From: Antitrichia curtipendula
Taxonomy: Eukaryota; Streptophyta; Bryopsida; Hypnales; Leucodontaceae
Length of the DNA: 64,000 bases
NCBI GenBank assembly: GCA_951230915.1
Contig: OX579633.1
Coordinates: 1,550,001 to 1,614,000 of the forward strand
Reading direction: 5' to 3'
Shown: positions 1 through 64,000 of the stretch, piece by piece
Layout: every line of letters starts with the position of its first letter
Position numbering within the stretch: position 1 is the stretch's first letter
Made by a program: the position numbers and the translations under genes
The notes under the pieces: generated by a model
Told to the model about the DNA's origin: nothing
Database searches by the model: none
Seen by the model: only the letters and a program-made list of their open reading frames with translations

Positions 1-1
1 G

Positions 2-2368
2 TTCAAGTGCCCAAAGATTGCTGAAATGATGACATTCCATGAAAACAATAAGTCGGAGGATGATTTCATGAGGTCAGTGGTAGATGGAGAGCAGTGGCAG
101 CACGTAGACCAAAAATACCCTGATTTTGCTTCAGTTCCTACAAATCTACGTATAGGTCTCATAGGGGATGGGGTGAACCCTTATGGTAACCAATCGACAA
201 AGCACTTTGTGTGGCCTTTTCTGATTGCCATTTATAATTTGCCTCCGTGGTTGACTAGCAAAACCTTTTTTTTAAAGCTGGTTCTTTTAATTCCCGGTCC
301 TAGAGCACCATCAGCGGATTGCATGGACATATATTTGGAACCCCTTGTAGAAGATTTATTGACATTGTGGGAGGGTGTTCCTGCTGTGGACATGTTCAAA
401 TGGATTGGTCGTCGATGTTTCAAGTTGAGGGCAATACTGATGTGGTTTGTTCACGACTTCCCTGCTTACGGTCTACTTTCCGGGCAACAAGTGAAAGGGT
501 ACAAAGGTTGTCCATTGTGTGGAGAAGATACATGTGCGGAGCATTCTTCCATTTTGAGGAAGATGGTTTATCTAGGTGCAAGGTGGTTTCTTGACGTGGA
601 CCATGTCTTTAGAAATGCAAGACGAGCTTTCAATGGCCAGACAGAGAGGGCTCCGACTCCCCAGCGTCAAACAGGCGACCAAATATATCGCAATGGTCTC
701 GAAAGAGAGAAATTTCTAAATGAAGGTGGACCAGAGGACTCAGAGGACGACCCGGTGAGGAAACATGGAGTGAAACGGCTGAGTATATTCTTCAAATTGC
801 CTTACTGGATGGTAAGTCATTGGCTACCTGTTCCGTAAAGTATGTGTAACATGAAATTGGTTGTCAGTAGTCCTTCAGTTCTACTGAAAACATTTTAAGA
901 ATATTTGATGTACATGCGAATAAGTGAATACGACGTTTCTGTGCAAATAACGGACACGCACATGTAATTTTCTTAAAGATTGAAACTATAAGTTGTTGTA
1001 TTTGTGTTCATTTGCCGTTAAGTGAAGTAGTTACCTTCAAAGAAACCAAAGAGATGAAGTTCTGGATAGAAGACTATAGCTTCGTAGACTGATTTTCTAA
1101 CATGAGAGGATTGAAAGTAACTTAGTAATGGAAAAGACATGCAGAAACGTCTTATAATAATGTCATACAATGTCCAGTCTTCAAAATGTTACCTCGGCAT
1201 TGGTCACAAACTTAGAAGGAAAGGAAGGAAAGCATGTGGGTATTCAGAAGTAAGTTACGAAGCAGACTATGTTTCTCAGGTCAGAGTGCTTTGTTGAAGA
1301 GCTTACAAGTTTGTATTCAAATTGGCAGTTGTTATATCTCTGTGCAAAAAAGAAGAATATGACATCAGTGGGTTTCTTCATTTTCTGGGGAGATAGGGAA
1401 AAGCCTTTTTGAATAGGGTTTCTGTTGAAAGAAGAAGCTTGCCGGCTGAATATTGTTTTTGTTGCTGTAGAGTCATCCTTGCAGGCACACCTTAGACGTC
1501 ATACACTGCGAGAAGAACATTTGCGAAACAATATTGAAGTACCTTTTGGGAGATAATGATACAACAACTGTCAAGCTGGACTTGCAAGACAGATGTGTAA
1601 GGGAGCACCTCTGGCTTCAAGAAACATCTCCGGGAAGCAATAAGTTTGTAATGCCACATGCGGAGTATGTTCTTTCCGACGCTGACAAGGCGGAGTTCAT
1701 GCAGACACTGAGAAATTTGAAGACACCAAGTTCATACGTATCCAATCTTCGTGAAAAAATTGAGAAGGGAAAACTTCGTGGACTGAAGTCATATGATTTT
1801 CATGTGATCATGCAACAAATTCTTCCGGTCTGTGTGCGGAACATTGAGAATCAGGAACTAGCTTCAGCGATCATCAGATTGAGCCAAGTTTTCCAAAGAG
1901 TTTGTGAGAAGACCGTTAGCAAGAACTCCAAGAATGGGTTGTTACGAGACGTAGCGGAGACCATGGTGTTACTGGAGAAACAACTGCCCCCCTCAGCGTT
2001 CACAATTATGATGCATTTGCCTTACCACATCGTACAAGAATTATACATCTGTGGTCCTGTTCAGAATTGTTGGATGTATCCGTATGAGCGTTACTATAAA
2101 GGACTCAAAATTTTGTGAGGAATCTTGCGAAACCCGAAGGCAGCATGACCGCAAGTTACGAGCTGGAAGAAGCTGCAGGATACGTGACGGAGTACATGTT
2201 GAATTACACGTCAACAAGTAGTAGGGTTTGGGATTCGCAAAAGGATCCCAGCATGGTAGATGAAGTCTTGGAGGGCCATGGAGTGACGAGGTCACTAACA
2301 GATGAAAGGCGGGACTTATTTCACAACTTTGTCATTAACACGTCCGGAGACTTGGAAGAGCATCAACA
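2..2368 (+). pseudogene. CACTA (En/Spm) transposase, tnp2 + DUF4218, broken, 5' end outside window
   Basis: This is the transposase of a CACTA-type DNA transposon, which would cut and reinsert the element. The frame is already open at base 2, so the gene starts upstream. The first exon (to 811) reads as tnp2: KYPDFASVPTNLRIGLIGDG, then the NPYG and GPRAPS blocks, ending SIFFKLPYWM before a GTAAGT donor. Exon 2 (from 1471, after TGTAG) resumes in phase 0 with HTLDVIHCEKNICETILK, the expected tnp2 continuation. DUF4218 follows (LPPSAFTIMMHLPYHIVQEL, then PYERYYKGLK). Near 2110 the frame breaks: one A appears lost from an A-run, and RNLAKPEGSM continues in another frame, with a donor GTAAGT at 2369. 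The frameshift makes it a pseudogene in this reading. tnp2 and DUF4218 assignments rest on recognised family motifs. Confidence 0.85.
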
Positions 2369-2778
2369 GTAAGTGATTGTTGAGTTCTCTTGAATTGTTT
2401 TTGTTTATCTTCGGTCCTTCAACTCCGGGTACAATTGGAAATAGGAACCCAATTATCAAAATCTCTAGTGCAGTTCATAGATCAGTTGAAGTAGAAAACC
2501 ACAGTTGACTGAAATGCACAGTAATTTTATCGAATTAGACACTATTGTTTCTCTTGAATTTGCAGAGAACTGATGGACTTCAATTTCGAATGATCAAATG
2601 TCACGTTTGACTTTGTCAGAAGAACGTAGAAGTGGACGGAAATGTTGAACAACACGTTAGTATTCGAAGAATACAACGGTCAATATCAGTGTTGTACATG
2701 TAATGAACGCGAAGACTGTAACTGTGAAAGACCTGTTTCAATTGAAAAGAACACACTGGAGTACATGGAAAAAGTCCA

Positions 2779-3363
2779 GTGGGTAGGAATGGAGAAGTCG
2801 AAGGTACTGAACAAAATGCATTTCCATTGTGTAGACGTTATGAGGAGGCGAAGGCAGATGTCATGGAGCACAGGAGAGTTTGGCGTCGTAGACATCCACA
2901 CAGGAGCGGAAGAAGAGGACTTGCTTTTCCTGAAAATTTATCAAAAGTTCCTGAGTTCCCGAAATGGTTGGAAGATGATGTAAAATGTGCAGAGGAGGGT
3001 GGATTGCAAGTTCCAGACACTGTGAAAGATATATCTATTCCACCGCAATATAATTGCAAGAAGTTTAAAAGTATATGGGCATTCGGTTGCCATTATCGAG
3101 TGGCAAGTTGTGAGAGGACTTTACGAACTCAAGACTCAGGAGTGGCCGCTACTTTTACAAGACCGTGGCGATCTAGCGCAATAGATCAAAATTTTGTGGA
3201 AGCAGACATCGAATATATAGGTGAATTGGAAGAAATTGTGGAGTTGGACTACCGACGGACTTGTGTTGTTGTTTTCGTCTGTAGGTGGATAAGAGCGCAC
3301 TATAGAGGAGCCAATGCAAGTGTTCGAAGAGACAAGTGGGGATTCACCCTCGCGAATTTCTGA
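2779..3363 (+). pseudogene. DUF4216-like segment of the same CACTA transposase
   Basis: An open frame whose second half resembles the DUF4216 region that normally follows DUF4218 in CACTA transposases. Visible pieces are FKSIWAFGCHYRVASCERTL, RTQDSGVAA, YIGELEEIVELDY and VVVFVCRWIRAHYRG...DKWGFTLANF, in the expected order. The link from the DUF4218 exon passes through several stops between 2566 and 2780, so no intact coding path is visible. It supports a decayed autonomous element rather than an active one. The first roughly 30 codons of the frame are doubtful, since an overlapping frame at 2642-2983 is also open. Confidence 0.7.
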
Positions 3364-3489
3364 ACTTGTTAGGGGTTCAGTAAAGAGTCTTTTGCTTTTC
3401 TAAAGCATTGCCAACAAATTTTTTTCAGTGACGCCTCAGAGTGCTCTGGCTGGAGAGTCGTCCTCTGACGTGATGTTCGAGGCAGACGA

Positions 3490-3708
3490 GTGCAGAATGC
3501 AAGTGAGGAACCCGAGAATTCCCAAATTTTTCAAAGAGGATATGACAATGACTACGAAGGCCTTCGTTCTCCAGAAATGATTTTGGAAGAGGCTCCTCCT
3601 TGTTCAGTTGTAGGAAGAGAGGTAGAGGGAGAAGATATACGGCAAGAAAGAGTGCAAGAAGAAGAGTTATTTGACCGGGATGTGGGAGACTCGTCGGACT
3701 CGAATTGA
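3490..3708 (+). CDS. Possible acidic C-terminal exon of the CACTA transposase
   Basis: A short acidic reading frame with many Glu and Asp residues (GREVEGEDIRQERVQEEELF, ending DVGDSSDSN and a stop). Tnp2-type proteins often end in an acidic, low-complexity tail after DUF4216, and the frame lies at the right distance after a gap at 3364-3430 that ends in a T-rich, acceptor-like stretch. There is no domain to confirm it, and it could be chance. Confidence 0.3.
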   Translation: MQNASEEPENSQIFQRGYDNDYEGLRSPEMILEEAPPCSVVGREVEGEDIRQERVQEEELFDRDVGDSSDSN

Positions 3709-3710
3709 AT

Positions 3711-6610
3711 GCGGAGTTACAGGTATTCATGAGTTTCAATCTTTTCAATGAACAGTAAGGTTTACAGAAATGTTCTTAGTTTTTCCGACATTCTAGATCT
3801 GTGGAATTGATGACGTTCAAAGGAAGATAACTACGTAGCAAATTTCGAGCACTGGAAGTTGCAGTTCTGCAATCCAACATTCATGTCACTACGAAGCAAG
3901 TAAATTCTTTACTCATCGTCAATGAGCAGTGAACAGTTTGGTAGGTACATTTCTTCTTTACTAGGGTCAGTAGTGAATTCTCAGCTTCAATGAATGACAA
4001 CTGAATATGTGAGTAGTCATGAATTTCTACGGCAGAGTACAAGAAAGGAATTGGACAAACAGGTGATGAAAATGACTGCTTCCATATAGGACAATAATTA
4101 CTAGTTTTAGTAGATAGCTTTGTTTTTCACAGCGATTTCTGATACACTATGGAATGTTCTCTCTAAGGTTCAAATAAGCAGTACAGCAAGGTATGCGAGG
4201 AGGCGTTCCGAATAAAAAACTGTGAGGAAGTGCGAAGGACTCCGTGGGTAGTCGAGCTGAAACCTTGTTTATGGTGATTAACTTTCCAGTGTTTCTGAAT
4301 GTGTAGGCATTTGTGGAAGAGCATTTCAGGTCGTGTGATGGATTTGTCATGTACAACTTCTGAAGAAGTAAGTGAGCAATACGGTTGACGTCAGGAGGCA
4401 TTTGATTTACATTTTATCTGGGATTCTAGGGTAATTAGTGCATGTTTGGAAGCTTCATTTGTAGGATTGTCGGACTGAAGCTTCTATTTCTGAAAGTCTC
4501 GAACATGTGGATTTGTGGACATGTACATGCTAGAAATTATGTGTGTTATCACTTGTGAGTGCAGTGATGGAAGGCGGCGTGCAATGCAAACATAGAGCAT
4601 GGGAAAGTGAAGACGCATGAAAGGTGAGTCACATTTGTGAAAGATCATGCAGCTATGTCACTATGTGGCTTTTGGTAAGATGAAAAAGTTGTTTGTTGAA
4701 TGATTTGTGAGTGCATTGTGCTTGTGGAATCTTGCATTACTGGGATGGGCCCTTATTCAAGAAACGGTGATTATATTGGGAATTAAACATTTGGAAGGCA
4801 TGATTGACTGCAATGTTCAGAGAATTAATTAAGTTGTTGAGAAATATAGGTATGTCCTTGTCGATAATTGACAAACTTGAAATTGTAATTTGAAGAGGGT
4901 ATAGAACTTTCGGAGAGAAGCACTTCTTGTAACTGAAGTGAAATTCAGTTTGTTTTGAAGTCAAGAATTCGAAGTTGTTTTCAAAGTTTTTTATAGATGT
5001 GAACAAAATTTTGTTACACAGTCAGTGAATGACACTGTGGACATGTTGTGCGGAGGAAGAGCGAGCTGAATAGAAGAAGACAATAATAATGAAGAAGGCG
5101 AACAGGTTTTTCAGTATAGATAATATGATACAGTGCAAAGTCACTTGTTCAGTGTAGACACCAGAAGAGAGAGCGAGGCTTGTTGAAGGAATGTGAATTA
5201 TTGAGAATTTGAAATACAAAGTATGACAGCGTTCAATATTTGGTTACTAGAAATATACAGAAGAGTGTCAAATTATTTTTGTAAGTATAAACATGCGAAG
5301 ACTTTGTGTGCAATACTTACAGAACAACAGAAAGCATCGTGCGAACTGTTTGTGTAGTATGCACTTAGCAGCAAACCAAAAATCCAGGATTTTTAAAACA
5401 TATGTGGCACATGCTTTCTAATTTCGTAGATTGGGTTTGGATGTCGGATATGTTTTGTGATGTGCAGGGTTCCGGTGCATTCAGAACTTGGGGCAGTAGG
5501 TGAGGAAGCTCAACTCATGTACACGATGTAGGACAACTGCGAAGGCTAGCAGAGGGATTTCGAAAATTTCCACGAAGGAAGCTCCATCGTCACGGTATTT
5601 TCACAGTAAGTATGTAGTGTTTATGAGAAATACAACAGGACTCCGTGTACAGAATAGATGGACTTGTCATGCTTCATCCGGAAGACTTCCATGTTCCCGT
5701 GATCTACGAAGTATCTTCTGGAATCTACTAAAAAGGTATCGCATTATATAAAAATCCAAGAGGCCTTCTTTCAAATTCGTGCACAGAAGTTTGGTTCTTT
5801 GGTTTTAACTTCGTTGTTTTATGTATGTTCAGCAAATGTTATACAAGTACAGTGCTATGCATGTAGGAATATGAAATTCTGTGCAATGTTGAACGTATGG
5901 AACATGTGCAGCGCTTGTTATTGTAACAAATGTAGACGAAAACAGTGATTGCAGTTCAAGAGTCTGGAATGTAGATGAGGACATGTGCGCAGCAATAGAA
6001 ATTAATCAGTGGAGCAAGTGGTTCTGAGTAGAGATTTTAAGCTGCAACTGCAGGCGACCAAGTGTAGACATTTGAATGTCAATAAAATTTAGAATGCAAT
6101 GATACAGAAAAAAAATTGATCCAAGTTCGGTGTACATTTCATGCAAAATATTTTTTAATCGTACAATACAATCCTAATTGCCATATACATACATTCACTG
6201 CCTGGTATTTTGAGACTTTTATATGAAATCAAAGTGCACGTACGTGATGTTGTATAATTTGTTTGATATAATGTTCAAAAACAAACTGTATTGTCAGTTT
6301 CATCTTTCATTTACTCCTGATGCATTTTCACATGAAAAGATAAAGAAAATGATGTAATGATAAACCAACAGGAAACCAATCAGTAAGCCTCGTTACCTTA
6401 GAACCAAAATGAAATATGTTGGTTCATACTTAGGAAAATAAATTTTCCTACAGAAATTCATTTTTCTCTTGGTCCCAACACATTTCTCTTACTTCTGTCT
6501 TGGTCATAGCCATCTCTCCCGTAGTGAGAGATCCAGATGACAAAATAAAAGTAGTTCCACAAATGTAAATGTCTGTCACAATAAAATATGAAACAAATAT
6601 CACTAAGGTA
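3711..6610. other. AT-rich stretch without a supportable gene
   Basis: About 2.9 kb with only short scattered open frames (for example 4147-4401 minus and 5500-5751 plus) that show no recognisable domain. It may include the 3' non-coding and subterminal part of the CACTA element to the left, but no right terminal inverted repeat could be located. Confidence 0.5.
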
Positions 6611-6613
6611 GGA

Positions 6614-7174
6614 CATCTGGATCAATCCAGATGATGCTCCCATAGTAGGACACCTTGAGAATAGCATCCAGAATACAACACAGCGTACTTCAGTAGCGCG
6701 GAATGATAGCAAATTAGTCCATGTACTCATCTGAAAATTACGAGATACATTCCAAGCCATCTGGAGTGATCCAGATGGTAGTCCCAGGATATGAAACGGC
6801 TAGTGAATCACATACTACATTCGTAGTGTGGAATGACAGTGATTAGTCCATTCACTGAAATTCTTGGTCATCTGGAGTGATCCAGATGATAGACTCACAA
6901 TCAGAAGTAACGAGTAACTTCAGTATTACCCAGTGGCGTGGAATAATAGCGATCACATAACTTACCAATATCGACATCCGGGAATGGCAAGTTGCGTCCC
7001 CTCTCATCTGGAGTGATCCAGATGGTAGTCTCAGGATTAGGAGTACCGAATGATTACTGCCACCGTTCATAAACAATTCCACAATCTGAAGAAATATTAA
7101 TTGTCTCATAGAAACGCACGCAGTGAGGCATGCCAAAGGCATACTTCATTCAGTCATCTGGAGTGGTCCAGATG
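6614..7174. repeat. Array of five 20-bp palindromes in degenerate tandem units
   Basis: Five near-identical palindromes occur at 6614-6633, 6758-6777, 6869-6888, 7005-7024 and 7155-7174. The consensus is CATCTGGAGTGATCCAGATG, with arms CATCTGG/CCAGATG and a 6-base centre. Variants are ATCAAT in the first centre and AGTGGT in the last. Spacings are 144, 111, 136 and 150 bases. Material between them also repeats loosely: a GTGGAATGAYAG-like block followed by GATTAGTCC recurs between palindromes. The array lies just upstream of the ParB-like/HAD gene. It could be a transposon subterminal region, a protein-binding array or a promoter; the sequence alone does not decide. Confidence 0.9.
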
Positions 7175-7248
7175 ACTAAGGTGTGAAAAGAATCTGATGG
7201 ACCACGGTACAAATAAGTGAACTAACCGGCATTGTTGAATTGATGCAG

Positions 7249-10200
7249 TGATGAGTTCCTTCAAGAGGGTCCAGACGACGCCTGCCCAGTGAAACTTGCT
7301 CCCTACTGTGACGGGTGGATTCATACATTCTGTTATGTCGGAAAATTACACCCCGCAGCAGTCTATAGGTGCTTGAAAAAGGTCACGGAATGGGGGGTTC
7401 AGTGGAAGCAGGAAGCAGATGGCCGCGTGCGGATCGTTCCGAAACTCATGAATGATATGAAAGTGCACCGTGACAGTGGTCTTGAAATTCAAGAAATGTA
7501 GGGACTTGACAATGACACCGTGCTCTTGGTCATTGAGGAGAAAGTTCCGGGATCGGGTGGAACGAAAATATACGGGTTAATCCTAGATTATAGTATGATG
7601 GAGCTAAGTCATTGCGAATCACTGCTGTCACAAGCATTACTGGATACCAAAGACGACATCCCGAAGTGGACACCCAAAGAAATGGAAGTCCAGTGGGGGC
7701 TCATTGTAGAGGCTCGCGATGATACAAATCCCTCACAAGCTATAGTACCGGTGACAGCTGCAACACCGTCGCCAAAGAAGAAGGGAAAGAAGCGGGCATC
7801 ACTTGTTGGAGCGCCAGGAGACAAAACTGCTTCCGACGCTGCTGCTAGTAAACTTACAATTTCCGCGTGTGTTGCAATGAAGGAAGCTGAGATTAAGAAG
7901 CTTGACAACAAGCAAATGAAGGTGATGAAGGCATTGTACAAGACTCACTTCGACTGCATGTACAAATGGAAGAAACAACCATTCGTCAACGCCGCTGGTG
8001 AAACCCTCCGAGTACATTTTGACTACCTGCACAAAGGTCCACCAGGTTTCCTAGTGTATCGTGGCATTGAAGACACTCGATTGCCTGGAATTATAAACAA
8101 GGCGCGCTTGGAAACCAATTTCGATGCAGATTGGAGGGTCATCACAGTCCTTCCCATAAAGTTAGGATCGTACGGTGCAGAAGGGAAGGCAAGCTACTTT
8201 GACACCCGCCCGAAGGTTGATTCCATTACGAGCAATACCAACTACTATATTATTGGGGGCCAACACACTGTGGAGGCATATAGGACTCTGGTGTTGCAAG
8301 GAGAATTTTCCGAGGCTGATGTCAAGGACGCGTCGTGCTTCAAAATCATTCCAATATTTGCTACAAGAAGCAAATTCTCGGACATCATACACCTCTCCCG
8401 AGCTCTTAATCAGAATGTCGCCGGAGAACAGAAGGAGCAGTCATTCACGAAGCAACTTCAAATTGCCAGAGTCAAATGGAAGGAGATGGGAAGTCCTCAG
8501 CCCGCGTACGGTGGCCGAGCGCACACCCCTGCTTATCTGGTATGTTTCAAAGTTAATTTTGAATTGTGGTCTACCGATTTTCATGGTGGACTGTAATTCA
8601 TACTGCAACCATCTGGATCATTCCAAATGGTCATGTTTAACACTCCAATGTTGCTGCTGACATGAGTGTTGGAAATCATCCTCTTGATCGCACAGAGTAA
8701 GACATTTGGTGTTAGACTATAGGGATTGTCGTATTCAATCACTTCATTTGGATCACTCCAGATGGTTTTGTGGGTTGTTGCTAATGCCGTTCGGATGTTC
8801 ATTTCTGACGCAAGTAGAAGTCGTTCTTCTCGCAAGAGTTCTTCCCACTCATTTCAACCATCTTCACCTCCATGAAAAGGACCGAATCCGCAGAATCGAA
8901 AACCCCGTTGTTATTTATGGAGGATGACGCCGACATAAACAAGTGGATACAGATTGAAGCGGACTACTTGCAATACAAGCTCCCCGGTAATGAGGACAAA
9001 CTACCCGATCCTTCGAAGGGATCGCGGAAGCCATTGAGTCTCCATGATTTCAAGACTCTTTATGGGCTTCGGAAAGAAGACATCAATTTCCTGGCGGATC
9101 AGGTGCAAGCACAAGAGATTTGTGTGAAGAGCTCGAAGGCTAAGCGAAGAGGCATGGCCCCTTCATTGCCGACTCTTGCGGAGGCCGGCTCTAGAGAGAG
9201 GTATATCCGCATCATGAAGAATGAAATGATGTCCCACTACCGGAAAGTCCATCTTCCCAGTAAGAAGCCAGAGTATTATCAATACCCAGAAGCTGAATGG
9301 GAGAATTTAGCCACGGAGAAGAAAGTTGGCCGTGCAAAATTACAACTGTGGGTTGATAGAGCTTTGGCATCGGAGATCGGAAAGATTTGGCTCAACGGTT
9401 GATTGAAGGGTTTGAACAAGACATGTGACCCTTCCGACTGTCCGAAATCTGTGATAGAAATGTGGGAAGAATTCATTAAGGCACGAGCCCAAGTTGCGGT
9501 GGCAGAGGCGATGGAGAAGGGATTTGCTGAGAAGTACCTGTCGAAGATCATGGACGTGAACATGTGGAATATAAGCGGAATTCTTATGCAACCAGATGTT
9601 ATAGCTTGGCGTGGCGAGGGTAAAAGGCACTTGTATTTGTGGTATATGTTCAAAGCCACGAATACCGGACCACGGGCCAAGATTTTGGAGGACCGTAATC
9701 TACGTCAACTGTTTGATGCCCTCGAATGCCAAGAGAAGAAGGTCACTTCAGTTCGATCCCCTACCGTTATCATGACAGACGCGCAGGGTTTCCACGAGGT
9801 TGTGGCTCACCTGTACAAAAGAAAGTTGGAGTTAGCACATCAACTTTGGGACTGGCATGTTGTTCACTATATTGCGGGCCCAAAAGATGGCTTTCCCGAA
9901 ACTGCGACTAGAAGCGGGTTTGTGGTGTTCGTGATTTTCTGCTTTGGGTACAATGAAGCAAAGAGCGCTCGGAGCCGATTCAATTACTACTTCCCCTCTC
10001 AGCAAGCGTTCGAAGCTGTGTACAGGTCAAAAGATATTCCAGAGGATGTTAGCTCATATAAGCGTCGTGGTGTACCATATCTGAGGGCGAACTTTGCACT
10101 TGTGTTATTTGGAGGGTTAATGCGGGATGACATGGTGCTTGTCAACGTGAACGGGGGTGCTGAGATTACCCACCTGGGACTGGTAGGGACAATCAAAAAC

Positions 10201-12618
10201 TTACTTGTTCTTGTTTTAAGTACAATTTCTTGCCTTGACGTATAATAGCTAATGATTTTCTTTGTGAACCAGTGGGGCGGTGTGAAGGTGCTGGAGGTGT
10301 TCAATTCTGCGGTGGCGGAGAACGCTGGGCAAATTACTGCAAAACACATTGCGGACCAATTCACCGTCAATGTCCACCTTCAACCCCCGGTCGATAATGA
10401 GGATTTGCCGACGGATGCCACTGAATCCCCAGAGAATTTCGAGCTGAACTACTCTGACGCGACCGACGACGAGCCTCGACAACTTATAGAACCTGAGGCG
10501 AGTACCCCATTACCTATATTCATCTGGAGTGATCCAGATGATATTCTATAGATTGCTGTTGTTTGTCCCCAATCTTATGTGGTATTCATTGTTACTGCAG
10601 GTGACTTCTTCCCCACCCCCTGTGCGGCCTAAGAAGTTGAAGAATCCAACTCCGCCAGAAAGAAACCTCGTAGAACCTCCAATGCCTGCAGTCCGGACAG
10701 TGGGGACGAGCAAGCAAAGGAAGAGGAGAATTTTGGAGTTGGATGTGGACCCTCCCTTAGTTTCAAATCGTAAGAAGGCGACTAAACCGAAGAAGAATCC
10801 TATTACTCCAGCGCATCAGGTGAAGCAGAATTTGGCTGCAGTGTTTATGGAATCGGAGCACACAGCAACGACGCCTAATGTGTCTTCACGGACTACGGAG
10901 GAATTTGACATGCTGGATGCCGAGGGCAATGCGGTTGAGGAGGAAAGAGACGCAGTTTCTGCTTTGCTTCATTGTGCATCGGGTGTACAGGGTGGTGACA
11001 CCTCTAGATCTTTAGTGCTCAATTCTAAGGATCCGGCAGTCTGTGCTGGGGATGACCCTAGCTCCGCTTCTCTACGTAATGATGGAGTTGTCCCTAGTGC
11101 ATCTGAAGCACCCCACATGAATCCATCTTCAGTTGGTGCTCAGGAGATGTCTGACACTATTCGGAATGATACTCTAGGGGACTTGTGCCCATTGAGTCCT
11201 CCTTCTAACCGCCCTAACAAGGCAGACGTTACCGGAAAGGTTAGTTTTAGGTTCTAGGCTTAGGATCGTCTGTCATTTTTATATATGATTGAAGTCGGCA
11301 GTGACCTCTGGATTTGTAATATCACGCTGTATTCATTGCGACATTTCAAATTCCCTCTCCGTTTCATTTGTCTTTTGAGTGATTCCCTTTTTGCTACTTG
11401 TTTCACAGGATGCTCCATTTGGAGTGATCGACAACTCTTGTATTGAAGTGTTGAAAGTTTCGCCTCCCGACCTGAACAACAGGAGTGAGGTCGGGGGTGA
11501 GAAGTCGGAGGGCGTGGAGGTAGCGGAGGGCGTGTTTGAGGAGGAGGAAGACAATGTGGCAGCGGACTCTGCAATTTTGGTGCCCGCGGAAGTATGGGCT
11601 GGTTTGGTGGAAGAGGAGACGGCTGCTGTGGTGGAGGTGGAAAAGGAGGAGATGAAGGAGGACAAGGAGCCTGCTGTCGTGGAGGAGAAGGAGGCTACTG
11701 TCGTGGCGGAGAATGAAGAGGAGGACAAGGAGGATGCTGTGGTGAATATGGAGGTTGCTTTAGTGGAGGAGGAGGAGAAGGAGGCTGTTTCAGTGGAGGG
11801 GATGTTGGTCGATGTGGGGGTGAAGAAGGGGTCTGATTCCGGCGTCGCGAAAGGTGCTTGAGGTGACCATTTCTAAGTGTTTTACGTACTGTGTAGTACT
11901 TCGGGTTAATTAACTCCTGTATTTTGCCTCTAACTAAGTTTTCTCTTTGTTGTCTACAGATCCGGCCCCGACTGCTTTGATAAAGGCGACCATATCGTGC
12001 AAGGTACCTAGAAGGCAATACGTTGTGGTCCTGGACCTAAACGGACTTCTTATTCACCGTAGTCATCACAATAGTAAGGCAGGCTTCATACGGAGACCGG
12101 GTCTCACACTTTTCCTTGACTGGCTCTATTCTAAGGCAAGCATAGTATTTTGGAGCAGTATGACCGAGAAGAACATGTGGCCCTTGTTGGGGAAGGTGTT
12201 GTCGTCTACTACCTTTGGTCCTACAAGAGTGACTTTTATTTCGCAGTTTTCTTGCACTCCGTCATCGTTTAGAGACCCAGACGAACCAAATAAGCCAATC
12301 TTTCTGAAGGACTTGACAACTTTGGTTGAAATGGGTGAAGTAAAGTCTGTACAAGATGTCCTCTTGGTTGATGACAGTCCAGTTAAAAACCTATTGAACG
12401 ATGTTAACAGCGCGGTTCATCCGACAACCTGGTCTGGTCATGTCGGCGACAACTTCTTGCCTGCAACGCTGTGGCCATGGCTTGACGGTCTTTTTCTGTC
12501 CAACGAAGCTGTGCCGGTTTATGTCAAGGCCAACCCACTTCTCGGTTGTCAGAACCCGGTAGATCAGTTGGACAGTCTAGGAATTAACATTTTGAAGGGT
12601 GTCATTCTTAAGACTTAG
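7249..12618 (+). CDS. Large six-exon gene: ParB-like segment, unknown middle, C-terminal FCP1-like HAD phosphatase domain; two in-frame stops
   Basis: Proposed exons are 7249-8539, 8818-10182, 10273-10497, 10601-11239, 11409-11853 and 11960-12618, about 1,540 codons. All five internal junctions keep frame (phases 0,0,0,0,1). Four introns are GT-AG and the third appears GC-AG (GAG|GCGAGT). The start is uncertain: 7249 follows an acceptor-like GCAG, so an upstream exon may be missing. Exon 1 has a ParB/sulfiredoxin-like patch, NYYIIGGQHTVEAY, then LSRALNQN about 50 residues on. Exon 2 has no clear family; VLVNVNGGAEITHLGL joined to WGGVKVLEVF faintly recalls a methyltransferase nucleotide-binding motif. 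Exons 3-5 are basic, proline-rich, then strongly acidic. Exon 6 is HAD/FCP1-like: VVVLDLNGLL, FWSSMTEKN and VLLVDDSPVKN. DLNG in place of DxDG is also found in plant relatives. Stops TAG 7499 and TGA 9400 interrupt exons 1 and 2, so the copy may be dead or use readthrough. Confidence 0.6.
8540..8817 (+). other. Predicted intron 1 carrying two palindrome copies
   Basis: The donor is CTG|GTATGT and the acceptor GCAAGTAG|AAG, both phase 0. Two palindromes of the upstream family lie inside it at 8610-8629 (CATCTGGATCATTCCAAATG) and 8745-8764 (CATTTGGATCACTCCAGATG). Both are in the reverse-complement sense of the consensus and 135 bases apart, like the spacing in the upstream array. Confidence 0.6.
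10498..10600 (+). other. Predicted GC-AG intron 3 carrying a palindrome
   Basis: A 103-base intron with donor GAG|GCGAGT and acceptor TGCAG|GTG, phase 0 on both sides. A perfect consensus palindrome is at 10521-10540. Without splicing, the frame ends at 10551 and the continuing frame (from 10601) is not joined. Confidence 0.55.
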
Positions 12619-12636
12619 TTTTGTTAGGGTGCCGTT

Positions 12637-12656
12637 CATCTGGATCACTCCAGATG
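12637..12656. repeat. Palindrome copy just after the stop codon
   Basis: CATCTGGATCACTCCAGATG is the reverse complement of the consensus, 18 bases after the TAG of the HAD domain exon and before a poly(A) signal (AATAAA at 12758). Confidence 0.9.
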
Positions 12657-12757
12657 CTGTATTTTGAGGCCTTCACCTTGGACACAATACATTATCTGTT
12701 GTTGATATTACTGAGTGCAACAAGTATGATATTTTTTATCATTCTGTATGTTCTTTA

Positions 12758-12763
12758 AATAAA
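12758..12763 (+). promoter_or_regulatory. Candidate poly(A) signal of the ParB-like/HAD gene
   Basis: AATAAA, 140 bases after the stop codon at 12616-12618, in a T-rich context typical of a plant 3' end. Confidence 0.45.
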
Positions 12764-13149
12764 CTTTTTCTTAAATCGTCTCTTAAAAATTTTATACTCT
12801 GAGATGACGGCGGTATTGTGGTATTTCTGTCTATAATTTTATTTATTTGGCAATGGAGGTGCATGTTGCTCAATTGCACGGGTAGATGTAGGCGTATTAG
12901 ATAAGTCCAGTGATTAATTTAATCTATAATATCCTGAATTAATATCCTTCTTTGGACATTTTACAACACCGCACACTTCTGTCAATATTTGAATTACAAT
13001 AGTAATGGAATTGGATTGGTGATGTGCTCTCTTAGCTGGGAATTAAAAGTGATGGTATTATGCTTTATAATGAGAAATACTCAATTTCTGGGTAAGTGTC
13101 ATCTTCTCTTTGCGACGCACCCTTCTGATCAATTCCATTTGGTAATCCA

Positions 13150-13169
13150 CATCTGGAGGACTCCAGCTG
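13150..13169. repeat. Degenerate palindrome copy before the second HAD fragment
   Basis: CATCTGGAGGACTCCAGCTG keeps the two arms with one changed base in the right arm. It is the rightmost member of the family that I can find. Confidence 0.8.
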
Positions 13170-13242
13170 ATTGGACGTAAGCATCTTGTTGCTTGGAGGT
13201 CTTTCGTTTGCACTAACTGTGGTTGGACGTGGGTCTTCGCAG

Positions 13243-13665
13243 AGGGTGGTGATCTTGGTAATGACAGGTCTTATATGCGTTGAAGGTGTTGTCACGGATG
13301 TTCGACAAAACAAAAACCTTGAGGCCTTCCGGGATTTTGTTGGTTGTATTGTGTCAAAGACTTCCGTTGGTCTCTGGTCAAACATGACCACTTCAAAATT
13401 GGAGGAGGTCCTTCCTCATATACTTCCAAAGGATTTTATTAAGCTGCTATTTTTTATTAAAGGATGTGATGTACCGTGAGACTCGGACAAATACCCCAAT
13501 AGAAGCGATCTCTTCACGTATCTCTTTAGTAAGACTGCAATGCGCAATTTGCTTAGAAATCGCACCCTTGTATTCATTGATGTGGATCCCCTAAACCAAA
13601 AGCAGAATTCTATAATACCCCCGCTTGTACAGATTAGTGATACCCGACCAGCAGATTTGAAGTAG
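13243..13665 (+). pseudogene. Second, degenerate FCP1-like HAD fragment
   Basis: After an acceptor-like TCTTCGCAG the frame reads RVVILVMTGLICVEGVVTDV, which lines up with VVVLDLNGLL of the neighbouring gene. Then come VGLWSNMTTSKLEEVLPHIL (matching FWSSMTEKN), an in-frame TGA at 13477, and SKTAMRNLLRNRTLVFIDVDP (matching VLLVDDSP). The first catalytic Asp is replaced (VMTG), so it should be catalytically dead. It ends with TAG at 13663, and AATAAA lies at 13731. It looks like a tandem copy of the last exon that has decayed, or the remains of a second element. Confidence 0.6.
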
Positions 13666-13859
13666 ACAACCTTAGGAAGTGCTTTCTTTGTTTCCAATGG
13701 CACATGCCTACTCTTTCATGTATGTAAATGAATAAATGGTCCTGACCCCACCTTTCTTTATTACACAACCATTGTGTATGTATTTGTGTGATTTTGAAGG
13801 GATTACATCACAAGGTCTCTAGATATCCAATTCCCAAGTTCCCTATTGGAATTGTCAAA

Positions 13860-14480
13860 TGAATGTATGATATTGAGTGGATGATATCAGAAGCTCTTTA
13901 GATCTCCAAGTTCCAAGTTTAGTGTTGGAATTGTCAAATGAATGTGTGTTATTGAGGGGATGATATCAAAAGCTCTCCAGATGTCCAAGTTCCAAGTTTA
14001 GTGTTGGAATTGTCAAATGAATGTGTGTTATTGAGGGGATGATATCAAAAGCTCTCCAGATGTCCAAGTTCCAAGTTTACTGTTGGAATTGTCAAATGAA
14101 TGTGTGATATTGAGGGGATGATATCAGAAGCTCTCCAGATGTCCAAGTTTCAAGTTTACTGTTGGAATTGTCAAATGAATGTGTGATATTGAGGGGATGA
14201 TATCAGAAGCTCTCCAGATGTCCAAGTTCCAAGTTCAGTGTTGGAATTGTCAAATGAATGTGTGATATTGAGGGGATGATATCAGAAGCTCTCCAGATGT
14301 CCAAGTTTAGTGTTGGAATTGTCAAATGAATGTATAATGTTAAAGGGATGACATGAGAAGGTCTCCAGGTCTTCAATTTCCAAGTTCAATGTTGTGATTT
14401 TCAATATGTAATGTGGAGGGGAACACATTTGAACATCTCAAAATCTCCAAGTTCCAAGTTCAATGTTGGAAATGTCAATT
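13860..14480. repeat. 79-bp tandem repeat (minisatellite)
   Basis: About seven to eight copies of a 79-base unit that contains GGAATTGTCAAATGAATGTG, GATGATATCAGAAGCTC and CCAGATGTCCAAGTTCCAAG. The GTCCAAG landmark falls at 13983, 14062, 14141, 14220 and 14299, an exact 79-base period. Outer copies are more diverged, and traces reach to about 13800 and 14520. The unit is not coding. Confidence 0.9.
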
Positions 14481-15252
14481 TCTAATTTTAATGGGATGCC
14501 ATCAGATGATCTTGAAATCTTCAATGTTGGAGTTCCTCCGTTTTGTGAAGCATTTAGAGGACTTAGCCAATCATGTAGAGATGTAAGAATATGAAATCTC
14601 ATTGCTTACACAAAATTCAAGACTTCTTCTACAATCATCAAGAAATTTCCAGATGATTATGCTAACTTTATACAAGTAAACATTACCCTCATGTTTCATT
14701 GCTCAAATATGTTTGTGAAGGAGCTTTCCATGATAGGTAGATACGGTCTATGAAATATTTTCCTTCATACTTTCATTGTCATTGCAATGTGATCTCACTC
14801 AATGGAGGTAGTACTCATCTGGAGAGATTTCCCAAAAAAGTCCAAAAATCCCCTCAAAGTCCAAATATAGTTAAATGTGGCATATTTCAAATAATCAAAT
14901 ACTTATATTTAATAGATTTCATTGGTTAAATGATACCTTAAAATTTCACAGATTTAAAAAAATAATTGATTTTAAATATTTTTTGATTTTCAAAGATTGT
15001 AGAAATCTATACTTTATAGAAATCTATAAATTGTAAAACTCTTATAATTCTATCAACAAAATTCATTGCATAAGACTACAACAACTTACAAGTCCTATAT
15101 GTCCAACCTAATAGTATTTTTACAATTGATATGGGACAATTGATATAAGACAAATGAAAATGAACTTTGGAAGCAACTAAGAAACAACTAGAAACCCACT
15201 AAGAAACAACTAATGTATGACTTAAGAGTGACTAGGAAACAATTAGCTTCAT

Positions 15253-15408
15253 TACTAGAAAATCCAATTTTTTTGTTGATTTGGTCCCATTCATTTGGTT
15301 CACTTTTCTATTGATTTCTATCCAAATCAACAAATTACTCTCCAAATCAATAGAAAAGTAAATCAAATCTATGCAACCAAATCAATAGAAAAGCTGAATT
15401 TTCTAATA
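15253..15408. mobile_element. Foldback MITE, 156 bp
   Basis: The two halves are inverted copies of each other over about 70 bases. The left end is TACTAGAAAATCC and the right end, reversed, is TATTAGAAAATTC. Both arms contain TTTTCTATTGATTT. No clear target duplication is seen. Confidence 0.65.
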
Positions 15409-15801
15409 CTATAGGAAACAACTAAGAAACAACTAGTATACTACTAGAAAGCAACTATAGTCATTTTACAGTTGCAATCTTTTCCTAGTTGTTTTCTAGA
15501 AGTTTTTTGTCACAACACGGAAACCTAATTTCCGTATAGATAGAGTAGAATAGATGGAATAGATAGAGATTTTTAAATTTTTTCGGTTAAGAAATAATAG
15601 ATGTCTTCCGGAAAAGCTTACGTTTGGAATAAGCTTTCATCCGGAAATTAGTTTCCGATCCGACCAGATTAGGGTTTCTGGAAATGGACCGGAACGCCGC
15701 CACCTATGGACTAGGGATCCGGCCTACGAGGCTAGGGGACGCACCTCGGGAACGAAAACCTAATCCAGTTCCAATCTGAGAACTCGTGGCGCTGTTTTGG
15801 C

Positions 15802-15810
15802 TATTTAAAG
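15802..15810 (+). promoter_or_regulatory. TATA-like box for the gene at 15,952
   Basis: TATTTAAAG, 142 bases before the ATG, in a GC-richer block followed by a C- and CT-rich stretch (leader). It fits a plant core promoter. Confidence 0.5.
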
Positions 15811-15951
15811 ACCACCACCCGCCTTTCTCTCTCCATCTTTTGAGTTTCCAAACTCGTCCGCGCGTAGCTAATTGAGAGAAAGTCTGGTGAGAGTTCGATT
15901 ACGGATAGAGAGAGGTGAAGCCGGATTAGGGTTTTCTTTGTCGGTGTAGCG

Positions 15952-17900
15952 ATGGCGGAAACTAGTGCGGCGCGATCCGCAAAATCGTCGGTGGTTGCCC
16001 GGATGGTGAGTCCGTCCATACCGACAGACCCCACCGCTCGGCAAGAGTTGGAGCAGGATCTCCAGAGATTAGGGTGTGCCGGATTGATCGACCGGCCGTG
16101 GAATTTGAGAGGGGAAGAGTTGATTCAGGAATTGATCAACGAGACTTCGAACCAATACGAGCTGACGGTGCGAGGGCAGCCCAAGGGGTGGACGGAGGAC
16201 GTGTGGGCGGAAGTCTACTCTTTCCGGAAGTTCAGAGACGGATTCGCCTCGCGAGCAGATAAGTACGCGACCGGGAAGTTCCGAAACCCTCCTCACGCGA
16301 AGGAAGGGTATGCGATTAGCGACTGCGTGGACGAGCGCCACAAGAGGGTGTTAAATTTCCTCATCCCGATACTGTATCTGGAAAAACCTACCCGGGTTAC
16401 GATTATGATGGCCAACACGATTTTCGGAGCGATGGAGGAGAGAGTGGTGCACTGGGGACGTATCATAGCACAGGTGGTGTCAAAACTCGCTGACCACGTA
16501 TCCAAAAGCCGGTACAGCCCAATCAGCCCCTACCTTTTCCACATCTACCACCACGGTGACGTATTGACGACGGATGAGATGTTGGTGTACAACACCGGGT
16601 TGGAATTGCTCAAATATGACCTTACGGATGAGCTGGAGAAGGACGAGCCGATGGAGGCGGAGGAAGACGATCTGGAAGAGGAAGCCTTGGAGCGGAAGAA
16701 GCCCAGGCGGAAGTCGACGGATCCGGGTTCACGGGGGAAGCAACCTGAGACAGAACCACGGGAACAAGCCCAGTTCCGGAAGAGGAGAAGCCACCTTTAA
16801 GGGAGTTCTTCGACATCGGGTTTGACTAGATGCATCAGGCCCGGAACCTACACCACAAGGCCATCCAGTTCATGGAAGAGGTGGCGACGGAACTGAACGT
16901 GCTACTCGCGGAGATCATCGAAGAAATTCGGCGGAGGCCGAATCCGGAAGTCATCCGTCAGAAGAACAAGCAGATCCGGGTCCTGGAGAGAAGCCGGGAG
17001 GAGGCAGAAAGCCGGAGGAACTGGGCACAAGGAGAATGCGAGGCGGCACAGAAAAATGAGAAAGATGCCATGCAAATGGTCCGGAACCTCCAAGCCCTGA
17101 TCGAACAACCGGCAGAGGTTGTGAACAAGGCAAGACTCTACGACGCCCAATTGGTAGCAGGGGGACACGTGGCCGGATCCAAGATCGTAATGATCCTTAT
17201 GGATTTCGAGGCCCGGATGCAGAGGGTACTTCAAGAAATGCAGACTCTAGTGGCTCGAGTCGATCCGGATAGGGCAATGGACTTCTCGACCTTTCCGGAA
17301 GCGAATCTCACCACCAACCCGTATCTCCAAACTCCGCCGAAACCAGTTGTGGGGATTCCGGTACTGTCGAAACCAGGAAGACTACAGTCTCTCCTGAAGC
17401 CATTTGTGCAGCGCGAATGGCTGGCTCAAAGGACATACTCTCCAGGACAGAGTCAGAGGGAGGGGCAGAGCATTCCGGAACAAGGCGGAACTTCCACGCC
17501 GGATCAAACTCAGACACCGGAAGAGGGGACGCAGATCCGGGGTAATCTGCTCAACCGGATTGGAGCAGTGGAGAATCCGGCCAAGTCGCATCCGGCTGAC
17601 TTCGTCTATATGCGGGAGGAAACACCAGTGAAGCCATCGTCCGCGGAGGCTATCAACGAGCCGATCAACTTGGATTCACCAATCCGGGAGATGGAGATTC
17701 TCGAATCTGAAAAGGAGGACTTCGAGACGGAATCCGCAACAGAGACGGATGAGGAAGAAGACTCACCGCCGAAGAAGCGGAAGATCCAGACGCGAGCAGC
17801 CGGAAAGCTAACACCGCTGCCGAAGACCAGGGCGAGGACATCATTGGTGCAGTCGGGGAGCAGCTCGAAGAAGCCGAAGAAAGTAGGGTTTAGAAGTTAG
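15952..17900 (+). pseudogene. Unknown transposon-type protein gene, split by one frameshift and one stop
   Basis: The first frame (15952-16800, 282 codons) starts MAETSAARSAKSSVVARMVS. It has no named family that I can confirm, but PYLFHIYHHGDVLTTDEMLV within a helical context recalls plant transposon-associated proteins. The second frame (16830-17900, 356 codons) starts MHQARNLHHKAIQFMEEVAT. It is coiled-coil rich (RQKNKQIRVLERSREEAESR), then proline- and acid-rich, and ends in a basic tail (PPKKRKIQTR). Between them the alternative frame reads EEEKPPLREFFDIGFD, then TAG, then MHQARN. One indel near 16,770 plus one stop therefore separate what was probably a single protein of about 640 aa. 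Codons are CCGGA-rich, unlike the AT-rich neighbours. A gag-like protein of a retroelement is possible, but no protease, reverse transcriptase or clear LTR is visible. Confidence 0.55.
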
Positions 17901-18870
17901 ATTTTTACTTAGGGTTTTCGGAACGGATTTTCCGTATGTGGACCCGTTTCCGGAATTCTAGGGATAACTTACAATAGCACTCCGGATATCTCGGATGCTT
18001 CTGTGGTTGGTTAGTTTGATTTTCGGTTGTCTTTTTCCTTTTTGTTTTTGTTTTAAATGGTGAGCAGGTCTGTTGCTCATTCATTCCATCCTTATGCAAT
18101 TTCAGTTTTCATTTCATTTACCTTACTTTGATCCAAGCCACTTAGTGAACTATCCATGTCCTAAAGTACTTTTTAAGGACTTGAGTGGTGTGTTTGTGTG
18201 CCTTGTAAGTTGTGAGGAACCGGGAAGGAGGAATCCGGATTCATGACTGTTTTGATTTAGATCTTAGAAGAGGATCCTTGAAGGAGTTAGATCGGATTTG
18301 TGGGACTTGTGCATTTAGGGTCTTTAAATTACTAGAACAGTAATCCGATTGGAGTGAAGAGGGTGAGGTTCCGGAACTATTCTTAGTTCCGTGTGGAGTT
18401 AAGCGGCCGCCAAGGGGAATACCCCCTACTTACCGGAAGATCCGCCAACTACAGCACCAACTACTTTTTCGTGGATTTTCTCTTGTGTCTATATCGGATG
18501 ATTGTGTATCTATCGTTGTAGTGGAGAGGGAGAATCGGATTCTGTGTGACTTGCTTCCCGGATAGGAAATCCGGAAAGCTGTGAAGAGACGGGAACCTAC
18601 TTCGTAGCAACATTTAGATCTATTAAATGTCTTGGATTGTTTTGTAGGTGTTAGAATATGTGATTGATAAGTGGTGGAGTCCCTGCCCCTTTAAAGTGTA
18701 AAAGCGGACCTCCTGAAGGTAAAACAGGGGTATTACAAACCGAAGAGTTACTGTATCCGGATTCCGGAAAAGGACGGATCCGGATCAGAAACCGGAAAGA
18801 AGTAAAGTTCCGGAAGCGGGAAAGAGAGGATTTAGGGTCCCTTGGGGTGTTTGAGAGATAATCCAATTAA
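17901..18870. other. CCGGA-rich flank of the transposon-type gene
   Basis: This has the same GC-richer, TCCGGA-rich character as the gene before it and ends near 18,860, where AT-rich spacer resumes. It probably belongs to the same element (3' non-coding part). A purine-rich stretch with repeated CCGGA is present at 18,750-18,830. No convincing long terminal repeat pair was found when it was compared with 15,500-15,950. Confidence 0.4.
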
Positions 18871-21054
18871 ATTCAAATTCATAGCAACATAGTAGAGTCC
18901 CTGGGACGATTCTCCGTGTCATCTAACCACAATTGTGTGTTAAAGGTGCTTACTTCTAGATTACGCGTACGACATTTTTTGCAACTATAGATTGACTGCT
19001 TTGCAACTAAAACAATGTATGAACAACGGCATAAAACAATTACAATAGATTTGGTGCTAATAGAAAGGATTATAGTTGCAAGATAGTTGTATAGGACACT
19101 AGTTGCATAATAGTCGATTATGTTTTTCTTTTAGTGTATATCATCATCCTGAACAAATTAGCGCTATTTGGCAGAATTTTGATAGTATTTGACTTCATTT
19201 TCCTGTCCTTGCATGTAGGGAAGGAGCTCATTTCATCAGGACCAAGACCCAACCCCCTCCTAGCTCTTTTTTATAGTTTTGCATTGTCTTTTCTTTCGTC
19301 TATGCTCATTTCTCTTTATTGTTCAACCTTTGATTTGGCTATTTTGTATGGGTTATCTTTAATGGAATGGTTATTCCATTTGTTCAATAAATAAATAAAT
19401 AAATAAATCTCATTTATTGAATTTTTTTGTCATCGATTGATGCAAGACTTTAATGGGTCATTTCCTAAGTGTCTATTATAGGTGGTTTGCTTATCATAGG
19501 TTAGTTTATCTTATATGACCCTCATTTGAATTTGAGATTTATCAAATTTAGATTTCTAAAGAAACATATTCCAATTTCAAGGTAGGTGAATATTACCATG
19601 CCTACAAGAATATAATTTTCATATTGTTTGATCTTAAAATTATGAAATACAAAATTTAGTTAGTATTTCACAACGGCAGATTTTAACTCCTAAAGGACCA
19701 GAGGTGTTTTTCAAGAAAAATTATGAAAAATATCATTTTTTAGTGCATTGTCTAAAATTAAAAATAAAAACCTTTTTTTTAACTTCAACCTTTCAAAAAT
19801 TTAATAGACTACTATGAAAATGAGTTGGAAAAAATTAAAACCCATTGATTCTATGGATTAACATTTGAAGTGAGGATTTTTTTTTTCATTCCTTTAAAAT
19901 TATATTAGCAAAGTTTAGGCCTTTTTGTGAGAGTGAAATTTTTTTTATTGATGAATTTGAGTACCTCAACCATTGAATTCTAATTTTGATTAGTACACTT
20001 ATGAAAAATTTGAAAAACAAATATAGAGTCTAGCTTATTCTAAACTTTCCTATAATGCAAGGAAGTTAAATGAGTTGGCAATAAACTTATCATTTTTTAA
20101 CTTATAATTTTATTACAATCATTACTTTCAATAAACCGCATTACTTTGATTTTGGTTTTATGAAATTCATTAATATTTAAAAAACCAATATTATAATGTG
20201 ATGAACATTTGCAATATTATAATGCGATGAAGTCCAAAGTGGGTACACCCTAAATCGAACCTTATCTAAAACCACTATCATCACTTTGTATTTATCTCCA
20301 AAACCAATACATACCTCAATGCCACATTTAACTACTTTGGGACTATTGAGTGAATTCTAAACAAAATATTTGGAAATCTCTAGATAATAACATCTAGAGA
20401 TTTCTAGATGTTTGTATATATCTTTGGATGTTTTGTATTGATCTCCCAATGTTTTGTATTGATCTCCCAATGTTTTGCATACATCTCATGATGTTTTGCA
20501 TTATCTCCAAATGACCATTTTTTTTTCTATTAAAAATTTTCAACCCTTTGAAAGTCCAAAAGTAGTTAACCTTTAAAAAAAATGGACTTGTGTCCATGGA
20601 AATCATCCCTTTGATCACCATGTGAATCATTCCCTTTAAAAATCGCAAAAGCACTTATTAGAAGTCAAACTACTATAGAAGACCTCCCCTTTTCACAACA
20701 CATTCTACTACAAGGATATTTTTTCATCCATCGAATGCCAAATGTCCTTGTTGACATTTAAGGGTTAAATGCAGCATCTATATGAAAAAAACAATTCTCG
20801 AAGATTTAATAAAAACTTTGACGTTTCATAACTTTTACATGTAGTACCCAAATATTGCATTCTTTTGCATTTAACCTTCTTCCATTTGCCATCAAGAAAG
20901 TATGAAATTTGGCCAGTCCCATAATACTAACGGTGCCTTTTGGGTGCTTCTAATTGAAGAGAAAGGAATTGCCTCCATGGCCCCAAGAGACTTGCACAAA
21001 GTAACTAAAACAAAAAGGAATATTCACAAAGCAACTACCAAATTAGGGCACACA
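18871..21054. other. AT-rich spacer with simple repeats
   Basis: No supportable gene. It contains an (AAAT)n run at 19385-19408. A left end of the TTAA family (TTAACTCCTAAAGGACC) is at 19683. A 20-base palindrome CATCTAGAGATTTCTAGATG lies at 20391-20410. Four to five loose copies of a roughly 21-base unit (CCCAATGTTTTGTATTGATC) lie at 20425-20512. Confidence 0.6.
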
Positions 21055-21061
21055 TAAATTT

Positions 21062-21070
21062 TTAGGGTTT
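21062..21070 (+). promoter_or_regulatory. Telo-box in the RH7 copy 1 promoter
   Basis: TTAGGGTTT is the reverse complement of the AAACCCTAA telo-box common in promoters of plant ribosome-biogenesis genes. It is conserved in the second gene copy (55718-55727), embedded in a matching TAGGGTTTCC(A/G)ACTT block. Confidence 0.55.
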
Positions 21071-21150
21071 CCAACTTTTCCCATGCACTGATGCTAATTC
21101 ACAGAGCTGCGAGACAAACATCCCTTTTGCACCTCTGTCGTCAAGGCGGT

Positions 21151-21164
21151 GCTCGCGAGCGAGC
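21151..21164. promoter_or_regulatory. Conserved GCTCGCGAGCGAGC promoter palindrome, copy 1
   Basis: This 14-mer contains the palindrome GCTCGCGAGC. It also occurs in the promoter of the duplicate gene (55621-55634), after a shared CTTTTGCACCTCYGTCGTCAA block. Conservation through an otherwise diverging region suggests a regulatory site. Confidence 0.5.
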
Positions 21165-21423
21165 TCCAGGCCTGAGGAGGTTCTGTCCTCGCTCCATCAC
21201 ATCCTTCGATTCCTAAAATCGACACTGTTGTTCTGATTTTGGCCTAGTCTTTGTGGAGCCACACGTCCACTCAGAGGGTCCAACCGCTACCTTCAGGTCT
21301 GTCAATTTGAACGCTTGTTGCGTGATTGTGGGTTTGGAAGTTGCGGAGAATTCAGCACGACAGTTGTGGAATTGGTGAGGGCGGAAATTTGAGCTCGAGA
21401 GTGATTGAATTTGGTCGGTGAGG

Positions 21424-24321
21424 ATGCCGGGACCTGTAGCCATGGAGAACGGTCACTCGGCCGGGGAGATTGTGAAGGAGAGCGAAAAGGTGAAGGTGGT
21501 CGACGAGGCTGTTGTCGCTGTGACAATTTCGCCGCCGGCTCCGGAATCTGAGAAAAAGAAAAAAAAGAAGAAGAAAAAGAAAAAGAAAGAGAAGAAGGCC
21601 GCGAACGGGGACGCTGCGGGGACGGAGGCGTCGAAATCGTCGAAGAAGAAGCGATCGAAGTCTTCTGAGGAAGATGGCGCTGCGGCGAAGAAGATTCAGA
21701 AAGTGGTGAAGAATGGAGGGAAGGAGTCTGGTGTTGCTGTGGACGCGATGGCGGTGTCGAACTTCAATATCTGCAAGGCGTTGCAGAAGAAGCTGAAATC
21801 GAAGGGCATCGAGTCTCTGTTTCCGATTCAAGCTCAGACGTTCGACGCGGTTTTCAGTGGAAATGACATGGTCGGACGAGCTCGCACTGGACAGGTAGGA
21901 TTTCGGGGCAGAGTGTTGCAGCGGCGGCTGGTGTGATGCATTTTGCGACGATTTCAAGTACTTGAATGTTTGGAATTGTGGAAAGAATTCCGTGATTTGG
22001 TAAATGTGTGCCGCATTCCCCGCGCATTTTGGCAATGTGTCTCTTTCGTGAGAGTTGTTGTGTCCGAACGTCTTGCTGCACCCAATGCATGACACCGAAA
22101 GTCTAGTTTCTCGGCTTGTTTGGGGAATGTTCGACTGATCTAAGAATTGTAGCATACAAAGCTGGTTCAGATTACTCGATTTTTCGACGCTTGAAACGCA
22201 GCTTAGTGTTCTGGACTTCTTTTTGGACATCTAGTGCTCCGATTAAACAAGGAATTGTGATATTCTGCGTTCCGTATGTCCGCCATTAGGTGTTAACGTC
22301 TGTTTCCGGCGAATGTCGGCGAATATTGGTTTGATTTTTGGCAGGGAAAGACTTTGGCGTTTGTGCTGCCTGTGTTGGAGTCTCTGACCCAGGGTGGGCA
22401 AGTGAAGAACCTCCAGAGAGGTCGAGCTCCGAGCGTGATCGTTCTTGCGCCGACCCGGGAATTGGCAAAGCAGGTGCATGCAGATTTTGAGATGTACGGC
22501 AATTCGGTGGGATTGAGCACCGTGTGTGTTTACGGCGGTGCGCCGTACGGTCCCCAGGAGAACGCTTTGAGAAAGGGCGTGGACATTGTGGTGGGCACTC
22601 CTGGACGAATCAAGGACCATATCCAAAAAGGAGTCTTGAACCTGAAGAACTTGAAGTTCCGCATTTTGGACGAAGCCGACGAGATGCTGAACATGGGGTT
22701 CGTGGACGACGTGGAGTTGATCCTGAGCGGGGTGGACGATCCCGCGAAGGTGCAGACTCTGCTGTTCAGTGCCACCCTTCCGGAGTGGGTGCGCAAGATC
22801 GCGGCGAGGTTTTTGAAGGAGAGCAGGAAGACGGTGGATCTGGTGGGCGACGATAAGATGAAGGCCAGCAACAGCGTGAAGCACTTGTTGCTTCCGGGTC
22901 ACTACAGCATGAGAACTCAACTGGTGCAAGACGTGATCAGCTGTTACGCTACTGGGGGCCGGGTGATCGTGTTCACGGAGACGAAGAACGACGCGACTGA
23001 GTTGTCGGGAGCGTTGAAGCTGGGCACGTCAAGGGCTCTTCACGGGGACATTCCTCAAGGGCAGCGTGAGGTGACACTTCAAGGTTTCCGTTCAGGTAAG
23101 TTCACTGTTCTGGTGGCCACGGATGTTGCTGCGAGAGGGTTGGATATCAACGACGTGCAGTTGGTGATTCAGTGTGAGCCTCCACGAGATGCGGAGACTT
23201 ATATTCACCGGTCTGGACGAACGGGACGAGCTGGAAACACGGGTATTTCTGTTTTGTTTTACGACCGGAAGAAGGAGTACATGATTCCCTTGATCGAACG
23301 TCAAGCGGGATTCAAGTTTGAGCGAATTTTACCTCCTCAACCCGCCGATATTGCCAAGGCCAGCGGCAACACGGCGTTGGATGGTATTCTGACTGTAAAC
23401 GACAGTGTGGTGCCTTTGTTCCGTAAGGCAGCTGAGGAACTGGTGACGAGCAGTGGTCTGCCGGTGCTGGATGTGCTTGCCATGGCCATCGCGAAGATAT
23501 CTGGTCAAACGGAGCTGAAGAGAAGGTCGTTGCTTACTTCACATGATGACGCCACCACGCTGATGTTGAAGGCAGACACGAGCATGTACTCCCCAACATA
23601 TGCGTTCAACTGTTTGCGAAAATATTTGCCGGAGTCAATTGTGAATGAAGTGAAGCGCATGAACCTGACGGTGGACGGCACGGGAGCAGTGTTTGATGTT
23701 CCACATCGGAGTGTAGAAGTATTCAGTGAAGGTACTTTTCGCTGATCTGTTTGCATCGCAGGAAGTTCTTGTGTATTGGCGCGAGGTCTTTAAACTGTGT
23801 TATATTGTGAGGAAGTACATATATGGCGATCAGAGGTCCTTTGGGGCTTGCTTTGCGTGTGGACTAAGTGGTTTGTGTTGAGTGATTGGATTCAGAGCAA
23901 GAGGATGAAAACTTTACGGTGGAAGTTTTGGACTCCCTACCCGAATTGCAAGTGAAACCGGATCGGGGCGGTGGTGATGATAGAAGGTATGTGCGGGTGT
24001 AGGTTGGGTGATTTCTTGTTGGTTTCAACATCTATAATGCTGGACGGGAGCTAGTTTAAGATTTCAAATTCTTGGCTTGAACGGTTTACCGTTGGTGCTC
24101 CAGCATACCTTTAATTGGCAGCGATGGTAGTGAGATGGTGGGGTGGTTGTGTTGTGGGAAAGAGTTTTAGTGTATGTAAGAGACAGGGGCCCTGAACTGT
24201 GGTTGTGCAAATGTATGGGTGCAGCTTCGGTGGAAGAGGTGGTAGAGGAGGCGGGTTCGGCGGAAGGGGAGGTGGGTGGGGTGGCGGCAGAGGTGGAGGT
24301 GGACGGTTCAATCGTTGTTGA
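21424..24321 (+). CDS. RH7: DEAD-box RNA helicase, RH7/PRH75 type (DDX21-like), copy 1
   Basis: ATP-dependent RNA helicase of the plant RH7/PRH75 group. Known relatives act in the nucleolus in rRNA processing and as RNA chaperones. Exons are 21424-21894, 22345-23731, 23896-23986 and 24225-24321, all in frame, giving 681 aa, close to the family's usual length. The N-terminus carries a lysine run (about residues 41-57) and a second basic patch. The Q motif FPIQAQTFDA is followed by motif I ARTGQ|GKT split by intron 1, PTRELAKQV, DEAD at about 266, SAT at about 298, ARGLDIND and HRSGRTGRAG. A GUCT-like domain follows, and the last exon codes for a glycine-arginine RGG tail ending GRFNRC. All catalytic motifs are present, so it should be functional. 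The ATG at 21424 is the first in frame after the conserved leader. Confidence 0.92.
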
Positions 24322-24655
24322 TGACCTCATTCTTTCGGCCTCGAACAAGAGGCACTGTAACTTTTTAGCTGAATTCTCTGCAACCCTAGCACCTGAGATA
24401 GTCACAGAGCTGGAAGCAACGATTGATAAATCTGCTAATGTGATGATGAGGCATCTTTGCTGTGAGCAGACATCGATGGAGCAGACTAAACTGTAGCCCT
24501 CCTTGATTGTGAAAGACTGATGTCAGCAGGATGCTCGAGGTGGAATCGGTAGTTGCGACAGCAGAAATCTGCTGTGGTGTCGACCTCACTGCATATGAAT
24601 CGTTCCGAGTTGGGACCATGAGCAATGAATATTGGATATGATACGAATATGTGCA

Positions 24656-27190
24656 ATACATTACACATCTTTTCGATGAAATTTTGTGGCTTAAAATTGT
24701 GGTATTTCTGCCAACTGTGTGGAATGAATGAGATGTTGGAATGGGTATACTGTAGTCAATCTGAAATGATAGATCTTAATCTAAAATGATGGGTCTTATA
24801 GTTTTGCCACCATGTTTCTTTTGTGTGTGTAAACCTTTTTAATACCGCAACTTTCTCATCTTGACTGTATAAACTATGAACCCAATTTTGATTTTGAAGA
24901 TATCTGTTCTGGACTTCTGGCCATGAGAATGATGTTTTATCAAGTCCTGTTTTTCCAAGTGCTGGAAATTTGAGATATTGAACAATATGCAATATTGAGT
25001 ATGCACATCCAACATCTTGTTATTGAAGAAAAATTATGAAAAAATTTAAAGTATCTACCAAAAAATTGTTTGATCCTTGATAATTTTTGTGTACTATACA
25101 ATATCCAAATAATGCATTCTTTCGTGCATTAAATCTCCTTTCATTTGTCAATTACAATATATAAAAATGTGACCAATCTAATAATAGAAATGAAGTATGC
25201 ACCTATTGGTTCAAAAATTGGACCTAACTACCTTGGTGAGGCTTCATCCTTTCAAGGTTGAAGTCCTTCCTAAAGAAAGAATTTCAATATCTTGAGATTG
25301 GTATGAATTAAGTATTTCTTAATGCAAATTGGATATTTTGAGCTTATATTTGTCTTTATGTGAAAAATGCAATGCAATATTATGGTACATAATTATCAAA
25401 CATATCATAGTAAAAAATACTACATTGTATGTATTTGACTATTTCAATGCATTATTCTTGCATTATGTGGTTATTGAAAAATATCTCTCCTATGCCTTTG
25501 AGAGATGTGAAAATTACATTCTTTTGATGTGTTTTTCTAATGAAAACCATATAGTTATTTGTTTCTACATAAAGCTTGCAAAAAACAATTACTATCCATC
25601 TTTTGCCAAGTGTGAGATCTTATGTTGATACAATTGAGATTTAAATTAGGTATGTGGCCCATGGGGGGCTAATAATATTTTATTATTATATACTACCTCA
25701 CAACATTAAATACTAGGAATTTTTTATTGCATTCTTAAAATTTGAATAAATTAGAATGATTTTTTAGAAATTACTAAATTATTAGAATAAAATCTTTACA
25801 TCCAAATTAAGAGCTTTTAATGTTTTTTATTTTAAAAATTGAAAATTTGATATGGTTATTTGAATTGTATATAGCATCTGTTTATTTTAAAATAATAAAT
25901 AAATCTCTAGCTATTCATTAATATCTAATAGGAAGAGTCAAGAATTTTAAAAAATTGAATTCAAAATTAGAAAAAATAAATAGCTCTAATTTGCTTCTCA
26001 ATATAAATGAAAATTGTGTTGAAACACAATTATGAAAAGTGATATTTAAGTTTATGCCTACTAAGCTATTAGAAAATATTCTCATTTAGATTCTTCAAAC
26101 TAATGGGTAGTTCATCAGGCTTTTACTATTCATTGATTAATACTACATATACTTGATGATTTTTTTTCAGTGTGCTTTTAGTGGCTTTGGAGACTTTGGT
26201 TTTAGAAGCTTTGGAAACTCTTGAACATGTTTCAATACAAATTCAAATAAAGTTTAGAATGAAAAGGTGCAGCCTATTATTGCATTTTGAAGTTAAAGTG
26301 TAATATGTACCAATCCATGTGTCACCAAAATACTTGTTTTGTAATCTCAATTTATTTTTCCTCAAACTAATAAACTGCAATTTGTCGGCTACTTTTGAAA
26401 ATTAGCAATTTGATTTTATACAAGTTAAACTTCTGGAATCGTTCATTGATTCTTGACACAACAACTTTATTAAGTGCAAGTTTCTACACTTATCTCTAAG
26501 ATCAAATTTTGCATTCTAAATAATTAGAATCAATTTACATTGTAGAGACTTCTATCCTACCACCCCATTTCCGCAAGTGTGAGCCTAAAATACACCAAAA
26601 TAAAATAATAGTCAAACTTGAGACTATGAAGATAAAATTTGTGAAACCTTCTCCCAGTGTGAACAACTTATAGAAATATCTCCAATAATTGAAGAATTTT
26701 TTTTGACAAATGTACAATGCAAAAAAGACCCATTTGTTATTGGATTTTGGATCTTTGTTGTATAAGTAGCATACAATAGATTGAGTGCCACAACCAACAT
26801 CAAATATGCAATCAAAACTAAACAAGAATATATAATAAACACACACTTGAAGAGAAACTTATGAATCTATACATACAAAGTTAAGCGACTCTCACTACAC
26901 AAACAAAAAATCCAAGAGTGCAAATGTAAAAGAAGAAATGAAGACTTTGCTAAATGATAAACTATCATCTCCAAGCAAAGCAAAAACACTCACAAAACTT
27001 GATTCAACAATGATGTCAAGTTAAGGAGCTTTCTTCACTTAAATACTAAAATATCAAGATGGATGAACTCTACAATTTGGATGAAATTTTTTCCAAAACT
27101 AAAGTGAATTTCCATGAGAGTCCATCTAACACTATAAGTCAATGTGGAATGACTATGATGTCGCTTCACTTGACATCTTTACTGAAACTG
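24656..27190. other. AT-rich spacer
   Basis: No gene supported. Near 25,197-25,265 there is one copy of a dispersed repeat marked by ATGCACCTATTGGTTCA and CTTTCAAGGTTGA (others at 28,636, 58,789 and 62,420). The frames at 26,535-26,846 (minus) show no domain. Confidence 0.55.
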
Positions 27191-27198
27191 CTAAGCTA

Positions 27199-28570
27199 GA
27201 ATAATCCATTATGGTAAGAATTATGAGTTTGCCCTCATGTCACTGCTAAAATTTTTAAATCTTTTTCACACATAAAGATAGGTGTAAAAAATAGCAAAGC
27301 AATTGAAATTATATTATTTTGACAAAGTATGAAATTGTTATAAAATTTTGAAGTAGACTACCTATCATAGCTCAAAATAATTTCTAAAGTTTCTATCATA
27401 CCTCAAAACCAACAAAAAGTGTACCCATAATAGTCGTCTTACTTGCCAAAAACAGAGATAATATTTTTCTAACATAAAAGTCTAAAATAGTCACTTTCTA
27501 CAATGAATTACATTAAAAAGTTGAAAGTTCTTAGTGATGTCACTAATCACTCCATTTCTGTCCCCTAAAGGGCACTTCACATTGTGGCCAAAGATTAAAA
27601 CACTATCAGTGTCCGCCGATAAGACTGCAAAAAAACCCAAGAGTTTAGCCTCTTGACCCTTCACACTAGAAGGCAAAGTCCACATTGCATTGTCCTCCCA
27701 ATTGCCTACATGGTAGCACTTTTTGACCAATTTTTGACCAAGACAATATACTTTCAAAGGAAGTTTGAGTTGGACAAGTATGGAAATCCAAACTATGGTC
27801 AAGAGGCCATCAAATTTTTTCATAAAAATTTCTTTGGCTATTTTCAACCCTACTTCTTTAGACTCTCAACAAAGTTTGGCCACTCAATCTCACAGCTTCT
27901 CAACTTGAATGGCCACAATGTGAAAAGGCCCTTAAACATAGATTGTGGCTCAAATCTCATTTCTTGAAATCCCCCCTTAACCCCTAAGCGCTCAAACGAC
28001 CATTTTATGGTCGCTGCCCGACTTCGGGCAGATTTTTCGGGCACAAAAAAACTTTTTTCAATTTTTATTTTTTTATTTTTTTAAGAGATTGGATTGTCTT
28101 TCAATATTTATATTCAAAACTAAGATCGCTACGGTCAAACAAAAACTATAAGAGAAATAGCACAAAGAGTCTAGTATTGCCTAGTGTTGAAAAACTTACT
28201 ATTTGGGGAAAGTGTTGGTGTTTTCATTACTGGATCTTATGCATTTTTTCACAAATCAATAGAAACTACAATTTTGACCAATCAAAAAAAAATTCAATTG
28301 CTAAAGATAGAAATTGTATTTTTGGTGAATTTTTGAAGTTATATCTTCAAAATTCATTTGAAGAGAATCTAAGAATAATTTTATAATTTTGACCATACGG
28401 ATATTTTCTTCTTTTTGTGCTTCACATTATCTATTTTAATGCAAACTTCAAAAAAGTTGTAGAACTTATATTTTATAAAACATTTGTGTTTTGTCCAAAC
28501 CCCTTGGGCTTTTAGGGGTTAATGAGGTCATTTCCTAAATGTCCATCATAGGTCTTTCAACCCGAACTCA
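27199..28570 (+). mobile_element. Diverged relative of the 848-bp TIR element, interrupted by a TTAA element
   Basis: This matches the element at 60,492-61,339 in the same orientation at both ends. CCATTATGGTAAGAATTATG is near the left end, a block around TCACTAATCACTCCAT is in the interior, and ATGTCCATCATAGGTC is near the right end. The TTAA-bounded element at 27,977-28,522 sits inside it. The open frames inside (27,491-27,847 minus, 27,653-27,967 plus) show no known domain. Confidence 0.6.
27977..28522. mobile_element. TTAA-bounded non-autonomous DNA element, 538-bp body
   Basis: TTAA (27977-27980), body 27981-28518, TTAA (28519-28522). The body begins CCCCTAAGCG and ends CTTTTAGGGG, so the short terminal inverted repeat is CCCCTAA. 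It has no transposase. A TTAA duplication is the piggyBac habit. A TA-duplicating mariner-like element with ACCCCTAA ends would leave the same bases. Confidence 0.65.
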
Positions 28571-28710
28571 AGCAATAAGAATACTATGAACCATAGTGGT
28601 ATGATAGATGATTTTTCTATTACCTGTTGGAAAAAAATGCACCTATTGGTTCAATAATCGGAGAATTTTAGTGAATACCTTGGTCACGGAGAGTCATATC
28701 TTTCCAAGGT

Positions 28711-29320
28711 TAATGGGTTATTCTCCCTTATCTCTTTGACAAAGTCTAGGTGTGGCCATACCTTTATTTCTTTAGCTATTTGAAACATACCAAGTCAAGA
28801 CTACCATATATACCACCAAATATACGTAAGGAGTAGGTATTCATCATGGATAATTTGACCTTAGCCCCTAAAGGATGGAACCCATGACCATGTAGTCAAA
28901 TTTGCGTACATTGAACGGACACTTGGTGGCTTTTGGGGGTTAATGGGATGTTCTCCCTTATCTCTTTAACAAAATCTAAGATTCTAGGTATTGCCGTACC
29001 TTTACTCCTACAACTACTTGAAACATACTACTCAGGATTTCCATATATGCCAACAAATATACACATATTCTAGGTGTCCATCATGAATCTTTTGACGTTT
29101 ATGGGTTGCCTTTTCCCTTATTTCTTTGACAAAGTCCAAGTGTGGTCATACCTTTACTTCTACAACTACTTAAAACATACGGAGTACTATTTAGGACTAC
29201 CATATATTTACATATTTACGTATGCATGCACTCGATGTCCAGCATGGATCTTTTGACCTTAATGAAATATTCTTCCTTATCTCTTTGACAAAGTCCAGGA
29301 GTGGCCATACCTTTATTTCT
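28711..29320 (+). repeat. About 155-bp tandem repeat, four copies
   Basis: Copies begin near 28711, 28941, 29101 and 29260 with TTAATGGG-like and TTCTCCCTTATCTCTTTGAC sequence, then GTGGCCATACCTTTA and CTTGAAACATAC. The period is 159 bases except for the first copy, which is longer because of the small insertion at 28861-28943. The last copy runs into the promoter of the gene at 29,566. Confidence 0.8.
28861..28943. mobile_element. 75-bp miniature TTAA element inside the tandem repeat
   Basis: TTAG, then CCCCTAAAGG...CTTTTGGGGG, then TTAA. The fourth tandem copy shows the empty site as GACCTTAATG at about 29257, so both ends of the insertion can be fixed. Confidence 0.65.
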
Positions 29321-29379
29321 ACAACTTTACTTCTACAACCACTTGAAACATACCCCACTCAGGACTCCTGGTCAGAACG

Positions 29380-29387
29380 TATATAAG
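29380..29387 (+). promoter_or_regulatory. TATA box for the 92-aa gene
   Basis: TATATAAG, 186 bases before the ATG. A (CT)n run at 29459-29475 lies in the leader, a common feature of plant 5' untranslated regions. Confidence 0.6.
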
Positions 29388-29565
29388 ATACGGAGTATGT
29401 GTCGTCAAATTCACGCGCGCACTAGAGTTCCGTCTGTTTCCCCGTCCCCCCACTCGAGCTCTCTCTCTCTCTCTCTTGATTTCACTTTACGGGTAGCTAG
29501 CGAATTGCTGCGGGTAGTTGGACCGTAATCCGGAGATTGCATCTGAAGCAGCTTCACCACCGACA

Positions 29566-29844
29566 ATGAGTGCCTCCACGGAAATCAGCAATGCGACAAG
29601 TCACGTTATGAAGCTCCAAGTTCGGGCCGATCCTGCCGATACCGACTTGGCCTCGGTGGCGGCGGGCGGGACGTACACCTTCCAAGTGGATTTCAACGGG
29701 ACGTATCGACAGTACTTCGTGCTGGTCGACCATCCTAGACTTGCGAAACGCTCCTTCAGCTCCGATGAATTGTGTGACAACAAAGGCATTACCTTCAAGG
29801 AAGAAAGCGGCCAGCTGAACATGGAGAAGCATCCCAGGCAGTAG
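29566..29844 (+). CDS. Small protein of 92 aa, unknown function
   Basis: Starts at ACAATGAG (29566), the first ATG of the frame, which stays open upstream to 29518. The protein begins MSASTEISNATSHVMKLQVR. It has an alternating hydrophobic pattern suggesting beta strands (GGTYTFQVDF, YRQYFVLVD) and ends MEKHPRQ. No signal peptide or membrane segment is visible. Codon use is GC-rich at third positions, sharply unlike the AT-rich surroundings, and a TATA box and CT-rich leader precede it. I do not recognise the family. It is probably a genuine single-exon gene. Confidence 0.65.
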   Translation: MSASTEISNATSHVMKLQVRADPADTDLASVAAGGTYTFQVDFNGTYRQYFVLVDHPRLAKRSFSSDELCDNKGITFKEESGQLNMEKHPRQ

Positions 29845-32800
29845 GTTAGACCGACCACCCCAAGCGATCGACCATCCGGGCCAAACCTCCAAGAAATCAA
29901 TTAATTCAAATGGCCGATTCCAGCGTGGATCGATCGATGTCAAGATCGGAGCACGCGGTAGACTGTCTGTCTTCAGTTTTTTCAATTACAAGAATGAAAT
30001 GCCTAGCTAGCGTCTCCACAGGCTTTTCATCTGATTGGGATGTATTGTATTGTACTGTGTAGAAAGCTCCTCGTTACCGTCTTCCGAAAGTTCTTGTCTG
30101 AATGAGTTCTGTCGTCGTGCATAATATATGTTGCAGAACCTTCATATGAATACTGTATATGGGTCTAGCCTACATGTTATTTTGTTTATCGTCCAACTAT
30201 GAAGTAAGAGCGACTGCCCTGCTCATTCGTTGTTCAAAGAGAACAACTTGCTTGTAAATTAAGAGAAAATGTGGAATGTAAATACAGTATCCTCTTTTTT
30301 TAGTATCTCCTTGTCTAAGATTGTGCATGGCTATGTTCTGCAAAACGTACGTTGTTGAGGTCACTTGTGGATTTAACTAGGGTGATGGACTTTTTGCAGA
30401 GTTTGGGAATGGAAATTGTCAAATGGTCTGGGGTCGCTCCTGTTTGGATTACAGGTAATATTCAACAAGAGAGTTTGCAGATAGTAGGTGGGCGTGCACG
30501 TGAAAGCTGAATTAAAAATGTCTATATATAGTAAGCATGGCCTCTCTAAATGCATAACCCTCTGTTAATGCATAGTCCCGACACCATGCAGTAAGAGAGG
30601 TTCTACCTGTAGTAGCACTAGTAGGAGTAGTAGCTAATTAGTAGCTAATTAATTTCACGCAAAAGAGTCAGACACCATCTAAAATGCAACACCTAGCTAG
30701 ATGTAGTGCCAACAGCATGTACTGAAGTCTCTGAAACTATCACAAGTTTCCAAAAGCTAGTATCCAATGATTCAAATTGAACTTGTATTCTTTGAGCAAA
30801 CAATGAGAGATGAAGCTGATCTAGACAAGTGCTGCAAGGCTGTTCAATCAAGAGATAGAGTCTACATTAGTTTCCTATGAACTTCGAAAAAAATATTTTG
30901 AAGAAGCATAATAAAAAACAGTCATGTCGGTAAAACTATTTTGTGTTTCCATTTCCTGGCCCTTGCTATTGCATTGATAAAAATAAATTGCCCATATGAT
31001 GGTGGGATCAGAAGTTACGATAGATAACCTTCGACTACCAAGACTGCTTCGTAGCAGTTGATATGTTCTCACCCATTGAGTATTCATAATGAAGGTGGCC
31101 ATGATTGCCATTATTGAATGAAATGCTAGCCAATGTCAATGCCATTATAAACCAAAAAATAAAATCTATTTAAATTTTTTATTACTTTGAACAATCTATC
31201 TAATTTTTATCATCAAGTTACAGAATCTTGAAGAAAGTGTTGTGTTGTTCCTACTCTTCATTACTGAACACTCTCGGTGGAATGTTTTTGTCATATTTTT
31301 TGGGGTGAATGCTTCATGTTCACAGGGACTGACTTGTACGACTTGTCTTTGCGGACTCGGTTCAGTTATACTTGTGGAAATTGCAGATGGTGGTCCTCGA
31401 ATTACTGGCCTGGTTGTGACACCTTTCATTCTTCCACTATATGGTAGAACCACCCATAGTCGACCACTTAAGCAATTTCACGTATGTTTTGGAGCAGTAG
31501 AAGGCAATATGAATTTACAATCTTGTAGGAAGATAGAAATGATGGACATTGTCCAGTTTTCATGATTTTTTTCCCTTAAAGTGAATTTACTATGAATTTT
31601 GAAAGCCAAACGTTGGCCTCAACCCATACCCAAGATATAGAGTCTTCCAATTTCGACCATTCCATAACTACATTCCCACTCAATGCTTCCTACTTTCTTG
31701 CTCACTAAATCAGGACATGTTTCATGACTTTATAGTGCCAACCTTGCAAAAGAGAAGAAATCACATTCCTAACTATGGTTGGATTGTATACCGGCCTTGG
31801 TTAGAAAGAGTTGCACCCTACAGGTTGGTTATTGATGGCCAGTTGGTAATGGTTGGTTCTACCATATTGTTGTTGTTGTTTGTGGTGGTAGCTTTCTTCT
31901 TGATGTGTACACTGAATAGGGGTTTTAAAGGGACCCATGTTAATTAACTGACATTATACACTATATAAATATCTAAGTTTGTTGTATATCAATAATTATT
32001 GAAGTATGTAGTGGTTGTACATCATGTTTCAAACATCTACAATTTTTTTGCAATTAATCCCTTTAATTTTCTAGTCCCCTTAATACCCCTATTCAACTTA
32101 GATTGTTTATTGTTGAATTTATAGAGCATGCAAAGGTTCGGACTTGTGAATGAGGCACGGGTGCTTTTTTGGTGTGTATTTTTGATGTCATTTCAATCAT
32201 CCTCTCTAAATTTTGCATCATGTCATTCCTTTCTATAATTTGTTCTAGGGTGATTTTGCAAGATTCAAAGCTCTTGCTACAACTGTAACCGTATATTGAG
32301 TTGTATTTGTTCTTGCCTATTTGTAGATTCTTTAATTTTATATACTATTGAGTCGGCATTGATAAACAAAAGAGAAAATAAAAAATGGATAGTGATACTA
32401 TATAACATGATATGATTGTTGTGGATAGATGGTGGTATTTTCGTATTGACATGAAAAATTCCATATTTGGATAAAATGCAGCGGTAGCATTGTATGAAAG
32501 CATGCATGCACTCTAAAAAAAAGTCATTGAATGCCCAGAAGTTGTCTTCTCCTCTATTCTACCAAAGATTCTCTTTGAAATCATTGGATAACCTCAATTG
32601 CGCATTCCAATCTTCCATATTGATAGTGCATTCACGCAACCCATTGTATTGTAAACTATGCCCTCCAACACTCTATTTAAAAATGGGCTCAAAATATATA
32701 GAGGACCCCTTTTGCTCAACCATGTTGTACAAAATAATGTGTGCTAACATAATGTCTTTTATAGTATCCAAACCCCATTGGCACCATGACTTTTTTATAG

Positions 32801-34195
32801 TCTTCCATCTAATTTGAAACATGATAAAGACCCTTTCCACATTTTACTAAACAACTTTTTGTATCTTTGCAATTTACAATTTCTTTCCTCCTTGGGACTC
32901 ATGAATTGTCTGCACAAAGCAACTCCATTGTGGATAGATTCCATCACGTAGCAAATAGTAATGGAATAGATGTGGCCGTATATTTTGAATGGCGTGTCAC
33001 AAGCTTTGTCCCTCAACAAGTCTACAAGAAGTGGTCGCCTATTCAAGACACCAATGTAATCGTTTTCTTTCCCTTGCCTAAAGAAGGCATGTACATTTTA
33101 TACACATTCTACCTATTTGCAATGTAAAAAAAATGTGACAAAAAACTCTTTGAAATGATGTTAGTCAAACACATGGTTGAAATTTATCTTTAGTTGTCAA
33201 ATTACAATTTCAACAATTTTAGCTTGAAATATACCTTGTCTCTTAGGTGTTAAATTATTATTTGTGTTAAAAAAATAATAATACCACAATGAAGGGATTT
33301 TCAATACATTTTCTTCAAATGTGTTTAAGAAACCAAACAAAATACTTGGATGAAAAAAATATTTTTCATCCTATAGGATTCTTTAAAATCATTTGAAAAG
33401 ATGCATATTGGCCATGGTGAAGTTTTAAGGCTATGAAAATTCCCACCAGTGTGACAAAACTTCATCATTTCAAGAAGGTAGGACACTTGTTTTAACTCAA
33501 GAAAATCCATTGCAATTTGAACCCAAAAATGAAAAAAAATGAAAAAAATGTTCACTATTGGGTCAAGATTTGGGGATGGAAACAATATAAAATGTAAGCA
33601 CTGTAACTATAGGATTTTAGTTCTATGTTCATTTCAAATATGTATGAAAAATTTTGGATTCAAATTCTTCACCAATTGGGATATCTATGTTCTCAAAGTT
33701 GAGAGTTTTTATTTTCTATTGCATACCTATTGAATATAGGTGTATTGTTATGTGAGCTTAGAGTTGTGGGCTCATGAACGTAGGGGACTATAAATCTATA
33801 TTATAGGTGTTTATATTATAGGAACTTTTTATAAATATAGGATATCTATGTTATAGACACTTGTATTATAGGTGTTTTATTATGTTATAAGCACCTTCAA
33901 TGTTTATAGGGCATCTACCTATACCTATGATCAAGCCTCATATGCTTGCGTATCTATCCTCACATACTAGCATTATTGTTGTGGAGTATCTCAACTTGAA
34001 AATTCAAGGAAAATTAAACTATATGGGATTTAGTTTGCTCATTATATTTTGATGTAGATGTTTAGGTTGAAAATTCCCTCATCCAAAGTAAGAACTCAAA
34101 TCCACTTTGTGAAAGACTTATACATCTTGCATTTCTATTATCTCCTTCAAATATGTAGAAGTAGCAATAAATTCACTTGAATTCTAGAAATAACT
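29845..34195. other. Long spacer with no clear gene
   Basis: The 3' flank of the small gene (to about 30,300) is followed by AT-rich sequence. The frames at 31,242-31,565 and 31,717-31,947 (the second with one hydrophobic stretch) and at 32,494-33,127 show no recognisable domain. Short TATTATAGGTGTT-type repeats occur at 33,800-33,890. Confidence 0.5.
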
Positions 34196-34197
34196 TA

Positions 34198-36487
34198 TTT
34201 AACTCCTAAATGCCTAAAGTCTTTTTCAAGATTATTAGAATTTGCTCTAAATTGAACAAAAATCCAACACTGTGATAAGTGTCATCAATTTTTTTGAATT
34301 ATAACGATACAACTTCAAACTAGACAAGTTAGAGATCGGGTAGGAAAAGATACTACAACAATATTATTTATTGATTAAAAAATCATAATGTTTGATCCTA
34401 TGGGTGTACATTAAAATTATAAAAGTGATTTGAAGTTTTTCAATCTTCTTTTCAAATGTCGAATCTAAAATTGAGGTCACCTAAAAAATATGAGGTTAAC
34501 CTCTAAAGGACCAACATGCATTTTTTGGCAATATAGAAATTTTGGGCAGGTACCTGTGACTGAAGATTTTCATGTTTTGGGCTGAAATTTTAATAGAAGT
34601 GGTGCGCGTGGAATATCTTTATATGCACTAAGTTTCATGACATTTGAAAATACGAGTCAAAAGTTATGGCCTAATATGTTACTTTTTTCCCCGGCCACGC
34701 AGTCTGGGCAGATTAAAAAAATCATTTTTTCAGAAACAAAAATTTGAAATTGGTTTTCTAGAGTTATATAGATGTGAAAAGCTTTGAATCATTCCATTTT
34801 GAAAATTGAGTCAAAAGTTATGAGGAATTTTAGTTTGTGGGTAGTTACGGATTCTCTACTCTAAAGTAAACTTTGAAGTCCTTTATCTTACTCAATTTTC
34901 AATATTTTTGAAATAAAATAAAATCATAGGATGTAGATTGTTTATTACAACATTTCAACCATTGGGATTGGCATTTTTCAATTTCTTAATTAAATTCTTA
35001 ACAATTTTGTATTTTGAATCATTCTCTATTTCTTTCTACTTACTATTTTTTTCCTATATGTTGTACAACTCCAAATGATGTGAAATTTTTCAAGCATGTA
35101 GCCAACTTATCTAGGAAAATGAACCCAAAGAAGCACCACCATTTTAAACATTTTTTCATAGAAAAGTGAGCTTGTGAAGTGCAGCTGCCCGGTTTTTTGC
35201 AGGGCCCAAAAAATGATTTTAATGAAATTGAATGCTTATATCTTGCAATCCACGTGGTGGAAATTTCTGAATTTCTTATCACATGTTCTCAAGTCAGCAC
35301 TATATAAGATCCTACGGTTACATGTGTCAAAAAAAGTTTTTTTCAAAAATTTGGTACTTGTACTAAAAGTGGCAATTCTTGAGTGTTTTTGGTGAAAACA
35401 TAGTCATGAAACTTTAGGGGTTAAAGGACATAACATGCATAACTGCAATCAATTTAGGGCTTCTCAAACTCTACTCTACAATTTTTTTAAATGAATTTCT
35501 AATATGATTTTTTCTCAAAGGTCTAATTATTTAAGACTCATTTCTAAGAGCATTCAACCTAGAAAATCAAAATTTGCAATGGATATCCTTGCACATAATC
35601 TTGAATAGAAAAATCACAATAATTCAATTACAAAATTGAAATTTTTAGATGCTAAAATGATGTTTTCAATATAAATTTTCAAAAACACTAAATACTAAAT
35701 ATAGAAACTTGATAAAGGTTTATTTAAGTTCAAATTTTTTTTGACACCATAATTTGGTGCCTTGGGCATTTAGGATAAAAAGTTTGAAAATGATATGAAA
35801 TCTTTCAATACATTTTTCACATGTCAAATCTAAAATTGAGGTCATCTAAAAAACATGAGGTTAAAAGACATATGTATAAACCCAATCAATTTATAGCTCC
35901 TCAAAGTCTATTTTACAACTTTTTTAAATGAATATCTAGCATATATATATGATTTTTCTCTCTAAGATCAAGTGTATTCATTATTCAAGGCTCATTTCCA
36001 AGAGCCCTCAACATTAGAACATCAAGATTTGCAATAGATATACTTTACACAAAATCTTAAATAGAAGAATCATAAACATTTAACTTCCAAATCTAATTTT
36101 TGCATTAGAGAAAACTTGGACCCTGTCGAGGGCCATTTGACTTTTAGCCAGTGTGCAAATACATTGAAATAAATAAACGGTTTAATTTTTTTATAAATTT
36201 AAATAAATAAAATAAAATTTAATGACCAATCCAACAAGCACGCAAGGTGACTTTTACTAGCAAGATTTTCTATGACCAAATTTAGGTTGATATTTTCTTT
36301 ATTTGTACATTTACATGCACTCAAACAACCCTCCAAAGGGCTGAAATTTTCTCTAATGATTCTAAAACTTAACTTCAAAATGAATTTGTTTAAAAAAAAT
36401 CCTACTACCAATAGTATTCTGGTAAGGTTTTATTTAACTTCAAAGTTTTATTGACACTATATTATAGAGAATGCCTTGGGCATTTAG
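34198..36487. repeat. Two diverged tandem copies of a repeat, the first split by a TTAA element
   Basis: Copy 1 is 34,400-34,495 plus 35,425-35,777 and copy 2 is 35,778-36,486. Shared landmarks are TCTAAAATTGAGGTCA, ATGAGGTTAA, TTTTTTAAATGAAT and CTTGGGCATTTAGG. The outer ends read TTAACTCCTAAATGCC (about 34,198) and GGGCATTTAGGGATTAA (to about 36,486), so the whole block may itself be an older TTAA-family element. Confidence 0.65.
34496..35424. mobile_element. TTAA-bounded element, 921-bp body, with readable empty site
   Basis: TTAA 34496-34499, body CCTCTAAAGG...ACTTTAGGGG (34500-35420), TTAA 35421-35424. In the neighbouring repeat copy the same spot is ATGAGGTTAAAAGACA (TTAA 35861-35864), the unoccupied target. 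An inverted, truncated relative lies at 50,390-50,925, sharing the frame that ends GVVQHIGKK/GIVQHIGKK. There is no transposase, so it is non-autonomous. Confidence 0.8.
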
Positions 36488-37590
36488 GGATTAAGAACTG
36501 ACTATTTATATTAAGGTAGATTAAAATCAAAAAGAATTTTGAAAATCCCTAAGATTTGATTTTGAGAATCTTTAGAATTTTGGAAATCATTTTTTGGACA
36601 TATTTGACTCTCCTTGAAATAAGGTCAATAATTTTTCTTTAAACTTCTATTCTCATATATAAATTGATTGTAACTCCTTTATAAACCCAACCTCTTCAGA
36701 TTCTTGTCTAAAATGTACAACTTCTATTCATGAGAACCTAGAGATGATTTAGGTGCATTTATTATGTGCATTTTGAATCATTCCAACTTACTCATATATT
36801 GCATATAAAATACATAAGAAGAGATCCTTGAATACTCTTTTTACTTCCAATATGATACACAAAAATTAGACAATTCAATAATAGCCATTCTAGAATTAAC
36901 CTTAACAAGATGTTTCTTGGGGGTCACACCTAAGTTTGTACAATGAAAAAAAAAAAAAATTTCATCTAATTTCTGAAAAGTTAGATGAATATATTTTTAA
37001 TGAACTATATTGCAAATTTCCTCGTTATAGTATTATTGACTTCTCTAAAGGAAAAGATGTTAAATTCACAAATTACTTTTTGTAGAGTATCACTTTAGCC
37101 ATTCCTTGCTATTTATTCTTGATTTGAATTTTATTCATGAAAATGATATTTTTTGAATTTGAGTTCGACTAATGACATGAAGCTTATCAAGTTTAGTTTC
37201 TACTTCAATTGGCAAATTTTGAAAAATTCATAAATTTCAAAAATTTTAGCAATATGAATTTTGGGCCTATAACTATGGTTTTGTTGATGGTCTAAGTCTA
37301 GAGTGACACAATAAGTTTGGTTTATGTCATAATGTTCTACACTTCAATGGTGAAAGTGATACTCTACAAAATTATATGGTGAAAGTTTTATATTTGCTCA
37401 TATTTGATATGAATTTTCTTCATTTTTTTTTAAGAAATTCACAATAACTTAAAATCTTTCTCCCCCAAATTAAATTTTTTTATGACTTATAGCAAACATA
37501 TGACTTCATCTTTGAAAACTAAATACAAAAAATTTCATTCATATATAGTTGCAAAATGGTCAACAAGAGTGATGGACAGTGAGGCTTGAA
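36488..37590. other. AT-rich spacer
   Basis: No gene, RNA or clear repeat boundary seen. Confidence 0.5.
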
Positions 37591-38016
37591 TCACTGGTCA
37601 TAGGCCCGTCCTTTCCATGCACAGTTTCAAAGCAGTCCCACCTGGCTTATACGCCACTTGGCACCCCATGCAACCCAAGCATGCCGGCCTCTCCCGCGTG
37701 GCTGCGGCCACTTATTGCCAAGTGGACTCTCCTCTCTCTTTCAAGTCTCCCTTGCCTTTGGAATTGGGATTGAGATTGTCGCAGCTGCACCTTCAGTTCC
37801 ATGGCTGTCGATCACAAGCTTCACTTGCCTTCTTTTCACCGAAAAATTCTATGTTCTAAGGTGATGACGCAAGAGACATAGAATCAATGTCTTTTAATTT
37901 GTTGCAATCGATTATCGTTTTCTCTTTCAGCATTACATTCCTTGTGTCGCAATCCTACTGTTCTCCTCTTCCACATTTGATTGAAAGCTCTGCACACGAA
38001 AACTCCGTCCTCGGAG

Positions 38017-38372
38017 CTCACCCGTAAGAATATTTTGCCACTATTGCTGCAGAATGGACTGAATTCCTAGTAAACAGGAGATTGTCAGTTGAAATGGCGA
38101 ACATTTCTGCAGTTGTAGTGGAAGATCTAATCTCTCTGTATTGCAAATAGGAGACTTCATATCTAGTTGAATTGAAATTGGATTAGTCAGGGTCTCACCA
38201 GTGAGAATTTTCTCGCCACTATTGCTCCAGAATGGACTGAATTTCTAGTAATCAGGTGATTGTCAGTTGAAATGGCGAAAGATTTTTGCAATTGTATTAA
38301 ACCCTAATCTCGGAGTTGGCAATAGGAAACTCACCTAATTGAATTGAAATTTGGAATTGGATTGTTGTTAGT
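38017..38372 (+). repeat. About 178-bp tandem duplication in the leader of the glyoxalase-like gene
   Basis: Two copies with a 178-base offset. Shared landmarks are GCCACTATTGCT at 38037 and 38215, then CAGAATGGACTGAATT, GATTGTCAGTTGAAATGGCG and a final GAATTGAAATT. The second copy ends just before the coding ATG at 38410, so promoter or leader elements are doubled. Confidence 0.8.
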
Positions 38373-38409
38373 CAGGGTTCTTTGTCTGAATGGTTGTCAT
38401 GTGTGTGAG

Positions 38410-40402
38410 ATGGACAGGGAGGAGGTAGTTATGGCGGACGCGTCGCCGTTTCAGGGCGTCCACCTGCATCATGTGGCTCGCGAAACTTCCGATGTTAATC
38501 GTATGGTGGAGTTTTACCAGAAGGTGTGCATGTTGGGCTTATAGAATGTTGTGGGTTCAGTTGTGATAATTATTTGTAATTTGAGGTTGCTTGTTATCCA
38601 ATTTTGTACTTCGTGTTGATTCGTCCTTGTACAATTGGTGTGTGATTAGTAGGTTAAGGTGATAGCTAAGAGATGATTTAGCATCATGCGGAAGTAATTT
38701 AGCATTGTTGAAAATGTAAGAGCTCTGAGTACTTGCATGTTGAAGGCTCTGGATCATTCTGTTTATACACAATTATATGGGACTGAATGATTTACTGCAA
38801 TTGTGATTCTTGGTTATTAGGTGCTTGGGTTTCAGAAGCTTGAAACGCCTCAGTCGTTTGGAGATTTCAATGTAACTTGGCTGCGCTTGCCGCCAATATA
38901 TCAGTTGCATGTGGTTGAGCGAGACCCGAAGTCACGGTTGCCGGAGAGCCCTTTTGTGGTGCCCAGTGACGCCAAGTATGTTACTGCAGACCACGTTTCG
39001 TCCATGAGTCTATTGTTGTTGGACAGGGTTTTGGGGATTTACTAGACTGTGTCTGGAACTTCTAGACAGCATTGCAAAGAGAGTCCTTATTGTGATTTAT
39101 AGGGTCACTCTCTCTGTAGTCACAATGATCGTGATTGCGCAGACCTCCGATTTTATGTTATACATATGATGTCGTCAATAAGTTCTAGAAAGTCTAATTT
39201 TACTAACAAAGCTCGGTTTTCACTTAATATCTGTAGTGTTAGAAATGACGGTGTTTCAACGATTCTGCAATCCATGTTGTTAATAATTCTCCAAACTGAA
39301 TGTGTGTTGCAGTGCTGATGTGAGTGCTTTGTGGCGAGGACCTCATTTGTCATTCCGAGTATCTGATTACGATGCTGCCATCGATACTTTGAAGGTATTA
39401 TACTGCACTGCTGTGCTCGACTTTTCTACGCAGACATGAGGGCTACGAAAGTTTCTCCAAATGTGCAATTATTGTGGGTACTTCTATTTATGAAGAAGTA
39501 ACTTTTTACTGGAATAAAGTCTGACTACAAGTATGGAAGAAACTCTCAGAATTTGAAGAAACTCCACATGATCAAAGAATTTGCAATCCGTAGTATACTT
39601 GTAGTCTGATTTTTTTTGGAAATAGAATGAATGCACATTCGTTGTTAGTACTGGTTATGTCAAAATAGCACCAAGTTGAATTCCTCAGAGCATTATATTT
39701 TAACATTTTATAGCATGATTTGACATGCGCGCTCAAAAGTTTGGCTGAATTTCATCCTTCTCTCGTTCTCTGTAGTGTCCTCTTAGCACAAACATATCAC
39801 TGACGGGTAATTATCCAAATTGGATACCATTCGAAGTTTGATAACTTTAGCGAAAGAATGTTTCTATTCCTTCTTGAAATGGATGATGCCAGAAGTAGGT
39901 TTTACATTGATTTTTATCCATTCCGAACCCTTCCGCTGATTATGCAATTGTTGATTATTTTTCGTGTTTTTTACATTTCCTTACCTTCGGAGTCTCTATC
40001 TTCCTGTGCCAGGTGAAAGACATCAAATACTTCGAAAAGACGCAACAAGAAGGCAAAGTGAAGCAATGCTTCTTCTTCGATCCTGATGGTAAGCCTGCTT
40101 TGAGAATGCAATCTATGGAACATTCAATGAAGTAGCTGAAGAAATCAGCACCATAGACAAAATCAACTAAAGATGATTCTTTAATTTAATTAGAAGCTTC
40201 GACATTTGAGAAGATTACAATAATAATTCCGATATTAAATAATCAAGATCTCCATTCATGTTGAGCTCGGTCGGTCCTTCGGTTCAAATCAGTCAAGTCC
40301 TGTCTTAGCATTGTTTTATTCTATTTTCCACTCTAATGATGTATGAAAATTTTCATTGCAGGTAATGGTTTGGAGATTGGCAACTGGCCTGTGCCGGAGT
40401 AG
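38410..40402 (+). CDS. Glyoxalase-I-like VOC-superfamily protein, 155 aa
   Basis: Exons are 38410-38523, 38821-38975, 39313-39394, 40013-40088 and 40362-40402. Phases agree and the 468 bases end in TAG. The protein is a single vicinal-oxygen-chelate module. LHHVARETSDVNRMVEFYQK gives the first strand with its metal-type His, then VLGFQKLETP, LPPIYQLHVVE, WRGPHLSFRVSDYDAAIDTL, and the terminal QCFFFDPDGNGLEIGNW, whose Glu is the expected last metal ligand. It resembles the plant GLYI4/GLYI7 group of lactoylglutathione-lyase-like proteins, which are linked to methylglyoxal metabolism. Whether it is catalytic is not certain. The ATG at 38410 gives MDREEVVMADASPFQGVHLH; the internal ATG at 38431 is an alternative. 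It is probably cytosolic, since no targeting peptide is evident. Confidence 0.88.
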
Positions 40403-40629
40403 ACAAATAGTTACCCTTGTTGCTGTTGTGAAGTAATTTCACACATAGAATGATCATACTGTGTACGTCTGAAATTTTTACCACTGTATGGATGATGGTA
40501 ATTGGAAATATGTTCATTTATGTGCAAATCTGATCAGAACTTCAGTTGAAATAGTACTGGAAAATATGTAATATGCGCATCATACATGTCGTGCAATCTA
40601 TACCTTAAATGACAATGTTTTTTTGGTTT

Positions 40630-40860
40630 TATTGTTATGGTGAGATCTCTGGAACTGTGCGTCCCTTGGTTGCATTCTTGATGCCATTGGAAAGCTCTCT
40701 ATGAGGAGGGGTGCATGGGTTTTGTTTCTGGTGTTCCGACCTATGGTGTAAAAATAACTGAACTTTGAATTTCAAAGTTCTTGTGATTAAAAAAACTAAA
40801 AAATTATTTTTTGTTTTTGTTTTTATTTTTATTTTTACAATAGCACAAGGCACACTTGTT
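40630..40860 (+). mobile_element. Foldback MITE family, copy in orientation A
   Basis: Carries the family core GAGGAGGGGTGCATGGG followed by TTTTGTTTCTGGTGTT, TATTGAA-like and TTTGAATTTCAAAGTTC. Related copies are at 55,990-56,200, 56,200-56,390, 58,045-58,320, 58,405-58,650 and 63,535-63,725. Confidence 0.65.
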
Positions 40861-41572
40861 GGGTGTGTGTGATGGATAGTAGTTGTTGCTCAAACTCATA
40901 CTTGTACCTCATGTAGGGGCCACACTCACCCCTAGACACCTAAGGCTTGTTAGGGTTTAAAAATATCATTGTTTTTGAAGTGCTATAGGTCTAATTGTTA
41001 CTAAGGTATAGGAATCTCAACCATACTATCTTGGAGTGCACTATCTTGTAAATGATGTGAATCAAATTTGGAGTCATTTGACCACATAGATTGAAAGATT
41101 ATAGTGTTTTAGTGTCAAAAAAGGATCATGCTAAAAATTTCCTAGTAACACATTTGGAGACAAAATTTGATTTCTAGGTCTACTTAAATCAAAAACTTTG
41201 AACTATAAAGTGCTTCAAAACCAATATACAAAGACATTGGTGAAAGAAAATATCATTCAAATGACTCATTGCCTATGTTGGTAGATTGGCTTTGAAATAG
41301 CAAAAAAAGTTGCAAAAAACACATTTGATGTTGAACCTCCTACTAGAATGCTTCTTAGATGCTCATAACTTTTTGGATTGAAATGAATTTTAACCATACA
41401 AACTAATATACCCAACTTTCACCAATTTTTTTATATTGAAAATGGACACTATATGAAGAAGAAATAAGCCACCAACGATCAATGTATTCCAAAAATGTTT
41501 AGATTTTGAACTTCAAATTGCTCCCAAACATTCAAAACAACTTGGATTGATATGGAAATTTTATCACAATAA

Positions 41573-41826
41573 CTACACTAAATAGTGAAATTAAGTGGCC
41601 TTAACGATTAGGTTGCTTTATTTCAAGAAAATTACTTTACAAGCCATCAAAGTCAACAAATATTTTTATAGATATTTCCATTTGTACACATGGAGGTTCA
41701 TGAGTCCCAATTACAACTATACTTAATTCAAAAGTAGTAAAATTTTGTAAAAGAGATACTAAATATTTATATAGGGTAGAACGTTGAGAAATTAGTGCGG
41801 CCATCTAATTTCACTATTTAGTGTAG
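41573..41826. mobile_element. MITE with 28-bp terminal inverted repeats, 254 bp
   Basis: The ends read CTACACTAAATAGTGAAATT and, reversed from the right, the same with only two mismatches over 28 bases (41573-41600 against 41799-41826). Each end also contains the small palindrome-like CACTAAATAGTG. Confidence 0.8.
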
Positions 41827-42203
41827 ATTTCAAGGGGAATATAATCCTACCAATTTGTATTGAAAACATACATTGGATGAAGGAGATACAAGCCTTAGAT
41901 ACATCTTCTACTTCTAGGTACATCATTTATTCTAATTAGCCTATTGTTCACTATTTCGTAGTGACCATTATGTTTCAACCACTTGTTGCTAGAGAACTTT
42001 TCATTCAAAAAGCTTCTTGACGATGGTCTCAAGGTGTACTATGAACAAGAAGAAACCATTTACTCTTTAGCACACTATTATGGTGTTATATGAAATGATG
42101 GATAACACTAATTAGAATAAACAATATAGTGAAACAGAGTTGTGAAGATCCTGCAGCTCTAGATAATACAACTTCAGGTTTCATTTCACTTAGTTTGCCA
42201 TTG

Positions 42204-42359
42204 AGGTAACTTTGCTTATGACATGCCAACTTTGGACTAGCCTAATGCAGGCCCAAGAATTTATGAGCAGTACATGTGTCTTATGAAATATACTTCACAA
42301 TAACTTTTGGCTTGAATTAGGCTAGTTCATAATTTTGCCTATTATAGGCTAAGTTACCT
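42204..42359. mobile_element. Foldback MITE, 156 bp
   Basis: About 45 bases at each end are inverted copies. AGGTAACTT...GACTAGCCTAAT is on the left, and ATTAGGCTAGTT...AAGTTACCT on the right. No coding capacity. Confidence 0.6.
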
Positions 42360-43599
42360 TTTTTGTAGGCTTGGCTAGCCAATGTTGTAATTTCTGGAGC
42401 TATTACTCTCCCTTTTTGGAATTATTCTAAACTCAAAGAAAAAGTACTTTGTACTGACCTTGTTTCAGTGAAAAAATACATTAAGGTGAAGACACCCTCA
42501 ACTGTCCATGGATCTGTCAGTTGGAGAGTCAACACCTAGTGGTTTGGTGCAGCTGCGCTTATTGAGAAGGTTTCATGTGCAGTTACCTTAATTCTTTAAG
42601 CTTACTGTTTTTCCAACCTTTTGTTTTGTTTTGATGATGAAATCTGACATTCATCCAAGACATGGTGAAAGAGCCAAGCATGGTTTCCAAGAGGCTGGCA
42701 ACGGAGGCTGTTGATTGAACAGGGTAGTTGTGATAACATCACAGTGATTGTGGTATTCCTCAAACTTATTTGCAACTGTGGAGTGTGTATTTAGGAATCA
42801 ACTTACAAAGGTGACAGACAATACAGATAGTCACACCTCCTCCAAACCCAAAATTTCTACGAAAAAAGCAAAGTTGAGGAGAAAAAAAGAAGAGCCAATT
42901 AGGAGTCACAAATCATGAAGGTGTGACATTCCTTTTCTGCTATCTGGAAAACGAGAGTGGAGAACGTAGAATGCATCAGTGGTTTAACAGGATGAAGCCG
43001 CATAACTTGCAAGCATTCTGGAACACGTGATGGAGCTGCAAAACTTAGGCATTGACACAAAACGGCACCATAAATGCAACAAGTAGGAGCACAAGAGATC
43101 ATTCTTAAATGGAAAAATCTTCTTTGCACCCATTATTCACCTCTGGAGGAGAATAAATAATGGACATGTAAAAGAAGAATATTCTACCAATGGGAGGCCA
43201 ATGGGGAGCTGCATCTCTGAAGAAATGGACATGCAGTGAAGAAGGTATTAAAGTTTATTTTCATATTGTGTATGATTTAAATTATATTCAGGTCTGATGC
43301 ACCATGATCACACCATGATCCATCAACTGACTAGCATCGATAGATTGTCTCAAAGCTTCTTCTTTGTATTACTTCAACATATTACCAATGAATAGCACAA
43401 AATCAACAGCGAAGTGAATTACATGATTTACAAGATGGATTACTTTAGAACCTTCAGAGAAGTTCCGACCCTACCGACAACGTCATTGTGCAACTAGCAC
43501 ATAGTCCACCGTACTCTTTCAAGCTGCTAGAAAGAAATCATAAATCCTAATTGATTTCCGCATGAACAATTTCTTTACACATCAAAAAATGGACCTATC
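42360..43599. other. Spacer downstream of the F-box gene
   Basis: Moderately AT-rich, without a supportable gene. It probably contains the 3' untranslated region of the minus-strand F-box gene near 43,400-43,600. Confidence 0.45.
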
Positions 43600-45060
43600 T
43601 TACGGTTTCACGTTCCATCGAATCTCACAAGTATTCTTCTTATAATTCAGCCACATATGTTCATCTCCTGGCATTTCTGGAAGAACATGCCAAGTTCTTG
43701 TGGACAAATCATAAAGCCATCCTTTCTCATTGCGCCAAGGCTTCCTTTCATACAAGGCCACAAACACCACCAAGAAGTCATTTGAAGAAAGCAATATGAA
43801 CTTGTAAATATGGCTCTTCGGAGGGTCCTTGAAAGGGACACAATTGTGTACATCCACTTCCAACCACGTGGGCGGATGTTCAGGATGATACTCCGCAACA
43901 TATTCTTTGATATGATATGTTTTTCGAGGCCGATTTCTCGGCACCTCACTTCCAGTGGCATTGGTGTCCTTGAGCAGTACAAACAAACGATTCTTGAGGA
44001 ATGTATGACACTGTACCTTCTCCTGGTTCCACGGGCTTCGTTCAGTCCCATGTGGCTCAACTAGTCTTCCCATCGCAAAAGCATATGCCGATTCATTCCC
44101 AAACATGACATTTCTTGCCTCACTTGGTTGCGACCACCGCCTTGTCTCACTATGAAAGACCTGAATCTCTTCTCTAGCTGTGCCTCCCCTGTTCACGACA
44201 ATGAGCACCTCCCAACAATTCGTTTGACGATCCACAATGATGTGATTCATGCGGACATCTTCCACATCCAGGATGGGGGGCAGATCATATTCATATCCTG
44301 TCAATGGATTCATTACCTTGTAGAAGAAGGAGCGAAATGCTTCCTTTCTCATCGGAACCCGATGTGCTTCCATGTCAAAGAGCACCAACCCTCCATCTTC
44401 ACAACAAATAGTTCTCTGTTGAGGCCCCAGATGCCTCACTGGCCAATCCCTCTCTGGAACCACAGAGGAAACTTGAAAGGCATGCCATGTGTTCAATTTG
44501 GTATCAAACAACCGCACCAGAAACAATTTCCCAGGTCGTTCAGGTTCCTTCACCTTACTAACGAGAGCAAACATCTTCGGATGAGCCTCATCACATGCCC
44601 TTAAAAAGTCAGAGCCTCCCCTTGCACCCAAGCTTTCCTTCCAATCTTTGGAGAGGCATTTCAAACCGAGGATCTGATTCACAGGAAGGCGAGCAAACGT
44701 CAGCTGCAACAACTCATGGGGTAGGGTACCCCAACGATCTGGCTTCATTACTTCTTCGTGTTCACAGCACACGTGTCGACATGCTGGCTCCTCCCCTCCG
44801 ACATTCCTTTCGTCTTCCTCTCTCCTGGATGCTTTCCTTCGCTTCCTGCTTTGGACAAACTTGCCCTTCGGAACACGAAACTCTGCAGCTGCAAATTCAA
44901 GTAACTCTCGCCATTTGGTGGCAGACTCGCTTGCCGTCCGCTCAGACAACCTGCCTTGCAACACACGAGCTACCTCAAGGTAATTCGGCACGTCAGCCAT
45001 CTCTTGGTGACCCCGAACCCTTCGTAAGGACTGCCACATCACAAACACATCATCAGTCAT
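43600..45060 (-). CDS. F-box protein, 486 aa, single exon
   Basis: Substrate-recruiting subunit type of SCF ubiquitin ligases. The F-box lies at about residues 110-145: WGTLPHELLQLTFARLPVNQ, then ILGLKCLSKDW, with the usual LP..LL..I/F.RLP..... spacing. Before it is a roughly 100-residue N-terminal extension with a basic patch (SRKRRKASRR, about 71-80) that could act as a nuclear signal, and a CRHVCCEHEE cysteine/histidine stretch. After it are repeated strands typical of kelch/galactose-oxidase-type F-box proteins: DTKLNTWHAF, SETRRWSQPS and DLSTRTWHVLPEM. The start at 45060 is the first ATG of an uninterrupted frame. The target is unknown. Confidence 0.88.
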   Translation of the reverse strand: MTDDVFVMWQSLRRVRGHQEMADVPNYLEVARVLQGRLSERTASESATKWRELLEFAAAEFRVPKGKFVQSRKRRKASRREEDERNVGGEEPACRHVCCEHEEVMKPDRWGTLPHELLQLTFARLPVNQILGLKCLSKDWKESLGARGGSDFLRACDEAHPKMFALVSKVKEPERPGKLFLVRLFDTKLNTWHAFQVSSVVPERDWPVRHLGPQQRTICCEDGGLVLFDMEAHRVPMRKEAFRSFFYKVMNPLTGYEYDLPPILDVEDVRMNHIIVDRQTNCWEVLIVVNRGGTAREEIQVFHSETRRWSQPSEARNVMFGNESAYAFAMGRLVEPHGTERSPWNQEKVQCHTFLKNRLFVLLKDTNATGSEVPRNRPRKTYHIKEYVAEYHPEHPPTWLEVDVHNCVPFKDPPKSHIYKFILLSSNDFLVVFVALYERKPWRNEKGWLYDLSTRTWHVLPEMPGDEHMWLNYKKNTCEIRWNVKP

Positions 45061-46270
45061 CCAATTGGGTCACTACGCAGCTTGATTAAGGTAGAGAATA
45101 CGAAACGGTTAGTCGGGAACAGATCCCGTCTCCTGTAGAATGACCCCTGTTACCAACAGCAAACCCATCGATTCAAACACTCGGTTGGACTAATTAGCAA
45201 GTGGTGTCAGCATGACTTAGCCAAATGACAATAGCCCCTCATCTTTGGGTCGAAATGGAGTTGTTTACAATCACTTACAATGGTCTTACTGATTTACTGT
45301 CCAGGACTTTGGAATTGCATAAGAAATTCAGACATCATGATAAAAACTTGATCACAACAGATTAGACGCTTACATCCAAAGTAATCTCTGCACGGCTCTA
45401 CAGCGACCTCCCAATAATCACACTCCTACATACGTTTAAATGCTTCTTTCCCTTAAGCCCCGAATAAGAAACCCTAAACCCTCAAGTCTCCCAAAGCAGA
45501 GCTCGATAGCGAGTAAGACATGGAGGACGCTGAGCAACTGCGATGCTGGAAAGACGGGAAGGCTTGATAGAAGGGTACAGCCAACACCAAAGAAGGCTAT
45601 CCAGCCAAGGCTCTTCCTCTCACACCCTAACTCTGAACTGGTCGTCGCATTAGAGACAACAATGACAGCGTACAAAGCCGACAGCATGGCATTACGAACA
45701 AATTTCAACTTCAAAAACTGCACTGGACCACGGATCAAGCAGCCCTAGTGTTTCTCAAACTTAAAAAAATCCAAACCCTAAATAAACCCACTGCACTCAA
45801 CTCTGCGAACATCGCCATTTCCAAGACGCAGTACCAATACACAAAAGAGGTGAAGAATCATACCAGCACAGACACCAGTTCCCGAATAAGTAGAGCAGAT
45901 CTCACATCCACAATCCACAAAATGCACAATCTCCCACACAACCTCCAGTCCAGTCTAGTCCAGTCCAATGCGAGCTTTCTAAAAATGCATTCCCTGTCTT
46001 TCCTCAAATTCTGCCTTCTTACAATTAATCCCCCTTCAAAGTACAGATCTCTGACGCATTCGAAGAACGTGATTCAGTGCTTCTGGTGCCAAGCGCAAGA
46101 TCCACGAACGCTCCAAAGCATTGTCTCTAACTCAATCGAGATTATGGAGTAGAGGATCTGACCGTCGCATCCCGAACTGCCAAGCGGACACAAGCAATGG
46201 TCCTTCCGACTTGGCCTGATTCCTCGCAGTCAATCTCTCGGCTGACAAATCGAAGCAGCAATTGCTCTAA
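45061..46270 (-). promoter_or_regulatory. Promoter/leader region of the F-box gene with telo-boxes
   Basis: GC-richer than the spacer. AAACCCTAAACCC is at 45469-45481 and AAACCCTAAA at 45773-45782. The short frames here (45,440-45,748 and 45,748-46,152) lack domains. The region could instead hold a non-coding first exon. Confidence 0.45.
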
Positions 46271-49200
46271 GGGCCAGGGAGCATATTGCCCCATCCAAAG
46301 GGTAAATGTAAAAATTCCCCCTTATTTTGTGCCGCTTAAATTTTGAATTTCTTCACGACTACTAGCTAATTAGGGGCCTCTGATTGCAAATATGAATTCA
46401 AAATTTGAAAATTTCATCATATGTGGCAAATGAAAAATTTCAGTCTTTTCTGCAGGGGTAAAAACATGGGGCAAGAGAGGTGTCAATCCTCCCAAATCAT
46501 TGCCTAAGGGAGGCAATCCATTTCTGACCACTTAAGTAGCTAGATGCACGTATCTAGAGGGCAGGTTTCTTTAGTGAGGAAATTTTTCCATTTGCAGGAA
46601 TAGGTTTCCATAATTTTCTAGATTTTTATTTTTTCAAAACATAATTACTATATATTTTTTAGTTGAAGATTTTGTTTGACCCGTACTAGTCATATAGACC
46701 TTTCTATTTTCAACCCAGGGTTGGTTGCAAAATCCACTAAGGGTTGGTTGCGATATTGAGAGTCTTATAGCCAATTATAATGTGCCGGGAATTGTGCCAT
46801 AATTGATCATTGTTCATCATTTCTTGCATAGAGAGAAAGTAGCCTACACTACCAAAATGGATGGTGATTTTGCATTTCCATAATAAATGAGGGGTGATTA
46901 GGAATGGATTGACTCCCATAATCCTATTTGATTATTCACTTGCTCCTGAAAATTTGAAGATCTAGGATTAGAATCTTCAAACTCTATTTTTAGGATTTTA
47001 GCAAGGATGATCATATGTCAATTTTTTGGACAATTTATTGTTGGCCCCAAGTTAGCAAACAGAGTGTAGGAATTTTGACAATTTTGGAAAACGTATTTTG
47101 TCAACTCCATTTGATCTAGGACAAGGGATTTTTGGAATATTTATTTAGTATAGTTAATATTGTAAATTAGTTTAAATTCAAATGGATGATATTAGTTTGA
47201 CATCATTTAAAATAGTATAAAGAAGCGTCTTCATCTTGTACTTGATTGCTATATGAGCGATTTGTAGAAATAAATAAATAAAATTGCATCGTTTATAATT
47301 GTCCCTTTGGGCATTGGTCATTTCACATATTTAGATTTATTGTATTTTCAATTTCTTTGCAGATAAGAACAAAAAAATTGGTAAATATTCTATGTATATT
47401 GGAATCAATTTATTTCTTAGAATAAAAATATATATTAGGGTGGTCAAAGCAAAAACGTCTAACTTTCCATTATTGTTTGAAGAGAGAGGGATGTGTTTTT
47501 ATCTTTATGGATGCTAATGTGGTTCTTTTAATTTTCTTGTAGGATTGCAGTGGTAATTCATCCATTTCCATTGTAAAACAATGAATCAACCTTTTACAGT
47601 GTGTAGAAACAATGGTGGTGTTCATAATAGTGGAAGTCACTATTCAATCTAATTCCAATTCTATGCCTCTCAATTGTGAGCCCTATTTGTCATAATGCAA
47701 ATTAGAATATGTAGAGTTTTTACTACATTAGGATATAACTCAACATAATTGGATCAATTGTACTAGAAATTGTAGTTGGGTTGTAGGTCACAATGGGTTA
47801 TTATAGTGCAGTAAGGTACATGATACATTTTCATTAATGTAAGTATATGTAGGTATAAGCAAGCTTTTGTGAAGTTTGCAAGGCAAAAACTTGCTCCCCA
47901 CAAGAAAACACTCAAAATTTATTATTTATTACATATGAATGAATTAAAAAATCTGAATTTATATTTAGAATTAAAAACTTAGAAGTCCCTTCAAAACATC
48001 AAGAAATCCAAAACTAACTATGGCAAAATAGGGGCCAAATTTTTGCATTTATCCCTTGATGGCCTTCACTAGGAGAGCCCACAAGAAGCTTGCCACCCAC
48101 ATCAAAGTGATTATATCCATTTCCATGTCTTTCATTCCCATATATGAAATAATTTCAAACTATTATTAATATTATATGAATAATTGTACTTGGATGATGC
48201 TTGTTAGGTACATAATCCTCCCTCTAGCCAAAATTAAATCAAGACTACCAAATCTTGAAGATCAACTACTCTCCTAAGGCCTTTTGGAGCAATGGAAAAA
48301 ATAAGTGGTTAGAATAATAATAATAATAAATTTCTTTGGAAATAATTTCAAACTTGATATACAACATTTTAATTTACAACTAAATCAATCATAATAGCAT
48401 CCTAATACCAACCACATAACACTCAATATTAATGAAAATAAATCTTGAATCTCTTTTTGTATGGTGCTAGTTCATTTTATTTTTATATCTTTTTTGAGTG
48501 CAAATAAAAAGAAAAATCTAGTGCAACTTGTTGACTTTATGAATAAAAATCTACTCAAACTTTATCACATATAACTTTTGTCAATGTAAAGCTTCTTTTC
48601 CTTCCTTTCCTTCTAGGTCCAATAAACTTTTGAAGTGACTTTAAACCTTAAAGAACTATGGGACTTTTGGAGGGCTTTAATCAGTGTTAGGCTAGCAATT
48701 GTGATGTTACTTTCTCAATCATACATTTGAAATTTTGCATATAGATGCTCACAAAGATTGTCCAGAATGTAAGTGAAATTTTATAGAAATGTAGACTAGT
48801 GGTTATAAAGTTATTCTCAATTTAGTCTTTTCATTCTCAATTACAAAAAGAATGGGCAACAAGAGAAAAATAAGTTATGATTGATATTTTTTTTGAATAT
48901 ATTTTCATGGTCTTTCAACTACAATTTAGAGCACATCAACTTGAACAAGTTGTTAGACATATATATTTTTCTAAAATATTTTGCAAAGTTCTAAAATAAA
49001 TTCTTCGTTGTTCTAAGGCAAATATTTTATAATCAATGAGGAGGATCAATTTCATATTTTAACAAAAAATACTTCAAGGATGATACTATATGATGTTGCG
49101 GTTGGATTTTAAAACATAAGTAAAATGATTGATTATTTTTAGATGCGTAAATTTAGACCAAAAACACATTTTACTTCATCATTCTACAATTGTTTAGTCA

Positions 49201-50389
49201 AACTAGGCATATATTAGTGCAAAAGAGAACAAGTCTCATACATGACACACGTTTTGCAAAAATTAATTAATTTACAATGGTTTGCCAAATTAATGCAAAG
49301 GTCCCAAATGACTTTTGAATCAATGGAGGATTAATTTAGGTGACCATAAATTTCACCATGCCCTCTCTAATAGTGTACAAATCAAAGATCGTCGCAAAGG
49401 AAGTCAGAGCTTCTCTTTTGTCTCTCTATTGTCTATTGTCATGTCCACTTCATTGAAATGTCCTTATAGCACACTCTTTGCATTTTTTCATTAGAATTTC
49501 AAAGTACACCCATGTTTTGAATTTCCTCACAAGTCTTCTTTGCAATGGAGGCCTTGGTCCCGATCTCTCACATGTGCTGCATGTACATCTTCAACCGGAA
49601 CAATGTGTACTTGCATTACCACATGTGGTTGCGGCCTCACACCACGATTAGCCAATAGCAAGACTAGAAGAAGTCTTTTTTGAAATTTTGGTGAAATTAT
49701 GAATATTTCTTGATGTTTTTTCCAACACATAAGAATCATGGTAATTCAAGGTGTTTAATTCTTTTATAAATTGGAATCAAGTTCTTGTTTTTGGTGTAGT
49801 AATTCTCAATCTAAGCATCTACATCAAACTAAAACATGCAAATTAAATTCTACATATTATAATATTTCTTGAAATTTGAAATTGGGATACACCCATGCAG
49901 CCATGTCTAAGTACTTGAATATAGCTCAATCTAATTTCACATCCTATTCTGAATTTGATTGTGTTGAACCTATATACCAATATACTAACATGTAATGGAC
50001 TTAAAGAACTTTAAAGAATCCCTTTTTTTTCTCTAAATATTGGCATCTTGATAAAATACAACAATCCATTATTAGTTTCCAATATTAATTTGAATCTTGA
50101 TTGTCTTCACTTTTTAGTGAGATGTTTAATATCTTTTCTTACATCTTTATTATACCATCAAAATTGGTTTTCAAGGGACGTTGTTTTTATAACATGAAGC
50201 AATTATGTACCTTGAATAAATGAGAAGCAATTTGAATGAAACATCAAATTACACCTTTTTAAGTACATATTGACTTTTTGAAGACTCCATTGGTTCTCAA
50301 TTTCCTTTAAGGTTAGGAGTTGAGGGATTAACATGTTAAATAAAACAAGTACAACTTATCTATTCAACAATTGTGTTATAGAATATTGG
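46271..50389. other. Long AT-rich spacer
   Basis: About 4 kb with no gene, RNA or bounded element that I can support. The open frames are short and of skewed composition. Confidence 0.5.
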
Positions 50390-50925
50390 ACTTTATCTTT
50401 GAAAGTTCTTTGACTATGTTTTCACCAAAAATGCTCCAAAACTGCCATTCCTAGTACAAATACCAAATTTTAGAAAAAAATCATTTTTAAGCACATGTAA
50501 CCCTAGGAACTTGTAATATGTTGTTTTGAGAAGATGTGGAAATTTTTTCAGAAATTTCCCCCTTGGATTGCAAGATATTAGCTTCCGAATTTACAAAAAT
50601 CCTTTTGGGGCCATATGAGAAACAGGTTAGCTGCACCTCACAAGGTCACATTTGTATGAAAAAATCTCCATGTTGGTGGTGCTTCTTTGGATTCATTCTT
50701 CAAGCCAAGTTGTCTACATGCTTGAAAATTTTCAAATCAATTGGAATTGTACAACATATAGGAAAAAAATAGAAAGTAGAAAGAAACAGAGAATGATTCA
50801 GAATACTAAATTGTTAAGAATTTAGTTATGGTTATATGTTGAAATAAACAATCTACATCTCATAATTGTATTTTTAGTATTGAAAATTGAATTAAATAAA
50901 AGAACTTCAAAATTTATTTTATGGT
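50390..50925 (-). mobile_element. Truncated inverted relative of the TTAA element at 34,496
   Basis: Its plus strand matches the minus strand of about 34,860-35,420. Shared pieces are GACTATGTTTTCACC, a region coding WWCFFGFI...VQHIGKK in one frame, CAATCTACATC and a GAACTTCAAAATTTA-like end. The outer TTAA end is degraded and about 360 bases of the other end are missing. Confidence 0.7.
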
Positions 50926-52124
50926 CTAAAATGACCTGAAACTATCCCAAGTGATGGCCAAGTGGTAGGAACTTCTAATGGAATCCACGAGGTTCCTAGT
51001 TCAGTTCTCCATGATATTGCTTGTAAGAAGGCATTTTGTACTAGTGCACAAGGAGGGAATTTGTTCTTCCACTTATTCCACACAAGGATATCCATGATTT
51101 GTAATTTTCAAGCTTATTACACCACGAAGCCTTGGTTGTTGTATCATATCAATCTAATTACAATCCTTGAAAGCCATGCCTTTCAAATTATATATATATA
51201 TATACTTTCAAAGATCAAAATGAAATAATTCAAAGCTTTCAACGTAATTATATATAAATATAAAAATTAAATTTCAAAATTTTATTTTTGTTTATGAAAA
51301 AACTGATTAAATTTTTTTTTGCCTAGAGTACTTGGCCAAAGAAAAAACCACATGTCATATAATTATTATTTTAATCATATAGTCAAAAGTTATGAAAATT
51401 GTTTGGCTCTAAAAAAAAACCCTTTTCCCTATGTTGTATGAAAATTACAATGAAAAAAAAGAAAAATTCCATTTGTAGTGAGCTGACCCAAATCACTATG
51501 TTGTGAAAAAACGCAGCATGGTTCATTAGGAGTTAAACAAATTGCAACTAGACTTCCCAACAAGTTGTATGATTTGTTAAGAATTTAGTAAGAATATTTG
51601 ATGATGTGTTCCTCTAATTTTTATGGATGAAATCACTCAATTGCTATAAAATCTACGTACAATATCGTTCTGTTAAAGAGCGATACTAAGGATGAATTTT
51701 CACAATCTTTTGGAGTGTTTTCATCAACGTTTAGTATGTTTCATCTATGTCGATGGATGAAAACAGCTTCACCAGTCCACTGGAGATCACTTTCAGCGAA
51801 ACCCAAAATTAATGGAAAAATAGTCCTTAATACTGTACCAGCAACATGAAAAGAATCAGAAGGAATAGTTCGTCAAGTCGGTGTCCTGAGCTCTGATCCG
51901 GATTTTCAGTAACATTTTTCAGCCAATAGAAGCCAAATCAAAACCCTGGCATTCAAAATTTTCGATGAAAGATAAATTGAAGTCACATCAGAATCATTCG
52001 TTCAGTTTTGTACTTCCATGCTTCATAGAAATAATTATAAATTTTGGCGATGTTACCCAAACATCACTATAAGCTTAGTACGCAAAAAAACCCTGATGTA
52101 AACAATGTGCACTCTGGATTCGCT
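50926..52124. other. Spacer beyond RH7 copy 2
   Basis: AT-rich with a (TA)n run at 51188-51204. No gene seen. Confidence 0.5.
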
Positions 52125-52479
52125 TCAGATCGCACATGTTCGTATCCAATATTGAATAATCATGAACTCAGAACAGAACAATGCATATGCAATGAGGCAG
52201 ACACCACAGCAGATTTCTGCCATCGGAATGGTGTCGCAACTACCGATTCCACCTCCACGCACCTCGAGGCATCCTGCTAACATCAGTCTTCCACAATCAA
52301 GGAGCGTTATAGTGTAGTCTGCTCCATCTATGTCCGCTCACAGCAAAGATGCATCATCATCACATTAGCAGATTTATCAATCGTTGCTTCCAGCTCTGTG
52401 ACTATCTCAGGTGCTAGGGTTGCAGAGAAATTAGCTAAAGTTACAGCGCCTCTTATTCGAGGCCAAAACAATGAGGTCG

Positions 52480-55361
52480 TCAACGACGATTGAACCGTCC
52501 ACCACCACCACCACCACCACCACCACCTCTGCTTCCACCTCGACCACCACCCCATCCACCTCCCCGTCCGCCGAACCCTCCTCCTCTTCCACCTCTTCCA
52601 CCGAAGCTGCACCCACACAATTGAACAACAGCTCAGGGCCACTTTCTCTCAAAAAAGGCTCACAGCAAAACGCATTCCCAAAACAACCACTTCCACCATC
52701 TCATTACCAACTTCAAAGCACACTGGAGAACCAACGGCAAACCGTTCAAGCCAAAATTTTGAAAATCTGAACTAGCTCCCGTCCAGCAGTAGCACTGTTG
52801 AAACGAACAAGAAACCACCCTACATTGAGCCGCACATACCTTCTGTCATCGCCACCGCCCCGATCCGGTTTCACTTGCAACTCCGGCAGAATGTCCAAAA
52901 CCTCCACCGTAAAGTTTTCACCTTCTTGTTCTGGAGCAATTCACATAACACAAAGCACTCAGCCCAAACGCAAAATCCCTTGTCAATCCCGAAAACTACG
53001 AGGTAAGCCACATTGAACAACCAGCTCAAAAAATTCCGTCCACGACACTGCAAGCAAAAAAGACGATCTTACCTGCTGTGAATTCCTCCACACTCCGAGA
53101 TGGAATATCGAACACTGCTCCCGTACCGTCCACCGTCAGGTTCATGCGCCTCACTTCATTCACGGATTCCTCTGGCAAATACTTTCGCAAACAGTTGAAC
53201 GCATACGTTGGAGAGTACATGCTCGTGTTTGCCTTCAACATCAGCGTGGTGGCGTCATCATGTGAAGTAAGCAACGACCTTCTCTTCAGCTCCGTTTGAC
53301 CAGATATCTTCGCGATGGCCTTTGCGAGCACATCCAGCACCGGCAGACCACTGCTCGCCACCAGGTCCTCAGCTGCCTTACGGAACAAAGGCACCACACT
53401 CCCGTTTACGGCAAGAATACCATCCAACGCCGTGTTGCCGCTGGCCTTGGCAATATCGGCAGGCTGGGGGGGCGCGATTCGCTCAAATTTGAACCCTGCT
53501 TTACGTTCGATCTGGGGAATCATGTACTCCTTCTTCCGGTCGTAAAACAAAACAGAAATACCCGTGTTTCCAGCTCGTCCCGTTCGTCCAGACCGGTGAA
53601 TATAAGTCTCCGCGTCTCGTGGAGGCTCACACTGAATCACCAACTGCACGTCGTTGATATCCAACCCTCTCGCAGCAACATCCGTGGCCACCAGAACAGA
53701 GAACTTACCGGAACGGAAACCTTGAAGTGTCACCTCACGCTGCGCTTGGGCAATGTCCCCATGAAGAGCCCTTGACGTGCCCAGCTTCAACGCTCCCGAC
53801 AACTCAGTCGCGTCGTTCTTCGTCTCCGTGAACACGATCACCCGGCCCCCAGTAGCGTAACAGCTGATCACGTCTTGCACCAGTTGAGTTCTCATGCTGT
53901 AGTGACCCGGAAGCAACAAGTGCTTCACGCTGTTGCTGGCCTTCATCTTATCGTCGCCTACCAGATCCACCGTCTTCCTGCTCGCCTTCAAAAACCTCGC
54001 CGCGATCTTGCGCACCCACTCCGGAAGGGTGGCACTGAACAGCAGAGTCTGCACCTTCGCGGGATCGTCCACCCCGCTCAGGATCAACTCCACGTCGTCC
54101 ACGAACCCCATGTTCAGCATCTCATCAGCTTCGTCCAAAATGCGGAACTTCAAGTTCTTCAGGTTCAAGCCCCCTCTTTGGATATGGTCCTTGATTCGTC
54201 CAGGAGTGCCCACCACAATGTCCACGCCCTTTCTCAAAGCGTTCTCCTGGGGACCGTACGGCGCACCGCCGTAAACACACACGGTGCTCAATCCCACCGA
54301 ATTGCCGTACATCTCAAAATCTGCATGCACCTGCTTTGCCAATTCCCGGGTCGGCGCAAGAACGATCACGCTCGGAGCTCGACCTCTCTGGAGGTTCTTC
54401 ACTTGCCCACCCTGGGTCAGAGACTCCAACACAGGCAGCACAAACGCCAAAGTCTTTCCCTGCCAAACATCAAACCAATATTCGCCGACATTCGCCGGAA
54501 ACAAATGTCAGCCAACCTATTCGCCAAAAAAACAAAGAGCGCACATCAAAATGCATATGTTAAGCAAGGTCCGAAGCTCATCAGAACACTCTTAACTATA
54601 ATTCATGCGTCGAGCCCTAAAAACGTTTGCCTGCTACTGCTCTCAAAGCAGAGGACTATTCAGAAAACAGCCCGACAAGCTCTACCTTCGATGTCACGCA
54701 CAGGGTCGAGCAAGAAATGCGGCCACAAGAACAACAGCCACATAAATTGCCGACATGTGCAAGAAATCCAGAGCATCACTCCCAAATCAGAGAATTCTTT
54801 CCATAATTCCAAACATTCAAGTAATTGAAATCGTCACAAAATGCGTCACACCAGCCGCCGGTGTAACACCCTGCCCCAGTCCGAAAAGAACCCTACCTGT
54901 CCAGTGCGAGCTCGCCCAATCATGTCGTTTCCAGTGAAAACCGCGTCGAAGGTCTGAGCTTGAATCGGAAACAGAGACTCGATACCCTTCGATTTCAGCT
55001 TCTCCCGCAACGCCTTGCAGATGTTGAAGTTCGACACCGCCATCGCGTCCACGGCCACACCAGCCTCCTTCCCTCCATTCTCCACAACTTTCTGAATCTT
55101 CTTCGCCGCGGCGCCCTCGTCCTCAGGAGACTTCGACCGCTTCTTCTTCGACGACTTCGACGCTTCCGTCTCCGCAGTGTCACCGTTGGTCGCCTCCTCC
55201 GCCTTCTTCTCTTTCTTCTTTTTTTGCTTTTTCTCAGACTCCGGGGCCGGCGGCGACATCGCCACAGCGACGACAGACTCGTCGACCACCTTCACCTTTT
55301 TGCTCTTCTTCACAATCTCTCCGGCCGAGTGACCGTTCTCCATAGCTACAGGTCCCGGCAT
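52480..55361 (-). CDS. RH7: DEAD-box RNA helicase, RH7/PRH75 type, copy 2
   Basis: Paralogue of the gene at 21,424. Exons on the minus strand are 55361-54897, 54459-53073, 52930-52840 and 52606-52480, total 2,070 bases, 689 aa. Exon 2 has exactly the same length (1,387) as in copy 1 and all junction phases agree. Helicase motifs are intact (ARTGQ|GKT, PTRELAKQV, DEAD, SAT, ARGLDIND, HRSGRTGRAG). The N-terminal lysine run is shorter, and the RGG tail is longer through a glycine run made by an expanded CCA/CAC-type repeat (52,497-52,527), ending GRFNRR. Substitutions against copy 1 are mostly conservative, so both copies look functional. The likely role is rRNA processing in the nucleolus, by family. 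Confidence 0.92.
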
Positions 55362-55620
55362 CCTCACCGACCGCACTCAATCAATCTCGAGCTCAAAACT
55401 TTCCCCCCCCCCCCCAACAATCCAACGTCGTGCTGAATTCTCCGCAACTTCCAAACCCTCAATCACGCAAGAAGCGTTCAATTGACAGACCTGAAGGTAG
55501 CGGCTGGACCCTCTGAGTGGCGGTGTGGCTCCACAAAGACTAGGCCAAATCAGCGCAACAGTGCACTTGCAGTAATCAAAGGAAGTGATGGAACGAGGAC
55601 AAACCCTCCCAAGGACTGGA

Positions 55621-55634
55621 GCTCGCGAGCGAGC
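55621..55634. promoter_or_regulatory. Conserved GCTCGCGAGCGAGC promoter palindrome, copy 2
   Basis: Identical 14-mer to that in copy 1, within a matching promoter block. Confidence 0.5.
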
Positions 55635-55717
55635 AGCGCCTTGACGACGGAGGTGCAAAAGGACCGTTTGCTGCGCAGCCTCTTGGCTTACAAGGGGCTG
55701 GGCGGTCCGAAAGTCGG

Positions 55718-55727
55718 AAACCCTAAT
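55718..55727 (-). promoter_or_regulatory. Telo-box in the RH7 copy 2 promoter
   Basis: AAACCCTAAT on the plus strand; the duplicate has the same box in the same block. Confidence 0.55.
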
Positions 55728-55989
55728 TTCTCCAGTATCCATTGCCCTAATTGTGGACCCGTGCAGATTCGGTCCCTTTTCTTCACTTTTACTTTAAATC
55801 CTCTGCAGCTGCTTTTTCTTTTTTGTGGTGAATTTTTTTCTTTCAATATCTGTTTTGACCATGTATCAAAATCCATGTTTTTGACGTAGTTTCAGACCAA
55901 AATCTACTTCTAGTAAAGTGAAGCAAATTCTATATTTATTATGCAACGGAATGTTGCAAATGTTACAAAAACTACAGTAGTTTGCCCTG

Positions 55990-56390
55990 TCAAAGTAATT
56001 TTCTAGTTTTTTAATTCATAAGAACTTCGAAATTCAATAACTTTCACACCATAGGTTCAAACACCATAAAATAAAGCCCATGCACTTGCCAAGGGCTTTC
56101 TGACGATACAAATGCAATTGAGGGATTGACAATCTAAGAGATCTCAACGTAACAAAACAAAACAAACAAATTGAAACAACGTAACTTCATGGATGGATTA
56201 GTGTGCCTTGTGCCATTGCCACAATCACAATAAAAGTAAAAATAATCTTTTAGTTCATTAAAACTTTGAAATTCAATAACTTTCACATTGTAGTGTGAGA
56301 GGTCGTGTTCTTGGTACAAATAAAAAGCTTTATACTCAAAGGAGTGCAAAGGCTTTGTTTTGTGGCGTTTGAACACGCAATGTGAAAATT
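55990..56390. mobile_element. Two head-to-tail pieces of the foldback MITE family
   Basis: Piece 1 (about 55,990-56,200) runs TTAATTCATAAGAACTTCGA, CACCATAGGTTCAAACACC, GCCCATGCACTTGCC. Piece 2 (about 56,200-56,390) repeats the same start (ATTAAAACTTTGAAATTCAA, AACTTTCACATT) and ends GGCTTTGTTTTGTGGCGTTT. Confidence 0.6.
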
Positions 56391-56571
56391 ATGATTTTTT
56401 CAAAATAAAAGATAATTTGATTTGATTTTTTACCATTCTTGTATTTAAATTCTTAAAGTTTTAGTGTGTCTAAGTGCAAGTGCTTTGTTTATTTTCTATT
56501 TTCTATTTTATTTATTGAGATATTTTTTATATATTTTCAAATAAATTAAAATAAATTCTTACAATTCTATT

Positions 56572-57777
56572 TACTATAAGAAAATCACGTTTTGGGCGAT
56601 GTTTTTCTACTAATGTGCGATGTCCGATAAAACATGAAGATATTAGAGGACATTTGGCTCAACAAGGTAGATTTTTGTGGATGTTGTGAAAAACATTAGT
56701 ACGTTACTGTAAATCCAAGTTGATGTTATCATTGACGCTCACGTTTTATGTGACATGACTAAAGACATATTGATGTTTTTGGAACGTCCAAAAAACATAG
56801 ACTGTCATGTTAGCAAGAAGACCAATTTTGACTATGGATAAGTTAGTAAAAATTACTATGATCTATGATAAAATGTTGATCATATGTGAAAAATTTAGGG
56901 GAAGGGCAACAACATGGCATGATTTACAAAAAAGGGGAAATGGATGGATGTACACCATGGATGAAAAAAGATGGTCTTTATACAAGTGGGGTGGTAGAAA
57001 GTGAGACAAATCATATGGGATATTTAAAGCAAGACTTGTGATAAATATAAAATGTCTGAAACAGTATGATCAACATGTTTGAAACAATGTCTAGACGTCT
57101 AAAATAACATTGAGACTTACAATAGTCAAGTTCCCATATTCTAGTTATCCCATATCTTTTGTCTCACTATAAACGGACAACAGATATAAATAGGACCTCT
57201 CAACTCTTAATTCTTACTAACTTTTAATGAAGAAATTCTTTCATTTGGCCATCAAGAATTCTATTGATGGTACATAGTAATTGTTTTTTAATTCTTGTTG
57301 AATTCAACAATTGTTTATTTTATTTTATTTTTAAATCAATATTTTCTATTGACCTTAACTTATGGATATGGTATGTTGCAATTGATGTCTCTAAATTGAC
57401 GTTTCAAAAAGAAATATGAAAATTCTTAAATAGCATGAAAGTGTGTTGACAAGGCATGCCACGTTAGATTTTGGTGGATCCACGTCACTTTTTCCCGTGT
57501 CCATGTCACCAACAAACTGGATGAATTTTTTTCCTACGTGGCATTGCTGGATTGTCCGCCAAATGGTGCATCATGGGAACCTTAGAAGACCATGTTTTTT
57601 GGGATGTCATAAAAAAACGAGGTCAAAAAGAGCATGTTTTCTAAAAATTTGGCATGTTTTTTTGCCTTTCCAGTACGACGGATTTTAGATGATACCTGTG
57701 TTGATTCCCTTCGCATCAAAACAAACGCCAAGCCACATTTTTTTCAACATCACTAAAAACACTAGTTTCTTATAGTG
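56572..57777. mobile_element. Non-autonomous CACTA element, 1,206 bp, with ATT target duplication
   Basis: The left end is (C/T)ACTATAAGAAAATCACG with the first base changed to T. The right end is GTTTCTTATAGTG, the inverted form. ATT flanks both sides (56569-56571 and 57778-57780), the 3-bp duplication expected of CACTA transposons. There is no transposase frame. A related element lies at 60,104. Confidence 0.8.
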
Positions 57778-58044
57778 ATTATTAAAATATAAATAAATAG
57801 CTAAGAAATAATTCTTATATATTAGAATTTTTAAAATTCTAGTGTGCCAAGTGCAAGGGTTTTGTTGGGGTGTGAGAGTTTCCTCTTTTGACACGAATAG
57901 AAAACTTTATGTTGCGTTGTGAGAGATTTTGCTTTTGATATAATTAAAAAGTTTTATGCATGAAGGAATACAAGGTGCCTAATAATTTTGTGTCATGTTT
58001 CTATTATAATAAAGACGACCAAACATTAAAAAAATCCAATCATA

Positions 58045-58650
58045 ATAGGTGACTAATGTATTTTGTGTCGTTGCCACAATTAAAATAAAACCAAAAGTAA
58101 TTCTAATTTTCTAACTCATAAAAACTTTGAAATTCAATATATTTTTCATCAAAGATCCAAACACCATGAAACAAAGCCTATGCATCCCATTTTGCAAAGA
58201 GCTTTCCAATGGTACCAAGCACGTGCCTAAGGGATGCACAGTCCAAAAGATATTAAGGTAACAAACAAAACAAAACAAACAACCTAACTCAATGGATGGA
58301 TAAGACTAGATAATATTATAAATCTCTAATTGTATTCCTTAAAAAAAATTGAATGAAGTAAATTATTTTTGTTATCTATCCATGCTTGAATTGAGATAAG
58401 TTATTTTGTTTTGTTTGTTACAATGACAATGAGATCTCCAAAACCATGTCTCTTCCAACCATGTTCTAAGTTCCGTTAAAAAACTCTTTGCGAGGAGGGG
58501 TGCATGGGCTTTGTTTTGTAGTGTTTCAACTCATAGTAAAAAAGATATTGAATTTCAAAGTTTGTATGAATTAATAGATTAGAAAATTACTTCTACTTTT
58601 ATATTTTATTATATTTTAGCAACAACATAGGATATATTTGTATTTATTTA
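58045..58650. mobile_element. Large foldback element (inverted MITE copies)
   Basis: 58,045-58,320 (orientation B) and 58,405-58,650 (orientation A) are inverted copies. ACAAACAAAACAAAACAAAC near 58,262 faces GTTTTGTTTGTTAC near 58,420. The family core GAGGAGGGGTGCATGGG lies in the right arm. The unpaired centre is about 85 bases. Confidence 0.7.
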
Positions 58651-58744
58651 TTTATTTATTTTTATTATATAAAAAATTCAAGAATTATAATTTTGTTTCA
58701 AAGAAACAACTTTTTTCATTTACTATAGAAAAATATTGAGGCCC

Positions 58745-58870
58745 AAAAGTGGCCGATGGATGACTTTCATGATTACTGCACAAATGAAAAATGCACCTAT
58801 TGGTTCATAAATTGAATCATTTTTGGCAAAGTACCTTGGTGATAGATCTTAATCTTTCAAGGTGAATAGA
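58745..58870 (+). repeat. Dispersed repeat with ATGCACCTATTGGTTCA core
   Basis: Begins GGCCGATGGATGACTTTCAT, then the core at 58,789, then TTTTTGGCAAAGTACCTTGG and CTTTCAAGG. Direct relatives are at 62,376-62,495, 28,590-28,710 and 25,197-25,265. Confidence 0.65.
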
Positions 58871-60103
58871 TGATACAATCTCATGTAATTAAAACATAGA
58901 ATTGAAACAAAAAAATCATCTAGAAGTTTGAAGTGAAGTGAAAAATGATATTTGGCCATTTGGTAATTGCATTGGATCTTTGGGGGTGAAATTCAGCAAT
59001 TGCCATAATTGCCTCTAAATAGATTGATAAACAACTCTAATGGACCCCACATACAACTGAAATCGGTTAAGAAGATGGAAATCAAGGTAGTTCAATGGAT
59101 ATGGTTGACCATCCAATGGCTGACGGCATAGCTGATGGAGGACTAGCAATAAGGTCGACGAACTACAAGATGAAGGCCATCAAGACAATGGACACTAGTA
59201 GGGATATGTAAACTAACCAATATGTGTCAATGGAGTCTAGTAGATCACAATGGCTGACACATATTTATCCAACATGTATAAAACAAAAAAACTTGAAGTT
59301 ACCAAGTTCTTTTGGAATTCACTAAATATCTAAGGTAATCAATTACTCATTGACCAAACAATCTTATCTTCCATTCCAGAAAATGTCATCATAATATTTA
59401 GTCATGGAGGATTGATTCTTAATAACAATTGGTATATTAGGTTCTCAATTGAATATCCTATATTTGTCATGTTTTAGTTTGAACATTAATCAATGCAAAC
59501 CATTGATTAGACAATAAAATAAAATTGAAGCCTTGAATGAAAGTTGAGACATTTTGTGCTTCAAGGATGTATATATAAAACTAGTCTAGTGTAATTGTCT
59601 ATCTGAGATTTTGTATTCTTTAGAGCCATACATGTCCACTCATAACTCATCTAGTTGCATGCACTCTTCCTTATCAACCCACATCCAATCCTGGTACACT
59701 TACATTGACTCTAGATTGGTTGTCTATTTGATGTTGTGTGCTTGATAGAGCCACATCTAATCCTTGTCAACGACATTTTTCAACTTCTTTACAAAGAATC
59801 TTGAGTAGAATATCTCAATACTTCTATGTAACATGCATACTTTTATACAATGTAACATCTATTGAAACTTATAGGGCGAGACAACTAGAGTAGTTCACTT
59901 GAATGTCTTTTTTATTAAAACGTCTAAAGTATGTTTATTCAAACTAGACGAATTTCTAAATCATGTATTTGCAATTCTTCGATCTAGTGTATTTGAATCA
60001 CAAGTATGTTAGTGTGGTGGCAAAAGCCAAAAAGAGATTATTGGTTATAAGATTATTCATTGGACCTATTTTGAGCATTTAAAAAATCAAAATTTATTCA
60101 CTT
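58871..60103. other. AT-rich spacer
   Basis: No gene or bounded element seen. Confidence 0.5.
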
Positions 60104-62131
60104 CACTAGAAGAAACTTGTGCTTGTAATGACACCAAACATAAACGCAGCATGATTTTGTAGACATAAATGAGTTAGAAAATTGGAGCTAGTGGACAACA
60201 AATTTCTGGTGGATATTGCAGAAAACATGTAGATGTTAGTAGAAAAACAACGTAATGCTAGAGATGATGATTATATTTAGTTAGACATCCAAAAAAACGT
60301 AGTCATATTTTTGAACATGTCCCAAAAAACATGTTAATGCCACGTTGGCAAGGTCTTTCAATTTCATTGTGGATTAATTTTTGAAAGTTACTAAGGACTA
60401 TGATAAAATGGTGACCAAATGTGAAAAATATAGGGGAAGGGCAACCACATGGCATGCTCTTGGAAAAGAAAAAGAAAAAGATGGATGTAACGTAAACCAA
60501 CCCATTGTGGTCAGAATTTTGAGTCTGCCCTCATGCCATTGCTGAAAATTTTCAAATTTTTTCTCACTCAAAGATAAGTGTGAGAAATAGTGAGAGCAAT
60601 TGAAATTTTATTTTTCACACAAAGTGTGAATTAGTTATGTATTTTTGAAGTGATCTTCCCAACACGGTCTACATGCTACCCCATAACCAACAAAAAAATG
60701 TAAACCCGAGTTTAGAGGTAAAACTGGGGTTTGAACCCCTGCTTTATGTAAAAAAGCAGGTAAAAAGTAAAAAGCTCGCGCAATCAACACTAGGAAAACA
60801 AAACTTGGGACCAAACTTTCTTTCGCATCGGAATGGTGCCTAAAAAAGTTTGGACGTGAGTTTACCTGTCACAGAAATTGTACATTGATAATTTGTGAGA
60901 ATGGAGGTTGTTTTTATAATGAAATCCACTGTTCTTTATGAACTCTCAAAGGATATGGGTTTATTTTAAGATTGAGCTCCTCCAAGCTCTTACAAGTTAC
61001 TTACAACTCCAACCATTTACATATCCCATATGGGTTGCTTTACCTCCTTTCACCAATTTGTATAAGAGCTTGTTTAAAACTGGGTATCAAACTAGGGATG
61101 ACTTTACGAATAACTCTAATATGCTCATCTTAATCACCTAAAGTGGTCACAATAATTTCTAATGTAGAATGCCATGAAAAATCACTTCCTACAATGATTT
61201 ACACTGAAGAAATTGGGTGTTCCTAATGAGGTCACTAATCACTCCATAGGTGTCAGGTTAGATATTGATTGTGGTCTGAAAAAACATGGGGTCATAAGAT
61301 GTCCACTATGGGTCATCTGACCGTAATGGACTGGTTTACCTTACACCATGGATGAGAGGAAAAGCTCTTTATACAAGTAAGGTGGTAGAAAGTAAAATAG
61401 AAAATATGGGATATATAAAACTAGAATTTTAGAATGTTTGAAAAAGCGTCCGCATATCTCTAAAAAATCCACAACTCTATATGTTTGAAACAATGTTTAT
61501 ATATTCAAATCCAAATTATCCCATATCCTTTGTTTGACCATGGATGGACAATGGTTTATAAAAATGATTCCTCTACCTTCATTCTCCCAAAATGTCAATG
61601 AATTAATTTTTTGATTTTGCCGTTAAAATTTCTCTTTATGGTAGAGTCATTTTTTTTAAATAATTTTTTTTTTCGACCCTATCTAATGGGTACAATATGC
61701 ACCGATTGATGTTGTAGAAAATATTTGGATATTTAAGTTGATATCTCTAAAAACAATATGAAAATTTTAAGACGGACTTAAAGTGTGTTGACTAGGCATG
61801 CCATGTCACATTTACCCTTTGCAACATTGTTGCCGTGTGTCTGCCACATCATGTTCTACATTAGTAGGGGCCTGGATGAAAAACTTGCTCATGCGGCATT
61901 GTCCACCCGTCTCACATTGACGTTGACATAGAGGCAATGTGGCAGCCACATGGCAACCTCTCATGACCTCCAAAGATCATGTTATGGCAAATTTCCCCCA
62001 AAATCTTATTAAAATGAGACTTTGTTTTTTACCATTTTCTACATTTTTGGGCTTGTCAATTATAATAGATTTTTTCGGACATCCACATGCACACAACTGA
62101 CATCCAAAAAATGCAACTACTATATTATAGG
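60104..62131. mobile_element. Non-autonomous CACTA element with nested insertion, CTT target duplication
   Basis: Starts CACTAGAAGAAAC at 60104 and ends TATTATAGG at 62131; the final TAGTG is decayed. CTT flanks both sides (60101-60103 and 62132-62134). The interior matches 56,572-57,777: AGGGGAAGGGCAACNACATG, CACCATGGATGA, CTTTATACAAGT, GTGTTGACNAGGCATGCCA. Without the insertion at 60,492-61,339 it would be about 1,180 bases. Confidence 0.75.
60492..61339. mobile_element. 848-bp TIR element nested in the CACTA copy
   Basis: Terminal inverted repeats of about 21 bases, GTAAACCAACCCATTGTGG on the left and GACCGTAATGGACTGGTTT...AC on the right, with four mismatches. The uninterrupted relative (around 56,948, GATGGATGTACACCATGG) shows the insertion point. 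TAAC on the left and TTAC on the right may be a decayed target duplication. The interior frame at 60,938-61,141 has no known domain. Confidence 0.75.
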
Positions 62132-62375
62132 CTTGTCACAATTTTTTTATTTTATTTTATTGTTTGTTGTTCATTTAATGCATTAGAAGAGATTCTAAAA
62201 TATTTTTTGAAATTCCAACAATATCCAACCACAACTATTAGGTTTCTAATAATAGAAACATATTCAATTGTTTATTCAAACACATTTAGTTGTAGATACT
62301 TTACTCCCAAATCATCATGTTGCATTTAGAATTAGGGTGTCTAGACTTTTAAACCTGGAATAATGTTGAGACCAA

Positions 62376-62495
62376 AATCTGACTGATGGATGACTTTTGA
62401 GAATATTATAGAATGAAGAATGCACCTACTAGTCCATAAATTGGATCATTTTTGGCAAGGTAAGCTTGGGTGATTGTTCTTAATCTTTCAAGTTT
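62376..62495 (+). repeat. Dispersed repeat, further copy
   Basis: GACTGATGGATGACTTTTGA, then ATGCACCTACTAGTCCATAA, then ATTGGATCATTTTTGGCAAG and CTTAATCTTTCAAG. Direct relative of 58,745-58,870. Confidence 0.65.
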
Positions 62496-63534
62496 AAGAG
62501 TCAAACTCTAAAAAGGTATGTTGTGCCCTTGACTATGGATTCAAGCTTCACAATCCTTCATACTATTTATTGCTATATATACAAATACAAAATTTATATT
62601 TAATTTTTAGAAATGAATTCACATGTCTTCATTGAATCATGTAAATTTCAAAAAAATATGATTTTTAAAGAAAAAGTGAAGAAAATCCTTATCAAATACA
62701 AAATATGCTCAATTTTTTTAAATTTTCACCATAGGCATATATTATAATTTATAACACCATGGTATAAAATATAGTTATTTTATCATTTAAAAATTTGGAA
62801 ATCAACAAATCATGGTAACAATCCCAAATTTCAAATCACAATCATTCTAAAATAAAAAAATTAATTTAGTTTTTTCATTTGAACATAAACTACACTTTAT
62901 AACAAACTTCATTTCATTCGTTGGACTCAATTAAAAAAATATCATTTTTTATGGCTAAAATTTACATCAAGGGTTTATAGTAAGAACTACCAAAATATAC
63001 TACAAGGCTTTAGATGTTCTTTTGGGCCTCAAAAAAATTGCTTTGGGGTTGTTCCTCTTGCTATGATCCACAACAATGCACAAATTATTAGGTAATAAAA
63101 AAAATAATTAAAATTTTAAAATTTTAATTACTTTATATAGATATTTAAAAAATAATTAGATATTATTATCTGACCACGTCAAATTGTTGATGTGGCAATG
63201 TTCCTGTAGTCTGGGAACTCAAGGTCTTCTAAAGGCCCCCCCAAATATCTAATGGTGATCCATGAAATCAACATCTTTTTCTTTTGAAAAGTAAAAATTG
63301 AATAATACAATAGTAAAGGAATATCCAATTTTATTCACATAATCCTGAAAAGATAACCATGTTTAATTTATAGACATGCATTATTCGTTTCTACAGTAAT
63401 CTTAAAATTGGCCATTTTTTGGCTTGTGCAACATTTTAGGGTCTCCTAAAATCTATATCTTTAATGAGTCTATTTCTTTTATTTTTCTTCTTTTGTTTTG
63501 TTTATTACGGGAAAATTTCCATAATTGTGCATTT
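62496..63534. other. AT-rich spacer
   Basis: No gene or bounded element seen. Confidence 0.5.
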
Positions 63535-63725
63535 CTAGGTTACATTCTTGGTAGCATCAAGAAACCCTATGCAAAAAGCGGTGTATATGCAAAAAGCGGT
63601 GTATAGACTTTGTTTCACGGCGTTTTGACTCACAACATATAGAAAATATTGAATTTTGAAGTTTTTATAAATTAAAAAATTAGAATCTTTTTTTACTTTA
63701 TTAGATTGCAACAATGGCACAAGGC
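63535..63725 (+). mobile_element. Foldback MITE family copy with 18-bp internal duplication
   Basis: Contains ACTTTGTTTCACGGCGTTTT and AATATTGAATTTTGAAGTTT as in the other copies. TATGCAAAAAGCGGTGTA is present twice in tandem (63568-63585 and 63586-63603), in place of the usual GGGGTGCATGGG part. Confidence 0.6.
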
Positions 63726-64000
63726 ATAGAATAAATTTATGAATTACCACACACATCCAAAAAATGGACAACAATTGTAGCTGTTTATCAAATAGTAACT
63801 GTACAATTCAATTACCAATTCAATTGCGATTGGAACAAAATTTTGTATTACCGCCCGATTACCACACACTATGCGGCAAAGGGTTGCAAAGAATTTTTAA
63901 CTAGATTTCATCTTCATTGCTTTTAAATTATAATGAAATTTGTAGAAATAAATCTTTTTACATTCTAATTTTAAAAGTGAATCTTAACATGTAAAAATTT

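Follow-up and report, generated by a model that had tools for sequence, protein, structure and literature searches.

The window (the whole 64,000-nucleotide stretch analysed, to which all positions refer unless a contig or copy is named) contains the right half of one copy of a large, multicopy cut-and-paste DNA transposon with terminal inverted repeats (TIRs); the earlier note, made from the window, had therefore seen only part of the element. The element contains two divergent genes, a DUF7869 gene on the left and an accessory gene on the right. We regard as rather probable the explanation that this is a Sola-type TIR element, with a DUF7869 transposase and a ParB-like/HAD accessory protein that would bind a palindrome repeated within the element. 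Established parts of this explanation are the termini, the target site duplications (TSDs) and the copy number, as well as the domain assignments, the purifying selection and the positional conservation of the sites.

Copies of the element range between 19.5 and 31 kb and carry ATGCCACATTTAACTA... TIRs. The repeat ATGCCACATTTAACTANNTTTGGACTTTG was found, with at most 1 mismatch, at both ends of copy A1 (C5:19787148-19806736) and of 5 other complete copies. The earlier note had proposed the alignment of several loci in search of ends and target duplications; this revealed TIRs and 4-bp TSDs in all 6 copies with both ends read (TATA, AATT, CCTA, ATAA, AAAA(A) and AATG). A seventh duplication, ATTT, joins a left end at C1:1493479 to the right end in the window, the two being parts of a split copy. 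Over the whole genome, the TIR pattern was found, allowing up to 3 mismatches, 826 times in forward and 858 times in reverse orientation, against 0 for the control. Six right ends were compared, including that of the window: all close with ...GTGGCAT or ...GTAGCAT, while their flanks differ, and by inspection the window copy and the five others end at the base matching 14883. The termini C5:34692614 and C5:34705754, considered as the pair of one element, were dropped, as they face away from each other. The features marking the limits of the window copy are the following:

1..6526, plus strand: right part of a nested EnSpm/CACTA-like element, with its TAGTG end at 6522-6526 and DUF4218 in the ORF 1471-2115
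6527..6539: right part of a further palindrome, whole as CATCTGGAGAGATCCAGATG at A1 11316 and here broken by the nested CACTA-like element
13785..14415, plus strand: tandem array of 8 copies of a 79-bp unit near the right end, most units with the half-site CTCCAGATG
14855..14883, minus strand: right terminal inverted repeat (BLAST ends 14883-14887)
14884..14887: ATTT, the 4-bp target duplication on the right; its left copy lies beside the left end at G000:C1:1493479

A copy complete from 6526 was also considered and rejected, since the CACTA-like terminus (TAGTG) meets there AGA, inside the palindrome. The nested element thus cuts the window copy at 6526; its own left end was not found in the genome stretches examined. 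The left half of the window copy is found at C1:1493479-1501665, with homology to A1 up to A1 8074; A1 8075-11322 has no counterpart accounted for in the window copy, which may contain more than one insertion.

In A1, the DUF7869 gene runs on the minus strand from 485 to about 4009, and the ParB-like gene on the plus strand from 12298 to 17394. The left-half gene encodes a DUF7869 protein (E 1.6e-38) with the conserved acidic motifs IHDKMD, LQLDN and GHTHEDID, and its dN/dS between subfamilies A and B ranges from 0.05 to 0.09 in four comparisons, corresponding to three B copies, two of them pieces of one. From its sequence, this protein is probably the transposase. Its structure model was poor (pLDDT 45) and fold searches were uninformative; a literature search on DUF7869 returned no paper. 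The element probably belongs to the Sola superfamily, to which it is likened by its 4-bp TSD, TIRs and size; the TSD length agrees with the definition of the superfamily (PMC10741241). A large endogenous DNA virus or Polinton-like element, suggested by the large size and by a prokaryote-like domain, is extremely improbable: the TIRs are short, the TSDs measure 4 bp and the termini number in the hundreds, as in a TIR transposon. Among 2.9 million viral contigs, pattern scans gave no confirmed relative of exon 1 of the accessory gene or of DUF7869, and no prokaryotic source of exon 1 was confirmed in genome contigs.

The window was searched on both strands for the palindrome CATCTGGAGTGATCCAGATG, allowing up to 3 mismatches. 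The 11 resulting rows correspond to 10 places, all around or inside the accessory gene, as had been noticed earlier, and none elsewhere in the 64 kb; 100 dinucleotide shuffles gave a mean of 0 and a maximum of 0 matches. The count of ten and the coordinates in the earlier note are correct. These ten sites, together with a degenerate one in exon 4, are:

6614..6633: first complete 20-bp palindrome in the upstream cluster (window search)
6758..6777: exact (window search)
6869..6888: exact (window search)
7005..7024: exact (window search)
7155..7174: 1 mismatch (window search)
8610..8629: 2 mismatches, intron 1, with an aligned site in subfamily B
8745..8764: 1 mismatch, intron 1, with an aligned but weaker site in subfamily B
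10521..10540: exact, between exons 3 and 4 (window search)
11100..11119: degenerate palindrome in exon 4, compared with A1 and subfamily B
12637..12656: exact, 3' flank of the gene (window search)
13150..13169: 3 mismatches (window search)

Over the 400 Mb of the genome (303 contigs), 280 forward and 301 reverse matches with up to 2 mismatches were found, the reversed control giving 0. There are 54 exact sites, grouped into 22 clusters; for 18 of these, one of the 64 exact terminal-repeat copies is no more than 25 kb away (about 0.8% expected per cluster). This genome-wide search, which the earlier note had proposed, thus shows that the palindrome belongs to the element family rather than being a general genomic motif. 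The element carries about 20 palindromes, grouped in front of both genes and within the accessory gene. Subfamilies A and B have them at matching places, namely ahead of the two genes, within intron 1 and within exon 4, those by the DUF7869 gene forming an array with 28-bp spacing. The exon 4 site is a dyad with 1 mismatch at A1 15896 and is perfect in two subfamily B copies. In intron 1, identity between the subfamilies is 34/40 inside the sites vs 109/230 outside, a level reached by 5 of 20000 random window pairs.

The palindromes could instead be bound by the DUF7869 transposase or by some host factor, like the subterminal repeats of CACTA and hAT elements, the ParB-like protein having another job, for example as a nucleotide-switch enzyme. 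Consistently, the palindromes accompany both genes, and half-sites are found near both ends (CATCTGGAG at 14816, CTCCAGATG in most of the 79-bp units, and a dyad at A1 385). However, the best full dyads are clustered 0.3-1 kb ahead of the accessory gene and within its intron and exon 4, not at the ends, and ParB-family proteins have palindromic targets. We consider this alternative unlikely, if to be taken seriously. The interpretation in the earlier note, which included a new transposon class with subterminal repeats, is in part supported; the element is a transposon by its TIRs and TSDs, probably of the Sola superfamily.

A single large spliced gene, as proposed in the earlier note, is plausible: as predicted from the sequence, six exons join in consistent phase, the third intron needing a GC donor. 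Its parts, all on the plus strand, are:

7244..7501: region resembling the N-terminal part of certain relatives, with an in-frame TAG at its end
7502..8539: exon 1, predicted ParB/sulfiredoxin-fold domain at residues about 155-301 of the 346-aa product
8818..10182: exon 2, a conserved stretch of 455 aa with no assigned fold; the window copy has an in-frame TGA at 9400-9402
10273..10497: exon 3, with a proposed GC donor
10601..11239: exon 4, a linker that evolves fast (amino acids 42% identical to those of two subfamily B copies)
11409..11853: exon 5, a linker with acidic repeats
11960..12618: exon 6, NIF/FCP1-type HAD domain (Pfam PF03031)
13171..13662: weak trace, possibly the relic of another NIF-like domain; in A1 it matches the first such domain at BLASTP E 0.015, and the window pieces gave no Pfam match

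By structure modelling, the exon 1 domain has a ParB/sulfiredoxin (Srx) fold of the NTP-binding type; the model is modest (mean pLDDT 58.6), Z remains below 8, and Foldseek alone gave no match at E 0.001. The ParB-like patch described earlier holds at the level of the modelled fold; at the sequence level, support for a ParB family is weak, with DUF6551 matched at E 0.011 by 2 of 14 members and no match of window exon 1 above a curated cut-off. For exon 2, a Pfam search of 12 relatives established no DNA-binding domain in the accessory protein; the winged-helix family ASH2L-like_WH was matched weakly by 2 of the 12 (best E 0.006). The FCP1-like HAD domain was recovered at nearly full length in exon 6: the match to NIF (PF03031) scores 47.9 bits, vs a curated cut-off of 21.8, and covers profile positions 1-152 of 160, while the NCBIfam dullard-like model gave 21.7 bits, below its cut-off of 139.15. 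The HAD nucleophile motif is usually DxDx(T/V). Motif I reads instead DLNGL, in the window as in a subfamily B copy (L010), and this makes phosphatase catalysis doubtful; the LVDDSP motif is present. The exon 6 product is a NIF-domain member of doubtful phosphatase activity.

It is quite unlikely that exons 2 and 3 encode a diverged DNA methyltransferase, in a ParB-methyltransferase-phosphatase that would mark its own element, as proposed for Sola1-1_Ec32 of Ectocarpus. Place and orientation are those of the ParB-methyltransferase gene of that element, and MTDAQGF and VNVNGGAE stand, by eye, at the positions of beta-class motifs IV and I, but the expected catalytic residues are absent. Pfam matches of all 12 exon 2 members at E 10, obtained with thin profiles, included no DNA methyltransferase family, and no PDB methyltransferase matched exon 2 at E 10. 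When the 12-sequence alignment was compared by hhalign with 21 YhdJ-like enzymes, namely yhdJ of E. coli and 20 out of 50 loci from viral contigs, the probability was 0.1%, and the assignment was kept only as a rival.

The in-frame stops of the window copy (TGA at 9400-9402; TAG at 7499-7501, the latter shared with the complete copy A1) indicate that, as it stands, this copy of the accessory gene is probably non-functional. Stops or frameshifts are present in many of the copies read, and the A1 NIF exon is frameshifted. Such decay would suit a passive captured cargo, with palindromes as functionless inherited repeats, as would the view that giant elements move in trans and have decayed transposase genes (PMC12477816). 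Between subfamilies A and B, however, the accessory gene is under purifying selection: dN/dS is 0.11-0.13 for exon 1 and 0.12 for exon 2 (4 B copies each), with dS above 1 over both exons, and 0.26 for the NIF domain (1 copy). Codons with stops were excluded, and a few codons were counted twice in two frameshifted copies (349 and 362 codons vs the 346-codon exon). The passive-cargo alternative, already weakened by these ratios, is very improbable, as the sites are also better conserved than the surrounding intron and 24 relatives of exons 1 and 2, at 37-75% identity to element copies, occur in public contigs. Three of the 24 are possibly linked to a DUF7869 relative, judging from contigs of equal size (68570, 222426 and 103639) in a comparison with at least 120 DUF7869 relatives listed.

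By analogy with ParB at parS, or KorB at its operators, the accessory protein would bind the palindromes of its own transposon, forming a nucleoprotein complex. This complex might act back on the accessory gene, as an autoregulator, and repress the transposase gene or set its timing; alternatively, it might keep the long element together so that it can transpose. Possible targets of the HAD domain are chromatin-bound partners, for example the tail of RNA polymerase II, unless it is only a binding module. More tentatively, and with rather low confidence, the plant transposon may possess its own ParB/parS-like switch, in which a ParB-fold, NTP-dependent clamp would load at the 20-bp palindromes and spread along the element, controlling both divergent promoters or bridging the two ends of a 20-30 kb element, while the tethered FCP1-like domain would act on RNA polymerase II or chromatin. 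As a conserved, clustered palindrome accompanies the ParB-like protein at matching places in two diverged subfamilies, binding of the protein to its own transposon is now directly testable.

Among known systems, KorB of plasmid RK2 and Noc have the fold modelled for exon 1, in which GGQHTVEA stands in place of the ParB arginine-bearing box. KorB operators are clustered palindromic sites near promoters, and the clustered palindromes of the element are similarly placed. Unlike KorB and Noc, the accessory protein is eukaryotic, lies on a transposon and has no established HTH or dimerisation domain. NIF/FCP1-type HAD phosphatases (PF03031) share the nearly full-length domain and LVDDSP; DLNGL at motif I and the location on a transposon set the accessory protein apart. 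In the parts used, a survey of ParB-CTPase folds describes ParB-like folds on mobile elements fused to lineage-specific domains, and DUF6551 fusions binding CTP or ATP; 'transpos', 'plant' and 'phosphatase' have 0 occurrences in its main text (PMC12704722). Sola elements have 4-bp TSDs, TIRs and sizes that can exceed 15 kb, and Sola1 is present in the moss Physcomitrella; the element described here resembles them in TSDs, TIRs and large size, and the passages used mention no ParB-like/NIF gene (PMC10741241, PMC9033089). The closest precedent, from the part of its description considered, is Sola1-1_Ec32, a giant Sola-1 transposon of 21.5 kb encoding a ParB-like protein joined to a DNA methyltransferase domain (PMC12477816). 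ParB-like accessory genes on giant transposons had thus already been noted. Both elements measure about 20 kb and carry a transposase gene, a probable one here, and an opposite-strand ParB-like gene; those passages mention no palindromic site array for Sola1-1_Ec32. In the present element no methyltransferase was detected, and a phosphatase-like FCP1/NIF HAD domain takes its place at the C-terminus, which suggests that the partner domain of transposon ParB-like proteins can be of FCP1/NIF type instead of a methyltransferase.

Five further copies of the subfamily to which the window copy belongs (subfamily A) show 93-97% DNA identity to the window; each aligns from window 6526 rightward, and runs leftward beyond the point where the window copy stops. 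The right end is common to the six copies compared, and falls on the base matching window 14883 by inspection (BLAST ends 14883-14887), with a terminal ...GTGGCAT, or a one-base variant of it, followed by different flanks. The inverted form of this end is found at the far left of A1, a complete copy (19,589 bp). The whole host genome (400 Mb, 303 contigs, the window being C1:1550001-1614000) was scanned with the terminal inverted repeat (TIR) pattern ATGCCACATTTAACTANNTTTGGACTTTG; at a tolerance of 3 mismatches, 826 + 858 places were found, versus 0 in the control, and 64 matches were exact. The alignment of several loci, suggested in the earlier note as a way to ends and target duplications (TSDs), provided both, the TIR ends being shared and the TSDs 4 bp long in all six copies with both ends read (one could be 5).

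Target duplications of copies with both ends read
C5:1170541-1190053, TATA
C5:3096202-3127200, AATT
C7:20448686-20468639, CCTA
C5:19787148-19806736 (A1), ATAA
C1:34764160-34785707, AAAA(A), 4 bp but readable as 5
C7:7594851-7616921, AATG

A second, diverged TIR-like sequence (ATGCCACATTTAACTACTTTGGGACT...), located at window 20319-20347, may represent the terminus of an old or a short, non-autonomous relative.

The right flank of the window copy is ATTT, and the same ATTT precedes a left end lying 63 kb to the left of window 6526, at C1:1493479; the first 8.2 kb from there are 96.5-97.9% identical to A1 1-8074. Because of the ATTT on both flanks and of this match, the window copy is most likely a single element, broken up by later insertions. 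A CACTA-like element is among them, its TAGTG terminus (6522-6526) lying within a palindrome:

1-6526, EnSpm/CACTA-like element, right part, nested in the Sola-like copy; DUF4218 in its ORF 1471-2115

Elsewhere in the window, a DEAD-box helicase gene is present in two inverted copies, very similar by eye and about 30 kb apart, at 21409-23745 (+; DEAD, Helicase_C and GUCT domains) and 53026-55376 (-). Two long open frames of 293 and 356 aa at 15919-17900 (+) could belong to a retroelement; a Pfam scan of the first gave nothing at E 0.01.

A1 contains two divergent coding regions, separated by a 73-bp satellite and palindromes:

A1 485 to about 4009, - strand, DUF7869 gene (DUF7869, E 1.6e-38)
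A1 12298-17394, + strand, coding region of the ParB-like/NIF (accessory) gene

The satellite takes up about 12 kb in the copy at C5:3.10M, versus a few hundred bases in A1. Relatives of the DUF7869 gene gave 247 matches, of which 120 were listed, and 30 of these were aligned with the A1 exon. The motifs kept, IHDKMD, LQLDN..KDNKN and GHTHEDID, fit a DDD/E transposase. The structural model has the strand-helix order expected for an RNase H fold; since its pLDDT is only 45, the protein is regarded as a putative RNase H-type transposase. Among the listed matches, three contig sizes (68570, 222426 and 103639) are each common to an exon-1/exon-2 relative and a DUF7869 relative, which suggests, without proving it, linkage of the two genes in further elements.

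The accessory gene can be read as six exons on the + strand of the window, with phase-consistent introns, one with a GC donor. The HAD domain previously proposed for its last exon was recovered as Pfam NIF (PF03031; E 1.5e-12, 47.9 bits, cut-off 21.8). The profile comparison envisaged for exons 1, 2 and 6 succeeded in this way for exon 6, whereas exons 1 and 2, like exon 4, matched no Pfam family above cut-off; exon 1 encodes a ParB-fold domain. In the window copy a TGA lies within exon 2, and a TAG immediately precedes the open stretch of exon 1; A1 has the same TAG, but its exon 2 is open. For exon 2, 11 relatives were found. No fold was identified in the 12 members examined, although two of them weakly match ASH2L-like_WH, a winged-helix family (best E 0.006), a lead that would point to DNA binding; a search for a methyltransferase gave no demonstration of one. 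Motif I of the NIF domain reads DLNGL, both in the window and in a copy of the diverged subfamily B (L010), which makes its catalytic power doubtful.

The CATCTGGAGTGATCCAGATG palindrome occurs at 10 places in the 64-kb window (up to 3 mismatches), all within 6614-13169, with none in the rest of the window and none in shuffled sequence, as expected from the earlier description of ten palindromes confined to the gene and its surroundings. Genome-wide, the association holds for 18 of the 22 clusters of exact palindromes, which have an exact TIR no more than 25 kb away, and not for the other four (C1:45.48M, C5:27.60M, C5:29.52M and C8:5.10M); near the first of these, a one-mismatch TIR is present at C1:45468825.

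Dyads of the form CATCTGGA-N4-TCCAGATG (up to 1 mismatch in 16) occupy 19 places in A1. An array with 28-bp spacing lies immediately 5' of the ORF taken as the DUF7869 gene start, and a cluster lies 0.35-0.98 kb upstream of the exon 1 reading frame; further dyads include two in intron 1, two 3' of the gene, and single ones in exon 4 and in the interval separating it from exon 3. In three B copies, two of them reaching exon 4, scored with up to 3 mismatches, the 28-bp-spaced array by the DUF7869 gene is present, with 2-3 mismatches per dyad, as is a cluster 0.34-1.17 kb upstream of exon 1. Intron 1 of these copies contains two or more sites; a further one precedes exon 4, and another lies inside that exon, where it is kept although protein identity is only 42%. 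Within intron 1, 34 of 40 site positions are identical between one A and one B copy, versus 109 of 230 in the remainder.

The two subfamilies share 67-79% DNA identity in alignable parts. Their dN/dS is 0.11-0.13 for exon 1 and 0.12 for exon 2 (four B copies each), 0.26 for NIF (one B copy) and 0.05-0.09 for the DUF7869 exon (four pieces from three B copies). Comparisons inside subfamily A give higher ratios, 0.30-1.01, which is what decay of the copies would lead one to expect. In accessory exons 1 and 2, dS between A and B is 1.2-1.5, more than twice the 0.51-0.60 of the DUF7869 exon; the histories of the two halves thus seem to differ, which suggests that halves were exchanged between subfamilies.

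As the sites precede both genes and travel with the ParB-fold protein, this protein might act at them in a KorB-like fashion, autoregulating its own gene and controlling the transposase. Alternatively, a spread complex, similar to ParB/parS, could keep the long element together. Palindrome half-sites are found near both element ends, and so leave room for a terminal role, or for binding by the transposase. Neither a ParB-like/NIF fusion nor a palindrome array was found for such elements in the literature searched, whose coverage mostly excludes subscription papers. Sola transposons are described as having TSDs of 4 bp and lengths above 15 kb, and as being present in Physcomitrella (PMC10741241).
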